A stretch of 49,040 nt of DNA from Pseudolabrys sp. (GTDB lineage Bacteria > Pseudomonadota > Alphaproteobacteria > Rhizobiales > Xanthobacteraceae): positions 1 through 49,040 of the forward strand of contig JALHNV010000017.1 of assembly GCA_022843325.1 (NCBI GenBank), given 5' to 3'. This document shows positions 1 through 49,040 of this stretch, piece after piece; within the stretch, counting starts at the first letter, position 1, and each line of letters begins with the position of its first letter. Below the pieces are notes generated by a model, which was not told the origin of the DNA, searched no databases, and was given only the letters and a program-made list of their open reading frames with translations. Both the position numbers and the translations under genes were made by a program.

Positions 1-2
1 TC

Positions 3-1937
3 GACTACGAAGTCTTGCCCGCAGCTTTCACGATCGCGGAGGCCATCGATCCGCAGGCGCCGCGCGTCTGGGACGATTGCGAGGACAACGTCTGCTTCTT
101 TCAGGCGGAAGGCGACAAGGCGGCCACCGAGGCGGCTTTCGCCGGCGCGGCTCATGTTGTCCGGCAGCGGTTCACGATTAATCGCATTATCGCGGCGCCG
201 CTCGAGCCCCGCAGCGTCGTCGCGAGCTACGATCCGGTGACTGGACAGTACACAGCCTACACCATGGCGCAGCGCGTGATGATGTACCGCGCGGATCTGG
301 CCAGGCACGTGCTGAAGGTGCCGGAGACAAAGGTACGCGTTGTCAGCAACGACGTCGGCGGCAGTTTCGGCATGAAGGCGCCGGTCTACAACGAGGCGGC
401 GCTGACGCTGGCGGCGGCCAAACTGACCGGCCGCCCGGTGAAATGGACCAGTACGCGCTCCGAGGCCTTTCTGGGCGACGCGCACGCCCGCGACCACATC
501 ATGGATGCCGAACTGGCGCTCGACGCCGACGGCCAATTCGTCGGCATGCGGGTGGAGAACGTCGCCAATGCCGGCGCATATTCGCAGACGCTCTTCCCGT
601 CCTACGCGGACAACATGGGCGCGCTGGCGGGGGTGTACCGGACACCGGCCATGTATGCGACGACCATGGCGGTCTATACCCATACCAATCCCGTCCGCGC
701 CTACCGCGGCAACGGACGTACCGAATTTTCCTACGTCATCGAGCGCATGGTGGATATCGCCGCCGATCAGCTCGGCATCGACCCGGTCGATCTGCGCCGC
801 CGCAACCTCATTCCGCCCGAGGCCATGCCCTTCAAGACCGGCCTCACGCTGACGTATGATTGCGGTGAGTTCCGCGCGTGCCTGGATATGGCGGTCGACA
901 AGGCGGACCTGTCCGGATTTGTCCGGCGCAAACAACAGTCGCGTGAGCGCGGCTTGTTGCGCGGTCTGGGCATCGCCTATGTTATCGAGCGGGCAGCGGC
1001 CAAGGGCTTTGAAGGCGCCGAGATTCGTTTCGAGCGCGATGGCTCGGTGACGATCGTGTCCGGCTCGCTCACCCAGGGGCAGGGGCACGAAACCGTCTTC
1101 ACCCAGGTGGTGGCCGGCGAACTCGGCATTCCGCCGTCGCAGATACGGTACATCCAGGGCGATACCGACCAGATCACCTTGGGCGAGGGCACCGGGGCAT
1201 CGCGCTCGGCGACGATGTCCGGCAACGCCTTCCATATCGCGAGCGGAAAGATCATCGAAAAGGCGACCCTGATCGCCGCGCATCACCTCGGCGTCGCAGC
1301 CGGCGATGTTGTCTTCACCGCCGGGGTTTTCTCCAGTGCGCTGACCAACAAGACAATAACCATGCAGGAAGCCGGCGCTCTTGCCTTCAACCCGACCAGG
1401 CTTCCGCCCGGCATGGCGCCGGGGCTTTTCGCCGTCTCGGCGTTTTCCGTCGGCGTCGAGAATTTCCCGAACGGCTGCCACGTCTGCGAAGTCGAGATCG
1501 AGCCTGCCACGGGCAAGACCTCGATTGTGCGCTACACCGTCGTCGACGACGTCGGCACGGTCCTGAATCCGCTTCTGGTCAAAGGCCAGATAGCCGGCGG
1601 TGTGGCCCAGGGCATTGGGCAAATTCTGATGGAAGACATACAGTTCGACGATGACGGCCAGCTCGTGACCGGCTCTTTCATGGACTATGCGATGCCGCAT
1701 GCCCACGATCTGTGCAACATTGATGTCTACAGCCGGCCGACATTCACCAGGACCAATCCGCTGGGCATCAAAGGCGCAGGAGAGGCGGGCAGCGTCGGCG
1801 CCATGCCCGCATCCGCCAACGCGATCGTGGACGCACTCTCCGAATTCGGTGTCCGTCATATCGACATGCCGGCCCGATCCGAAACGGTCTGGCGCGCGAT
1901 CAACGGCCAGCTGCATCCCGGAACGGCATCGGAGTAG
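3..1937 (+). CDS. Xanthine dehydrogenase-family molybdopterin-binding subunit, 5' truncated by window edge
   Basis: Large molybdenum-cofactor subunit of a xanthine dehydrogenase/CoxL-type hydroxylase, which uses water to hydroxylate a carbon of an aromatic, heterocyclic or similar substrate. The frame is open at the left edge (first codons read D-Y-E-V-L-P), so the N-terminal part, usually 100 or more residues, lies outside the window. Visible are the cofactor-binding loop GGSFGMK, the loop AYRGNGR (true CO dehydrogenases carry a Cys-containing AYRCSFR loop here, so CO is unlikely), QGQGHET, and near the C-terminus GAGEAG, which holds the family's catalytic glutamate. The PrpD-family gene starts 4 bases after the stop, so the two are probably co-transcribed. 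FAD and Fe-S partner subunits are not in view and may lie upstream. Family call is secure, substrate unknown. Confidence 0.9.
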   Translation, partial: DYEVLPAAFTIAEAIDPQAPRVWDDCEDNVCFFQAEGDKAATEAAFAGAAHVVRQRFTINRIIAAPLEPRSVVASYDPVTGQYTAYTMAQRVMMYRADLARHVLKVPETKVRVVSNDVGGSFGMKAPVYNEAALTLAAAKLTGRPVKWTSTRSEAFLGDAHARDHIMDAELALDADGQFVGMRVENVANAGAYSQTLFPSYADNMGALAGVYRTPAMYATTMAVYTHTNPVRAYRGNGRTEFSYVIERMVDIAADQLGIDPVDLRRRNLIPPEAMPFKTGLTLTYDCGEFRACLDMAVDKADLSGFVRRKQQSRERGLLRGLGIAYVIERAAAKGFEGAEIRFERDGSVTIVSGSLTQGQGHETVFTQVVAGELGIPPSQIRYIQGDTDQITLGEGTGASRSATMSGNAFHIASGKIIEKATLIAAHHLGVAAGDVVFTAGVFSSALTNKTITMQEAGALAFNPTRLPPGMAPGLFAVSAFSVGVENFPNGCHVCEVEIEPATGKTSIVRYTVVDDVGTVLNPLLVKGQIAGGVAQGIGQILMEDIQFDDDGQLVTGSFMDYAMPHAHDLCNIDVYSRPTFTRTNPLGIKGAGEAGSVGAMPASANAIVDALSEFGVRHIDMPARSETVWRAINGQLHPGTASE

Positions 1938-1941
1938 GAAT

Positions 1942-3303
1942 GTGCTGAAGGACCCGCAGGAAATTACGGCGCGGCTCGCGACCTTCGCGTCCGGGCTTTC
2001 ATACGATGATATTTCGCCCGCCGCGCGCGCGCACGTGAAAAACATTCTGCTGGATACCGTGGCCTGCGCTTTCGCCGGCCACGCCAGCGAGGAAACGAAG
2101 CAGATTGGAGGCCTGGCGACGGCGCTGGGCAGCGGCGCCGACAGCAGCGTCATCGGCGGCGGCCGGCTGTCGCTCGCCGGCGCAACCCTGTTGAACGGCT
2201 ATCTCATCACCGCCGTGACGATGTGCGACGTCTACCGGCCGACGCATACCCATGTCACGCCGGAGGTCGTTCCGCCCGCATTGGCGGTGGCGGAGCGCGA
2301 CGGACTGACGGGGCGGGACCTGCTTGTCGCGCTGGCGGCCGGTCTCGAGGTGACGGCACGCGTTGGACTCGGCGCGGACTATTCGGAATTTCGCAAGCGT
2401 GGCTGGCATGGGCCGGGCGTCTTCGGCACGTTCGGCGCGGCCGCTTCGACCGGGCGTCTGTTGCGGCTTGATGCCGCCGGCATGGCGCGAGCCTTCGGCA
2501 TTGCCGGCAGCCAGGCCAGCGGCACCTTTGCCGCCTGGCAAACGCCCGTCATCAAATTTCATCAATGCCGTGCGGCGCTATCGGGATTGATGGCGGCCAT
2601 TCTGGCGTCGCAGGATTTCATCGCGACGCAGGCGTTTCTGACCGCCGCGGATGGCGGCCTGTATACCGCCTATGTCGATAGCGCGAAGCCCGAACGGGCC
2701 GTTGACGGCATCGGCAGCCGCTGGGAGCTCGAACACATCAGCCTGCGCCTGTGGCCGTCGGGTTCGCCGATGCAGGGCATCAACACGGCGCTGTTCGATC
2801 TCATCGAGCGCCATGTGATCGAGACCGATGCCATTCGCGCCGTCCGCATTGCGCTCAGCCCGGCCGTTTACGACATGCACGGCAAGCTGCCGCACTATAA
2901 TGGCAAGTTCGAAGCGCTGATTTCCGCGCATTACACCGCGGCGGTCATCCTGCGCGACCGCGAACTGACCTTGAAGCAATATGAGGCCGCGCGCCTGGAC
3001 GATCCGCTGCTGCGGCGCGAAGCCGAAAAAATTGCGTTCAGCGCCGATCCGTCGTTGCAAGGCGTGCAGGCGTTGGCCGAGATCGAGATGAACGACGGCA
3101 CGGTGCTGTCGGCGCGGTGCGATCATCCGCGCGGCTCGTTCGAGAACCCGCTGTCCAGCGAGCAGCTCAAGGCGAAATTCCATACCTATGCCGCACCATT
3201 CAGATCCGAAGCGGACATCGTCAAGGCCATCGACATGATCGAGGGCCTCGAACATCTGCCTTCGGTGAAGGACCTGATGGGGCTGCTCCGGTCCCAGGCG
3301 TAA
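1942..3303 (+). CDS. MmgE/PrpD family protein
   Basis: A 453-residue member of the MmgE/PrpD family (2-methylcitrate dehydratase, cis-aconitate decarboxylase and relatives), all-helical dehydratase/decarboxylase-type enzymes acting on carboxylic acids. The open frame extends upstream inside the previous gene, but the GTG at 1942, 4 bases after that gene's stop, is chosen because the family-typical opening (helix followed by LLDTVACAFAGH at about residues 35-45) begins there. Family signatures include the early substrate-site segment THVTPEVVPPALAVAE and SGTFAAW in the middle. Length is normal. Neighbours (molybdenum hydroxylase before, RraA family after) suggest a step in breakdown of a carboxylated compound. 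Exact reaction unknown. Its stop codon lies at the edge of a tandem repeat. Confidence 0.85.
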   Translation: MLKDPQEITARLATFASGLSYDDISPAARAHVKNILLDTVACAFAGHASEETKQIGGLATALGSGADSSVIGGGRLSLAGATLLNGYLITAVTMCDVYRPTHTHVTPEVVPPALAVAERDGLTGRDLLVALAAGLEVTARVGLGADYSEFRKRGWHGPGVFGTFGAAASTGRLLRLDAAGMARAFGIAGSQASGTFAAWQTPVIKFHQCRAALSGLMAAILASQDFIATQAFLTAADGGLYTAYVDSAKPERAVDGIGSRWELEHISLRLWPSGSPMQGINTALFDLIERHVIETDAIRAVRIALSPAVYDMHGKLPHYNGKFEALISAHYTAAVILRDRELTLKQYEAARLDDPLLRREAEKIAFSADPSLQGVQALAEIEMNDGTVLSARCDHPRGSFENPLSSEQLKAKFHTYAAPFRSEADIVKAIDMIEGLEHLPSVKDLMGLLRSQA

Positions 3304-3338
3304 CACACGACAACACACGACAACACACGACAACACGA
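3302..3338 (+). repeat. 10-bp tandem repeat (3.7 copies) between prpD-like and rraA-like genes
   Basis: The unit AACACACGAC occurs three times head to tail without mismatch (3302-3311, 3312-3321, 3322-3331) followed by seven further bases of a fourth copy. It begins inside the TAA stop of the upstream gene and ends where the ribosome binding site of the next gene (AAGGGA, from 3338) starts. No function known. Confidence 0.9.
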
Positions 3339-3351
3339 AGGGAAAAAGACC

Positions 3352-4023
3352 ATGCCGTCCGGTTTCAGGATTAATCCGCGCCCGCCGAAAATCGACCCGG
3401 CGCTGCTCGAGTCGTTTCGCGGCCTGCCGACGCCGATCGTCAGCGATAATATGGCGCGCATGTTTGCCGGCGGTTCGCGCCTGCGCCCTTATTACAAAGG
3501 CGCGCCGATGCTCGGCGTCGCGCTCACCGTCAATGCCCGTCCCGGCGACAACCTGATGGTGCACAAGGCAATCGACATCGCCGAACCCGGCGACATCATC
3601 GTCGTCGATGCCGGCGGCGACCTGACCAACGCCATTTTCGGCGAGATCATGCTGCGATGGTCGGCCAAGCGCGGCGTCGGCGGTATCGTGATTGATGGCG
3701 CGATCCGTGATTCCGATGTGCTCGCCGCCGGCGAATTTCCGGTCTTTGCGGCCGGCGTCACGCATCGCGGGCCGTACAAGGACGGGCCCGGCGAAATCAA
3801 CGTCCCGGTCAGGATCGGCGGCCAGACCGTGGCGCCCGGCGATATCGTGATCGGCGACGCCGACGGCGTGCTCGCCATTCCGCGGGCCGATGCCAAGGAC
3901 GTCGCCGCGCTGGCGCACGCGCAATTTGCCCGGGAGGCCGCCATCCTGGCCGCGATCGCGGATGGCAGCGTCGACCGCCGCTGGGTGGATGAATTGCTGC
4001 GCGCCAAAGGCCTTGCCCTGTAA
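3352..4023 (+). CDS. RraA family protein / putative 4-hydroxy-4-methyl-2-oxoglutarate aldolase-like enzyme
   Basis: A 223-residue RraA-family protein. The family includes divalent-metal-dependent HMG/CHA aldolases that split 4-hydroxy-4-methyl-2-oxoglutarate or 4-carboxy-4-hydroxy-2-oxoadipate to pyruvate plus an oxo-acid, and also RNase E inhibitors. The core is GGDLTNAIFGEIM (about residues 86-98) followed by a second conserved stretch ending IDGAIRDSD (about 116-124), where the metal- and substrate-binding Arg-Asp pair sits. ATG start with AAGGGA upstream. It follows the PrpD-like gene by 48 bases, almost all taken by a tandem repeat. The catabolic neighbourhood favours an aldolase or related C-C lyase over an RNase regulator; this is inference. 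It is convergent with the hydrolase gene 19 bases away. Confidence 0.85.
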   Translation: MPSGFRINPRPPKIDPALLESFRGLPTPIVSDNMARMFAGGSRLRPYYKGAPMLGVALTVNARPGDNLMVHKAIDIAEPGDIIVVDAGGDLTNAIFGEIMLRWSAKRGVGGIVIDGAIRDSDVLAAGEFPVFAAGVTHRGPYKDGPGEINVPVRIGGQTVAPGDIVIGDADGVLAIPRADAKDVAALAHAQFAREAAILAAIADGSVDRRWVDELLRAKGLAL

Positions 4024-4042
4024 CGGGCAAGGCTGCTCTGCG

Positions 4043-4822
4043 TCAGAGAAGGAAGCCGACCAGCGCCTTGGTGTAGTCGGCCGGCTTCTCGACGTTCGAC
4101 AGATGGGCCGCGTCGATGGCGGTGATGCGGGAGCCGGGGATCAGTTTGTGGATGGCTTCGCCGGCTTCCGGCGGCGTTGCCTTGTCCTGGCTGCCGACAA
4201 TGACAAGGGTCGGGGCCTTGATCATGGTCGAGGTCTCACGAAAATCCATGTCCCGGCCGGCCTGACAGCAGGCCACGAAGCCGTCGAGGTTGGTCGCGGC
4301 AAACATCTTGCCGACGCGTTCGACCGCTGCCGGATGCTCCGCGATGAATTGCGTCGTGAACCAGCGCTGCAGCTGCACCGGCGCCAGCGTGGCGACGCCC
4401 TGTTCCTGGGCAATCCGGATGCGGTCGTTCCAGGGCGTTTTGTCGGGGTAGTAATAGTGCGTGTTCGAGATCACCATCTTGTTGATGCGCTCGGGCGCGT
4501 TGGCGGCGATCCACTGGCCGACCATGCCGCCCATGGACAGGCCGCACCAGTGGAAAGTCTTGATACCGGCGGCGTCGGCGACGCTGAGGGCATCGCGGCT
4601 CAGCCGTTCCATGCTGCCCTGAGTCTTGGTCGCCGTGGATTTGCCGTGACCGCGGCGGTCATAGCGCACCAGCCGGAAATGCCGGGCCAGCTCCGGAACC
4701 TGGCCGTCCCACATATGAAGGTCGGTGCCGAGCGAGTTGCACATCATGAGCGCGGGCGCCCCGGCGGGGCCCTCGACCTCATAGTGAATGCTGCATCCGT
4801 CGTCGGTCATCACGTTCGGCAT
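4043..4822 (-). CDS. Alpha/beta hydrolase, 3-oxoadipate enol-lactonase-like
   Basis: A 259-residue cytoplasmic alpha/beta-fold hydrolase of the PcaD (3-oxoadipate enol-lactone hydrolase) type. The nucleophile elbow GLSMGG places the catalytic serine at residue 96; a later VGSQDKATPP supplies the acid (about residue 212) and AAHLSNVE the histidine (about 239), so the triad is complete. The oxyanion region CNSLGTDLHMW and DRRGHGKS are typical of the lactonase subfamily. It lies 26 bases downstream of the Bug-type binding protein on the same strand, so both probably form one operon: uptake of a carboxylate, then hydrolysis of a lactone or ester. Whether the true substrate is an enol-lactone cannot be told. 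There is no other beta-ketoadipate gene nearby. Confidence 0.85.
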   Translation of the reverse strand: MPNVMTDDGCSIHYEVEGPAGAPALMMCNSLGTDLHMWDGQVPELARHFRLVRYDRRGHGKSTATKTQGSMERLSRDALSVADAAGIKTFHWCGLSMGGMVGQWIAANAPERINKMVISNTHYYYPDKTPWNDRIRIAQEQGVATLAPVQLQRWFTTQFIAEHPAAVERVGKMFAATNLDGFVACCQAGRDMDFRETSTMIKAPTLVIVGSQDKATPPEAGEAIHKLIPGSRITAIDAAHLSNVEKPADYTKALVGFLL

Positions 4823-4848
4823 CGGATTTTTTTCCCGGTTTCTGCGTG

Positions 4849-5820
4849 CTACTTCATGCGAATGCCGGAGGCCGTCGCTATCGCCGTGTAGGTCTCGATC
4901 TCGTCCTTGACCAGCTTTTCGAACTGGGCCTGCGTCAAGGGCATCGGGCCCATGCCCAGATCGTCAAGCTTCTTGCGAATATCGGGCGTGGACACGGCCT
5001 TCTGGAATTCCGCGTACAATTTCTCCTTGATGGCTGCCGGCGTGGCGGACGGCACGAACAGGCCGGTCCACGAGCCGTATACCGGCTTCTTGAAGCCGGC
5101 CTCTTCGAACGTCGGGACGTTGGGCAGGGTCGGCAGCCGGGCGTTGCCGGTGACGGCCAGGCCCTGGAGCTGGCCGTCATTGATCAGCGCGATCGCTGCA
5201 TTGGTCGGGCATACATAGAAGTCGACGCGGCCGGCCAGAACTTCGCGCACCGCTTCGGGCGAGCCCTTGGTGGGGATGTGCACGGCTTCGAAGCCGGCGC
5301 CGAGGCGGAACATTTCGGCGCTGAGATGCGACTGGTTGCCGGCGCCGGCGGACGAGTAGTTGATCTTGCCGGGGTTGGCCTTCGCGTAGGCGATGAGATC
5401 GGCAAGGGTCTTGTGACCCTTGGCGGGATTGACGACAATGACCAGAGGCAGGCTGCCGAACGGAATGATCGGCGTCAGGTCGGCCGAGGTGTTGAACGGC
5501 AGCGTTTCGCGGATCGCGGTCGTCACGCTGTGGGTCGAGGAATTGGCGAGCAGGGTGTAGCCGTCGGGATCAGCCTTGGCGACGACGGCCATCCCGATCG
5601 TGTTGCCGCCGCCGGGCCGGTTTTCGATCACAAAGGTCTGGCCGATCTGGCGTCCGACCTGATCGGTGATGAGGCGGCCGGCGACATCCGCGCCGCTGCC
5701 GGCCGACAGCGGGACGATGACGCGGATCGTCTTGCTCGGCCACGTCTGCGCGGTGGCCGTCGCGACCGTGAAGGAAGCGCAGAACAGCGCGGAGCCGATC
5801 AACTGAGTGATAAAGCGCAT
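4849..5820 (-). CDS. Bug/TctC-family periplasmic solute-binding protein
   Basis: A 323-residue tripartite tricarboxylate transporter substrate-binding protein (Bug family), a periplasmic receptor for small carboxylates. The N-terminus has a signal peptide (Arg-containing start, hydrophobic stretch, cleavage near ATAQ about residue 25) followed by the family hallmark WPSKTIRVIVP and GSGADVAGR. NYSSAGAGNQSHLSAE (about residues 157-172) is the conserved ligand-loop region. The membrane partners TctA and TctB are not in the window, as is common for this expanded family. It is first in a two-gene minus-strand operon with the alpha/beta hydrolase and divergent from the second molybdenum hydroxylase gene, with 381 bases between the starts. 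Ligand unknown. Confidence 0.92.
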   Translation of the reverse strand: MRFITQLIGSALFCASFTVATATAQTWPSKTIRVIVPLSAGSGADVAGRLITDQVGRQIGQTFVIENRPGGGNTIGMAVVAKADPDGYTLLANSSTHSVTTAIRETLPFNTSADLTPIIPFGSLPLVIVVNPAKGHKTLADLIAYAKANPGKINYSSAGAGNQSHLSAEMFRLGAGFEAVHIPTKGSPEAVREVLAGRVDFYVCPTNAAIALINDGQLQGLAVTGNARLPTLPNVPTFEEAGFKKPVYGSWTGLFVPSATPAAIKEKLYAEFQKAVSTPDIRKKLDDLGMGPMPLTQAQFEKLVKDEIETYTAIATASGIRMK

Positions 5821-6201
5821 ATTTCCCCCGTTCGATTTTACGTCACCCGGCCTTCAACAGGTCACAGGTTTATTATTTGCGGCACACTGGCCTTGGCGCA
5901 TCATGCAACACCGACAATCCAAATAAAGCGATTAAAACTCATGCCGAGCTATCACAAAAAGTGATTTCAAGGCTGCACCGGACGGTCTGTTGCCGCCACC
6001 GCGGCGCCGATCGCTTGCCAGGCCAGACGAGCCGGCCCGGCGAGGCGTTACAATGGCCGCAGGAGTATCAAGCCCCCGGGGACGATCGTGAATATGACGG
6101 CGGTGACCCCGAGCACGGTCACAATATGCCGCCAGCCGAGACCGACGATGGTCTTGACCGAAGTGCTCTCGCGCGGCATTGACGCAAATTGACGGGGTAA
6201 G
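5821..6201. other. Divergent intergenic region between Bug-type gene and second molybdenum hydroxylase
   Basis: 381 bases holding the 5' regions of two divergent genes. The half next to the Bug gene is less GC-rich than its surroundings (5860-5960). I see no confident promoter boxes or terminator. The right half contains a short minus-strand frame with a membrane-like product, listed separately. Confidence 0.5.
6048..6179 (-). CDS. Possible 43-residue single-span membrane protein
   Basis: Short minus-strand frame, ATG at 6179 and TAA at 6048. The product starts with a charged MPRESTSVK, followed by two hydrophobic stretches around HIVTVLGVTAVIFTIVPGG and LILL, a profile expected of a small membrane protein and unusual for random GC-rich sequence, which normally reads as Arg/Ala/Pro-rich. 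No ribosome binding site is evident and I do not recognise a family. It could be a leftover 5' piece of a larger gene or a chance frame. Confidence 0.3.
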   Translation of the reverse strand: MPRESTSVKTIVGLGWRHIVTVLGVTAVIFTIVPGGLILLRPL

Positions 6202-8541
6202 ATGTCGGATACAGAATTCAGGTTTGCCGGCCGCCGCGAAGATCGTCGCTTCATCACCGGCGAAGGCCGTTATACCAATGACTGGAATCTTCCCGGCCAG
6301 GTCCATGCCTGTTTCCGCCGGTCCGACCGGGCACACGCCATCATCGCGTCAATCGACACCGAGGCCGCCGGCAAGGCTCCCGGGGTCCTCGCCGTTCTAA
6401 CGGGCCGTGACGTCGCCAATGCCGGATTTGCCAGTGTGCCGCCGATTTCGCCGCCGCCCGGCCGTGGCGGACAGGGCATCCGCGCGCCGCAACGTCCGGT
6501 GCTGGCACGGGATCGCGTGCGCTTTACGGGCGAGGAAGTCGCCATCGTCGTCGCCGAAACTGCTGCGGCGGCACGCGATGCGGCGGAACTGATCGAAATC
6601 GATTACGAGGATCTCCCGGTCCTGATCGGGGCCGAGCGCGCGATGGCGGCGGATGCCGTCGCCATTCACGACAACATCCCCGGCAATGTCTGCTTCGACT
6701 TCGACTATGGGGATGAACAGAAGACCAATGACGCCTTCGCCCGTGCCGCCGGCATTGTGTCGCTGACAGCGGAAAGTCCGCGCGTCGCGCCGACGCCGAT
6801 GGAAGTACGCGGCGCGCTCGTGGCCTATGACGCGGCCGCTGACGCCTACGACTTCTACAGCCCCAATCAAGGCGGCCCGGCCTTCCGCCATGAGCTGGCG
6901 GTGATGTCCGGCATACCGGAGGACAAAATCCGCGTTCGCATGCTGGATGTCGGCGGCGCCTTTGGTGCGCGGAACGCGCCTTTCCCGGAATATCCGCTGC
7001 TGATGCTGTTGGCGAAACGGCTGCAGCGTCCGGTCAAATGGCTGTCGACGCGCTCGGAAGATTTCCTCACCGACAATCACGGACGCGCGGTTTCACTCAA
7101 GGGTGAGCTGGCCTACGACGCAAACGGAAAGTTCCTGGCGTTTAGGACCGAGTGGCTGTGCGATTCCGGCGCCTATCTTGTGCCGCCCGCCGTCTTCACC
7201 AATTCGAACAACGGCCGGGTGATTGCCGCGGGCGCCTACCAGGTCGAGGCGTTCTACGGTCGCCACCGGCAGGTGATTACCAACACATCGCCGACCAGCG
7301 CCTATCGCGGCGCAGGCCGACCCGAAGCGAACTACATCATTGAACGGCTGGTCGACGAGGCGGCGGTCAAGCTGAGCATCGACCCCCTGGAATTGCGCCG
7401 CCGCAACGTGCTGAAGAAGGCCCAGTTTCCCTACCTCACGCTGACCGGTGCGCGCTTCGACAGCGCCGATTTTCCCGGGCTGATCGCCAAGGTGAAGGAC
7501 TTGTCCGACTGGAAGGGATTTGGCGTACGCCGGCGCCAGTCGCGCAAGAGCGGAAAGCTGCGCGGCATCGGCGGCGCCGTTTTCATCGAGCCGTCGGGTG
7601 GCGGCGGCATGAAAAAGGACGAAGTCGCTGTGCTGTTCAACAAGGACGGCTCGGTCACCATTCACAATGTCGCGGGGCCGAGCGGGCAGGGCCACGAGAC
7701 CGTCTTTCCGGAAATGGTGGCCCGCTGGCTCGGCATCGATGCGGACAAGGTGACCTTGAAGTCCGGCGATCCGGAGGGGCCGCATCTGATCGGCCATCCA
7801 TCGATCGGCTCGCGTTCCGCGATGTCGCAGGGCAGCGCCTACAAGATCGCCTCCGACCTGATCATCGGCAAGGCGAAGGAGATCGCCGCCGACGAGCTGG
7901 AATCCAGTCCGGGCGATATCGTGTTTGCCGATGGTGTTTTCACGATTGCCGGCACCGACCGGACCATGAGCATGACGGCGGTCATGGAAAAGGCCCGGGC
8001 TCTCGGGTCGAACCCTCTGGACACGATCGCCGAGCGCGCGATCTCGCAGGCCTTCCCGAGCGGCGCGCATGTTGTCGAGGTCGAGATCGATCCGGATACC
8101 GGTACGGTTGACGTCGTCAGCTATGTCGCGGTCGACGATATCGGCAATGTCATCAATCCGGTGCTGGCCGACGGTCAGGTCGTCGGCGGCATCGTCCAGG
8201 GCGCGGGACAGGTGTTCGGCGAATATTGTCAGTACGATACGACCGACGGTCAATTGCTGACCGGCAGCTTCATGGATTACTGCATGCCGCGCGCGCACCT
8301 CATTCCGAAGGTCAGCGTCTTCAATCATGTCGTGCCGAGCCCGAACAATCCGCTCGGCGTCAAGGGCGTCGGCGAAGCCGGATCGACCGGCAGCCTGCCA
8401 GCCTGCATGAATGCGATCATGAACGCCTTGCGCACCGTCGGCGTCACGCGGTTCGACATGCCGGCGACGCCGGCGCGAGTCTGGGCTGCGATGGCTGCCG
8501 CCAAGCCGGCTGTTCCGGCCCCGTCCGCCGCGACGACATGA
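6202..8541 (+). CDS. Xanthine dehydrogenase-family molybdopterin-binding subunit (CoxL-like), complete
   Basis: A 779-residue complete large subunit of a molybdenum hydroxylase. It opens with the typical RFAGRREDRRFITGEGRYTNDW and hammerhead domain (about residues 20-160), then the Mo-binding part with GGAFGARNA (about 250), AYRGAGR (about 370, the non-CO-dehydrogenase form), SGQGHETV and the C-terminal GVGEAG with the catalytic Glu. ATG start preceded by GGGGTAAG. Normal length, no breaks. Neither an FAD subunit (CoxM-like) nor a 2Fe-2S subunit (CoxS-like) adjoins it: the Bug gene lies on one side and nasT on the other, so it must share partners encoded elsewhere, perhaps upstream of the first hydroxylase, or be unusual. 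The two large subunits in this window are clearly different proteins. Substrate unknown. Confidence 0.92.
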   Translation: MSDTEFRFAGRREDRRFITGEGRYTNDWNLPGQVHACFRRSDRAHAIIASIDTEAAGKAPGVLAVLTGRDVANAGFASVPPISPPPGRGGQGIRAPQRPVLARDRVRFTGEEVAIVVAETAAAARDAAELIEIDYEDLPVLIGAERAMAADAVAIHDNIPGNVCFDFDYGDEQKTNDAFARAAGIVSLTAESPRVAPTPMEVRGALVAYDAAADAYDFYSPNQGGPAFRHELAVMSGIPEDKIRVRMLDVGGAFGARNAPFPEYPLLMLLAKRLQRPVKWLSTRSEDFLTDNHGRAVSLKGELAYDANGKFLAFRTEWLCDSGAYLVPPAVFTNSNNGRVIAAGAYQVEAFYGRHRQVITNTSPTSAYRGAGRPEANYIIERLVDEAAVKLSIDPLELRRRNVLKKAQFPYLTLTGARFDSADFPGLIAKVKDLSDWKGFGVRRRQSRKSGKLRGIGGAVFIEPSGGGGMKKDEVAVLFNKDGSVTIHNVAGPSGQGHETVFPEMVARWLGIDADKVTLKSGDPEGPHLIGHPSIGSRSAMSQGSAYKIASDLIIGKAKEIAADELESSPGDIVFADGVFTIAGTDRTMSMTAVMEKARALGSNPLDTIAERAISQAFPSGAHVVEVEIDPDTGTVDVVSYVAVDDIGNVINPVLADGQVVGGIVQGAGQVFGEYCQYDTTDGQLLTGSFMDYCMPRAHLIPKVSVFNHVVPSPNNPLGVKGVGEAGSTGSLPACMNAIMNALRTVGVTRFDMPATPARVWAAMAAAKPAVPAPSAATT

Positions 8542-8592
8542 TGGCGCGCCGGTTGCATCGGAGACCGCAGGTGCCGGACCGGCGCCCCTAGG

Positions 8593-8608
8593 TGGCACGG
8601 TCTTTGCT
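8593..8608 (+). promoter_or_regulatory. Sigma-54 (RpoN) promoter of nasTS
   Basis: TGGCAC at 8593-8598, five bases, TTGCT at 8604-8608: an exact match to the -24/-12 consensus TGGCAC-N5-TTGCW. The transcript would start near 8618, eight bases before the first hairpin of the nasT leader. RpoN control fits nitrogen regulation by NtrC. I could not identify an NtrC site in the 51 bases between the upstream gene and this promoter. Confidence 0.8.
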
Positions 8609-8625
8609 CGGTTCAGGCGGTACGA

Positions 8626-8662
8626 TTGCCCAATGGCGGGCAGCGCGCCGGCACCGTCGCCG
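8626..8662 (+). promoter_or_regulatory. ANTAR-type dual-hairpin element in the nasT leader
   Basis: Hairpin 1 is UGCCC-AAUGGC-GGGCA (8627-8642; five pairs plus a flanking U-G). Hairpin 2 is CGGC-ACCGUC-GCCG (8649-8662). Both have six-base loops with A at position 1 and G at position 4, the recognised signature of RNA bound by ANTAR antiterminators. The linker is six bases. The 3' part of hairpin 2 overlaps CGTCG (8655-8659), which could instead pair with CGACG (8673-8677) followed by ATTTTC, a weak terminator candidate. This suggests NasT acts on its own transcript. Confidence 0.55.
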
Positions 8663-8776
8663 TCTCCTTGATCGACGATTTTCTGACATCGCGCCGGGGT
8701 CGCCGGGGCGATGAAAGACGCCGCGGCTGCGGCATCTTTGCCCCGGCCGCCGCCTGACGCATGGAATGGCTCTTGC

Positions 8777-9499
8777 ATGACAGGGACGTCGAAACCCTCT
8801 TTACGGGACCACCGCTCGCGCGCAGGCGGGACGGCGGCGGAGAGCTTTGATTTGACGGAGACGCGAAAGGGTTCTGACTCCTCAAGCCCCGGCTCGCAGC
8901 CGCAGGGCGGGCAACGCGATTCCACGCTCAAGATCGTGATCGTGGATGAAAGCCCGATCCGCGCCGCCATCCTCGAAGACGGACTGCGCGAGGCCGGCTT
9001 CACCCAGGTCCAGCGCATCGCCGAGACCCACAATCTGCTCGCCCGGGTCTATGCCATCGACCCGGATGTCATCCTGATCGACCTGGAAAGTCCGAGCCGC
9101 GACATGCTCGAGCAGATGTTCCAGATGAGCCGTGCGGTCAAACGGCCGGTGGCAATGTTCGTCGACCAGAGCGACAGCGCCTCCATCCAGGCGGCGGTCG
9201 ATGCCGGCGTGTCGGCCTACATCGTCGGCGGTCTCAAGAAAGAGCGCATCACCAGCATCCTCGACCTCTGCATCTCACGCTTCAATGCCTTCGCGCGCCT
9301 GCAAGGCGAGCTCGATCAGGCCAAGGACGCGCTGGCCGACCGCAAGGTCATCGATCGGGCCAAGGCCGTCCTGATGAAGGTCAAGAAGATGAGCGAGGAA
9401 GAAGCCTATGCGATGCTGCGCAAGACGGCGATGAATGAGAACAAGAAGATCGCCGAGATCGCACAGTCGGTACTGACGGCGGCGGAGATGTTCAAATGA
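8777..9499 (+). CDS. nasT: NasT, ANTAR-domain transcription antiterminator
   Basis: Nitrate-responsive antiterminator: a receiver-like N-terminal domain (from LKIVIVDESPIRAAI) and a C-terminal ANTAR RNA-binding domain (DRKVIDRAKAVLMK... EEEAYAMLRKTAMN) joined by a helical linker. NasT binds paired hexaloop hairpins in leader RNA and prevents termination; NasS holds it inactive without nitrate. The start is uncertain. The open frame runs from ATG 8711, but 8711 lies inside a strong hairpin (arms GCCGGGGC 8702-8709 and GCCCCGGC 8740-8747). ATG 8777 gives 240 residues with about 48 disordered residues ahead of the receiver domain, longer than the roughly 195 residues usual for NasT; in-frame TTG 8852 would give a more normal length. 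The stop overlaps nasS by four bases (ATGA), implying tight co-translation of the pair. Confidence 0.9.
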   Translation: MTGTSKPSLRDHRSRAGGTAAESFDLTETRKGSDSSSPGSQPQGGQRDSTLKIVIVDESPIRAAILEDGLREAGFTQVQRIAETHNLLARVYAIDPDVILIDLESPSRDMLEQMFQMSRAVKRPVAMFVDQSDSASIQAAVDAGVSAYIVGGLKKERITSILDLCISRFNAFARLQGELDQAKDALADRKVIDRAKAVLMKVKKMSEEEAYAMLRKTAMNENKKIAEIAQSVLTAAEMFK

Positions 9500-10686
9500 G
9501 TGCCGGCAAGCTGCGCATCGGTTATATCCCTCTGGTCGACGCGGCGGCGCTGATCGTCGCGGTCGATCTGGGCTTCACGGCCGCCGAGAACCTCGACATC
9601 GAACTTGTCCGGGAAGTGTCATGGTCGAACGTGCGCGACAAGCTCAATATCGGCTTGTTCGACGCCGCCCATCTGCTCGCCCCCGTTTCGGTTTCGTCGA
9701 GCCTGGGCATCGGTCATGTCCGGGTGCCGATCGTTGTGCCCTTTAATCTCGGGCTGAATGGCAATGCCATCACGCTGTCGCCGCGTCTGTATTCGGCCCT
9801 GTCCGGGCTTGCGGACGGCGATATTGCCGATCCCAAAGTGTCGGCGCTGGCGCTGGCGCGGGTGGTGGCGGAGCGCAAGACGCGCAACGCCGAACCGCTG
9901 ACCTTCGGCATGACCTTTCCGTTTTCGCACCACAATTACCAACTGCGCTATTGGATGGCGGCGGGCGGCGTCGATCCGGATGAGGATGTCCGGCTCGTTG
10001 TGTTGCCGCCGCCTTACATGGTCGAAAGCCTGACCAGCGGACATGTCGATGGCTTTTGCGTCGGCGCGCCCTGGAATTCGGTGGCGGTGGACGCCGGCAT
10101 CGGCCGAATCTTGCATTTCGGTTGCGAGATCCAGGCACGCATGACCGAGAAGGTGTTCGGCGTCCGGGAGAGCTGGGCCATCGAGCATCCTGACACGCTG
10201 GCCGCGATGATCCGCGCGCTGTCGGCGGCGGCGAATTTCGCCGAAGCGCCGGAGAATCTCGCAGCCGTTTCGACGGCCATCGCCGGCCGGCTTGGCGTGA
10301 CGCCGGAGCTGGTTGGCCGCGCGCTCACCGGTAACATGAAAGTCGCAGCCGACGGTCACCTGCGCCTGAACGGCCGGTACCTGAATATCGGCAAGAACGG
10401 CGCCGCGCGTCCCGACCCGGTTCAGGCCGCCTGGATCTATGCGCAGATCGTGCGCTGGGGGCAGGCGCCGCTGGCGGATGAATCGCTCAAACTGGCGCAG
10501 GCTGTGTTCCGCCCCGATTTGTTCGATGCCGCCGTTGGCGCTCCACAGCCGCTCGGGCCTGACGAACCCGGCGACGGTATCGGCGCTTTCATCGGGCCGG
10601 CTTTCAACCCGGCCGATATCGCCGGGCATCTGATGTATTGGCGCATCAAGCATCCGGGCCGGCCGCGTCTGTCGCTCGTGCGCTGA
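9496..10686 (+). CDS. nasS: NasS, cytoplasmic nitrate/nitrite sensor of the NrtA/CmpA fold
   Basis: A 396-residue NrtA/CmpA-family solute-binding-fold protein with no signal peptide: it begins directly with LRIGYIPLVDAAALIVA. That, and the overlap with nasT, identifies NasS, the nitrate sensor that sequesters NasT in the cytoplasm and releases it on nitrate binding, as shown for Azotobacter, Paracoccus and Bradyrhizobium homologues. Family landmarks are WSNVRDKL and DAAHLLAP near the N-terminus, the TFPFSHHNYQLRYWMA segment (about 138-153), which is equivalent to the ligand region of NrtA, and DGFCVGAPWN. The nrtA gene downstream is its secreted paralogue. ATG start within the nasT stop overlap. 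Confidence 0.92.
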   Translation: MSAGKLRIGYIPLVDAAALIVAVDLGFTAAENLDIELVREVSWSNVRDKLNIGLFDAAHLLAPVSVSSSLGIGHVRVPIVVPFNLGLNGNAITLSPRLYSALSGLADGDIADPKVSALALARVVAERKTRNAEPLTFGMTFPFSHHNYQLRYWMAAGGVDPDEDVRLVVLPPPYMVESLTSGHVDGFCVGAPWNSVAVDAGIGRILHFGCEIQARMTEKVFGVRESWAIEHPDTLAAMIRALSAAANFAEAPENLAAVSTAIAGRLGVTPELVGRALTGNMKVAADGHLRLNGRYLNIGKNGAARPDPVQAAWIYAQIVRWGQAPLADESLKLAQAVFRPDLFDAAVGAPQPLGPDEPGDGIGAFIGPAFNPADIAGHLMYWRIKHPGRPRLSLVR

Positions 10687-10818
10687 GTTATTGCATTGCA
10701 CAATAAATGCGCATGCTGCGCCGCGGGTAAGCAGCCGCACCCCCGCAGGCCCCGGTCTGCCCCCAGCGCTTCGCATTAAGCGACTGAATTGATTGACGGC
10801 AGGCGCCGCGGCCGGACT

Positions 10819-10834
10819 TGGCACGGCGCTTGTA
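10819..10834 (+). promoter_or_regulatory. Sigma-54-type promoter of the nrtA-cysG operon
   Basis: TGGCAC (10819-10824), five bases, TTGTA (10830-10834), preceded by T as in the extended consensus. Spacing is exact; the only deviation is T for C in the -12 GC. Predicted start is near 10844, which puts the whole hairpin/terminator cassette in the leader RNA. The near-identical element ahead of nasT supports the call. Confidence 0.65.
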
Positions 10835-10875
10835 TAGAACTGTTCGAGACGCGCCGCCTCCGGCCTCGCGCCTCG

Positions 10876-10907
10876 GGTCCAATGACGGGCCATTAGCAAC
10901 GCCGCTG
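10876..10907 (+). promoter_or_regulatory. ANTAR/NasT-type dual-hairpin antitermination element in nrtA leader
   Basis: Hairpin 1 is GGUCC-AAUGAC-GGGCC (10876-10891; four Watson-Crick pairs and one G-U). Hairpin 2 is UAGC-AACGCC-GCUG (10894-10907; closed by a U-G pair). Both loops have six bases with A1 and G4, as ANTAR proteins require. The 3' half of hairpin 2 (10901-10907) is also the beginning of the terminator stem, so the two folds exclude each other: NasT bound to the hairpins would block termination. Confidence 0.75.
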
Positions 10908-10955
10908 TCCTGGGGAGGAGCGCATTTTTTGCGCCTCGGGACTGCGGCTTTTTTT
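10901..10955 (+). terminator. Intrinsic terminator/attenuator in nrtA leader
   Basis: GCCGC (10901-10905) pairs with GCGGC (10944-10948), then GTCC (10907-10910) with GGAC (10939-10942); after an internal purine-rich loop, GCGCA (10920-10924) pairs with TGCGC (10930-10934) around a T5 loop. The stem is followed directly by seven T (10949-10955). It lies upstream of any usable nrtA start, the expected place for an attenuator. Confidence 0.85.
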
Positions 10956-11005
10956 ATGTGCCGACGGCAGACCGGGTCACTCGAATGAAAAGGACGAACA
11001 CTCCG

Positions 11006-12313
11006 ATGACGACGACAGGCAAAAAGGGCATCAGCCGGCGGTCCCTTCTCAAGGCGGGCGCGGGGACAGCCGCCCTGATGAGCGCGATCGGAACACAGTT
11101 TCCATTCGGCGTGCATGTCGCCGAAGCGTCGGGACCGGAAGTGACCAAGGCGGTTCTTGGCTATATCGCGCTGATGGATGCCTCGCCGCTGGTTATCGCC
11201 AAGGAAAAGGGCATCTTCGCCAAATACGGCATGCCGGATGTCGAAGTCTCGAAGCAGGCGTCGTGGGGCGCCACACGCGACAACATGGTGCTCGGCGGCG
11301 CCGCCAACGGCATTGATGGCGCGCACATCCTGACGCCGATGCCGTACCTGATCTCGGCCGGCAAGGTGACGCAGAACAATGTGCCGACGCCCATGTACAT
11401 CCTGGCGCGGCTCAATCTCGATGCCCAGGCGATTTCGGTCTCCAACGAATACAAGGACCTCAAGGTCACCGGCGACGCCTCGCCGCTCAAGGCCGCCTTC
11501 GCCGCCAAGAAGGCGGCCGGCAAGGAAGTGAAGGTCGCCATGACCTTCCCCGGCGGCACCCACGACCTGTGGATTCGCTATTGGCTCGCCGCCGCCGGCA
11601 TCGATCCCGACAAGGACGTCTCGACCATCGTCGTGCCGCCGCCGCAGATGGTGGCGAACATGAAGGTCGGCAACATGGACGCCTTCTGCGTCGGCGAGCC
11701 CTGGGGCGAGCAACTCGTCAACCAGGGCATCGGCTACACGGCGTGCAGCACCGGCGAAATCTGGGAAAAGCATCCGGAAAAGGCGCTCGGCATGCGCGCC
11801 GACTGGGTCGACAAGAATCCGAATGCCGCCAAGGCCTTGCTGATGGCGGTGATGGAAGCCCAGCAGTGGTGCGACAAGCCGGAGAACCGGCAGGAAATGT
11901 CGACCATCGTCGGCAAGCGGCAATGGTTCAACGTGCCGGTCGCCGACATCATCGGCCGCGCCAAGGGCGACATCAATTACGGCAACGGCCGGGTCGAGAA
12001 GGGCACCAAGCAGTTCATGAAGTTCTGGCAGGACCACGCGTCCTACCCGTTCAAGAGCCATGACGCCTGGTTCGTCACCGAAGACATCCGGTGGGGCAAG
12101 TTCGAGCCGGCCACGGACGTCAAGGCGATGGTCGACAAGGTGAACCGCGAGGACCTGTGGCGCGACGCCGCCAAGGCGCTTTCGGTTGCCGCCGCCGATA
12201 TTCCGGCGTCGTCCTCGCGCGGCAAGGAGACCTTCTTCGACGGCAAGGTGTTCGATCCGGAGAATCCGTCGGCCTATCTCAAGGCCCTCAGCATCAAGCG
12301 CGTCGAAGTCTGA
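11006..12313 (+). CDS. nrtA: NrtA, periplasmic nitrate-binding protein of ABC transporter (Tat signal)
   Basis: Nitrate/nitrite receptor of the NrtABC importer, CmpA/NrtA family. It starts with a twin-arginine signal (KGISRRSLLKAGAGTAALM) and then the binding fold from VTKAVLGYIALMDASPLVIA; WGATRDNMVLG, TFPGGTHDLWIRYWLAAAG and DAFCVGEPWGEQL are family landmarks. Three in-frame starts exist: GTG 10958 (abuts the terminator T-run), ATG 10985 and ATG 11006. The last is chosen because AAAAGGAC lies 11 bases upstream and it leaves a compact Tat signal; it gives 435 residues. First gene of the long nrtA-cysG operon, behind the NasT-controlled attenuator. Carbonate or other oxyanions are conceivable for the family, but the genes downstream make nitrate near certain. 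Confidence 0.93.
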   Translation: MTTTGKKGISRRSLLKAGAGTAALMSAIGTQFPFGVHVAEASGPEVTKAVLGYIALMDASPLVIAKEKGIFAKYGMPDVEVSKQASWGATRDNMVLGGAANGIDGAHILTPMPYLISAGKVTQNNVPTPMYILARLNLDAQAISVSNEYKDLKVTGDASPLKAAFAAKKAAGKEVKVAMTFPGGTHDLWIRYWLAAAGIDPDKDVSTIVVPPPQMVANMKVGNMDAFCVGEPWGEQLVNQGIGYTACSTGEIWEKHPEKALGMRADWVDKNPNAAKALLMAVMEAQQWCDKPENRQEMSTIVGKRQWFNVPVADIIGRAKGDINYGNGRVEKGTKQFMKFWQDHASYPFKSHDAWFVTEDIRWGKFEPATDVKAMVDKVNREDLWRDAAKALSVAAADIPASSSRGKETFFDGKVFDPENPSAYLKALSIKRVEV

Positions 12314-12320
12314 CGCCAAC

Positions 12321-12344
12321 GGGCCGCCCGTTCGCGGGCGGCCC
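12321..12344 (+). promoter_or_regulatory. Perfect hairpin between nrtA and nrtB
   Basis: Arms GGGCCGCCCG (12321-12330) and CGGGCGGCCC (12335-12344), ten perfect pairs around a TTCG tetraloop, followed by GCTTTATT, which is a poor U-tract. The likely role is partial termination or 3' protection of the nrtA message so that the binding protein is made in excess over the membrane parts. This is inference from position and stability. Confidence 0.7.
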
Positions 12345-12375
12345 GCTTTATTCGTTCAACCGGAGCATTCACGCG

Positions 12376-13284
12376 ATGAACATGCCAGTGGCGAAATCCG
12401 AAATCTCGGGCCGCATATTTGCGGCGCCGACCACGCCTGTCGCTGCCAAAGTCCTGCCGTTGCCGGTCAAGCAGAAGCCGATCAACACGCGCGCCCGCGA
12501 CACGTTCGGCAAGATCGCCGCCACCGTGGTCCCGCCGGTGGTGATGGTCCTGCTGTTGCTGACGGTGTGGCAGGTGCTGTGCATGCGCCCCGGCGCCACG
12601 CTGCCGCCGCCGAGCAAGATCTGGACCGAGGCCTACGACCTGATCGTCGATCCGTTCTTTGTCGCCGGCCCGCAGGACATCGGGCTCGGCTGGCGCGTCC
12701 TGGTCTCGCTGGAACGCGTCGCCATCGGCTATGGCCTGGCGGCTGTGTTCGGCATCGCTCTGGGCACGCTGGTCGGCCAGTCGGTCTGGGCAATGCGCGG
12801 ACTGGACCCGATCTTCCAGGTGCTGCGCACGATTTCGCCCCTGGCCTGGCTGCCGATTTCGCTGGCGGCGTTTCGCGACAGCCAGCCGTCGGCGATCTTC
12901 GTGATCTTCATCACATCGGTCTGGCCGATCATCATCAACACAGCGGTTGGCATCCGCAACATCCCGCAGGATTACCGCAACGTCGCTGCCGTTTTGCGGC
13001 TTAACCCGCTCGAGTTCTTCGGCAAGATCATGATCCCGTCGGCCGCTCCGTACATCTTCACGGGCCTGCGCATCGGCATCGGCCTGTCGTGGCTGGCGAT
13101 CGTCGCCGCGGAAATGCTGACCGGCGGTGTCGGCATCGGTTTCTTCATCTGGGACGCCTGGAATTCGTCGCGGCTGCCCGACATCTTCATCGCGCTCGCC
13201 TACATCGGCATCGTCGGCTTCATCCTCGACCGCATCGTGGCCGGCGTCGCGTCGATCGTCACGCGCGGCACCGCAGCCAACTAG
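12376..13284 (+). CDS. nrtB: NrtB, nitrate ABC transporter permease
   Basis: A 302-residue inner-membrane permease of the NrtB/CmpB/SsuC type. After a charged N-terminal tail of about 45 residues come a first membrane span (VVPPVVMVLLLLTVWQVL), the family motif LPPPSKIWTEA, and further spans. The EAA-type cytoplasmic loop that contacts the ATPase is the NPLEFFGKIMIPSAAPYIFT region. ATG at 12376 with CGGAG ten bases upstream; the long upstream open frame is read-through of a different frame over nrtA and is not coding. It is separated from nrtA by a strong hairpin and from the ATPase gene by 12 bases. Confidence 0.93.
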   Translation: MNMPVAKSEISGRIFAAPTTPVAAKVLPLPVKQKPINTRARDTFGKIAATVVPPVVMVLLLLTVWQVLCMRPGATLPPPSKIWTEAYDLIVDPFFVAGPQDIGLGWRVLVSLERVAIGYGLAAVFGIALGTLVGQSVWAMRGLDPIFQVLRTISPLAWLPISLAAFRDSQPSAIFVIFITSVWPIIINTAVGIRNIPQDYRNVAAVLRLNPLEFFGKIMIPSAAPYIFTGLRIGIGLSWLAIVAAEMLTGGVGIGFFIWDAWNSSRLPDIFIALAYIGIVGFILDRIVAGVASIVTRGTAAN

Positions 13285-13296
13285 GGAAACACAACC

Positions 13297-14091
13297 ATGA
13301 CCGCTTATTGCAGGATCAGCCACGTCGACAAGGTCTACAAGCGCGGCAGCACCGAGACCTGCGTGCTCAAGGAGATCACCCTCGATATCGAGAAGGGCGA
13401 ATACGTCTCCATTATCGGGCACTCGGGCTGCGGAAAGTCGACGCTGCTCAATATCGTCGCCGGCCTGACGCCCGCCACCAACGGCGGCGTCATTCTCGAG
13501 GGCCGCGAGGTCAACGATCCGGGGCCGGACCGCGCCGTGGTGTTCCAGAACCACAGCCTGCTGCCCTGGCTCACCGTCTACGACAACGTCAAGCTCGCGG
13601 TCGACAAGGTCTGCTCGGCGACAAAGTCGCGCGCCGAACGGCACGCCTGGACCATCCACAATCTCGATCTGGTGCAGATGACGCACGCCAAGGACAAGCG
13701 CCCGTCGGAGATTTCCGGCGGCATGAAGCAGCGCGTCGGGCTGGCCCGGGCGCTGGCGATGGAGCCGAAGATCCTGCTGCTCGACGAGCCGTTCGGCGCG
13801 CTCGACGCGCTGACCCGCGCCCATCTGCAGGACACCGTGATGGGTCTGCACCAGAAGCTCGGCAACACCGTGATGATGATCACGCACGACGTCGACGAGG
13901 CGGTGCTGCTGTCCGATCGCATCATCATGATGACCAACGGTCCATCGGCGCAGATCGGCGAAATCCTGCCGGTGCCGCTGGCGCGGCCGCGCAAGCGGCT
14001 TGAGCTGGTGGCGGATGCCACGTTCCTGAAGTGCCGCCAGCGCGTGCTCGAGTTCCTGTACGAACGGCACCAGTTCGTCGAGGCGGCATGA
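13297..14091 (+). CDS. nrtC: Nitrate ABC transporter ATP-binding protein (NrtC/NrtD-like)
   Basis: A 264-residue ATPase that drives nitrate import with NrtA and NrtB. Walker A GHSGCGKST (about residues 42-50), Q-loop VVFQNHSLLPWLTV, signature SGGMKQRV, Walker B ILLLDEPFGALDA and the switch histidine in MMITHDVDEAV are all intact. It has no NrtA-like C-terminal extension, so by size it matches cyanobacterial NrtD rather than the long NrtC; here a single ATPase type presumably forms a homodimer. Start ATG 13297 preceded by AGGGAAA. The stop overlaps the next start by four bases (ATGA). Confidence 0.92.
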   Translation: MTAYCRISHVDKVYKRGSTETCVLKEITLDIEKGEYVSIIGHSGCGKSTLLNIVAGLTPATNGGVILEGREVNDPGPDRAVVFQNHSLLPWLTVYDNVKLAVDKVCSATKSRAERHAWTIHNLDLVQMTHAKDKRPSEISGGMKQRVGLARALAMEPKILLLDEPFGALDALTRAHLQDTVMGLHQKLGNTVMMITHDVDEAVLLSDRIIMMTNGPSAQIGEILPVPLARPRKRLELVADATFLKCRQRVLEFLYERHQFVEAA

Positions 14092-15317
14092 GCGAGCCGC
14101 TCGTCATCATCGGCAATGGCATGGCCACGATGCGGCTGGTCGAGGAGCTGAACCGGCGCGCGCTCGGCCGCTACGCCATCGCTGTGGTCGGGGAGGAGCC
14201 GCGGCTCGCCTATAACCGTGTGCTGCTGTCGTCGGTGCTGGCGCGCGAAGTGTCGCGCAGCGACATCGAGTTGAAGTCCGCGCAGTGGTGGCGCGCCCAT
14301 GGCGTCACCGTGATGTACGGGCAGCGCGCGGTGGCGGTGGACTGCGATATTCGCCGGGTGCGGCTCGCCAATGGCGCCACATTGCCCTTCGCCAAGCTGG
14401 TTCTCGCCACGGGCTCGAAAGCGATCCGGCTGAATGTGCCGGGCATGGATTTGCCGGGCGTCATGACGTTCCGCGATCTCAGCGACGTCGCGTCGATCGA
14501 GACGGCGACGCAGACGCATCGCAAGGCGGTGGTGATCGGCGGCGGTCTGCTCGGTCTCGAAGCGGCCTACGGGCTGATGAAAGCAGGCCTGCAGGTTTCG
14601 GTGGTGCATTTGATGGACCGCCTGATGGAGCGGCAGCTCGACGCGCGCGCCTCTGCCCTGCTGCAGGCCGCGGTGGAAGCGAGAGGCATCGCGGTGCATC
14701 TCAATGCCGAAACCGCCGCCATCACGGGCCACCAGCGGGCCGAGGCGGTAGCGCTCAGGGACGGTCGCATCATCGGGACCGACCTGGTGGTGGTCGCCGC
14801 CGGCATCCGCGCCAACAGCGATCTGGCCACCACCGCCGGTCTCGACATCAACCGCGGCATTGTCGCCGACGACTGCCTGCAAACCAGCAAAGCCGGCATT
14901 TTCGTCATCGGCGAATGCGCCGAGCACCGCGGCATCTGTTACGGCCTCGTCGAGCCGGCTTACGAGCAGGCGCGCATTTTGGCCGCGCATCTGTGCGGCG
15001 AGACGGTGCGGTACCAGGGCAGCGTGCTGGCCACCAATCTCAAGGTGTCGGGCGTCAACGTGTTTTCCGCCGGCGACTTCATGGGCGGGCCCGGCACCGA
15101 GAGCATCGTGCTCAGCGATCCCGGCCTCGGCAGCTACAAGAAACTGGTGCTGGCGGGCGGGAAGCTGGCCGGCGCCGTGTTGTTCGGCGATACCGCCGAC
15201 GGGCTCTGGTATCTCGATCTGATCCGTTCCGGCGCGCCGGTCGGGACGATGCGCGGCGAACTCATTTTCGGTCGCGCGCTGACCGAACGCGCCCACCCCA
15301 AAGAACTGGCGGCGTGA
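14088..15317 (+). CDS. FAD/NAD(P)H oxidoreductase of NirB-N-terminal/NasC type, nitrate reductase electron-transfer subunit
   Basis: A 409-residue pyridine-nucleotide-disulfide-oxidoreductase-fold flavoprotein, similar to the N-terminal FAD/NADH half of NirB and to Klebsiella NasC. It has an N-terminal FAD motif (LVIIGNGMATMRLVEEL), the NAD(P)H-binding repeat KAVVIGGGLLGLEAAYGL (about 146-163), and IFVIGECAEHRG for the second FAD contact. It lacks the siroheme/4Fe-4S half of NirB. NasA in this operon ends in a bacterioferritin-associated-ferredoxin-like 2Fe-2S domain, so the simplest role is to pass electrons from NAD(P)H to NasA. ATG overlaps the nrtC stop; nirA follows after four bases. Confidence 0.87.
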   Translation: MSEPLVIIGNGMATMRLVEELNRRALGRYAIAVVGEEPRLAYNRVLLSSVLAREVSRSDIELKSAQWWRAHGVTVMYGQRAVAVDCDIRRVRLANGATLPFAKLVLATGSKAIRLNVPGMDLPGVMTFRDLSDVASIETATQTHRKAVVIGGGLLGLEAAYGLMKAGLQVSVVHLMDRLMERQLDARASALLQAAVEARGIAVHLNAETAAITGHQRAEAVALRDGRIIGTDLVVVAAGIRANSDLATTAGLDINRGIVADDCLQTSKAGIFVIGECAEHRGICYGLVEPAYEQARILAAHLCGETVRYQGSVLATNLKVSGVNVFSAGDFMGGPGTESIVLSDPGLGSYKKLVLAGGKLAGAVLFGDTADGLWYLDLIRSGAPVGTMRGELIFGRALTERAHPKELAA

Positions 15318-15321
15318 GGCG

Positions 15322-17088
15322 ATGTCCAGCGATTTCACCCCGGACCAGAAACGCTATCTCGAAGGCTTCGCCTCGGGCCTGAGCGCGGCGCGGGCCGCAC
15401 GGGGCCAGTTGCCGGCAGGCACGGGCGGCGGCGAACCGGCAGGGCCCGACGCCATACACATCAAGGCGCAGGATCGCACGGTCGCTGCCGGCGGGAAGTT
15501 GGCCGATCAGGAGAAGATCAAGCGCGAGCAGCATCCGTTCGACGCCTACGACCGCCTGAAGAGCCAAGCCCGCGACAACGCCGCGCCGAAGCCGGCCGAC
15601 AATTTCCGCTGGCGCTATTACGGCCTGTTCTACGTCGCGCCGGCGCAGACCTCGTACATGTGCCGGCTGCGCATCCCGAACGGCATCCTGACGCACTGGC
15701 AGTTCGCCGGGCTGGCCGATCTCACCGACCGCTGCGCCGGCCCGTATTCTCACGTGACCACGCGCGCCAATTTGCAGATCCGCGAGATCGAGCCGAAGAA
15801 CGCCATCGACGTGGTCGAGGGCATCCTCGACCTCGGCCTGTGCTCGCGCGGTACCGGCGCCGACAACATCCGCAACGTCACCGGCACGCCGACCGCGGGC
15901 ATCGATCCCCAGGAACTGCTCGACACGCGGCCTTATGCGCGGGAGTGGCATCACCACATTCTCAACCAGCGCGTCCTGTACGGGCTGCCGCGCAAGTTCA
16001 ATGTCGGCTTCGACGGGGCGGGGCGCATTCCCGTGCTGGAAGACACCAACGACATCGGCTTCCAGGCGGTCGAGGTGAAGGACGGCTTTGGCGTCGAGCC
16101 CGGCATCTGGTTCCGACTGGCGCTGGGCGGCATCACCGGCCACCGCGATTTCGCCCGCGACACCGGCGTCATTCTCAAGCCGGCGGAGGCGACGCAGGTG
16201 GCCGACGCCATCGTGCGCGTCTATATCGAGCATGGCGACCGCACCGACCGCAACAAGTCGCGGCTGAAATATGTGCTCGACGCCTGGGGCTTCGAGAAAT
16301 TCCTCGCGCATGTCGAGCAGACGCTCGGCCGCAAGCTGATTTATGTGCCGGCCGAAGCCATCGCGCCGCGGCCGCAATACGACCGCAGCGCGCATATCGG
16401 CGTTCATCCGCAGAAGCAGACCGGCCTGAACTGGATCGGCGTGGTGTTTCCGGTGGCGAAGATCACCACCGATCAGATGCGCGGGCTTGCCAGGATCGCG
16501 CAGGATCTGGGCGACGGCGATATCCGGCTCACCGTTTGGCAAAACCTTCTGATTTCGGGTGTTGCCGACGACAAGGTCCGGCTGGCTGTCGCCGCCATCG
16601 AGGCGCTGGGACTGACGACGCAGGCGACGCCGATCCGCACCGGGCTCATCGCCTGCACCGGCGCGACCGGTTGCCGCTTCGCCGCCGCGCATACCAAGGA
16701 ACATGCCGAAGAGATCGCGCAATGGTGCGAGCCGCGCGTCAAGCTGGACGGGCCGGTGAACATTCACCTTACCGGCTGCCATCATTCCTGCGCGCAGCAT
16801 TACATCGGCGATATCGGCCTGATCGCCTGCAAGGTTGATGTCGGCGAGGAGGCCGATCCGGTCGAGGGCTATCATATTCTGGTCGGCGGCGGCTTCGGGC
16901 CGGATGTCGGGCTGGCGCGCGATCTTTACCGCGACGTCAAGGCGCCGGACGTGCCGCGCACGATCGAGCGCATGCTGAACGGCTATCTTGCGCATCGCGC
17001 CGGCAAGGACGAGACGTTTCTGGCCTTCTCGCGGCGGCATGAGGTGGAAGCACTGAAGGGCCTGTTCGGCGCGGAGGCGGGGGAATGA
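15322..17088 (+). CDS. nirA: NirA-type siroheme nitrite reductase
   Basis: A 588-residue assimilatory nitrite reductase of the ferredoxin-nitrite/sulfite reductase superfamily, reducing nitrite to ammonium with six electrons in the cytoplasm. Two half-domain repeats are present; the siroheme-4Fe-4S ligands are CTGATGC (about residues 444-450) and CHHSC (about 485-489), arranged CX5C...CX3C. FRWRYYGLFYVAP and HVTTRANLQIRE are typical. It carries an N-terminal extension of about 90 residues starting with DQKRYLEGFASGL, which resembles the beginning of the next protein. Siroheme would come from cysG at the operon end. It overlaps the flavoprotein gene by four bases, suggesting a NADPH-fed nitrite reductase pair instead of free ferredoxin. 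Sulfite is the alternative substrate but unlikely in this operon. Confidence 0.9.
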   Translation: MSSDFTPDQKRYLEGFASGLSAARAARGQLPAGTGGGEPAGPDAIHIKAQDRTVAAGGKLADQEKIKREQHPFDAYDRLKSQARDNAAPKPADNFRWRYYGLFYVAPAQTSYMCRLRIPNGILTHWQFAGLADLTDRCAGPYSHVTTRANLQIREIEPKNAIDVVEGILDLGLCSRGTGADNIRNVTGTPTAGIDPQELLDTRPYAREWHHHILNQRVLYGLPRKFNVGFDGAGRIPVLEDTNDIGFQAVEVKDGFGVEPGIWFRLALGGITGHRDFARDTGVILKPAEATQVADAIVRVYIEHGDRTDRNKSRLKYVLDAWGFEKFLAHVEQTLGRKLIYVPAEAIAPRPQYDRSAHIGVHPQKQTGLNWIGVVFPVAKITTDQMRGLARIAQDLGDGDIRLTVWQNLLISGVADDKVRLAVAAIEALGLTTQATPIRTGLIACTGATGCRFAAAHTKEHAEEIAQWCEPRVKLDGPVNIHLTGCHHSCAQHYIGDIGLIACKVDVGEEADPVEGYHILVGGGFGPDVGLARDLYRDVKAPDVPRTIERMLNGYLAHRAGKDETFLAFSRRHEVEALKGLFGAEAGE

Positions 17089-18707
17089 CCCAAAACGTTC
17101 CGCCGCCGCTGCCGACTCTGGTGCCCGAGACCGCACCGTTCTCCGACGAGCAGCGCAACTGGCTCAACGGCTTCTTCGCCGGGCTGATCGCGCTCGACAA
17201 CAGCGGTGTAACGGCGCTGTCGGCGGATCAGGCGGTGGCGCTGCTGTCGGGCGCGCCGCCGGGCGCTGCCGCCGCGGACGACGATGACGGCGGCGCGCCG
17301 TGGCACGACCAGACCATCCCGCTGGCCGAACGCATGAAGCTCGCCGACGGCCAGCCGTTGCGTTGGAAGATGATGGCGGCGATGGCGCAGCAGGACTGCG
17401 GCCAGTGCGGTTACGATTGCAAGAACTACTCGGGAGCCATTGTTTCCGGCGCGGAGACGCGGCTGAATTTGTGCGTGCCGGGCGGCAAGGAAACCGCCCG
17501 CATGGTCAAGGCGCTCTACGAAGAGCTCAAGGCCGCGCCGGCGGCGGCAGCGCCGGCCGCCGCGCCGGCTGCAGTGGCCGCGCCATCCGGCTCGCCCGGT
17601 TCGTCACGCGACAATCCATCGACGGTCACGGTGCTGTCGCGGACGCTGCTGAACAAGCCCGGTTCTGCGAAGGAGACCTGGCACGTCGAACTCGACCTGA
17701 CCGGCTCCGGCATTTCCTATGACGTCGGCGATGCTTTCGGGCTCTACCCGCACAACGATCCGGCGCTGGTCGATCTGGTGACCAAGGCGCTCGCCGCGCC
17801 GGCCGATTTTCCGATCGGCGGGCGGACGTTGCATGACGTGCTGACCGACAGCGTCTCCTTGTCGCCGGCCCCCGACATGCTGTTTCAACTGTTCTCCTAC
17901 ATCGCCGGCGGCGAGCGCCGCCGCAAGGCGCGCGCGCTGGCGACCGGCGAGGATCCCGATGGCGATGCCCCGACGCTGGACGTATTGGCGGCGATTGAGA
18001 AATTCCCCGGCGTGCGTCCCGATCCGGAAGCCTTTGTTGAATCCCTCGATCCGTTGCAGCCGCGGCTTTATTCGATCTCGTCGTCGCCCAAGACCGACCC
18101 GAACCGCGTCACGCTCACCGTCGATACCGTGCGCTACAATATTGCAAACCGGCAGCGCCTCGGCGTCTGCTCGACGCTGCTGGCGGAGCGCATCGATCCG
18201 GGCCATGTGCTGAAGGCCTATGTGCAGAAGGCGCATGCCTTCGCGCTGCCGGCCGACCCTCGTGTGCCGGTTATCATGATCGGGCCCGGCACCGGCGTCG
18301 CGCCCTTCCGCGCCTTCCTGCACGACCGCAAGGCCGACCGCGCGCCCGGCCGCAACTGGCTGTTCTTCGGGCATCAGCGCTCGTCTTGCGACTTCTTCTA
18401 CGAAGACGAGCTCAAGGAGATGAAGGCGTCCGGTCTGCTGACGCGGCTGTCGCTGGCCTGGTCGCGCGACGGCGAGCAGAAATTCTACGTGCAGGACCGT
18501 ATGCGCGAGTCCGGTGCCGACCTGTGGGCGTGGCTCACGGATGGCGCGCACGTTTATGTCTGCGGCGACGCCAAGCGTATGGCCAAGGATGTTGAACTGG
18601 CGCTGGTCGATATCGTCGCCCAGCACGGCGGCCGCAGCGGCGAGGAGGCGGTGCTGTTCGTCTCCGATCTGAAGAAAAAAGGCCGCTACCAGCAGGATGT
18701 TTATTGA
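17085..18707 (+). CDS. CysJ-like flavoprotein with Fe-S domain instead of flavodoxin domain; likely electron donor of NirA
   Basis: A 540-residue electron-transfer protein. Order: a short N-terminal helix motif (EQRNWLNGFFAGL), a Fe-S domain of the RnfB/AcsC FeS type with CGQCGYDC (C104, C107, C112) and a fourth Cys near 129 (LCVPGG), a Pro/Ala-rich linker (about 145-180), then a CysJ/P450-reductase-type FAD domain (RLYSISSSP, GVCSTLLAERI) and an NADPH domain (GPGTGVAPFRAFL, FFGHQRSSCDFFYEDEL, YVCGDAKRMAKDVE, ending QQDVY). The FMN/flavodoxin domain of CysJ is absent. Placement between nirA and nasA with four- and one-base overlaps argues that it feeds NADPH electrons to NirA, possibly also to NasA. 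Often annotated as sulfite reductase subunit alpha, which would be misleading here. Confidence 0.88.
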   Translation: MTQNVPPPLPTLVPETAPFSDEQRNWLNGFFAGLIALDNSGVTALSADQAVALLSGAPPGAAAADDDDGGAPWHDQTIPLAERMKLADGQPLRWKMMAAMAQQDCGQCGYDCKNYSGAIVSGAETRLNLCVPGGKETARMVKALYEELKAAPAAAAPAAAPAAVAAPSGSPGSSRDNPSTVTVLSRTLLNKPGSAKETWHVELDLTGSGISYDVGDAFGLYPHNDPALVDLVTKALAAPADFPIGGRTLHDVLTDSVSLSPAPDMLFQLFSYIAGGERRRKARALATGEDPDGDAPTLDVLAAIEKFPGVRPDPEAFVESLDPLQPRLYSISSSPKTDPNRVTLTVDTVRYNIANRQRLGVCSTLLAERIDPGHVLKAYVQKAHAFALPADPRVPVIMIGPGTGVAPFRAFLHDRKADRAPGRNWLFFGHQRSSCDFFYEDELKEMKASGLLTRLSLAWSRDGEQKFYVQDRMRESGADLWAWLTDGAHVYVCGDAKRMAKDVELALVDIVAQHGGRSGEEAVLFVSDLKKKGRYQQDVY

Positions 18708-21397
18708 TGAACGCCCCCGCGCAGCATCCGCCGGCCGTGCGCACGACGTGCCCCTATTGCGGCGTCGGGTGCGGTGTGCTGGCCAAGCCGGACGGACGCG
18801 GCGGCGCGATGATTGCCGGCGACCCGGAGCACCCGGCGAATTTCGGCCGGCTGTGCTCGAAAGGCTCGGCGCTGGGCGAAACGCTGGCGCTGGGCACGCG
18901 GCTGCTGCACCCGATGCTGCGGCAGGGCGATACGCTGGTGCGCGCCGGCTGGGACCAGGCGCTCGATCGGGTGGCCGGCGGATTTGCCCGTACCGTCGCG
19001 CAGCACGGGCCGGACTCGGTGGCGTTCTATCTCTCCGGACAATTGCTGACCGAGGACTATTACGTCGCCAACAAGCTGATGAAGGGTTTCATCGGCACCG
19101 CCAATGTCGATACCAATTCGCGCCTGTGCATGGCCTCGTCGGTGGCCGGGCATCGCCGCGCCTTCGGCGCCGATACCGTGCCCGGCGCCTATGCCGATCT
19201 CGACGACGCCGATCTTATCGTGCTGGTCGGCTCGAACGCCGCCTGGTGCCATCCGGTGCTCTATCAGCGCATGGTGGCCAACAAGCGCGCGCGCGGCGCC
19301 CGGCTGATCGTCATCGATCCGCGCCGCACCGCGACCGCGGAGGAGGCCGATCTGTTCCTGCCGGTCGCGCCCGGCATGGACACGGCGCTGTTCTGCGGGC
19401 TGCTGGTGCATCTGGCCGAGACGCTTGCCTTCGACTTCGAATACCTCGATGCGCATACGACCGGTCTGCCGGATGCACTGGCGCGGGCGCGCGAGATCGC
19501 GCCGGACGCGACGGCCACGGCGAAAATGACCGGACTGGCGCCGGCCGATGTCGCGCAGTTCTTTGCGATGTTCACCGCGACGCCGCAGGTGGTCACCTGT
19601 TTTTCGCAAGGCGTGAACCAGTCGGCGCAGGGCACCGACAAGGTCACGTCGATCATCAACTGCCATCTGGCCACCGGCCGCATCGGCAGGCCGGGCATGG
19701 GGCCGTTCTCGCTCACCGGGCAGCCCAATGCGATGGGCGGACGGGAAGTCGGCGGGCTCGCCAACCAACTTGCCGCGCACATGAGTTTTACCGCGCCGGA
19801 GATCGACCGCGTCGGGCGGTTCTGGAACGCCGGGACGATGGCGATGCGCGAGGGCCTCAAAGCGGTCGATATGTTCGACGCCATCGGGCGCGGCGAGATC
19901 AAGGCCTTGTGGGTGATGGCGACCAATCCGGCGGTATCGCTGCCGCGCGCCGGCCATGTGCGCGCGGCGCTTTCAAAGCTCGATCTGCTGGTGATTTCCG
20001 AGAATGTCACCGGCAACGACACGGTGCGCAGCCACGCCCATGTGCTGCTGCCGGCCGCCGCCTGGGGCGAGAAGGACGGCACCGTCACCAATTCGGAGCG
20101 GCGCATCTCGCGCCAGCGGCCTTTCCTCGGCCTGCCGGGCGACGCGCGGCCGGACTGGTGGATCGTTACGCAGGTGGCGCGGCGTATGGGGTTCGGCGAG
20201 GCCTTTCCCTATGAATGCGCGGCCGATGTGTTTCGCGAACACGCGGCGCTGTCCGCCTTCGAGAACGACGGCGCGCGTGATTTTGATATCGGCGGGCTCG
20301 CCTCCCTGAGCGACGACCAGTTCAATGCGCTGGCGCCGGTGCAATGGCCGGCGCGCGCCGGAGTCGCGGCGCAGGATACGCGTTTTTTTGGCGCCGGCCG
20401 GTTTTTCACGCCCGGCGGCAAGGCGCGCATGGTCGCGCCGGAGATGCCACGCCCGCAGGCCCCATTGTCGCGCGACTATCCGTTCCGTCTCAACACCGGC
20501 CGCATCCGCGACCAGTGGCACACCATGACGCGCACCGGCCTGAGCCCGCGGCTTGGCGCGCATCTGCCGGAGCCCTTCGTCGAGGTGCATCCGGACGATG
20601 CGGGCGAGATGCAACTGACCCATGACGGCTTCGCGCGCGTCACGTCGCCGTATGGCACCTGCGTGCTCAAGGTCGTGGTCAGCGCGGGCCAGCAGCGCGG
20701 CTCGCTGTTCGCGCCGATCCACTGGAGCGGCGAAACGGCATCCTCCGCCCGCATCGGCGAACTGGTGACGCCGGCCAACGATCCGTTTTCCGGCCAGCCG
20801 GAAGCGAAGGCCTCGCCGGCCGCGATCGCGCCGGTCGATTACAGCTATCGCGGCTTCGCGCTGTCGCGCCAGCGGCTCACCCTGGCGCCCGGTACGTGGT
20901 GGGCGCGCGCCGCGGTGGCCGGCGGCGAGGGGCTCATGTTCGCCAGCAATGACACACCGGAGCTCTGGCGCGCGCGCGGGCCCGCGATGTTCGGGGCGGA
21001 TTGCGAGATCGCGGAATTCGTCGACGAGCCGGGCGGCGGCTACCGCATGGCGGCTTTCGTCGAAGGCCGTCTGACCGGATGCCTGTTCATCGGTCCGGCC
21101 GCGGCCGCGCCGCACTGGGACGCCGTCAAGGCGCTGTTTGAATCGGAAAGCCTGGGCGAGACTCAGCGCCGCGCCGTGCTGTCGGGCAGGTCGACCGACG
21201 GGCTGGCCGATCCCGGTCCGGTCGTTTGCGCCTGCTTTGGCGTCGGCCTGAACGTGATCCGCGCCGCCATCGCCGGCGGTCTCGCGGCCAGTGTTGCGGA
21301 AATCGGCACCGCGTTGCGCGCCGGCACCAATTGCGGGTCGTGCCTGCCCGAACTGAAAAGGATCGTCAGCGATGGCCGTGTTCCGCAAACCGTCTGA
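18707..21397 (+). CDS. nasA: NasA, assimilatory nitrate reductase catalytic subunit
   Basis: An 896-residue cytoplasmic molybdenum bis-MGD enzyme reducing nitrate to nitrite. The 4Fe-4S motif is at C15, C18, C22 and C50 (TTCPYCGVGC...RLCSKG). The molybdopterin core runs to about residue 680 and includes MASSVAGHRRAFGADT and NQSAQGTDK. The C-terminal part ends in a bacterioferritin-associated-ferredoxin-like 2Fe-2S domain with VCACF and TNCGSC (Cys at about 841, 843, 876 and 879), as in Klebsiella NasA; that domain receives electrons from a NasC-type flavoprotein. ATG 18707 shares one base with the stop of the preceding gene (TGATG); a TTG three bases upstream is less likely. No signal peptide. 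The 3' end overlaps cysG by 26 bases. Confidence 0.94.
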   Translation: MNAPAQHPPAVRTTCPYCGVGCGVLAKPDGRGGAMIAGDPEHPANFGRLCSKGSALGETLALGTRLLHPMLRQGDTLVRAGWDQALDRVAGGFARTVAQHGPDSVAFYLSGQLLTEDYYVANKLMKGFIGTANVDTNSRLCMASSVAGHRRAFGADTVPGAYADLDDADLIVLVGSNAAWCHPVLYQRMVANKRARGARLIVIDPRRTATAEEADLFLPVAPGMDTALFCGLLVHLAETLAFDFEYLDAHTTGLPDALARAREIAPDATATAKMTGLAPADVAQFFAMFTATPQVVTCFSQGVNQSAQGTDKVTSIINCHLATGRIGRPGMGPFSLTGQPNAMGGREVGGLANQLAAHMSFTAPEIDRVGRFWNAGTMAMREGLKAVDMFDAIGRGEIKALWVMATNPAVSLPRAGHVRAALSKLDLLVISENVTGNDTVRSHAHVLLPAAAWGEKDGTVTNSERRISRQRPFLGLPGDARPDWWIVTQVARRMGFGEAFPYECAADVFREHAALSAFENDGARDFDIGGLASLSDDQFNALAPVQWPARAGVAAQDTRFFGAGRFFTPGGKARMVAPEMPRPQAPLSRDYPFRLNTGRIRDQWHTMTRTGLSPRLGAHLPEPFVEVHPDDAGEMQLTHDGFARVTSPYGTCVLKVVVSAGQQRGSLFAPIHWSGETASSARIGELVTPANDPFSGQPEAKASPAAIAPVDYSYRGFALSRQRLTLAPGTWWARAAVAGGEGLMFASNDTPELWRARGPAMFGADCEIAEFVDEPGGGYRMAAFVEGRLTGCLFIGPAAAAPHWDAVKALFESESLGETQRRAVLSGRSTDGLADPGPVVCACFGVGLNVIRAAIAGGLAASVAEIGTALRAGTNCGSCLPELKRIVSDGRVPQTV

Positions 21398-22862
21398 AGC
21401 AAAGCCCGAGCGCATGGCGACGCTGGCGCGGCTGCCGGTGTTCCTGTCGCTCGGTGGCAAGCGTGCCGTACTGGCCGGCGGCAGCAACGCGGCGGCGTGG
21501 AAGGCGGAATTGCTGTCGGCGGCGGGCGCGCAAGTCGACGTGTATGCCGACACGTTCTCCGGCGAGATGCGCGCCGTGGCGCTGGATCCGCCGGACGGCA
21601 TCATTACGTTGATCGAGCGGGCCTGGACGCCGGACGATCTCAAAGGCGCGGCGGTCGCCATCGGTGCGTGCGAGGACGACGCGGACGCGCGGATGTTCTG
21701 CGATGCCGCCCGCGCCGCCGGCGTGCCGGTCAATGTCATCGACAAGCCGGCGTTCTGCGACTTCTCGTTCGGGGCCATCGTCAATCGTTCGCCGCTGGTG
21801 ATCGGGATATCGACCGATGGCGCGGCGCCGGTGTTCGCGCAGGCGATCCGCGCCAAGCTCGAGGCCTTGCTGCCGGCGGGCTTTGCGCACTGGGCCGCGG
21901 CCGCCGCGCGCTGGCGCGAGCAGCTCAAGGCGTCGGACCTGTCGTTCGCGGCACGCCGCAGGTTCTGGCAGGTGTTCACCGCTTATGCGATGACCCACGC
22001 CGGAAGCCAGCCGGCGCCCTCCGATTTCGAGCGCTTCGTTGCCGAGGTCAAAGGCGTCGGCGCGGCGGTCGATGCCGGCAGCGTCACGCTGGTCGGCGCA
22101 GGGCCGGGCGATCCCGAAATGCTGACGCTGCGGGCGGTACGGGCGCTGCAATCGGCCGACGTCATTCTGTTCGACGATCTCGTGTCGCGCGGTGTGCTCG
22201 ACTTCGCCCGCCGCGAAGCGCGCAAGCTGCTGGTCGGCAAGACCGGCTTTGGCCCGTCGTGCCGGCAGGAGGACATCAACGCGCTGATGGTGTCGCTGGC
22301 AAAGCAGGGCAAGCGCGTGGTGCGTCTGAAGGGCGGCGACCCGCTGATCTTCGGCCGTGCCGGTGAAGAACTCGACGCCTGTGCGGCGGCCGGCATCGCA
22401 GCCGAGGTCGTGCCCGGCATCACCGCGGCGCAGGGCGCGGCGGCATCGCTCGGTCTGTCGCTGACCGACCGCAAGAATTCCCGGCGCCTGCAGTACATCA
22501 CCGGCCACGCGAAAAGCGGCCAGTTGCCGGACGACATCGACTGGGGCGCACTGGCCGATCCGGTGACCACCACCGCGATCTACATGCCGGTGCGCACGCT
22601 GGACGCGCTGGTGGCGCGCGCGCTGGCCGAGGGCCTCGATCCGCGGACGCCGGCGGCCGCGATCGCCCGCGCCACGCGGCCGGATCAATCCGTGGTGGCC
22701 TGTGCCATTGCCGATCTGCCCGCGCGTCTGGCGCAAGCCCCGATGCCGGGGCCGGTGCTGGTGATGATCGGACGCGCACTTGCGCCAACTCGTGCGGCGC
22801 GCGCGCACGCGCCGCCGGCCGCGGTCGCCGCATCGCAGGCCCGCGTGTCGATGGGACGATAA
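21372..22862 (+). CDS. cysG: Siroheme synthase CysG (precorrin-2 dehydrogenase/ferrochelatase plus uroporphyrinogen-III methyltransferase)
   Basis: A 496-residue fusion enzyme that makes siroheme for NirA. The N-terminal domain (about 20-215) is the NAD-dependent precorrin-2 dehydrogenase/ferrochelatase, with LGGKRAVLAGGSNAAAWKAELL, NVIDKPAFCDFSFGAIVNRS and GISTDGAAP. The C-terminal domain (about 235-475) is the SAM-dependent methyltransferase, with VTLVGAGPGDPEMLTLRAVRAL, DDLVSRGVLD, VRLKGGDPLIFGRAGEE and VVPGITAAQGAAA. The nucleotide loop GGSNAA departs from the usual GGGxVA form, but the family's Asp region (GACEDDADA) is kept. It starts inside nasA by 26 bases, implying translational coupling. 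Last gene of the nitrate operon; no clear terminator follows. Confidence 0.92.
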   Translation: MAVFRKPSEAKPERMATLARLPVFLSLGGKRAVLAGGSNAAAWKAELLSAAGAQVDVYADTFSGEMRAVALDPPDGIITLIERAWTPDDLKGAAVAIGACEDDADARMFCDAARAAGVPVNVIDKPAFCDFSFGAIVNRSPLVIGISTDGAAPVFAQAIRAKLEALLPAGFAHWAAAAARWREQLKASDLSFAARRRFWQVFTAYAMTHAGSQPAPSDFERFVAEVKGVGAAVDAGSVTLVGAGPGDPEMLTLRAVRALQSADVILFDDLVSRGVLDFARREARKLLVGKTGFGPSCRQEDINALMVSLAKQGKRVVRLKGGDPLIFGRAGEELDACAAAGIAAEVVPGITAAQGAAASLGLSLTDRKNSRRLQYITGHAKSGQLPDDIDWGALADPVTTTAIYMPVRTLDALVARALAEGLDPRTPAAAIARATRPDQSVVACAIADLPARLAQAPMPGPVLVMIGRALAPTRAARAHAPPAAVAASQARVSMGR

Positions 22863-22865
22863 TCC

Positions 22866-22894
22866 TTGACACCGTGACGCTGCCATTCTAGCTT
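22866..22894 (+). promoter_or_regulatory. Possible housekeeping promoter ahead of terminase pair
   Basis: A consensus TTGACA (22866-22871) lies 17 bases before TAGCTT (22889-22894), which matches the -10 consensus at only three of six positions. It sits immediately after cysG and about 90 bases before the small-terminase-like gene. Confidence 0.3.
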
Positions 22895-22979
22895 TCATGC
22901 AGCGTCGGCGCAGTCATGCCGGACACGGCCCGGCCGGCGCTGCCTTCAACATCACAGCGTTCACAACACGGAGTTCGCC

Positions 22980-23675
22980 ATGGCGACACCGCAAGGTCCG
23001 CATGCGCCCGCGCGCGCAGAGGGAACCGAGCCATCCGGCACTGGCATAGCTGGGCCCGAACCCCGCGTGACGGAGCCACGGCCGTCCTTGCGCCGGCGCA
23101 TCGTTTTCACGCCCGAAATGCTCGAAGACATCCGCCGACGCTATGAGCAGACCCGCGACACCGTGGTGGCCATCGCGGCCGACAGCGGTGTGAGCGAGAG
23201 TACGATGCGGCGCGTGGTGCAGGAGCAAGGCTGGGTTCGGCATCCGCAGGCGCCGCTCGCTTTGCCGAGAGCGACGCAATTGTTGCACGACATCGAGGCG
23301 CTGCATCGACAGCGGCTTGAGCGCGGGCCGCTGCCGGAAGACGCCGTCTTTTTGGACAATTTCCTCGGGATCGCGCAGGCAGAACTGGCCGGCATCAAGG
23401 CATTGCGCGCGTCGATGCAGACGAGGGCCCATACGCCTTATTCGGCAGCGCAGATGGCGCATACGCTGGCGAGTGTGACCGAGAGTGTCGAAAGAATTCG
23501 TGCCATGCGCGTCGCGCCGCCAGCCTCGGATCTTGCCAGGACCACCGCCGATGTCCCGTTCGACGAAGACGACCGCTACGCCAATATCGATGCCTTCCGT
23601 GACGAGATTGCGCGCCGCATTGAAGCGTTTATCGACGCTGAAATCAGCGCGAAGAATGCTGGACGAGATCCCTGA
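22980..23675 (+). CDS. Small-terminase-like DNA-binding protein (GTA gp1 type)
   Basis: A 231-residue protein with a disordered Pro/Glu-rich N-terminus (about 1-38) and then a helix-turn-helix (FTPEMLEDIRRRYEQ... TVVAIAADSGVSESTMRRVV, about 41-75), followed by a helical, Asp/Glu-rich C-terminal half. Position decides the call: its 3' end overlaps a large terminase gene by 20 bases, as small and large terminase genes do in phages and in alphaproteobacterial gene transfer agents. The small subunit recognises or gates DNA for packaging and regulates the large-subunit ATPase. ATG start with ACACGGAG nearby. Sequence identity to known GTA gp1 could not be tested; a plain HTH regulator is the alternative. 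Confidence 0.6.
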   Translation: MATPQGPHAPARAEGTEPSGTGIAGPEPRVTEPRPSLRRRIVFTPEMLEDIRRRYEQTRDTVVAIAADSGVSESTMRRVVQEQGWVRHPQAPLALPRATQLLHDIEALHRQRLERGPLPEDAVFLDNFLGIAQAELAGIKALRASMQTRAHTPYSAAQMAHTLASVTESVERIRAMRVAPPASDLARTTADVPFDEDDRYANIDAFRDEIARRIEAFIDAEISAKNAGRDP

Positions 23676-24933
23676 AGCCGGTTGGGCGGTCGATCGTGAC
23701 TTCATCACCACCGCGCTCCGGCATCAGGTGCCGCGCGCGCAGGCGCACAATGGCGGCGACTGGACCACGTGGCTGATGCTCGGCGGCCGCGGCGCCGGCA
23801 AGACGCGCCTCGGCGCCGAATGGGTGCGGGCGGTGGTCGAGGGCATCGGCCCCTATGCGCAAGCCAAGGCGCGCTCCATCGCGCTGATCGGCGAGACCGC
23901 GCACGACGTCCGCGAGGTGATGATCGAGGGCCCCTCCGGCCTGTTGCGCACCTTTCACCCGCGGCGGCGGCCGCAATGGATCGCGACGCGGCGGCGGCTG
24001 GAATGGCCGAACGGCGCCATCGGTTATGCCTATTCGGCCGAGGAGCCGCACCAGTTGCGCGGGCCGCAGTTCGACGCCGCCTGGTGCGACGAACTGGCGA
24101 AGTGGAAGGACCCCGACGCCACCTTCGACATGTTGCAGTTCGGCCTGCGGCTCGGTCTGCGCCCGCGCCAGCTTGTCACCACGACGCCGCGGCCGATCGC
24201 GCTGATCAAGCGGCTGGTCACCGATCCGCGCACCGCGGTGACGCGGGCGCCGACGCAGGCCAATGCCGTGCATCTGTCGCCGGTCTTCATCGAGGAAGTC
24301 ATCGGCCGCTACGCCGGCACGCGGCTCGGCCGTCAGGAGATCGACGGCGAGATCATCGAGGAGCGCGCCGACGCGCTGTGGTCGCGCGCCATGCTCGAGG
24401 GCTTGCGCGTTGACGACGTGCCGCCGCTGATGCGCGTCGTGGTCGGCATCGACCCGCCGGGGTCGGCAAAGCCGGGCTCGGACGCCTGCGGCATTGTCGG
24501 CGCCGGCATCGGCGAAGAAGGCATCGTCTATGTGCTGGAGGACGCCAGCGCGGCGGGCCTGCCGCCGGACGGCTGGGCGTCACGCGCCATCGCGCTGTAC
24601 CGGCGGCTCAAGGCCGATGCCATCGTGGCGGAAGTGAACATGGGCGGCGACATGGTGAGCGCGGTGCTGCGCCAGATCGACCGCGCGGTGCCGGTGCGCA
24701 GCGTGCATGCGACGCGCGGCAAATATGTGCGCGCCGAGCCGGTGGCGGCGCTCTATGCGCAGGGCAAGGCGCGGCATGTCGGCCGGCCGTTCGCGGCGCT
24801 GGAAGACGAGATGTGCGACTTCGGCCTCGGCGGCCTGTCCTCGGGCCGCTCGCCCGACCGGCTCGATGCGCTGGTCTGGGCGGTGACCGAGCTGATCAAA
24901 CCGCGGGTGGAGCCGAGGATCAGGGTGTTGTGA
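23656..24933 (+). CDS. Terminase large subunit (GTA/phage DNA-packaging motor ATPase-nuclease)
   Basis: A 425-residue packaging motor. The ATPase part has Walker A GGRGAGKT at residues 43-50 and Walker B AAWCDE, with a coupling-like TTTPRP downstream; the C-terminal RNase H-like nuclease begins VVGIDPPGSAKPGSDACGI and continues with a conserved Glu in VAEVNMGGDMV and the Asp in DRLDALVWA. All key residues are intact, so it is not an obvious pseudogene. ATG 23656 lies inside the preceding gene; the longer frame from 23485 is not supported by the family. In gene transfer agents a portal gene should follow; here only small unrelated genes and repeats do. Orphan copy or displaced GTA module. Confidence 0.88.
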   Translation: MLDEIPEAGWAVDRDFITTALRHQVPRAQAHNGGDWTTWLMLGGRGAGKTRLGAEWVRAVVEGIGPYAQAKARSIALIGETAHDVREVMIEGPSGLLRTFHPRRRPQWIATRRRLEWPNGAIGYAYSAEEPHQLRGPQFDAAWCDELAKWKDPDATFDMLQFGLRLGLRPRQLVTTTPRPIALIKRLVTDPRTAVTRAPTQANAVHLSPVFIEEVIGRYAGTRLGRQEIDGEIIEERADALWSRAMLEGLRVDDVPPLMRVVVGIDPPGSAKPGSDACGIVGAGIGEEGIVYVLEDASAAGLPPDGWASRAIALYRRLKADAIVAEVNMGGDMVSAVLRQIDRAVPVRSVHATRGKYVRAEPVAALYAQGKARHVGRPFAALEDEMCDFGLGGLSSGRSPDRLDALVWAVTELIKPRVEPRIRVL

Positions 24934-24998
24934 GGGGGGCCACTCGCGCGCGGTGTCGTTCTCTTCCGAGCAGGAAAACCTGCCTGTCTCAACCGCCG

Positions 24999-25036
24999 TT
25001 GAAAGGAAATGTCAGGTCAGATATACTGACCTAACA
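24999..25036 (+). promoter_or_regulatory. Sigma-70-type promoter overlapped by a palindromic operator
   Basis: TTGAAA (24999-25004), 17 bases, TATACT (25022-25027): five of six matches in each box. The -10 box lies in the middle of an inverted repeat: arms AGGTCAG (25014-25020) and CTGACCT (25026-25032) around ATATA, extended after one mismatch by TGT (25010-25012) and ACA (25034-25036). A dimeric repressor bound here would block the promoter of the two downstream small genes. Confidence 0.75.
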
Positions 25037-25204
25037 TTTACCCGACTTGAACGTTGCTCCCGTATCTGTGTCCGCCAAGACACGGACCGGCCATATTGAG
25101 GGCTTAGCTGAAACCCGTATGGACAGCTTTCCGAAACCCGTTGAGACTGTTCGAGCGGAACCCGGGGTAACGTGCCTCTTTGTGGCGCAGGGGAGTTACG
25201 TTCG

Positions 25205-25387
25205 ATGAACGCCCTTATCCGAAAAATCTCTGGTTATTGGCGCTCCGACGTTCGTCAGCCGGGCGGCGATAAGCTGCAAGTCGGCGAATACAAAGCGGAC
25301 TATTCCGCTTTGGCCGCGAAGGATCTGACAGACGAAGATCCTGAACTCACGGCGCTGTACGAACGCAGCAAGCCGGTTTCCCGGTAG
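25205..25387 (+). CDS. 60-residue protein of unknown function, first gene of a PemK-like locus
   Basis: Starts at ATG 25205 with GGGGAG ten bases upstream and follows the operator-controlled promoter after a leader of about 170 bases. The product (MNALIRKISGYWRSDV..., then mostly polar, with an acidic patch DLTDEDPE) has no membrane segment and no domain I recognise. It precedes a PemK/MazF-like gene by 37 bases, so an antitoxin or accessory role is possible, but it does not look like a known antitoxin family. The leader holds a small hairpin (GTGTC-CGCCAA-GACAC, about 25068-25083) and a nine-base direct repeat GAAACCCGT. Confidence 0.6.
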   Translation: MNALIRKISGYWRSDVRQPGGDKLQVGEYKADYSALAAKDLTDEDPELTALYERSKPVSR

Positions 25388-25401
25388 GTAGGAACATGCT
25401 A

Positions 25402-25424
25402 GCTCCACCCTTCGGGGGTGGGGC
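25402..25424 (+). promoter_or_regulatory. Hairpin occluding the ribosome binding site of the PemK-like gene
   Basis: GCTCCACCC (25402-25410) pairs with GGGTGGGGC (25416-25424) around a TTCGG loop, nine pairs including one G-U. The 3' arm is the only G-rich, Shine-Dalgarno-like sequence ahead of the TTG start at 25425, and touches it. Translation would need the hairpin opened, for example by ribosomes finishing the upstream gene. Confidence 0.55.
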
Positions 25425-25880
25425 TTGCAATTCTACGATCCCGATACAGCTCCGAATGTTTTTGATGTCGTCTGGTGCAAGTGGCCCAGACGCGAAGACA
25501 AACTTGGCCCGGGACCTTGGGTTAGGTGCGTTCTTGTGCTCCACGTCGCGCGTATGTTGGACCAGCAAAGCGGTTTGGAATATTCCGATATCATCGCGGC
25601 CTACGGCACAGGATTGGAGAATTGCGAGATTGGCGACACGCGCGACCATCTCGTTATCCCGGCTGAAGAGGCGGCCGCACTCGGCTTGCACAAGGGCACA
25701 GTTTTCAAGCTCGATGTAGGCAACCGAAAACGGCTTCCCTGGGCAGAAGAATATTTCGTCCCACAAGCCTATGTCAGAAGCAGCAATTTAATCGCTGGAG
25801 CGCTGAATGCCGCGCAACAAGCCCGCATGATCTCGTGTTTTGAACGGTTGGGACTGCGCTTCCCCCTGCCAGTTGCCTAA
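25425..25880 (+). CDS. PemK/MazF-fold (growth-inhibitor-like) protein
   Basis: A 151-residue protein resembling the alphaproteobacterial branch of the PemK/MazF SH3-like barrel family: a first strand VFDVVWCKWP, then PGPWVRCVLVLHV (the equivalent of the KxRPalVl strand, though the usual Arg-Pro is Arg-Cys), AAYGTGLEN, and a C-terminal KLDVGNRKRLPWAEEYFVP typical of this branch. MazF/PemK toxins cleave mRNA; activity here is unproven. The frame has no ATG: the only start giving the full domain is TTG 25425, directly against a hairpin. Two 60-base stretches counted here (25561, 25681) are 52-53% GC, against 65% for a stretch in the terminase gene, consistent with recent acquisition. Confidence 0.55.
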   Translation: MQFYDPDTAPNVFDVVWCKWPRREDKLGPGPWVRCVLVLHVARMLDQQSGLEYSDIIAAYGTGLENCEIGDTRDHLVIPAEEAAALGLHKGTVFKLDVGNRKRLPWAEEYFVPQAYVRSSNLIAGALNAAQQARMISCFERLGLRFPLPVA

Positions 25881-25921
25881 AATCCAAACTGACCTAGTAA
25901 CGAGCACTTCAGCGTGCAGCC

Positions 25922-25983
25922 AGGATGGAGCGCAGCGCAATCCGGCAGCGGCGCCCCCGCATTTCGCTTCGCTGCATGCGGGC
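25922..25983. repeat. Partial copy of a dispersed palindromic repeat (family B)
   Basis: GGATGGAGCGCAGCGCAATCCGG near 25923-25945 is followed by CCCGCATTTCGCTTCGCTGC ending in ATGCGGGC, the same internal words as in the fuller element at 26137-26248 but without its outer arms. It begins the gene-free stretch 25881-26267, which consists almost wholly of such repeats. Confidence 0.6.
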
Positions 25984-26040
25984 CAAGAGGTCGCTAACGC
26001 GAGGCGCAAATCTCGCCCCGTCATGCCCGCCACCATCTCT

Positions 26041-26121
26041 GCTCGTCCCCGCGGAAGCGGGGACCCAGCGCTCCAAGGCGATGCGGCAAGTCTGGATGCC
26101 CGCATCCGCGGGCATGAGCGG
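26041..26121. repeat. Dispersed palindromic repeat, family A, copy 1
   Basis: Begins GCTCGTCCCCGCGG-AAGCGGGGACCCAG and ends CTGGATGCCCGC...GCGGGCATGAGCGG, so each end is a hairpin and the whole is an inverted repeat of about 80 bases. Copies 2-4 are at 32891, 38417 and 40637. Confidence 0.8.
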
Positions 26122-26136
26122 GAGGGTGATGTTAGG

Positions 26137-26248
26137 GCCGTAGCCCGGATGAGCCAACGGGTCCGCGCGAAGCGCGGCCCGATGATAAACTCCACGAAAT
26201 CCGGGAACGCCGTCCCCGCATTCCGCTTCGCTCGATGCGGGCTACGGC
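26137..26248. repeat. MITE-like palindromic repeat, family B
   Basis: 112 bases bounded by perfect 10-base inverted ends, GCCGTAGCCC (26137-26146) and GGGCTACGGC (26239-26248). Inside are smaller palindromes (TCCGCGCGAAGCGCGG) and the words GAAATCCGGG and CCCGCATTCCGCTTCGCTC. It ends 20 bases from the 3' end of the autotransporter gene. Confidence 0.75.
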
Positions 26249-26267
26249 GCCTGCGTAAGCCGCCCGC

Positions 26268-29200
26268 CTACCACGCCAACCTTGCGCCGCCGGACACCTG
26301 GTGGCTGATGGCGTTCGACCGGAATTCGCCGTTATAGGCGGCGAACAGGCGGAAGCTCTCGTCCGCCCAGCCCGACATCTTGAAGCCGACCAGCGCGGCA
26401 TCGCGGCCGGGGGCGGCGGCGTTGACGACGAAGGGCGTGTCGAGCAGCGCGGCCTCGCTGGTCAGCGTGGTGTCGCGCAGGTCGCGGCCCCAGCCGAGCT
26501 TGAACTCCGGCATCAGCGTCACGCCGTTGCCGAAGGTCTGGCGGTGGCTAACGGCGACGCCGAGCGTGGTCGTCAGCTTCTCGTAAAACTGCGACGGGTA
26601 GGCGAGGCCGAACGGCTGCTGGTTCTCGGTATAGGCGTCGCGGCGCAGGCCCTGCCAGGCGATGCCGGCATAGGGCTTCACCGTCGCGCCAAACACCGGA
26701 ATGCGGTAGCCGGCTTCCAGGGTCACGCCGCCGCCGAAGCCGTTGGCGTTGCCCTGCAGCGGCGCCGGCGCCAGCAGGATGTTGCGCGTGCTGCGCATCT
26801 GGCTTGGACCGGCGACGGCGCGCACATCGATCACGGCCGGGCCCGGCGTCCAGCTCGCATAGAGCGCGCCGCTATAAGTGTCGGAGGTGGCGTTGGCGCC
26901 GCCCGCCGTGGTGCTGGTGCGGGCGAAGCCGAAGGCGACGCCGCCGAACAGGTCATCCGCCAGCATGCGGTCGGCGCCGAGGCTGAAGCCGCCGCCGCGG
27001 CTGCTGGAGCCGGCGAGCGTGCCGGCATCGTTGACCTTGCTCCAGCGGCCGAAGCCCTGACCCCAGACGCTCCAGCCATCGTGCACGCGCGGCGTGGCGG
27101 CCGGCACGCTGGCGAAAGCCTGCGACGCCTGGCTCGACACCGCCGAGACATCGTTGCCGGCAAAGGCGAAGGCGACCGATTGCGCGGTGCCGCTTTGCGC
27201 GACGCCGCCGCCACTGACAAGCGCGTCCTGACGATCCCCCACCGACCCCATGAAGCCCTGAAACGTCTGCATCGAGGCCGAGGCCGCCGCCGGCTGGCCG
27301 GGTCCGGACAGTTGCGTCAGCGCCGTGTCATAGGCGGCCGGGTTGTCGAGATTGTAGAGCGCATCGTACAGCGCCTTGCTGCGCGCGGAAGGCATGGCGC
27401 CGGGCGCGGCGCGGCGGCTGTCGAGAATGCCGGCGATGGCCTGCGCCGGCTGGCCGAGCGACATCGCCGCGAAGCTGCCCGGCGTCACCGCCAGCGTCAG
27501 CGCGGCCGGCTGGTAGATGATGTCGAAGCGGCCGTTGGCCGGCAGGCCGGACACCGGCTGGACCAGCGACGTGAACGCGCCGGCGGTGGTCGCGCCGTCG
27601 ACGGCCTGCACGATGGCGAACTTGCTGCCGATCGCCGGCGTGTAATTGCCCGGCGTGCCGACGCTGTTGCGCAGCACCGGCGTCAGCGCGCCATTGGCGG
27701 TGAAGGTGTTGCCGGCGCCGCTGACGACGACCCGGTCGAAAGTCCCGGGGCCGCCGGGCGATTTGAGATTGCCGTCGATGTCGATACGGGTGGTCGCGGT
27801 CGGCAGCAGCGTGACGTTGCCTTCGAAGGTCAGCACGCCGGCCGAATTGCCATCCAGCTCGGAGCCGGGCGGGATCACGTTGTTGGCGATCAGATCGGCG
27901 ACGTTGGCCATTTTGCCGGGCGACAGTACGCCGCCGATGGTGGTGTTACCACCGACCTGGCCGAAGCCAGCCAGCGTGCCGGTCTGGCTGACGATCAGCG
28001 CGTTGCCCGCGCCGGTGACGGCGAGCGTGCCGTCTACCGCCAGCGTGCCTTCCAGTACATTGACGTTGCCCGGCGCGATGGTTTGGCCGGCGATGGTCAG
28101 TACGCCGTCGCCGGCTTTGCTGAAGGCGCCGGATGCGATCAGCGGCTGGCTCCAGTATGTGGTGGCACCGGCGGCAACGGTCGCGGTTGCATTGGCGGCG
28201 AGCGTCACCGGCCCGTCGGTGGCGCGGTCGAGCCGGATAAGGCCATGACCGAACACGGCGTCCATGCCGGGCAGGCCGAGATCCTCGGTGGTCGAGAACA
28301 GCACATGCGCCAGATCCTGCGCATTGTAGGTGGGATAGGCCTGGATCAGCACCGCGATCGCGCCTGACACGGTCGGCGCCGCCATCGAAGTGCCTTGCAG
28401 GAAGCCGTAGGTGTCCAGCGGCACGGTCGAGTAAATGCCGGGGTCGTTCGGCTGGTTGCCGCCGGGCGCGGCCACGCACCACGCTGCGGTGACGCCGCAG
28501 TAGTTCGAATAGGACGCCGCTTCCTTGGCGGCGCCGACCGCCATCACGCCGATGATCAGGCCGGGCTGGTTCTGCAGCGCCGAGAAATTCAGGCCGACGC
28601 CATAGTCATTGTAGACACCGAGGTTGGCGTGGGCCGGATTGATGAACGGGTAAAGCGCCAGGCCCGACGGATTGAGGCCGGCGACCGGGTGGTCGCCGCG
28701 TTCGTTGCCGGTGGCGGCGACGATGATCTTGCCGGCCTGCACCGCGAGCATCGCGCCTTTAAATTCGCCGGTGCCCGACGGCACGTTCCATACCGTCTGC
28801 GGCGGGGTGCCATCGGGCAGGCTCGGTCCGTAGCTGGCGTTGAAGATTCGTACCCCCGGAGTTTCGGCGAAATGCGTCAGCGCATGCTCGAACGGCTCCG
28901 GGATATCGTCGGCATATTTCGCCAGCGGCGCATCCGGGCCGGCCAGCAACAAGCGGATCGGGATAATGGTGGAATCGTAGGCGACGCCGTGCATCGCCAC
29001 GTTGTCGAATTTTCTGGCGGCGATGATACCGGCGACATGGGTGCCGTGGCTGTCGGTGTTGGACTCAAGGCCGACAAAAGACGGGTCGAAAGGCGTGGTC
29101 GGCGTGTTGATGACGTAATTGCCGGCGTGCGTGACGTCGAATTTGCCGGCCAGCGCCGTGTTGTTGAGGTCGAAGCCGGTGTCGCCGACCATCACCGACA

Positions 29201-29801
29201 CGCCGGCGCCGGTGTAACCGCGGCCATGAGCGATGGCGGAGCCGATCAACTGATGGTTCCAGGTCTGCGCCTGCGGGGTCGGCAGTGGATTGGGCAGGTT
29301 CGGCGACAGATTGTCGACGCGCGGCGACGCATAGGCGGAGGCGCCGAGCGGCGCGGCCTGGGCCGTGCGCGACTGCGCGGCGATGATGGGCGCAGCCTGG
29401 GGCCCCAGCATCAGCGGCTGGCCATGCAGCAGGCGGCCGAGATCGGCAGCGGTGGTGAGGTCGCGCAGCAGCGCCGGCGCCAGCGTTGCGGCATGGCCGA
29501 GCACCGCATCGCGGCGCGACGGCTCGGCGTGGACCACGTCGAACACGCCGGCCAGCAAACCGCGCTTGCCGTCGCGGATCGACAGATTGAGCCGCTGCTC
29601 GATGTCGAGCGACAGGCGCGGCGGCGTGAACGGGGGTTCAGCTTTTGCCGGTTTCGCGGCACGTTTGGCGGCGACGGGTGGCTTAGTGACACCGGTTTCC
29701 GACGCGGCGGCGGGTGCTCCGATCAGCAACACTGCGCTCAACGCCGTTGAACCCAACAACACACCATTGCGCAACTGGCGCAACGCCATTCCACCACGCA
29801 T
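26268..29801 (-). CDS. Autotransporter with subtilisin-type (S8) serine protease passenger
   Basis: A 1177-residue secreted protease. A signal peptide (MALRQLRNGVLLGSTALSAV to AAAS, about 5-34) is followed by a propeptide-like region, then the S8 domain with Asp in MVGDTGFD (D207), His in DSHGTHVAG (H252) and Ser in GTSMAAPTVSG (S472), a complete triad. Next are beta-helix-like autotransporter repeats (LIVSQTGTLAGFGQVGGNT and similar) and a C-terminal beta-barrel of about 270 residues ending in LAW, which inserts in the outer membrane. ATG 29801 is preferred over the upstream frame start at 29891 because GGGGGCGGGA precedes it and the signal peptide follows directly. Upstream on its strand is a TGTCT/AGACA inverted repeat (29857-29874). 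It stands alone between repeats and small genes. Confidence 0.92.
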   Translation of the reverse strand: MRGGMALRQLRNGVLLGSTALSAVLLIGAPAAASETGVTKPPVAAKRAAKPAKAEPPFTPPRLSLDIEQRLNLSIRDGKRGLLAGVFDVVHAEPSRRDAVLGHAATLAPALLRDLTTAADLGRLLHGQPLMLGPQAAPIIAAQSRTAQAAPLGASAYASPRVDNLSPNLPNPLPTPQAQTWNHQLIGSAIAHGRGYTGAGVSVMVGDTGFDLNNTALAGKFDVTHAGNYVINTPTTPFDPSFVGLESNTDSHGTHVAGIIAARKFDNVAMHGVAYDSTIIPIRLLLAGPDAPLAKYADDIPEPFEHALTHFAETPGVRIFNASYGPSLPDGTPPQTVWNVPSGTGEFKGAMLAVQAGKIIVAATGNERGDHPVAGLNPSGLALYPFINPAHANLGVYNDYGVGLNFSALQNQPGLIIGVMAVGAAKEAASYSNYCGVTAAWCVAAPGGNQPNDPGIYSTVPLDTYGFLQGTSMAAPTVSGAIAVLIQAYPTYNAQDLAHVLFSTTEDLGLPGMDAVFGHGLIRLDRATDGPVTLAANATATVAAGATTYWSQPLIASGAFSKAGDGVLTIAGQTIAPGNVNVLEGTLAVDGTLAVTGAGNALIVSQTGTLAGFGQVGGNTTIGGVLSPGKMANVADLIANNVIPPGSELDGNSAGVLTFEGNVTLLPTATTRIDIDGNLKSPGGPGTFDRVVVSGAGNTFTANGALTPVLRNSVGTPGNYTPAIGSKFAIVQAVDGATTAGAFTSLVQPVSGLPANGRFDIIYQPAALTLAVTPGSFAAMSLGQPAQAIAGILDSRRAAPGAMPSARSKALYDALYNLDNPAAYDTALTQLSGPGQPAAASASMQTFQGFMGSVGDRQDALVSGGGVAQSGTAQSVAFAFAGNDVSAVSSQASQAFASVPAATPRVHDGWSVWGQGFGRWSKVNDAGTLAGSSSRGGGFSLGADRMLADDLFGGVAFGFARTSTTAGGANATSDTYSGALYASWTPGPAVIDVRAVAGPSQMRSTRNILLAPAPLQGNANGFGGGVTLEAGYRIPVFGATVKPYAGIAWQGLRRDAYTENQQPFGLAYPSQFYEKLTTTLGVAVSHRQTFGNGVTLMPEFKLGWGRDLRDTTLTSEAALLDTPFVVNAAAPGRDAALVGFKMSGWADESFRLFAAYNGEFRSNAISHQVSGGARLAW

Positions 29802-29960
29802 CGTCGTCCCGCCCCCGAAATTCCAGAGCCGAGAAAAAACGACGTGGCGCAGACTTTGTCTATGGTAAAAGACATAACGCGCACGTTGCACACGACATTC
29901 GTGCGTGGTGTGCGATTCCCGCCACAGCCCGCATGACGGGCTGTGTGCGCTCCGCTGACG

Positions 29961-30161
29961 CTATGCCGGTTCGATCTCGATGACGTCGGCGTTGGTGCGC
30001 CAGTTGCGCGTGCGATGCAGTTGTTCGAACTGCCGCGCCGCCTGAACCTCCGCCTGTGCGGCGTCGGCAGCGGGAATGTCGAAACGATCCTGCAAGCACT
30101 TGAACTGGCGCCCGTCCGAATTCTGCAGACGCTTGAAGAAGCTCACTCGAAACTGGACCAT
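29961..30161 (-). CDS. Conserved 66-residue hypothetical protein with a FixK/FNR-type promoter
   Basis: A small soluble protein (MVQFRVSFFKRLQNSDGRQ... then FKCLQDRFDIPAADAAQAEV) with alpha/beta character, resembling short proteins common in Bradyrhizobium relatives; function unknown. GGGAGG lies seven bases before the ATG. Upstream on the same strand is a -10 box TATAAA and, centred about 41 bases before the predicted start of transcription, a near-perfect FixK/FNR box, so expression under low oxygen is predicted. Divergent from the 52-residue protein gene. Confidence 0.7.
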   Translation of the reverse strand: MVQFRVSFFKRLQNSDGRQFKCLQDRFDIPAADAAQAEVQAARQFEQLHRTRNWRTNADVIEIEPA

Positions 30162-30189
30162 TGCGGGCCTCCCTTGGTGGCGGAGCCTT

Positions 30190-30230
30190 TTTATACCGCT
30201 TGCGGCCGTTCATTCATTGATCCAGATCAC
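30190..30230 (-). promoter_or_regulatory. FixK/FNR-type class II promoter
   Basis: TTGAT-CCAG-ATCAC (30217-30230, as read on the plus strand) matches the FixK/FNR palindrome TTGAT-N4-ATCAA at nine of ten positions. On the minus strand TATAAA occupies 30195-30190, putting the start near 30182 and the box centre near -41.5, the class II activator position. It drives the 66-residue gene. Confidence 0.7.
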
Positions 30231-30267
30231 GCCGAAAAAATGGCTCGCCATGCGTGGGGAACCCGAC

Positions 30268-30292
30268 GGAACAGGCGGGCTTGGGCGGCGTT
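30268..30292 (+). promoter_or_regulatory. EcfG-type (general stress response) promoter
   Basis: GGAAC (30268-30272), 16 bases, CGTT (30289-30292): the consensus of the alphaproteobacterial general-stress sigma factor EcfG. Transcription would start near 30299, about 18 bases before the ATG of the 52-residue protein. Confidence 0.65.
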
Positions 30293-30316
30293 AGAGTTCC
30301 AGCCAGCGAGGTTCCA

Positions 30317-30475
30317 ATGAACGACAAATCTAACGGCAAGAGCGCTTCCACCAGCCACGAGCCCTGGAAGGAGCCGGGTCAGACCTCGCAGGACCCCTCG
30401 ATCCAGCCGCCGAAGAACGTGGTAGAGCAGGAGAAGGCGAAGAAGGACGCGCAGTGGAAGAAGGGTAAGCCCTAA
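30317..30475 (+). CDS. 52-residue hydrophilic, probably disordered protein; predicted stress-induced
   Basis: Very polar product rich in Lys, Ser, Glu, Pro and Gln (MNDKSNGKSASTSHEPWKEP... NVVEQEKAKKDAQWKKGKP) with no Cys and no hydrophobic core, hence probably unstructured. The frame extends upstream to 30254 but ATG 30317 is chosen: AGCGAGG precedes it and an EcfG-type promoter ends 24 bases upstream. Such small hydrophilic proteins are frequent members of the general stress regulon. No known family recognised. Confidence 0.6.
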   Translation: MNDKSNGKSASTSHEPWKEPGQTSQDPSIQPPKNVVEQEKAKKDAQWKKGKP

Positions 30476-30529
30476 CCGGACCCGTTTCCGCTGTTGCGGC
30501 ATCGCCCCAACCTGCCCCAGAAAGTTCCG

Positions 30530-31612
30530 ATGCTGCGCCCCGACGACCACAAGGCCTTCCTGCTGCTGCTCGCGGCGGTGACGATTTTATTCGGTTGGGT
30601 GCTGCTGCCGTTTTTCGGCGCGGTCATGTGGGGCACGGTGATCGCGCTGCTGTTTGCGCCGCTATACCGGCGGCTCAACGCGAAGATGGGCAACCGCCCG
30701 AACACGGCTGCGCTCGCCACGCTCGGCATCATCATCGCTACCGTGATCGTGCCGCTGGCGCTGATCGGCGCCGCGCTGACCCGGGAAGCGCTCGACCTCT
30801 ACACCCGCATCAAGTCGGGCGAACTGAACATCGGCCAGTTCTTCCAGCAGGCGCGCGGCGCCGCACCGTCGTGGGTGGAGGGCCTGCTGCAGCGCTTCGG
30901 CCTGACCTCGTTCGACGCGGTGCAGGAGCGGATATCGAGCGGCCTGCTGGCCGGCAGCCAGGTGATCGCCACCCAGGCCTTCAGCGTCGGCCAGACCACG
31001 TTCGACTTCCTCGTCAATTTCTTCATCATGCTCTACCTGCTGTTCTTCCTGCTGCGCGATGGTGACAAACTGTCGGCGCGCATTCGCGATGCCATGCCGC
31101 TGCGCCCGGACCGGCGCCGCGCGCTCACGGAAAAGTTCATCACCGTCACCCGCGCCACCGTCAAAGGCGGCATGCTGGTGGCGCTGGCGCAGGGTGCGCT
31201 CGGCGGTCTGATCTTCTGGGTGCTGGGCATCGGCGCACCGGTGTTGTGGGCGGTGGTGATGGCCTTCGTGTCGCTGCTGCCCGGCGTCGGGGCGGCGATC
31301 GTGTGGGGGCCCGTCGCGCTGTATCTGCTGGCGACCGGCGCCATCTGGCAGGGCGTGACGCTGATCGTGTTCGGCGCGGTGGTGATCGGGCTGACCGACA
31401 ATCTGCTGCGGCCCTATCTGGTCGGCAAGGACACCAAGATGCCGGACTACGTCGTGCTGATCTCGACGCTCGGCGGCATCGCCAGCTTCGGTCTCAACGG
31501 CTTTGTCATCGGCCCGGTGATTGCGGCGCTGTTCATGGCGTGCTGGGACATCTACGCGACCGCGCGGAAGAAGGGCGAGGACGAAGCGCCCCCCGCCGGA
31601 CGGCGGTCGTGA
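30530..31612 (+). CDS. AI-2E family transporter (TqsA/PerM/YhhT-like membrane protein)
   Basis: A 360-residue inner-membrane protein of the AI-2 exporter superfamily (PF01594). About eight spans are visible, starting with FLLLLAAVTILFGWVLLPFFGAVMWG, a long hydrophilic segment in the middle (about 85-140), and the family-typical end ALWQG-like TGAIWQGVTLIVFGAVVIGLTDNLLRPYLVG with PDYVVLISTLGGIASFGLNGFVIGPVIAALF. Members export AI-2 or act as ion antiporters, so the substrate is undetermined. ATG 30530 is chosen over TTG 30494. The 3' end is three bases from the convergent esterase gene. Confidence 0.88.
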   Translation: MLRPDDHKAFLLLLAAVTILFGWVLLPFFGAVMWGTVIALLFAPLYRRLNAKMGNRPNTAALATLGIIIATVIVPLALIGAALTREALDLYTRIKSGELNIGQFFQQARGAAPSWVEGLLQRFGLTSFDAVQERISSGLLAGSQVIATQAFSVGQTTFDFLVNFFIMLYLLFFLLRDGDKLSARIRDAMPLRPDRRRALTEKFITVTRATVKGGMLVALAQGALGGLIFWVLGIGAPVLWAVVMAFVSLLPGVGAAIVWGPVALYLLATGAIWQGVTLIVFGAVVIGLTDNLLRPYLVGKDTKMPDYVVLISTLGGIASFGLNGFVIGPVIAALFMACWDIYATARKKGEDEAPPAGRRS

Positions 31613-31615
31613 CGC

Positions 31616-32473
31616 TCAGCCGCCCGACGTGCGGCGGATAAACCGGTCGACATCGTCGAGCACGGGCACCAGCGGCTGCAACGGCGTGCCGAAGCCGCCG
31701 AGGATCGTGACATGGCCGGTGGCCGCGTAGCGGCGCACGGTGACGTCATTGCCGGCGGCGCGCAGGCGCGCGGCAAGGCGCGATGAATTGGCGGGCTCGA
31801 CGGTGGTGTCCAATGTGCCGGTGGCGAGCAGCGACGGCGGCGCGCCGCGCGACACATAATTGATCGGCTGCGTCTCCGGCCGGTTGTTGCCGCCGAAGAT
31901 CGCCGCCAGTGTGCCGTCCTTCAGCGGCAGGAAGTCGTAAGGCCCGGCCAGCCCGATGAATCCCGCGATCCGCCGCGGCGACAGTCCCACCGCCTTGAGC
32001 CAGCGTCCGTCGAACGCCAGCATCGCCGCGTTATAGGCGCCGGCCGAATGGCCCATCAGATAGATCGTATCGGGATCGCCGCCGAATTTGGCCGCGTTGT
32101 CGCGCGCCCAGCGCACGGCCTTGGCGCTGTCTTCGAGGAAGCCCGGAAAGCGCACCGCCGGATACACGCGGTAGTCCGGCACGACGGTGACGTAGCCTTT
32201 GCGGGCGAGCGCGCCGGCGAGAAATGAATAGGTCGACTTCGAGCCGCCCTGCCAGCTGCCGCCGTAGAGAAAGACGATGACCGGCGCGCGCCGCGCGGTG
32301 TCGGGCCGGTAGACGTCGAGCGTGTTGCGGGCAGTGCCGGCATAGGGAACCGACCGGGTGACCGAGGTTCCCTGGGCGGTGGCGGACATGCCCGCTGCGG
32401 CGGCGATGCCCCCAAGCGCGGCGAGCGCCGCCGCGATGCGCACGGTCAGTCTGACGAGGATCCAGGTTGTCAT
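31616..32473 (-). CDS. Secreted alpha/beta hydrolase (esterase/lipase, BD-FAE-like)
   Basis: A 285-residue esterase-type hydrolase. A hydrophobic N-terminus with Ala-rich core (about 3-33, ending SATAQG) suggests export. The oxyanion segment is FLYGGSWQGG in place of the usual HGGGW, the nucleophile elbow GHSAGAY gives Ser 143, the acid is in GTLDTTVEP and the histidine in ATGHVTILG. Similar proteins are carboxylesterases or feruloyl-esterase-like. Start ATG 32473; the ribosome binding site is poor. Convergent with the AI-2E transporter. Substrate unknown. Confidence 0.82.
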   Translation of the reverse strand: MTTWILVRLTVRIAAALAALGGIAAAAGMSATAQGTSVTRSVPYAGTARNTLDVYRPDTARRAPVIVFLYGGSWQGGSKSTYSFLAGALARKGYVTVVPDYRVYPAVRFPGFLEDSAKAVRWARDNAAKFGGDPDTIYLMGHSAGAYNAAMLAFDGRWLKAVGLSPRRIAGFIGLAGPYDFLPLKDGTLAAIFGGNNRPETQPINYVSRGAPPSLLATGTLDTTVEPANSSRLAARLRAAGNDVTVRRYAATGHVTILGGFGTPLQPLVPVLDDVDRFIRRTSGG

Positions 32474-32836
32474 AGGGGAGATACGAACGGCGCGGGCGAT
32501 TGGATGCGGGGGGGGGCCGATCAGAGCTTTTTGGGTTCCGCCACGGCGCGCTTGCACCGGGCTCACGCGACGGTCGATGCGAAAGCGAGGCGCTGCGCTT
32601 AGCCCACCCTACGAAGTGGACTCTGCGGACGACGATTCACTTCCGCCGTTCGAGGCTATGGAAGACGCGCAGAATGACAACGTGCTTGCGCTCGACGCGA
32701 TACTAGGCCGCGCTCGGCGGCGCGGGTTTTCAGCGCAGTAGCGGTGGCGGTATCGACTTCGATGGACTCAGTCTTGGCGCCATTGGGGGAGGGCAGGAGC
32801 CTGCGCCGGGCGGGTCAAGGGGCACCCCCTTGACGC
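32474..32836. other. Gene-free stretch between esterase start and FAH terminator
   Basis: No convincing gene. It contains a run of nine G (32508-32516) and near 32580-32612 a stretch GCGAGGCGCTGCGCTTAGCC followed by CACCCTACG, which looks like a degenerate fragment of a dispersed repeat. An open plus-strand frame crossing it is a shadow without coding character. Confidence 0.4.
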
Positions 32837-32870
32837 AAAAACCCCGGGCTCTTCGCCCGGGGTTGCGTTT
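32837..32870 (-). terminator. Intrinsic terminator of the FAH-family gene
   Basis: Arms AACCCCGGGC (32840-32849) and GCCCGGGGTT (32855-32864), ten perfect pairs with a five-base loop. On the minus strand the stem runs into a TTTTT tract followed by GCG, so it would stop transcription coming from 33011. A family A repeat lies between gene and terminator. Confidence 0.75.
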
Positions 32871-32890
32871 GTATCGGCGATGTATCTCCC

Positions 32891-32977
32891 GCTCGTCCCC
32901 GCGAAAGCGTGGACCCAGGGCGACAATGATCATCGGCGCTTTTGGCTCTGGATCCCCGCTTGCGCGTGGATGAGCGG
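32891..32977. repeat. Dispersed palindromic repeat, family A, copy 2
   Basis: Begins GCTCGTCCCCGCGAAAGCGT and ends CTGGATCCCCGCTTGCGCGTGGATGAGCGG, the same ends as copies 1, 3 and 4. It lies 34 bases from the 3' end of the FAH-family gene. Confidence 0.8.
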
Positions 32978-33010
32978 AATCGGTTTGGCCCGGCCCAGCC
33001 GCGCTCCGCT

Positions 33011-33862
33011 CTAATACTTCCCCTTCACCACCTTCTGGCGCGCTTCGCCAAGCCCGGTGATGCCCATGGTGACGACGTCGCCGGCCTTCAGAAACTGCGG
33101 CGGCTTCATGCCGAGGCCGACGCCCGGCGGCGTGCCGGTGATGATGATGTCGCCCGGCTCCATGACGAAGAACTGCGAGCAGTACCAGACGATGTGCTCG
33201 CAGCCGAAGATCATCGTCTTGGTGTTGCCGCGCTGGCGCTTCTCGCCGTTGACGTCGAGCCACATGTCGAGGTTCTGCGGGTCCTTGATCTCGTCCTTGG
33301 TGACGAACCACGGGCCGATCGGGCCGAAGGTCTCGCAGCCTTTGCCCTTGTTCCACTGCCCCCCGGAGCGCTCGATCTGGAAGTTGCGCTCGGACACATC
33401 GTTGGACAGGAAATAGCCGGCGATCGCCGCCTTGGTGTTTTCCTTGGTCAGGTAGCGGGCGCGCTTGCCGATGACGATGCCGATCTCGATTTCCCAGTCG
33501 AGCTTGGTGGAGTCCTTCGGAATGATGGTGTCGTCGTTGGGGCCGCAGATCGAGGTCGGCGCCTTGTTGAAGATGATCGGCTCCTTCGGCACCGGCATGC
33601 CGGCTTCCGCGGCGTGGTCGGAGTAGTTCAGCCCGATGGCGATGAAGTTGCGCACATTGCCGACGCATGGCCCGAGCCGCGGCTTGCCGGCGACCGGCTT
33701 CATGCGGGCGAGATTGGCCTTCTTGATCTTGGCCAGACCGCCCGAAGCCAGCATGGCGCCGTCGATGTCCTTCACGATGCGGGACAGGTCGCGGATTTTG
33801 CCGTCTTCGGCGATGATACCGGGCTTCTCGCGGCCGGGCGCGCCGTAGCGGACAAGCTTCAT
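33011..33862 (-). CDS. Fumarylacetoacetate hydrolase (FAH) family protein
   Basis: A 283-residue cytoplasmic FAH-superfamily enzyme (hydrolase, decarboxylase or isomerase on 2-oxo-4-enoate-type or acylpyruvate compounds). The catalytic core has IGLNYSDHAAE (about 101-111), PIIFNKAPTSICGP, DWEIEIGIVIGK with the metal-binding acidic residues, SNDVSERNFQ, and the C-terminal GDIITGTPPGVG-type loop (here GDIIITGTPPGVGLG). ATG 33862 is preceded by AAGGAG at good spacing; the longer frame upstream is not needed. Similar proteins are often annotated 2-keto-4-pentenoate hydratase-like or ureidoglycolate lyase, so the reaction is open. It stands alone with its own terminator. Confidence 0.88.
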   Translation of the reverse strand: MKLVRYGAPGREKPGIIAEDGKIRDLSRIVKDIDGAMLASGGLAKIKKANLARMKPVAGKPRLGPCVGNVRNFIAIGLNYSDHAAEAGMPVPKEPIIFNKAPTSICGPNDDTIIPKDSTKLDWEIEIGIVIGKRARYLTKENTKAAIAGYFLSNDVSERNFQIERSGGQWNKGKGCETFGPIGPWFVTKDEIKDPQNLDMWLDVNGEKRQRGNTKTMIFGCEHIVWYCSQFFVMEPGDIIITGTPPGVGLGMKPPQFLKAGDVVTMGITGLGEARQKVVKGKY

Positions 33863-34140
33863 AAGGCAGTCTCCTTGGGGATCGTTTCTTGGAAAGGGTG
33901 AATAAAAGGCGGGTCCGGAACCGATCATGCGACAGCGGCGGGGAGGGGGCAACCCACCCGTCTCCCGTCCGGTTTCGCGGTCGTCCCGGCATGCGGGTCG
34001 AAAGCCCGCGCCCATTGCCGAAAACCCGCGCCTTCACCTTGTCTGCTTGTTAATGGGCCGCGGGCAGGGTCGCCGCCCAACCAACAACCAGTGGACTGGC
34101 GGCGCGCCTGCAGCGGCTTCGCACGCGATCGGAGCGGGAC

Positions 34141-34260
34141 GTGCGCGAGGTGAAAGACAGCGACCGCCGGCACGTCATCCACGGCGCGCCGATGTCGCTC
34201 ATTCTGACGATCTGCATGATCGTCATCTATGCGGCAGTCTCGCGCAGCGGCCTGCTCTGA
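34141..34260 (+). CDS. Possible 39-residue single-span membrane protein
   Basis: GTG start at 34141 with GGAGCGGGA ideally placed (GGAG 34131-34134, six-base gap), stop TGA at 34258. The product is a charged head (MREVKDSDRRHVIHG) and one clean membrane span (SLILTICMIVIYAAV) with a short polar tail. Charge pattern, ribosome binding site and lack of Arg/Pro-rich shadow character support a real gene. Function unknown. Confidence 0.5.
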   Translation: MREVKDSDRRHVIHGAPMSLILTICMIVIYAAVSRSGLL

Positions 34261-34279
34261 CGGCGCGGAACCAGGCCGC

Positions 34280-34498
34280 TCAGCCAGCGCTCTTCATCTT
34301 CCAGAGCTGAAAGCCGCCGTCGGCGACCGACTTCTCGATCACGTCGCGGCTGAGATTGTTCGGCGGCGCCACACCCGGCTTGAGCACGCCGACGGCGTGC
34401 CAGGGACGAAACTGTTTCGGCAGGGACTGGCCACCCTGGTCGCCGGAAAACGCCCGCAGCTCGGGGTTGGCCTGCGACTTGAAGATGTAAATGTTCAT
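34280..34498 (-). CDS. Conserved 72-residue hypothetical protein
   Basis: A small soluble protein (MNIYIFKSQANPELRAFSGD..., LPKQFRPWHAVGVL, NLSRDVIEKSVADGGFQLWK) of a type common in Bradyrhizobium relatives, where the pattern of a leading beta strand, LPxxFxPW and a closing GFQLW recurs. Function is not known. The ATG at 34498 has GGAAGGACC upstream on its strand, and a promoter with an embedded perfect palindrome lies about 70 bases further upstream. Convergent with the small membrane-protein frame. Confidence 0.7.
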   Translation of the reverse strand: MNIYIFKSQANPELRAFSGDQGGQSLPKQFRPWHAVGVLKPGVAPPNNLSRDVIEKSVADGGFQLWKMKSAG

Positions 34499-34827
34499 GG
34501 TGGTCCTTCCGCGGACCCTGGGCCCGCTGATATCCGGTGCATCGCCCGGTTCCGGCCGCTGTCACCGCACTCTATAGAGTGTTCCGGCGTCAGAGTCACA
34601 TCGCATGGCCACGCGTTACCGCAGGGCGGCGTGGCCGCCTATCGCGGCGCCGCCCATTGTCAACCGGTCGGGAAATAAATTCCGCGCTGTCTATCGCCGC
34701 CGCGCTTTAACGCGCATGGTGATCGGACTTCCAACGTTTTCGATCGCCAACTGTCGCGCGCTCCGCGCCGCCGCCAGGCGTCACGGCAGCGGCGGCACCG
34801 ACGACCTCTATCGGGACAATTTCTGAC
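34499..34827. other. Divergent intergenic region with palindromic promoter
   Basis: 329 bases between the divergent 72- and 82-residue genes. Apart from the palindrome at 34568-34581 there is a short AT-rich stretch (GGAAATAAATTCC, 34671-34683, itself partly palindromic). No further gene seen. Confidence 0.5.
34568..34604 (-). promoter_or_regulatory. Promoter with perfect 14-base palindrome overlapping the -10 box
   Basis: CACTCTATAGAGTG (34568-34581) is a perfect palindrome. Read on the minus strand it contains TATAGA, 17 bases downstream of GTGACT; each box matches the consensus at four of six positions. It would drive the 72-residue gene, and the palindrome may be an operator. Confidence 0.45.
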
Positions 34828-35076
34828 ATGACCATGCCCTTCACCCAGCATTTCGATGCCATGCTGCCGCAGGTCGCGGCGCCAGTGCGCATCACCTCGC
34901 TCTACGACGCGCAGGTGTTCACCCGCCGCTGGACCATCCGCGACAAGGATCCGCACTTGAAGGCGCTGCTGCGCAAGCTGGAAAAAGCCAACAGTGCGGC
35001 GCTGGTCGCCGAGGCCATCGGTTCGTTCAAGCACGCGCTGTCGGCGCGCGCGCTGCTGCCGGAAGCGGTGGATTGA
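34828..35076 (+). CDS. 82-residue hypothetical protein
   Basis: Soluble product (MTMPFTQHFDAMLPQVAAPV..., VFTRRWTIRDKDPHLKALLRKLEKANSAALVAEAI) with a predicted beta-rich first third and helical remainder. No family recognised. The amino-acid make-up (balanced charges, few Cys or Pro) looks genuinely coded, but the ribosome binding site is weak. Divergent from the 72-residue gene. A partial palindromic repeat (35126-35176) follows. Confidence 0.55.
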   Translation: MTMPFTQHFDAMLPQVAAPVRITSLYDAQVFTRRWTIRDKDPHLKALLRKLEKANSAALVAEAIGSFKHALSARALLPEAVD

Positions 35077-35125
35077 GGTCGCAGCGTTTTATTCGCCTTT
35101 AAGCGGTGACGCGCACTCTGTCTGC

Positions 35126-35176
35126 TCTCACTCCCCGACCGCCTACGGCGGTCGACCTCTACCGATGGGAGAGGTG
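35126..35176. repeat. Degenerate dispersed repeat, family C
   Basis: Contains the hairpin GACCGCC-TAC-GGCGGTC (35137-35153) and CCTCTACCGATGGGAGAGG, the end motif of family C elements seen in full at 35599, 36611 and 48256. Confidence 0.55.
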
Positions 35177-35300
35177 ACGAGGACGCCGCGCCATGGTTAA
35201 CAAAAGCTAACGCCAGCCCCGGTGTTTTGACGATCACTTTCACCGGTGGCTAAAGGGTTCCCGCTATCGTCGCGTGCATCGTAAGAGCGGAGGATCCGTC

Positions 35301-35564
35301 ATGGACGAACGACCCAAGCTGGACGAACGACGCAAGGCCCAGCGTCACCGCACCCTGAAGGGTGGCAGCATCGCCATCAACCACGCCGGCCGCATCGACT
35401 GCCGCGTGCGCAATCTGTCGCCCTCCGGCGCGCTGCTGGAAGTGGCGAGCCAGATCGGCATTCCCGACGATTTTGTGCTGGTGATCGAGGCCGATCGCAT
35501 CCAGCAGCCGTGCCATGTGATCTGGCGCACGGCGACCCGCATGGGGGTCGCGTTCCGGGGGTGA
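35301..35564 (+). CDS. PilZ-domain protein
   Basis: An 87-residue single-domain PilZ protein, a likely cyclic-di-GMP receptor. The ligand motifs are RRKAQRHR near the N-terminus (RxxxR) and NLSPSGALLE (D/NxSxxG) about 30 residues later, followed by the beta-barrel end CHVIWRTATRMGVAFRG. ATG 35301 is chosen over 35274 because GGAGG precedes it at seven bases. No adjacent effector gene, so it may regulate a partner encoded elsewhere. A minus-strand-oriented TTAACCAT word lies about 100 bases upstream (35193-35200). Confidence 0.85.
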   Translation: MDERPKLDERRKAQRHRTLKGGSIAINHAGRIDCRVRNLSPSGALLEVASQIGIPDDFVLVIEADRIQQPCHVIWRTATRMGVAFRG

Positions 35565-35598
35565 GGGCGATTTCTAACCGCAGATGATGCGGCCTCTT

Positions 35599-35709
35599 CA
35601 CCTCTCCCATAGGGAGAGGTCGACGCGCGAAGCGCGGCGGGTGAGGGGTTATAGATTATCGACAGTCCTGGGCCCCCTCACCCCCTCCCTCTCCCCAGCG
35701 GGGAGAGAG
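35599..35709. repeat. Dispersed palindromic repeat, family C
   Basis: Starts with the hairpin CCTCTCCC-ATA-GGGAGAGG (35601-35619), contains GGTGAGGGG and its inverse CCCCTCACC, and ends with CTCTCCCC-AGC-GGGGAGAG (35689-35707). It occupies the convergent gap between the PilZ and SDR genes, where it could serve as a bidirectional terminator. Confidence 0.75.
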
Positions 35710-35741
35710 TGCGCACTGAAGTCGCGGCGCCGCTGTCCCTC

Positions 35742-36521
35742 TTAAAACGCCCCGGCGAAGCTGCCGCCGTCGATCAGCAGGTTCTGTCCGGTGATGTAAC
35801 CGGCCTGCGCCGAACACAGGAACGCGCAGGCCGCGCCGAACTCGACCGGTTCGCCGAAGCGCTTGGCCGGAATGGCGGCCTTGCGCAACTCGGCCGCTTC
35901 CTCGAGGGCGACGCCCTTCTGCTCGGCCAGTTTGGCGAGCGTGCCCTGCAGCCGGTCGGTGTCGAAAGCGCCGGGCAGGATGTTGTTGATGGTGACGTTG
36001 CTGTCGACGACGGTGCGGGCGACGCCGGCCAGAAACGCGGTCAGCCCGGCGCGCGCGCCCGACGACAGATCGAGGCCGGCCAGCGGCGCCTTCACCGAGG
36101 ACGAGGTGATGTTGACGATGCGGCCGAACTTGCGCGCCTTCATCGGGTCGATCACTTTCTGAATGAGTTCGACCGCGACCACCATGTTGGCGACGACGCC
36201 GTCGATCATCTGCTGGCGCGACAGCTCGCGGAAATCGCGCAGCGGCGGACCGGCATTGTTGTTGACCAGAATGTCGGGCTGCGGGCAGGCCGCCAGCAGC
36301 GCCTTCTGACCTTCCGGCGTCGCGACATCGGCGGCGACCGCGATCACCTTGCCGCCGGTCAGGCTGGCGATCTCGGCGGCGGCGATCTGCAGCCGCTTCT
36401 CGTCGCGGCCGTTGATGACGACCTCGACGCCGGCTTCCGACAGCGCCAGCGCGCAGGCTTTGCCCAGGCCCCGGCTCGATGCGCAGACAATGGCCTTGCG
36501 GCCGGCAATTCCGAGATTCAT
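35742..36521 (-). CDS. Atypical short-chain dehydrogenase/reductase (SDR) family protein
   Basis: A 259-residue Rossmann-fold SDR, annotated in similar genomes as 3-oxoacyl-ACP-reductase-like. The nucleotide motif is CASSRGLG (13-20) in place of TGxxxGxG, NNNAGPP (87-93) is present, and ITSSSVKAP gives the catalytic-serine region (139-146). At the position of the catalytic YxxxK the sequence reads SSGAR (153-157): both Tyr and Lys are missing. This matches a recognised atypical SDR subgroup with imperfect motifs, so the protein may catalyse different chemistry or only bind a cofactor. C-terminal NILPGAFDTDR and GQNLLIDGG are standard. ATG 36521. Divergent from the methyltransferase gene across a family C repeat. 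Confidence 0.88.
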   Translation of the reverse strand: MNLGIAGRKAIVCASSRGLGKACALALSEAGVEVVINGRDEKRLQIAAAEIASLTGGKVIAVAADVATPEGQKALLAACPQPDILVNNNAGPPLRDFRELSRQQMIDGVVANMVVAVELIQKVIDPMKARKFGRIVNITSSSVKAPLAGLDLSSGARAGLTAFLAGVARTVVDSNVTINNILPGAFDTDRLQGTLAKLAEQKGVALEEAAELRKAAIPAKRFGEPVEFGAACAFLCSAQAGYITGQNLLIDGGSFAGAF

Positions 36522-36610
36522 GGGACGGCTCCTGGCGCTGGTGACGGGCGGCGCCGTTGTTTACGCGCGAAGCATGGCAGGTCAAGGGCAGGGGCGTTTC
36601 TTCTTCTTTT

Positions 36611-36750
36611 CCCTCTCCCCGTTTACGGGGAGAGGGTGGCGAGCGCAGCGAGCCGGGTGAGGGGCATTGCCTCATGCTTGCCCCTCACCCGCCTTCGCTC
36701 GGCTTCGCCTCCGCTCAGGCACCCTCTCCCCATGAAGAATGGGGAGAGGG
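36611..36750. repeat. Dispersed palindromic repeat, family C (longest copy)
   Basis: 140 bases with hairpins at both ends (CCCTCTCCCC 36611-36620 with GGGGAGAGGG 36627-36636; CCCTCTCCCC 36722-36731 with GGGGAGAGGG 36741-36750) and a central inverted repeat CGGGTGAGGGGC...GCCCCTCACCCG. It fills most of the 307-base divergent gap between the SDR and PmtA-like genes. Confidence 0.8.
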
Positions 36751-36758
36751 AAGAAGCC

Positions 36759-36776
36759 CTGTCGCGGGCCTGTAGC
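36759..36776 (+). promoter_or_regulatory. Weak Pho-box-like direct repeat upstream of pmtA-like gene
   Basis: CTGTCGC (36759-36765), four bases, CTGTAGC (36770-36776): two seven-base units spaced by the 11-base period of a Pho box, matching CTGTCAT at five and four of seven positions. Weak alone; it gains interest from the stronger Pho box before the next gene. Confidence 0.25.
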
Positions 36777-36828
36777 ATTCGCTTGATACCTCCGGAGCGA
36801 ACGACAGCGGTTCGATTCGAGAGGGCCC

Positions 36829-37467
36829 ATGCAGCGCGATCCCGACAGCCAGGTCATGGCGAAGGCCTATGCGCGCTGGGCGCCGGTGTACGACGCGCTG
36901 TGCGGACCGGTGTTTCTCAATGGCCGGCGCGCCGCCGCCGGCGCCGCCCGCGCGGTCGGTGGCCGCATTCTCGAGATCGGCGTCGGCACCGGCCTGTCGT
37001 TCGACGATTACGGTCCGCATGACGCGATCACCGGCATAGATGTCTCCGAACCGATGATCGCCCGCGCCCGCGCGCGGCTCGCCACCGGACGCTATCCGCA
37101 GGTCAAGCAGCTCGCGGTGATGGATGCGCAGGACCTGCGCTTTGCCGATGCGTCGTTCGATTGCGTGGTCGGGCAGTTCGTCATCACGCTGGTCGAGGAT
37201 CCCGAGCGCGTGCTGTCGGAATGCGCGCGCGTCACGCGACCCGGCCGCCAGATCATCCTGGTCAATCATCTGTATTCCGAGCGCGGCCTGGCCGCGGCGG
37301 TCGAACGGCTGCTGGCGCGGAAAGCGCATGCGGTGGGGCTGCGCCCGGAATTTCCCTTCTCGCGGCTGGCCGCCTGGGCCGACGGTCATGGCGGCGCCGA
37401 ACTGATCGAGCGGCGCAAGGTCAAGCCGTTCGGTGTCTACACGCTGGTGCGTTTTCGCCGCGCCTAA
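36829..37467 (+). CDS. pmtA: SAM-dependent methyltransferase, PmtA-like (phosphatidylethanolamine N-methyltransferase type)
   Basis: A 212-residue class I methyltransferase. The N-terminal AYARWAPVYDALCGPVFLNG (about 12-31) is the signature of Rhodobacter-type PmtA enzymes, which methylate phosphatidylethanolamine towards phosphatidylcholine at the inner membrane. SAM motif I is ILEIGVGTGLS (about 46-56), with VMDAQDLRFADASFD and a C-terminal basic strand KVKPFGVYTLVRF. ATG 36829. Followed after 124 bases by the PlcP-like gene and the glycosyltransferase, so the neighbourhood concerns membrane lipids. Another small-molecule methyltransferase is possible, but the first 35 residues favour PmtA. 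Confidence 0.72.
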   Translation: MQRDPDSQVMAKAYARWAPVYDALCGPVFLNGRRAAAGAARAVGGRILEIGVGTGLSFDDYGPHDAITGIDVSEPMIARARARLATGRYPQVKQLAVMDAQDLRFADASFDCVVGQFVITLVEDPERVLSECARVTRPGRQIILVNHLYSERGLAAAVERLLARKAHAVGLRPEFPFSRLAAWADGHGGAELIERRKVKPFGVYTLVRFRRA

Positions 37468-37504
37468 CCGAAAGGCGTGGCGGCGTGACCGGTTCTTTCC
37501 GTCA

Positions 37505-37538
37505 CCCTCCCAGCGGAGGGTTGTCATAAAACCATCAT
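37505..37538 (+). promoter_or_regulatory. Hairpin followed by a Pho box upstream of the PlcP-like gene
   Basis: CCCTCC-CAGC-GGAGGG (37505-37520) could end the upstream transcript. Directly after it TTGTCAT (37521-37527), AAAA, CCATCAT (37532-37538) forms a PhoB box: two CTGTCAT-type units (six and five of seven matches) with the standard four-base AT spacer. A -10-like GCTAAT (37547-37552) follows at about the expected distance. Predicts induction by phosphate starvation. Confidence 0.7.
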
Positions 37539-37591
37539 GGGGATCTGCTAATGCCTGCGCACATGAAGACAGACATGGGACTGGTCGCGCC

Positions 37592-38392
37592 GTGACGGAG
37601 AACGTCCCGCGGCGCTTTCGCGCGCTTTTTATCTCCGATGTGCACCTGGGAACGCGCGGCTGCCAGGCCGACAGGCTGCTCGACTTCCTCCGCCACCACG
37701 AAGCCGACACCGTCTACCTCGTCGGCGACATCGTCGACGGCTGGGCGCTGCGCTCGTCCTGGTACTGGCCGCAGGCGCACAACGACGTGGTGCAGAAGCT
37801 GCTGCGCCAGGGCCGCAAGGGCACGCGGCTGATCTACATTCCCGGCAACCACGACGAATTCCTGCGCGGCTATTTCGGCACCCATTTCGGCGGCATCGAG
37901 GTGGTCGAGAACGCCATCCACGAAGGCGTCGACGGCCGCCGCTATCTGGTCGTGCACGGCGACATCTTCGACCTGGTGGTGACGCAGGCGCGCTGGCTGG
38001 CGCTGCTCGGCGACAAGGCCTACGACTTTGCCATCACGCTGAACCGCGGCTTCAACGCCATGCGCCGGCTGATCGGCGCGCCGTACTGGTCGCTGTCGCA
38101 ATGGCTGAAGTTCAAGGTCAAGAACGCGGTCAACTATATCGGCGCCTTCGAGAAGGCGCTGGCCAACGAGGCGCAGCACCACAAGGCCGACGGCGTCATC
38201 TGCGGCCACATCCACACTGCCGCGATGCACAACAATTTCGGCCTGCGCTACATCAATTGCGGCGATTGGGTGGAAAGCTGCACCGCGGTCGCGGAAGGGC
38301 TCGACGGCACCTTCGAGATCATCACCTGGACGAAGACCGGGGCCGATGCGGCCGACGTGCCGAGGCTGGCGCAGCAGGCCAAGGCGGCGTGA
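37592..38392 (+). CDS. plcP: PlcP-like metallophosphoesterase (phospholipase C of lipid remodelling; LpxH-like fold)
   Basis: A 266-residue calcineurin-type metallophosphoesterase. Metal ligands appear in order: SDVHLG (D16, H18), GDIVDGW, GNHDE, VHGD and GHIHTA. The family is usually annotated UDP-2,3-diacylglucosamine diphosphatase, but alphaproteobacterial members of this type include PlcP, which removes phosphate head groups from phospholipids under phosphate limitation. The Pho box upstream, the PmtA-like gene before and a GT4 glycosyltransferase after favour PlcP over LpxH. The start is GTG 37592 (TENVPRRFRALFISD); the long upstream frame crosses the promoter and is discarded. A ten-codon frame (ATG 37563) ends with its TGA overlapping this GTG. 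Confidence 0.72.
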   Translation: MTENVPRRFRALFISDVHLGTRGCQADRLLDFLRHHEADTVYLVGDIVDGWALRSSWYWPQAHNDVVQKLLRQGRKGTRLIYIPGNHDEFLRGYFGTHFGGIEVVENAIHEGVDGRRYLVVHGDIFDLVVTQARWLALLGDKAYDFAITLNRGFNAMRRLIGAPYWSLSQWLKFKVKNAVNYIGAFEKALANEAQHHKADGVICGHIHTAAMHNNFGLRYINCGDWVESCTAVAEGLDGTFEIITWTKTGADAADVPRLAQQAKAA

Positions 38393-38416
38393 CGGAGGCA
38401 ATCGCAATCAAACTCC

Positions 38417-38505
38417 GCTCGTCCCCGCGAAAGCGGGGACCCAGGATTCCAAACTCTGACGCGATGTTCGCAGCTCTGGATTGCCGCTTGTGCGGAAATG
38501 AGCGG
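38417..38505. repeat. Dispersed palindromic repeat, family A, copy 3
   Basis: Begins GCTCGTCCCCGCGAAAGCGG followed by GGACCCAGG and ends CTCTGGATTGCCGCTTGTGC...ATGAGCGG. It lies between the PlcP-like and glycosyltransferase genes and ends just before the latter's ribosome binding site, so it would be carried in a shared mRNA. Confidence 0.8.
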
Positions 38506-38513
38506 GGTGGGGC

Positions 38514-39557
38514 ATGAAAATCCTCATCGCCACCGATGCCTGGGAGCCGCAGGTCAACGGCGTGGTGCGCACGCTCGGCCACGTCGCGCGCGAGGCAAAA
38601 GCGTTCGGCACCGACATCGCGTTTCTGTCACCGGCGCTGTACTGGACGCTGCCGATGCCGGGCTATCCAGAAATAAGACTGGCGCTGCCGACGCCGGGCG
38701 ACATCGAGCGGCGGCTGGACACGGCCCACGCCGACGCCATTCATGTCGCCACCGAAGGCCCGATCGGCCACGCCGTGCGCCGGCTGTGCATGCGGCGCGG
38801 CGTGCCCTTCACCACCAGCCTGCACACGCGCTTTCCCGATTATCTCGCCGGCCGGCTGCCGGTGCCGCAACGCTGGACGGCCGACGTGACCTGGGCGTGG
38901 CTGCGCCGTTTTCATGCGCCGGGCGCCGCGGTGCTGGCGGCGACGCCGACGCTCGGCCGCGAGCTGATCGCGCGCGGCTTTCACGACGTGACGCTGTGGC
39001 CGCGCGGCGTCGATGCGCAAACGTTCCGGCCGCGGCCGGGCCGGGTGCACGAAGCGGTGGCGCATCTGCCGCGGCCGCTGTTTCTCACCGTCGGCCGCGT
39101 CGCGGTGGAAAAGAACATCGAGGCGTTCCTGGGGCTCGATTTGCCCGGCACCAAAGTGGTGATCGGCGACGGCCCGGCGCGCGCCGCGCTGGCGAAGCGC
39201 TATCCCGGTGCGGTGTTTCTCGGCGCGCGCCATGGCGACGATCTCGCCGCTTTGTATGCGTCAGCCGATGTGTTCGTGTTTCCGAGCCGCACCGATACGT
39301 TCGGCCTCGTGCTGCTCGAAGCGCTGGCGAGCGGCGTGCCGGTGGCGGCGTTTCCGGCCGACGCGCCGCGCGATGTGATCGGCGAGGCGAAGGTGGGCGT
39401 GCTCGACGACGATCTGCGCCGCGCCTGCCTTGGTGCGCTCGACTGTTCGCGCGATGGCTGCCGCGACTTCGCGCTGGGCATGACCTGGGCCGACAGCGCG
39501 CGGATTTTCGTCAACGCGGTGCTGGCAGCGGCGGGGACGAAGCGCCGGGCGGCGTGA
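38514..39557 (+). CDS. GT4-type glycosyltransferase, probably glycolipid-forming (Agt-like)
   Basis: A 347-residue glycosyltransferase with two Rossmann domains (GT-B, family 4). It opens ILIATDAWEPQVNGVVRTL, typical of the MgtA/alpha-mannosyltransferase and lipid glycosyltransferase group; the donor-binding half has TVGRVAVEKNIEAFLGL and the E-x7-E region FPSRTDTFGLVLLEALASGVPV. In marine and soil alphaproteobacteria a glycosyltransferase of this type (Agt) stands next to plcP and uses the diacylglycerol that PlcP releases to make glycolipids. That role fits here but is inferred. ATG 38514 with GGGGTGGGG upstream. Confidence 0.82.
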   Translation: MKILIATDAWEPQVNGVVRTLGHVAREAKAFGTDIAFLSPALYWTLPMPGYPEIRLALPTPGDIERRLDTAHADAIHVATEGPIGHAVRRLCMRRGVPFTTSLHTRFPDYLAGRLPVPQRWTADVTWAWLRRFHAPGAAVLAATPTLGRELIARGFHDVTLWPRGVDAQTFRPRPGRVHEAVAHLPRPLFLTVGRVAVEKNIEAFLGLDLPGTKVVIGDGPARAALAKRYPGAVFLGARHGDDLAALYASADVFVFPSRTDTFGLVLLEALASGVPVAAFPADAPRDVIGEAKVGVLDDDLRRACLGALDCSRDGCRDFALGMTWADSARIFVNAVLAAAGTKRRAA

Positions 39558-39606
39558 CAGCAACAGGCGCCTCGCCATTTGCGGTGCGCTATTCTATTCT
39601 CTCCGC

Positions 39607-40602
39607 ATGTCCTCCATCGACACCCGCATATTGCCGACCGACGCCGATATCGCCGCAGCGGCGGCGCGGCTCAAAGGCGTCGCGGTGCGCACGCCGCTGA
39701 TCAACGCGCCGGTGCTCGACGAGTTGCTGGGCGCCCGTGTGTTCCTCAAGGCCGAAACGCTGCAGCGCACCGGCTCGTTCAAGTTCCGCGGCGCCTATAA
39801 CCGCATCTCCAGCATTGCGCCGGAGCGGCGCGCCGCCGGCGTGGTGGCCTATTCGTCCGGCAATCACGCGCAGGGCGTCGCCGCCGCGGCGCGGCTTCTC
39901 GGCATGCGCGCCACCATCGTGATGCCGGCCGATGCGCCGCGCGCCAAGATCGCGCGCACCCGCGCGCTTGGCGCCGAGATCGTCAGCTACGACCGCGACC
40001 GCGAAGACCGCGCCGCCATTGCCGATGCGCTCGTGGCCGCGCGCGGCGCCACGCTGGTGCCGCCGTACGACGATCCGATGATCATCGCCGGGCAGGGCAC
40101 CATCGGCCGCGAGATCGTCGAGGAGTTGATGCAGGTGTCGCTGGAGCCCGACATCGTCGTGGTCGGCGCCTCCGGTGGCGGGCTGGCCGCCGGCGTTTCG
40201 CTCGGCGTCAAGGCGCGCGTGCCGCAGGTGAAGATGTACACCGTCGAGCCGGACGGCTTCGACGACACCCGGCGCTCCTTCGTCAGCGGGCGGCGCGAGC
40301 ACAATGCGCGCACCAGCGGCAGCATCTGCGATGCGCTGATGAGCGTGACGCCGGGCGAACTGACGTTCCCGATCACGCAGCGGCTGATCGGCGAGGGTCT
40401 TACCGCCACCGACGCCGAGGTGATGCATGCGGTGCGCTACGCCTTCAACGAGCTGAAGCTGGTGGTCGAGCCCGGCGGCGCCATTGGCCTCGCCGCGCTG
40501 CTGGCGGGCCGGCTCGACGTCAAGGGCAAGGTGGTGGTCGGCATTTTATCCGGCGGCAATGTCGATGCCGACATGTTCGCGCGGATTATCGGGGAGTCGT
40601 GA
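39607..40602 (+). CDS. Threonine/serine dehydratase (PLP-dependent, catabolic type)
   Basis: A 331-residue fold-type II PLP enzyme that deaminates threonine (to 2-oxobutyrate) or serine (to pyruvate); related serine racemases share the fold. The Schiff-base lysine is K59 in TGSFKFRGAYNR; SSGNHAQGVA (about 79-88) binds the substrate carboxylate, VGASGGGLAAGV (about 184-195) holds the PLP phosphate and GILSGGNVD closes the site. There is no C-terminal ACT domain, so it is not the isoleucine-regulated biosynthetic IlvA. ATG 39607. It is 49 bases after the glycosyltransferase; no functional link is obvious. Confidence 0.88.
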   Translation: MSSIDTRILPTDADIAAAAARLKGVAVRTPLINAPVLDELLGARVFLKAETLQRTGSFKFRGAYNRISSIAPERRAAGVVAYSSGNHAQGVAAAARLLGMRATIVMPADAPRAKIARTRALGAEIVSYDRDREDRAAIADALVAARGATLVPPYDDPMIIAGQGTIGREIVEELMQVSLEPDIVVVGASGGGLAAGVSLGVKARVPQVKMYTVEPDGFDDTRRSFVSGRREHNARTSGSICDALMSVTPGELTFPITQRLIGEGLTATDAEVMHAVRYAFNELKLVVEPGGAIGLAALLAGRLDVKGKVVVGILSGGNVDADMFARIIGES

Positions 40603-40636
40603 GACTCGGCCGTTTGACGGGGCGGCAGCACCACCC

Positions 40637-40727
40637 GCTCATTCCCGCGTGAGCGGGAATCCAGGGCCACGCAACGATGAGTCAGAATGTGCTCCCCCTG
40701 TGTCCCCGCTTGCGCGGGGACGAGCGG
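40637..40727. repeat. Dispersed palindromic repeat, family A, copy 4
   Basis: Begins GCTCATTCCCGCGTGAGCGG followed by GAATCCAGG and ends GTCCCCGCTTGCGCGGGGACGAGCGG, the clearest statement of the family's terminal inverted ends. It fills the convergent gap between the threonine dehydratase and the next minus-strand gene. Confidence 0.8.
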
Positions 40728-40749
40728 AGAACAAATCCGCTTTTCGGAC

Positions 40750-41232
40750 TCACGTAAACAGCGCGATGCGCTCTTCGTCGGTCAGCGCCATCACCGCTGC
40801 GAGCGGATCGCGCGGCGGTTCGGCGGTCCGGCCGATCACAACAGCAGTGTCGGTGACCGTCTCGACAATCTCGGCCTTCGGCGCGATCGCCGCCGCGGGC
40901 GTCTCCACGGCGCCGGGCGGCTCGAACAGCATCACTTCCGGGATCGCGGTCACGGGCCTTTCGCTCACCGCCACGGGCGGAGTCTCAGTCACCGGCGCTG
41001 CGGGCGCCACCGCGGCGGCGGCGAGCTGCGTCGCCAGCCGCGTCTCGAGCCGTTCGAAGGCTGCGACCAGCGTGTTGGTATCGGCCTGGCGGGCGCGGCG
41101 CGCATGCTCGGCGAGAAACGCACGGCCGCGCGCGCTCTCCGCCAGCACGGCGTAGAACGTCTGGTAGTCGTCCTCGTCCGGCAGATCGGCGGCCGGGGTT
41201 TCATTTGCTGCGTTGCTGCTCACGCCGTGCAT
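40750..41232 (-). CDS. Conserved hypothetical protein, 160 residues
   Basis: The N-terminal half holds a conserved-looking helical segment DYQTFYAVLAESARGRAFLA followed by EHARRARQADTNTLVAAFERLE (about 23-65); the remainder is low-complexity Ala/Pro/Thr/Val-rich and ends LTDEERIALF. Proteins with an FY..v..SARGR.FL.E.ARR.R.ADT pattern are frequent in Bradyrhizobium relatives, but I do not know their function. ATG 41232 has GGTGAAGGA directly upstream, better than the frame start at 41301. Divergent from the MFS gene with 68 bases between them. Confidence 0.7.
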   Translation of the reverse strand: MHGVSSNAANETPAADLPDEDDYQTFYAVLAESARGRAFLAEHARRARQADTNTLVAAFERLETRLATQLAAAAVAPAAPVTETPPVAVSERPVTAIPEVMLFEPPGAVETPAAAIAPKAEIVETVTDTAVVIGRTAEPPRDPLAAVMALTDEERIALFT

Positions 41233-41300
41233 TCCTTCACCCCGCAGTCTATTTAACAGCGGCTTGATTCGGGCAATTAAGGCGGCACCCCCAGACCTCA

Positions 41301-42470
41301 ATGACCGAGGCTTTTTCCCAGCGGCGATTCGGTTTTGCGGCGCGGCTGTCGGGGCTCTATGCCGCGATTTTCATTCTCGGCGGCGTCACCTTGCCCTTTC
41401 TGCCGGTCTGGCTCGCCGCCAAGGGGCTCGACGCCCGCAGCATCGGGCTGGTGCTGGCGGCGCCGATGCTGCTGCGGGTGTTCGCCATTCCGCTGGCGGC
41501 AGGCCAGGCCGACCGGCGCGACGCGCTGCGCGGTGTCATCGTGGTGGCGAGCCTGCTGACTTTGGCTGGCTACATCGCGGTCGGCCTGTCGGCCGGCGCG
41601 ACCGCCATCCTGATCGCGTTTTCCTTCGTCGCGCTGGCCTATACGCCGATCATGCCGCTGGCCGAGAGCTACGCGCTGCGCGGGCTGACCGCGCGCGGCC
41701 GCGCCTATGGCCCGGTGCGGCTGTGGGGCTCGGCGGCGTTCATTCTCGGCAGCTTCATCGCCGGCTTTGCCCTCGACATCATTCCGGCGCAGCATCTGAT
41801 CTGGCTGATCGTCGCCGCCTGCGCGCTTCTGGTGCTGGCCGCGTTCCTGCTCGAGCCGCTACCGGCGCCCCCGGCGCCGGCCCACACGCCGCCGCCGCGC
41901 AAGGCGCTGCTGCGCGATCCGGCCTTCATCGCGGTGATGGCGGCGGCCAGCCTGCTGCAGGGCAGCCACGCCATGTATTACGGCTTCTCGGCGCTGGCCT
42001 GGGGCGCCGCCGGCTACGACGGCACGTCGATTGCCGCGCTGTGGGCGCTCGGGGTGCTGGCCGAGATCGTGCTGTTCGCGCTGTCGGCGCGGCTGCCGGC
42101 TTACGTGTCGCCGGTGATGCTGATGCTGATCGGCGCCGCCGGCGGACTGGTGCGCTGGGGCGCGATGGCGCTCGACCCGCCGGGCCTTGCGTTGCCGTGG
42201 CTGCAATTGCTGCACGCGCTGAGCTTCGGCGCCAGCCATCTCGGCGCCATGATGCTGATCGCGCGCATCGTGCCGACAGGGCAGGGCGCCACCGCGCAAG
42301 GCTACCTGGCGATCGCGATGGGCGCGGCGATGGCGGCGGCGACCGGATTGTCCGGCCTGCTGTTCGGCGCGTTCGGCAGTCCGGCCTATGCGGCGATGGC
42401 GCTAGCGTCGGTCGCCGGCGGCGCTTGCGCTGGTGTAGCGCACCGGGCGCTGCGTGTAGCGCTTCGCTGA
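41301..42470 (+). CDS. MFS transporter, HcaT-like (MFS_1_like)
   Basis: A 389-residue inner-membrane protein with about twelve hydrophobic segments and a central hydrophilic break (about 190-205, Pro-rich). The start RLSGLYAAIFILGGVTLPFLPVWLAAKGLDA and the first-loop GQADRRD, with FVALAYTPIMPLAESYAL and GPVRLWGSAAFILGSF, are typical of the 3-phenylpropionate-permease-like (HcaT/LacY-related) branch. Substrate unknown. Its last 69 bases overlap the 3' end of the convergent minus-strand gene. Start ATG 41301; ribosome binding site weak. Confidence 0.88.
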   Translation: MTEAFSQRRFGFAARLSGLYAAIFILGGVTLPFLPVWLAAKGLDARSIGLVLAAPMLLRVFAIPLAAGQADRRDALRGVIVVASLLTLAGYIAVGLSAGATAILIAFSFVALAYTPIMPLAESYALRGLTARGRAYGPVRLWGSAAFILGSFIAGFALDIIPAQHLIWLIVAACALLVLAAFLLEPLPAPPAPAHTPPPRKALLRDPAFIAVMAAASLLQGSHAMYYGFSALAWGAAGYDGTSIAALWALGVLAEIVLFALSARLPAYVSPVMLMLIGAAGGLVRWGAMALDPPGLALPWLQLLHALSFGASHLGAMMLIARIVPTGQGATAQGYLAIAMGAAMAAATGLSGLLFGAFGSPAYAAMALASVAGGACAGVAHRALRVALR

Positions 42471-42956
42471 TTTGGACGCGGTCCGGGCGCGGGTCGGCGG
42501 CGCCGCCTGGGCGCGGCGGGTCGGCGTGCTGCAACTGGCGACGATGCCGTTGAGCGCGCGGCCTTCCATGTAGATCATCTTGCGCGACAGGCCGCCGTTG
42601 CGGCTGATCCAGCGCCGCACGTGGTTCGGATAAATATTCCAGAGCGCCTGCGTGCCCATCGGGCTGGTGATCGGGCGGCCTTCGCTGTCCGGCATCCAGG
42701 CCGCGTGAAAACCGAAGCGCGCGCGCGGCGTGGCGCAGATGCGCGCCCGCGGCACCAGGCCGAGTACCAGCGTGCAGGCCGAGAGGCAGTTGCCGTCGAT
42801 GATGACGTTCTCGCCGGAGGAGCGCAGCATGGCGAAGGCTTGCAGGTAGTGGCCGATCTGGCCGCCGCGGTCGTCGGAAATCCGCATTGCCGCCGATGCG
42901 GATGTCGCTCCGCATGCCAGCACGGCGGCGCCCAGCACCAGCCCGCGAAACCCCAT
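42402..42956 (-). CDS. Periplasmic ClpP/crotonase-fold-like protein (COG3904 type)
   Basis: A 184-residue exported protein: signal peptide MGFRGLVLGAAVLACGATSASA, then GGQIGHYLQAFAMLRSSGENVIIDGNCLSACTLVLGL, with GFHAAW about 25 residues later. The order (helix, small-residue turn, S-A-C-T helix, GFH strand) resembles periplasmic ClpP-like proteins in which the serine before Ala-Cys is the nucleophile. Whether it is an active peptidase is unknown. The C-terminal 35 residues are basic and Ala/Thr/Arg-rich, and their coding region overlaps the convergent MFS gene by 69 bases. Upstream lie two TTAACCAT words (43035 and 43085), a CtrA-type motif. Confidence 0.65.
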   Translation of the reverse strand: MGFRGLVLGAAVLACGATSASAAMRISDDRGGQIGHYLQAFAMLRSSGENVIIDGNCLSACTLVLGLVPRARICATPRARFGFHAAWMPDSEGRPITSPMGTQALWNIYPNHVRRWISRNGGLSRKMIYMEGRALNGIVASCSTPTRRAQAAPPTRARTASKSAKRYTQRPVRYTSASAAGDRR

Positions 42957-43307
42957 GACCCCGTCCCCGTTACCCGGCTGCCGTATTCGGCGGCGCGGTT
43001 CGACCCAACCCTGTATCGACCCGCCGCAGCGGGCTTAACCATGTTGAAGTCTATGCCCATCGAACTGGCGGCGGAAAGGATTTGTTAACCATTGCACAGC
43101 CCGCCGATGCTGGTCGTTTTGTCGCGTGGCTGATCGGCAACAAAACCGCGGCTTAATCTGACCCAGTTTGGCACAGGTCAGAGTGCGCGAGCGCGCGGTG
43201 AGCGGGTCGGCGACGCGGGCCGACGGTGAGTCGATCGCGGCGGTGGGCAAGGAGCGGGCTCGCATGCCCGCGCCGGCCGCCGGCGGCATTGATCGGGGTC
43301 AACCCCG
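42957..43307. other. Intergenic region upstream of the ClpP-like gene
   Basis: 351 bases without a convincing gene. It has two TTAACCAT words (43035-43042 and 43085-43092) and, at the right end, the inverted repeat CGGGGT/ACCCCG (43294-43307) one base past the stop of the epimerase gene, a short stem without a U-tract and at best a weak terminator. Confidence 0.5.
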
Positions 43308-44303
43308 TCAGCCCCACAGCGCCGGCGTCGCCGGGTAGACCAGGCTGTCGGCGTAATACAGGCCGTGCGGGCGGTCTTTGGCCAGCAGCAGCGGGCCGTC
43401 GAGATCGACATAGCGCGCGGTCTGCGCCAGCAGCACCGCCGGCGCCATCGCCAGCGACGTCGCCACCATGCAGCCCGCCATCACCGTGAGGCCGAGCGCC
43501 TCGGCCTGCGCGCGCATCGCCAGCGCTTCAGTCAGGCCGCCGGCCTTGTCGAGCTTGATGTTGACGGCGTCGTATTTGCCGGCAAGCGCCGCGAGCGACG
43601 ACAGGCCATGCGCGCTTTCGTCGGCGCAGATCGGCAGCGGCCGCTCGATATGAGCAAGCGCGCCGTCGTCCGCTTCCGGCAGCGGCTGTTCGACCAGCAC
43701 CACGCCGGCCTTGGCGCAGGCGGCGAGGTTGGCCTCAAGGTTCTGCTCGGTCCAGCCTTCGTTGGCGTCGACGATCAGCGTCGCATGCGGCGCGGCGGCG
43801 CGCACCGCGGCGATGCGGTCGTCGTCACCGTCGCCGCCGAGCTTGATCTTGAGTAGCGCGCGGCGCGCCGCCTTGCGCGCGGCCTTGGCCATCAGCGCCG
43901 GGGAAGCCAGCGAGATGGTGAAGGCGGTGGTCAGCCGGTGCGGCGCGGGCAGGCCGGCCAGGTCGTGGACCGGCTTACCGCTGCGCTTGGCTTCCAGATC
44001 CCAGAAGGCGCAGTCGAGCGCGTTGCGCGCGGCGCCCGGCGGCATGGCTTGTTGCAGGCCGGCGCGGTCGAGACCGGCGGCGAGGTGCGGCCGCATGGCC
44101 TCAAGGGCGGCGGTGACACTGTCGACGCTCTCTCGATAGCGCGCATAGGGCACGCATTCGCCGCGGCCGATCACATCGGGCGCCTTGCCGCCGCCCAGTT
44201 CGGCGACCACAACCACGGCCTCGGTCTTGGCGCCGCGGCTGATGGTGAAGGAACCGGCGATCGGCCAGCTTTCGGTCGAGACGGTCAGGTTCAATGGGAT
44301 CAC
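43308..44303 (-). CDS. dgcA: Dipeptide epimerase / N-acetyl-glutamate racemase-type enolase superfamily enzyme (DgcA-like)
   Basis: A 331-residue member of the enolase superfamily, muconate-lactonizing subgroup, close to L-Ala-D/L-Glu epimerases. The barrel catalytic lysines are in LLKIKLGG (KxK, about 150-154) and NIKLDKAGG (about 247-255); the metal ligands are DANEGW, EQPL and CADESAHG. These enzymes epimerise murein-derived dipeptides, and alphaproteobacterial relatives (DgcA) racemise N-acetyl-glutamate. The partner hydrolase gene often seen beside dgcA is not present. ATG 44303. Divergent from the mlaE-like gene with 154 bases between starts. Confidence 0.85.
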   Translation of the reverse strand: MIPLNLTVSTESWPIAGSFTISRGAKTEAVVVVAELGGGKAPDVIGRGECVPYARYRESVDSVTAALEAMRPHLAAGLDRAGLQQAMPPGAARNALDCAFWDLEAKRSGKPVHDLAGLPAPHRLTTAFTISLASPALMAKAARKAARRALLKIKLGGDGDDDRIAAVRAAAPHATLIVDANEGWTEQNLEANLAACAKAGVVLVEQPLPEADDGALAHIERPLPICADESAHGLSSLAALAGKYDAVNIKLDKAGGLTEALAMRAQAEALGLTVMAGCMVATSLAMAPAVLLAQTARYVDLDGPLLLAKDRPHGLYYADSLVYPATPALWG

Positions 44304-44457
44304 GGGTGGATTCTGGCTGCTTTGGGCGAAGATTGGCGAATCGGGGCTGTTCGTGGCGTAGAGAGTGGGGCAAACCCTCGACAGGTTCGACAGCCCTGGT
44401 CAAGTATGGCTTTAGCGTCCCGGTCAGGGCCGGTGCGCAGCAATTGAGGCAAGGCGC

Positions 44458-45594
44458 TTGAGCGACATTCTGCTCGAAGAGACCAGCGAGGGCGAGCGGC
44501 TCAAGCTCGTCGGTGCCGGTGCGTGGGTGGCGCTGAACGCCCGCCGCCTGGAATCGCAGATCGACAGCGCGCGGCTGCGCCACCGCGGCGCGGGCCAGGT
44601 CGATATCGACATGACGGGGGTCGAACGCCTCGACACCTTCGGCGCCTGGTTGCTGGAGCGGCTGGTGCGGTCGTTTTCAGCCGGCGGCGCCACCCCCAAC
44701 GTCACCGGGCTGAAGGAAGACTATCGCCTGCTGATGGATGAACTCGGCGCGGTCAAGGGCGCCGAGAAGATCGTTCCGCGCACGGGAACGCAATCGCTGA
44801 CCTATGCACTGTCGTCGATCGGCGAGAACGTCGCTTCGGTCGGCAATTCGTTCGGCTCGATCGCCAACATGCTCGGCGCGGTCATCGTGGCCCTGCTGCG
44901 TGTCTTGACGCGCCCGCGCAGCTTTCGTTTTACCTCGCTGGTGCATCAGCTCGACAATGTCGCCTGGCGCGCGGTGCCGATCGTGCTGCTGATCACGTTT
45001 TTGATCGGCTGCATCATCGCCCAGCAGGGCCTGTTCCACTTCCGCAGATTCGGCGCCGACGTTTTCGTGGTCGATATGGTCGGCATCCTGGTGCTCCGCG
45101 AACTGGGCGTTCTGATCGTCTGCATCATGGTGGCCGGGCGCACCGGCAGCGCCTACACCGCCGAACTCGGCTCGATGAAGATGCGCGAGGAAATCGACGC
45201 GCTGCGCACCATGGGCTTCGATCCGACCGAGGTGCTGATCCTGCCGCGCATTCTGGCGCTGATCATCGGCGTGCCGATCCTGACGTTCCTTGGCTCGATG
45301 TCGGCGCTCTATGGCGGCGGGCTCGTATGCTGGCTCTACGGCGGCATCGACCCGGAAATCTTCCTGTCGCGGCTGAAGGAGTCGATCTCGCTCAACACCT
45401 TCCAGGTCGGCATGATCAAGGCGCCATTCATGGCGCTGGTGATCGGCATCGTCGCCAGCGTCGAGGGCATGGCGGTAAAGGGCAGCGCCGAATCGCTCGG
45501 CCGCCAGACCACCGCCTCGGTGGTCGAATCGATCTTCCTCGTGATCGTGATGGACGGCATCTTCGCCATCTTCTTTGCCTCGATCGGAAAGTGA
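44458..45594 (+). CDS. mlaE: MlaE-type ABC permease with N-terminal STAS (MlaB-like) domain
   Basis: A 378-residue inner-membrane component of a phospholipid (MCE) transporter. Residues about 1-105 form a STAS domain (GAWVALNARRLES, VDIDMTGVERLDTFGAWLLERL) as found in the separate MlaB of E. coli; the rest is the MlaE permease with VAGRTGSAYTAELGSMKMREEIDALRTMG, the ATPase-contacting motif, and five or six spans. The start is TTG 44458 with GGCAAGG upstream; there is no ATG in frame before the STAS domain. The stop is two bases before mlaF. First gene of mlaE-F-D-lipoprotein. Confidence 0.9.
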   Translation: MSDILLEETSEGERLKLVGAGAWVALNARRLESQIDSARLRHRGAGQVDIDMTGVERLDTFGAWLLERLVRSFSAGGATPNVTGLKEDYRLLMDELGAVKGAEKIVPRTGTQSLTYALSSIGENVASVGNSFGSIANMLGAVIVALLRVLTRPRSFRFTSLVHQLDNVAWRAVPIVLLITFLIGCIIAQQGLFHFRRFGADVFVVDMVGILVLRELGVLIVCIMVAGRTGSAYTAELGSMKMREEIDALRTMGFDPTEVLILPRILALIIGVPILTFLGSMSALYGGGLVCWLYGGIDPEIFLSRLKESISLNTFQVGMIKAPFMALVIGIVASVEGMAVKGSAESLGRQTTASVVESIFLVIVMDGIFAIFFASIGK

Positions 45595-45596
45595 CG

Positions 45597-46424
45597 ATGG
45601 CCGACAGCCTGCCTCCCGACACTCCTGCCAAACCCAACGGCGCCGGCGGCAAGGATGTCGTCATCGCGGTGCGTGACGTGGTGGTCGGCTTCGGCGAGAA
45701 GATCGTGCTCGACCACGTCGATCTCGACGTTCATCGCGGCGAGGTGCTCGGTTTCGTCGGCGGCTCCGGCGCCGGCAAGTCGGTGCTGATGCGCACCATC
45801 ATCGGCCTGGTGCCGAAGCGCGAGGGCTCCATCAAGGTGCTCGGCGTCGACATGGACGAGGTTACCGACCTCGAGCGCCAGGCGGTGGAGCGGCGTTGGG
45901 GCATTCTGTTCCAGCACGGCGCGCTGTTTTCGTCGCTGACGGTGATGGAGAACCTGCAGTTTCCGGTGCGCGAATACCTCGACCTGTCGCCGCGGCTGCT
46001 CGACGAACTGGCCATCGCCAAACTGGAGATGGTCGGGCTCGACGCCACCGCCTGTCACAAATTTCCGTCGGAACTTTCCGGCGGCATGATTAAGCGTGTG
46101 GCGCTGGCCCGCGCATTGGCGCTCGACCCCGAGATCGTGTTTCTCGACGAACCGACCTCGGGCCTCGATCCGATCGGCGCCGGCGCCTTCGACACCCTGA
46201 TTGCCACGCTGCAGCGCACTTTGGGGCTGACCGTTTTCATGGTAACCCACGACCTCGACAGCCTGCACACGGTCTGCAACCGGATCGCGGTGTTGTTCGA
46301 GGGCAAGGTGATCGAAACCGGACCCATGAAACAGATGCTGGCATCCCGGCATCCCTGGCTCCGGTCCTATTTCCACGGCGTGCGATCGGGTCACCGGACC
46401 GATGCCGACGCCGAAGCGCCTTAA
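45597..46424 (+). CDS. mlaF: MlaF-type ABC transporter ATP-binding protein
   Basis: A 275-residue ATPase that powers phospholipid movement through the MCE complex. Walker A GGSGAGKSVLMR (about 54-65), Q-loop WGILFQHGALFSSLTV, signature LSGGMIKRVALARAL and Walker B IVFLDEPTSGLDPI with VTHDLDSLHT are intact; FQHGALFSSLTV and GGMIKR are characteristic of MlaF rather than other importers. ATG 45597 two bases after the mlaE stop; the longer upstream frame is not coding. Confidence 0.93.
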   Translation: MADSLPPDTPAKPNGAGGKDVVIAVRDVVVGFGEKIVLDHVDLDVHRGEVLGFVGGSGAGKSVLMRTIIGLVPKREGSIKVLGVDMDEVTDLERQAVERRWGILFQHGALFSSLTVMENLQFPVREYLDLSPRLLDELAIAKLEMVGLDATACHKFPSELSGGMIKRVALARALALDPEIVFLDEPTSGLDPIGAGAFDTLIATLQRTLGLTVFMVTHDLDSLHTVCNRIAVLFEGKVIETGPMKQMLASRHPWLRSYFHGVRSGHRTDADAEAP

Positions 46425-46479
46425 TCGGCATGTTGATGATGCGTCGAACGACGAACGACCGGGTTAGCTGGAGCGATCG

Positions 46480-47409
46480 ATGGAAACGCGCGCGAACTAT
46501 GTGCTGATCGGGGTGTTCACGCTGGCCGTCATCGTCGGCGTGTTCGGCTTTATCTACTGGTTCCAGAACATTGGCGGCAGCGGCGAGCGCGCCCAGTACC
46601 GTATCCAGTTCGACGGGTCGGTATCGGGCCTGCGCACCGGGGCCTCGGTGCTGTTCAACGGCATCCGCGTCGGCGAGGTCACCGGGCTGGTTCTGAATCC
46701 GGAAAAGCCGCAGCAGGTCGTCGCCACCATGTCGGTCGACCGCAATGTCGCGATCCGCAGCGACACCGTGATCAGCCTCGAGTTCCAGGGCCTGACCGGC
46801 ATCGCCGCGCTGTCGCTGAAAGGCGGCAGCCCGGCTTCGCCGGTGATCGTCAGCGAAAAGGACAAGACCCCGCCGCTTCTGATCGCGCCGCCTGGCGCCA
46901 CGCAGGATGTCACCGCGGCGGCGCGCGACGTGCTGCGGAAACTCGAAGAATTCATCACCACCAATCAGAAAGCGTTCGCGGGCGCGCTCGGCAATATCGA
47001 GAAGTTCACCGAAACCTTGGCCAATAACTCCGACCATATCGACAACACGCTGGCCAGCATCGACAAGTTCAGCAGCGCGCTGGGCCGCAATTCGGAGCGG
47101 TTCGACCGCATCGCCGAAGGCATCGAAGGCCTGACCGGCGGACCGGATGGCAAAGGCGGCGAAATCAACGCGGCGGCGAAGTCGATCCGCGAATTGGCCG
47201 ACCGGCTCGACCAGCGCACCGCCGAGATCACCGCCGGCATCAACAAGTTGTCCGGCGCCGGCGCGCGGCAGATTGAAGCGGTGTCGTCCGATGCGCGCCG
47301 CACGCTGTCGGAAGTCGACCGCACGGTGCGCAATTTCGACCGTAATCCGAGCCGGCTGCTGTTCGGCGGCGGCACCGGCACGTTGCCGGAATACAACGGC
47401 CGCCGCTAA
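46480..47409 (+). CDS. mlaD: MlaD-family MCE-domain protein
   Basis: A 309-residue periplasmic lipid-binding subunit anchored by one N-terminal span (YVLIGVFTLAVIVGVFGFIYWF). The MCE domain occupies about 38-115 (YRIQFDGSVSGLRTGASVLFNGIRVGEV...), with the pore-loop region following. A long helical C-terminal part with heptad-like repeats (ALGNIEKFTETLANNSDHIDNTLASIDKF, LADRLDQRTAEI) would form the coiled tube that carries lipid across the periplasm. ATG 46480 with GGAG upstream (GCTGGAGCG); 55 bases after mlaF. Longer than E. coli MlaD (183 residues), as usual in rhizobia. Confidence 0.92.
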   Translation: METRANYVLIGVFTLAVIVGVFGFIYWFQNIGGSGERAQYRIQFDGSVSGLRTGASVLFNGIRVGEVTGLVLNPEKPQQVVATMSVDRNVAIRSDTVISLEFQGLTGIAALSLKGGSPASPVIVSEKDKTPPLLIAPPGATQDVTAAARDVLRKLEEFITTNQKAFAGALGNIEKFTETLANNSDHIDNTLASIDKFSSALGRNSERFDRIAEGIEGLTGGPDGKGGEINAAAKSIRELADRLDQRTAEITAGINKLSGAGARQIEAVSSDARRTLSEVDRTVRNFDRNPSRLLFGGGTGTLPEYNGRR

Positions 47410-47434
47410 GCGGTCAGCGCCGCGGAGCGCGGGC

Positions 47435-47459
47435 GGAACCCCGTGCGGACTGGCCCGTT
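47435..47459 (+). promoter_or_regulatory. EcfG-type promoter motif between mlaD and the lipoprotein gene
   Basis: GGAAC (47435-47439), 16 bases, CGTT (47456-47459), an exact match to the general-stress consensus. It would give a leader of about 150 bases before the lipoprotein gene, longer than usual. A second candidate promoter element, TAGAAT within GCCCT-AGAAT-AGGGC (47564-47578), lies closer. Confidence 0.4.
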
Positions 47460-47615
47460 GTCATGACGGCGCGGCGCCCCCGAATTTATATGCTTTTGCA
47501 GCAACATTTTCGGACAATCCCCAGGAAACTTGGACTATTTGCCTGTGGCTTGCATGCCGTCCTGCCCTAGAATAGGGCGCTGTGTAGCGGTCGTCGCTGA
47601 GTCTGCAGGGGGTTC

Positions 47616-48245
47616 GTGCGCGTGAATTTTTTTGGGCTTTGTTCCCGGGCGAGAGTTCCCGCCTGCGTGTTCGCTTTGGCGATCGCGCTTGGCGGCTGCT
47701 CTGGCGGCTTGGGCGGCCTTTTGAGTTCGGCGCCTCCCGCTGCCTATGATCTTTCCGCCGCCAGCGATTTTCCGCGCGGCACCGTGTCGGCGCGCGGCCA
47801 ACTCGTCATCGCCGAGCCGGCGACGCTTGCGGCCTATGACAGCGAGAAGATCGTGGTGCGCCCGGCGCCGGGCGAGGCCGCGCAACTCGGCGGCGCGCAG
47901 TGGCAGGACCGTCTGCCGCGCCTGGTCCAGGCGCGCATTCTGCAATCGTTCGAGAACGCCAGCCGTCTGCGCGCGGTCGGACGCCCGGTCGACAAGCTGA
48001 GCAACGACTTCGCGCTGATCACCGATATCCGCGCTTTCGAGATTTCGGTGGCGGACAATACCGCGGTGGTCGAGTTCGCCGCCAAGATCGTGCGCGAGCG
48101 CACCGGCCGCATCATGGCGGCGCGGGTGTTCCGCGTCGTGGTGCCGGCGCAGGCGACGCAAGGGCCCGGCGCGGTGCAGGCGCTCAACGAGGCCTTCGTC
48201 AAGGCGGCGCGGCAGATCGTGCTCTGGGCCGCCGGCGTGGTGTAG
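47616..48245 (+). CDS. ABC-type transport auxiliary lipoprotein (PqiC/COG3218 family)
   Basis: A 209-residue outer-membrane lipoprotein. The signal peptide ends with lipobox LGGC (Cys about 27), followed by a Gly/Ser-rich linker and the mixed alpha/beta domain of the ABC_trans_aux family (APPAAYDLSAA-type start, RLPRLVQARILQSFENASRL, LITDIRAFEI, then a strand-rich end). Such lipoproteins form the outer-membrane end of MCE systems of the Pqi/Let type. Start GTG 47616 with CAGGGGG upstream; a second GTG six bases on is possible. 206 bases separate it from mlaD, with an internal promoter motif. Confidence 0.85.
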   Translation: MRVNFFGLCSRARVPACVFALAIALGGCSGGLGGLLSSAPPAAYDLSAASDFPRGTVSARGQLVIAEPATLAAYDSEKIVVRPAPGEAAQLGGAQWQDRLPRLVQARILQSFENASRLRAVGRPVDKLSNDFALITDIRAFEISVADNTAVVEFAAKIVRERTGRIMAARVFRVVVPAQATQGPGAVQALNEAFVKAARQIVLWAAGVV

Positions 48246-48255
48246 CGGCTTTTTA

Positions 48256-48376
48256 CCCTCCCCTGCAGTGGGAGGTCGCGCACCGAAGGTGTGCGGGGTG
48301 GGGTGCCTTTACGGCTCGTCAGTTCACCCCCACCCGGCGTGCTTCGCACGCCGACCTCCCCCCTCCAGGGGGAGGT
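48256..48376. repeat. Dispersed palindromic repeat, family C variant
   Basis: CCTCCC...GGGAGG (48257-48275) at one end and CCTCCCCC-TCCA-GGGGGAGG (48355-48375) at the other, with an inner inverted pair GTGCGGGGTGGGG / CCCCCACCCGGCGTGC. It occupies the convergent gap between the lipoprotein gene and the last gene, with nothing else in it. Confidence 0.75.
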
Positions 48377-48402
48377 GAAGCAAGAGCGGCAGTCTCAGAC
48401 GC

Positions 48403-49040
48403 TCAATCAAACCGTCCGGCGGCGTGGCCCAGCATGGTGTAGACCTTGCCGGTTTCCGACGTGAGGTAGGTCCGCGCCACCACCTGGCTGCGGTCGTCGC
48501 GCGAGACTTCTTCGAGCAGCCGTTCGAACTCGCCGATGTAGCGGTCCACCGTCTGCTTGAACTCGCGGTCGCCGCGGTACTTCTTTCGGATCTCGTCGAA
48601 GGCCTGCTGGCCCTGCAACGTATAGAGCCGACGGGTGAAGACGTTGCGTTCGCCGCGCTTGTAGCGGTCCCACAGATCGGCGGCGGCGTCGTGATCGATC
48701 ATGCGGGCGATATCGACCGACAGACTGTCGAGCGACTCGATCGAGTGCCGGGCAGTGCGTTCTTCCGCGGCGCGCGGCTGTTCGCGGCCGTTGTCGCGGT
48801 TGGTCTCGCGGGCAAGATCGCGCAGCGACTCGCGCACCGGATCGCGGTTGGCTTCGCGCGGGAACTCTCGCACCGGCTCGCTCTCCTCGCGCGAGGCGCG
48901 GTTGAGCAGGTCGGTCAGCCAGCCGCGGCCGGCTGCGGCCGGCGTCTGCTGCGGCGCCGGGTTCGTCGATTGCGGCTCGGAGCGGCGCGCCGGCGCGAAG
49001 CTGCCGATGTCCGTGTTGCCGAGCGGCGGGCGCTGCGCCG
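48403..49040 (-). CDS. Conserved hypothetical protein, 5' end beyond window
   Basis: The minus-strand frame is open to the right edge, so at least 211 residues are visible and the N-terminus is missing; a GTG at 48873 is internal. The visible part is a disordered Pro/Arg/Glu-rich stretch (PARRSEPQSTNPAPQQTPAA, then SREESEPVREFPREANRDPV and DLARETNRDNGRE) followed by a compact helical C-terminal domain (about the last 105 residues: SLDSLSVDIARMIDHDAAAD, WDRYKRGERNVFTRRLYTL, FDEIRKKYRGD, ending YTMLGHAAGRFD). This C-terminal domain looks conserved in Rhizobiales, but I know no function for it. Confidence 0.7.
   Translation of the reverse strand, partial: AQRPPLGNTDIGSFAPARRSEPQSTNPAPQQTPAAAGRGWLTDLLNRASREESEPVREFPREANRDPVRESLRDLARETNRDNGREQPRAAEERTARHSIESLDSLSVDIARMIDHDAAADLWDRYKRGERNVFTRRLYTLQGQQAFDEIRKKYRGDREFKQTVDRYIGEFERLLEEVSRDDRSQVVARTYLTSETGKVYTMLGHAAGRFD

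Follow-up and report, generated by a model that had tools for sequence, protein, structure and literature searches.

Described systems and the nrtA locus

The closest described systems are the NasS-NasT systems of Paracoccus denitrificans and Bradyrhizobium diazoefficiens. They have the same two regulators as the locus studied here and, in the available parts of the papers, paired hairpins in a leader, for which binding by NasT is reported or proposed (PMC3795266, PMC5424462, PMC6759348). In P. denitrificans, the nitrate-assimilation operon lies beside nasTS, as it does here, and NasT was reported to shift the nasA leader RNA (PMC3795266). According to the available text, expression of nasA-lacZ on nitrate drops severely when leader hairpin HI is mutated, and a strain with the HI mutation on the chromosome resembles a nasT mutant in that it no longer grows on nitrate; mutation of HII, the second leader hairpin, has little effect on nitrate (PMC5424462). 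The two hairpins therefore need not be of equal importance. For the nasA leader, the accessible portion of the Paracoccus work names no nitrogen-control input. The NasS-NasT system of B. diazoefficiens controls nos and nap genes, as far as the available text describes it (PMC6759348). Compared with these two species as described there, nrtA of an ABC importer comes first here, the terminator is a plain one with a T7 tract, and the element is preceded, at about 54 nt, by a sigma-54-type site.

Two further ANTAR systems are similar, as far as the accessible parts of the papers go. The EutV dual-hexaloop antiterminator of the Enterococcus faecalis eut leaders has the same two hairpins with six-base loops, A at position 1 and G at position 4 (A1/G4), and a short linker (PMC3369931, PMC8934654). 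There too the second hairpin overlaps the terminator, and the residues of EutV that contact G4 are kept in NasT. The EutV signal is ethanolamine through EutW phosphorylation, whereas here it would be nitrate through NasS. Klebsiella NasR at nasF is likewise a case of nitrate-responsive ANTAR antitermination in a nitrate-assimilation leader; NasR senses nitrate by its own NIT domain, whereas the sensor NasS and the RNA binder NasT are separate here (PMC3369936). ANTAR leaders before many nitrogen genes are already known from the available text of the same paper. NasST antitermination is already described as a kind of switch, and the nrtA leader of this group is a new, well-supported case of it. 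No description of the nrtA leader in this group was found in the literature searched, with supplements and most subscription papers lying outside the search.

The window, that is, the whole 49,040-nt stretch of Pseudolabrys sp. DNA that was analysed, belongs to a genome of 3.88 Mb in 137 contigs that is 94% complete. The features of a NasS-NasT system were found in it: a NasT with receiver and ANTAR domains, and an adjoining NrtA-like soluble NasS. The nasT gene (8711–9499, + strand) encodes a response-regulator receiver and ANTAR RNA-binding protein (Pfam ANTAR 4.2e-20, Response_reg 7.6e-10), which is the sole ANTAR protein found in the genome. The best solved relative of NasT is EutV 6wsh (E 2.8e-19), in an alignment that spans the length of NasT; the closest named relatives among the matches listed come from Pseudolabrys and other Rhizobiales/Hyphomicrobiales assemblies. 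Homology of nasT to relatives begins at 8921, and the true start codon is uncertain. The open frame extends 70 codons 5' of the region common to relatives (window 8711–8930), and the closest in-frame ATG is at a distance of 48 codons. One start candidate is an in-frame TTG at 8852, within a conserved-looking stretch. The nasS gene (9496–10686, + strand), whose start overlaps the nasT end, encodes a nitrate/nitrite-sensor-like soluble NrtA paralogue (Pfam NMT1_2 6.4e-67). No TAT signal match was found in NasS, which has 30% identity to the NrtA region.

The first gene behind the switch is nrtA (11006–12313, + strand, start codon inferred), encoding the nitrate-binding protein of the ABC importer (Pfam NMT1_2 1.9e-108), with a weak TAT signal match under its cut-off. 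It is followed on the same strand by the nrtB permease and nrtC ATPase genes (12376–14091, Pfam BPD_transp_1 and ABC_tran, nrtB start inferred), by genes for an FAD oxidoreductase and a NirA-type nitrite reductase (14088–17088, assigned by Pfam; NCBIfam NirA family protein 1023.6 bits, over cut-off), and by genes for a CysJ-like flavoprotein, a molybdopterin oxidoreductase and the CysG siroheme synthase (17085–22862; CysG 513.8 bits, over cut-off). The best NCBIfam models for the molybdopterin oxidoreductase were formate dehydrogenase alpha (446.5 bits) and NasC (403.9 bits), both under cut-off; it is presumed from gene context to be the assimilatory nitrate reductase. The genes from nrtA through cysG are closely packed, to 22862, the presumed end of the controlled operon. 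Directly 3' of cysG, at window 22980–24933, frames resembling small and large terminase subunits of phage or gene-transfer-agent type were noticed by eye.

Structure and conservation of the leader

The leader between nasS and nrtA contains two hairpins on the + strand. P1 (10876–10891) reads GGTCC-AATGAC-GGGCC, with the hexaloop AAUGAC, A10881 at position 1 and G10884 at position 4. After a linker of two bases, AT (10892–10893), P2, the antiterminator hairpin (10894–10907), reads TAGC-AACGCC-GCTG, with the hexaloop AACGCC, A10898 at position 1 and G10901 at position 4. The intrinsic terminator (10901–10955, + strand), which is in the right orientation, consists of a stem at 10901–10948 and a T7 tract at 10949–10955, and its 5' arm reuses P2 bases 10901–10907. 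The original prediction had described two A1/G4 hexaloop hairpins two bases apart, then a long stem with seven T that reuses part of the second hairpin, and nasT and nasS directly upstream. The hairpins were present at exactly the predicted bases, the stem was confirmed by sequence and fold, and the two regulators were confirmed by Pfam domains.

In the lowest-energy fold of 10860–10960, P1 was kept and 10901–10948 lay in the terminator stem, not in P2. When the RNA was folded only to the end of P2 (10844–10907), P1 and P2 formed instead of the terminator. The computed energies were −6.7 kcal/mol for P1, −2.1 kcal/mol for P2 and −29.9 kcal/mol for the terminator. Since P2 is weak compared with the terminator, it would need help to survive, as an antiterminator protein would give. 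A simple terminator scan of 8400–11100 did not list the leader terminator, probably because the stem has internal loops that misfit the stem rule of the scan.

No family of the ANTAR-RNA kind in Rfam matched the leader at gathering or permissive thresholds; the sole matches were microRNA families, far under their gathering scores, and were rejected. Because no fitting Rfam family matched, covariance models were built from the leaders of relatives. A NasT scan gave 80 loci, the best 80 of 224. The training set comprised 50 leaders, window included, aligned without structure information; 50 of 52 picks were used, with L069 and L094 left out. All 50 came from searches demanding A1 and G4 in P2 (47 + 3), so the P2 conservation in this set is built in. 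Model R1 covers P1 plus terminator and was built from the training set; model R2 covers P1 and P2. R1 scored at least 33 bits in 54 of 81 nasT-locus sources (loci from the best 80 of 224), with 50 of these 54 leaders having also trained it. In the same sources, R1 matched 47/47 with an nrtA-like gene downstream within the available DNA and 7/34 without one. Two of the 27 sources without an R1 match have fewer than 700 nt after nasS.

Compensatory changes were investigated in the training set by counting cells with changes on both sides of a pair. For P1 plus terminator, 38 both-sided cells were found, compared with 16.4 in shuffles and 10–30 in slid versions of the structure, and 7 of the 13 terminator pairs had changed on both sides. 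For P1 and P2, there were 7 such cells compared with 2.0 in shuffles; they fell in 4 of the 5 P1 pairs and in none of the P2 pairs. The control slid by +3 had 10 cells and exceeded the structure, so the both-sided count alone is not decisive for P1 and P2 in this set. Paired cells made up 91.6% in the P1 and P2 structure, compared with 23.5–49.0% in slid versions, and the covariation score of 0.143 was above all slid versions (at most 0.068).

A second set was formed from 20 leaders outside the training set, 19 of them new and one a repeat (the leader of L159 repeats that of L060); 16 stretches with the element were taken from 70 R1-matched places in related genomes. The second set was aligned by fitting to the model, which favours the model; this was not so for the training set. 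For P1 plus terminator, it gave 56 both-sided cells (21.3 in shuffles, 12–21 in slid versions), with changes in 8/13 terminator pairs. For P1 and P2, it gave 19 (5.3 in shuffles, 0–3 in slid versions), with changes in 3/5 P1 pairs and 2/4 P2 pairs; two weaker measures were reached by 25 and 57 of 500 shuffles. These alignments indicate that the leader structure is conserved with compensatory changes in P1, P2 and the terminator, the second set being the cleaner test. The original prediction had named a lack of covariance support in relatives as a result that would speak against it; such support was found, with the leaders of the second set co-varying in all three parts.

Predicted promoter, element placement and NasT

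Sigma-54 promoters have −24 and −12 elements similar to TGGCAC-N5-TTGC at a constant spacing. A predicted promoter of this type, TGGCACGGCGCTTGTA (10819–10834, + strand), lies 5' of the element, and the transcription start would be expected near 10844. In it, the C of the −12 GC is T; this base is A or T in most relatives. With a consensus and scoring weights taken from general knowledge, a score of at least 18 of 24 was reached in 69 of 70 leaders, compared with 17% of resampled upstream stretches; the 70 are 69 distinct leaders, L159 repeating L060. The sites start 40–64 nt 5' of the element in 64 of 69 cases. Among the 70 leaders scored, L162 had no sigma-54-type site, and the site of L086 was poor and misplaced. 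The rpoN gene was found in the window's genome (234.9 bits), and a sigma-70 promoter scan of 8400–11100 found none. Locus L085 comes from Methylosinus sporium DSM 17706, for which the available text reports an RpoN motif or promoter 5' of nrtABC-nirAB, with these genes about twofold lower with ammonium (PMC12403871). The sigma-54-type site was a feature absent from the original prediction.

The position of the element relative to the genes was investigated in relatives in which nrtA and nasTS are apart (L068, L155–L158), and the element stays with nrtA there. The element adjoins nrtA in L068, about 1.5 kb beyond nasS, and likewise in genomes G043, G048, G055 and G060, where its distance to nasT is about 3, 3, 7 and 36 kb, respectively. 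It was also found before a distant NrtA-like protein of 31–34% identity (four of the 47 sources, plus L164 and L165), before MFS transporters (L086, L093, L161, L163 and L166), before NirA in L045 and before the FAD oxidoreductase in L062. Judged by these placements, the element goes with the first operon gene and not with the nasS end.

This bears on a simpler reading, in which the structure is a plain terminator of nasTS and nrtA is driven by a promoter further downstream. The location between nasS and nrtA fits such a reading, and the stem-loop with its T7 tract would terminate nasTS transcripts. The conserved P1 and P2 hexaloops and their compensatory changes are left unexplained by it, though, and the sigma-54-type site is 5' of the structure. 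In relatives in which nrtA is separated from nasTS, moreover, the element accompanies nrtA. A plain nasTS terminator is considered very improbable.

The NasT-responsive reading was further compared with the occurrence of NasT in 120 related genomes. NasT was counted at E < 1e-30, with 1.3e-38 for the weakest match included and 1.3e-9 for the best one excluded; the element was counted at E < 1e-5, with G081 (3.9e-4) counted as negative. NasT was found in 55 genomes and the element in 48: 46 had both, 9 NasT only, 2 the element only and 63 neither (Fisher p 1.5e-21, a value that ignores relatedness). In one NasT-only genome, G007, nasT is at a contig end. The two genomes with the element and without any ANTAR protein found are G040 and G027. 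In G040 (L160, G040:C23:135000-145000), an intact element (75.8 bits) precedes nrtA, but nasT is absent and only the nasS end is left. No ANTAR protein was found in this genome, which is 96% complete; the regulator may have been lost recently, or the assembly may have a gap there. In G027 (L161, G027:C433), the element (60.9 bits) precedes an MFS transporter, NarK-like by eye, and no ANTAR match was found; at 88% completeness, the assembly may simply lack nasT.

P1 was called without any demand on loop sequence in 69 distinct leaders, of which L036, L044 and L049 had entered through a search demanding A1/G4 in P1 too. The loop had six bases in 59 leaders, seven in 4 and five in 3, and 3 were without a call. 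Position 4 was G in 57 of the 59 six-base loops; position 1 was A in 47, G in 7 (one a miscall) and C in 5. The P1 call for L036 was wrong, and no P2 loop counts were taken from the same caller, which chose wrong P2 hairpins in several leaders. P2 was inspected by eye in 20 leaders: position 1 was A, except for G in L167 and L170, and a short loop was seen in L069 and a weak stem in L068. The A1/G4 rule of the original prediction thus stood for G4, which is nearly fixed in P1, and held less well for a strict A1. Position 1 of P1 can be C or G in relatives, in which the group differs from the EutV leaders.

This P1 pattern, with G4 fixed and A1 variable, agrees with the EutV structure, in which, as far as the available text goes, G4 stacks on Tyr164, A1 is without specific contact, and Arg142, Lys149, Glu160 and Tyr164 are reported to contact G4 (PMC8934654). 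These four residues are kept in 81, 80, 81 and 81 of 81 NasTs, respectively (loci from the best 80 of 224), and NasT differs from EutV at positions 146, 147, 173, 175 and 177 in many or all of the 81. A further difference is the lysine at EutV position 104, which is absent from 81/81 NasTs (loci from the best 80 of 224). We take it to be the conserved receiver lysine; its loss would fit control by NasS binding and not by phosphorylation.

An attenuator for another input, such as a small molecule, a translated leader peptide or an RNA-binding protein other than NasT, with hexaloops that fit the ANTAR rule by accident, was also considered. It would accommodate the two genomes with the element and without an ANTAR protein, and NasT binding in this group is a prediction. 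It is opposed by the presence of NasT in 46 of the 48 element-bearing genomes among the 120 and by the G at position 4 in 57/59 six-base P1 loops called without a sequence demand. P1 and P2 together span 32 nt, which was judged small for a ligand-binding core. An input other than NasT is considered slightly less probable still than a plain terminator.

The frequency of such structures by chance was investigated by first-order shuffling of the 301-nt leader. A comparable A1/G4 pair occurred in 35 of 20,000 shuffles, and a pair with an overlapping terminator in 1 of 20,000, at a score cut-off chosen after the site was seen. The whole window has 4 A1/G4 hairpin pairs on both strands, two on the minus strand having one hairpin in common, and only the leader pair (10876–10907) has a terminator. 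The folding energy of the leader alone was unremarkable (z = −1.75; 11/200 shuffles fold equally well). Hairpins of GC-rich DNA that satisfy an easy A1/G4 rule without any function, a reading that the other three pairs and the z value would allow, can practically be dismissed given the rarity of the full arrangement in shuffles and the contradicting conservation and covariation across relatives.

The covariance models were also searched against the window's own genome. R1 scored 82.0 bits at the leader and 21.2 bits on the opposite strand there; the next separate places scored 19.5 bits (window 8624–8739) and 18.7 bits (on contig C5). R2 scored 58.3 bits at the leader compared with 20.4 bits at the next place. 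The R1 match over 8624–8739, 5' of nasT, is weak (E 0.0077). The A1/G4 hexaloop pair in this region, at 8626–8662, is probably due to chance: it has no overlapping terminator and the stretch is not conserved, such a pair being present in the window only, among 80 loci with 400 nt 5' of nasT (loci from the best 80 of 224). The places at C5:19711 (18.7 bits) and C8:64160 (20.4 bits, R2) both overlap open reading frames and were rejected.

Proposed mechanism and possible portability of the switch

The leader is very probably a NasT-responsive transcription attenuator of the nitrate-assimilation operon nrtA-cysG. Support for this reading, which was that of the original prediction, comes from the linkage of the element to nrtA, the co-occurrence with NasT, the compensatory changes and the conserved G4-contact residues, that is, from comparison of sequences. 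For nitrate sensing by NasS, NasT binding, read-through and sigma-54 use, the mechanism proposed below follows work on other species. Sigma-54 RNA polymerase would start near 10844, presumably under nitrogen shortage, and the nascent RNA would fold into P1 and P2 as it is made. Without nitrate, NasS would hold NasT inactive, the weak P2 would yield to the terminator, and transcription would stop at the T7 tract. With nitrate or nitrite present, NasS would release NasT, which would recognise both hexaloops, chiefly via G4, and keep P2 folded. The polymerase would then go on to transcribe nrtABC, nirA, the gene for nitrate reductase and cysG.

The combination of the sigma-54-type site, presumably activated by NtrC, with the NasT element suggests an AND gate of nitrogen shortage and nitrate. 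Promoter and attenuator might even form a portable AND-gate cassette placed before unrelated first genes, in which NasT reads chiefly G4 and would tolerate the C or G found naturally at position 1 of some P1 loops, in line with the prediction from the EutV structure. This extended reading as a whole is tentative, with the balance somewhat against it. It is based on the similar spacing of promoter and element, the varied first genes, the sometimes large distance from nasTS, and one genome with nasT apparently lost.

The locus would offer a compact nitrate switch that can be read from sequence; a single regulator and a single strong target were found in the genome, and some 70 natural variants of the switch are available. 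The variants make the loop rule testable, namely, whether ANTAR proteins require A1 or can do with G4 in a loop of six bases. The study also supplies a covariance model for an RNA kind that Rfam did not report here, and it suggests a way in which nitrate sensing and nitrogen-limitation control by sigma-54 are linked in a group of soil bacteria.

A sigma-54-like site, TGGAATGGCTCTTGCA, was also seen 5' of nasT at window 8762–8777; it was near-identical by eye in 10/10 aligned upstream regions, and nasTS may share nitrogen control via this site.

A different conserved leader was observed 3' of nasS in 19 of the 27 loci without an R1 match, 16 of them labelled Bradyrhizobium (L064, L072, L083, L084 and 15 more loci; e.g., L083:6887-7026). 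No run of five T was found within the 210 nt checked in 19/19, so an intrinsic terminator may not be needed for NasT action in these loci. This leader precedes, by eye, nirA in most loci, and a sigma-54-type pattern was present in 19/19. It consists, in order, of a hairpin with both-sided changes, in most loci a small UCC-NNGAU-GGA hairpin, and then CAGC-AACGA(A/G)-GCUG, which has an A1/G4 loop.
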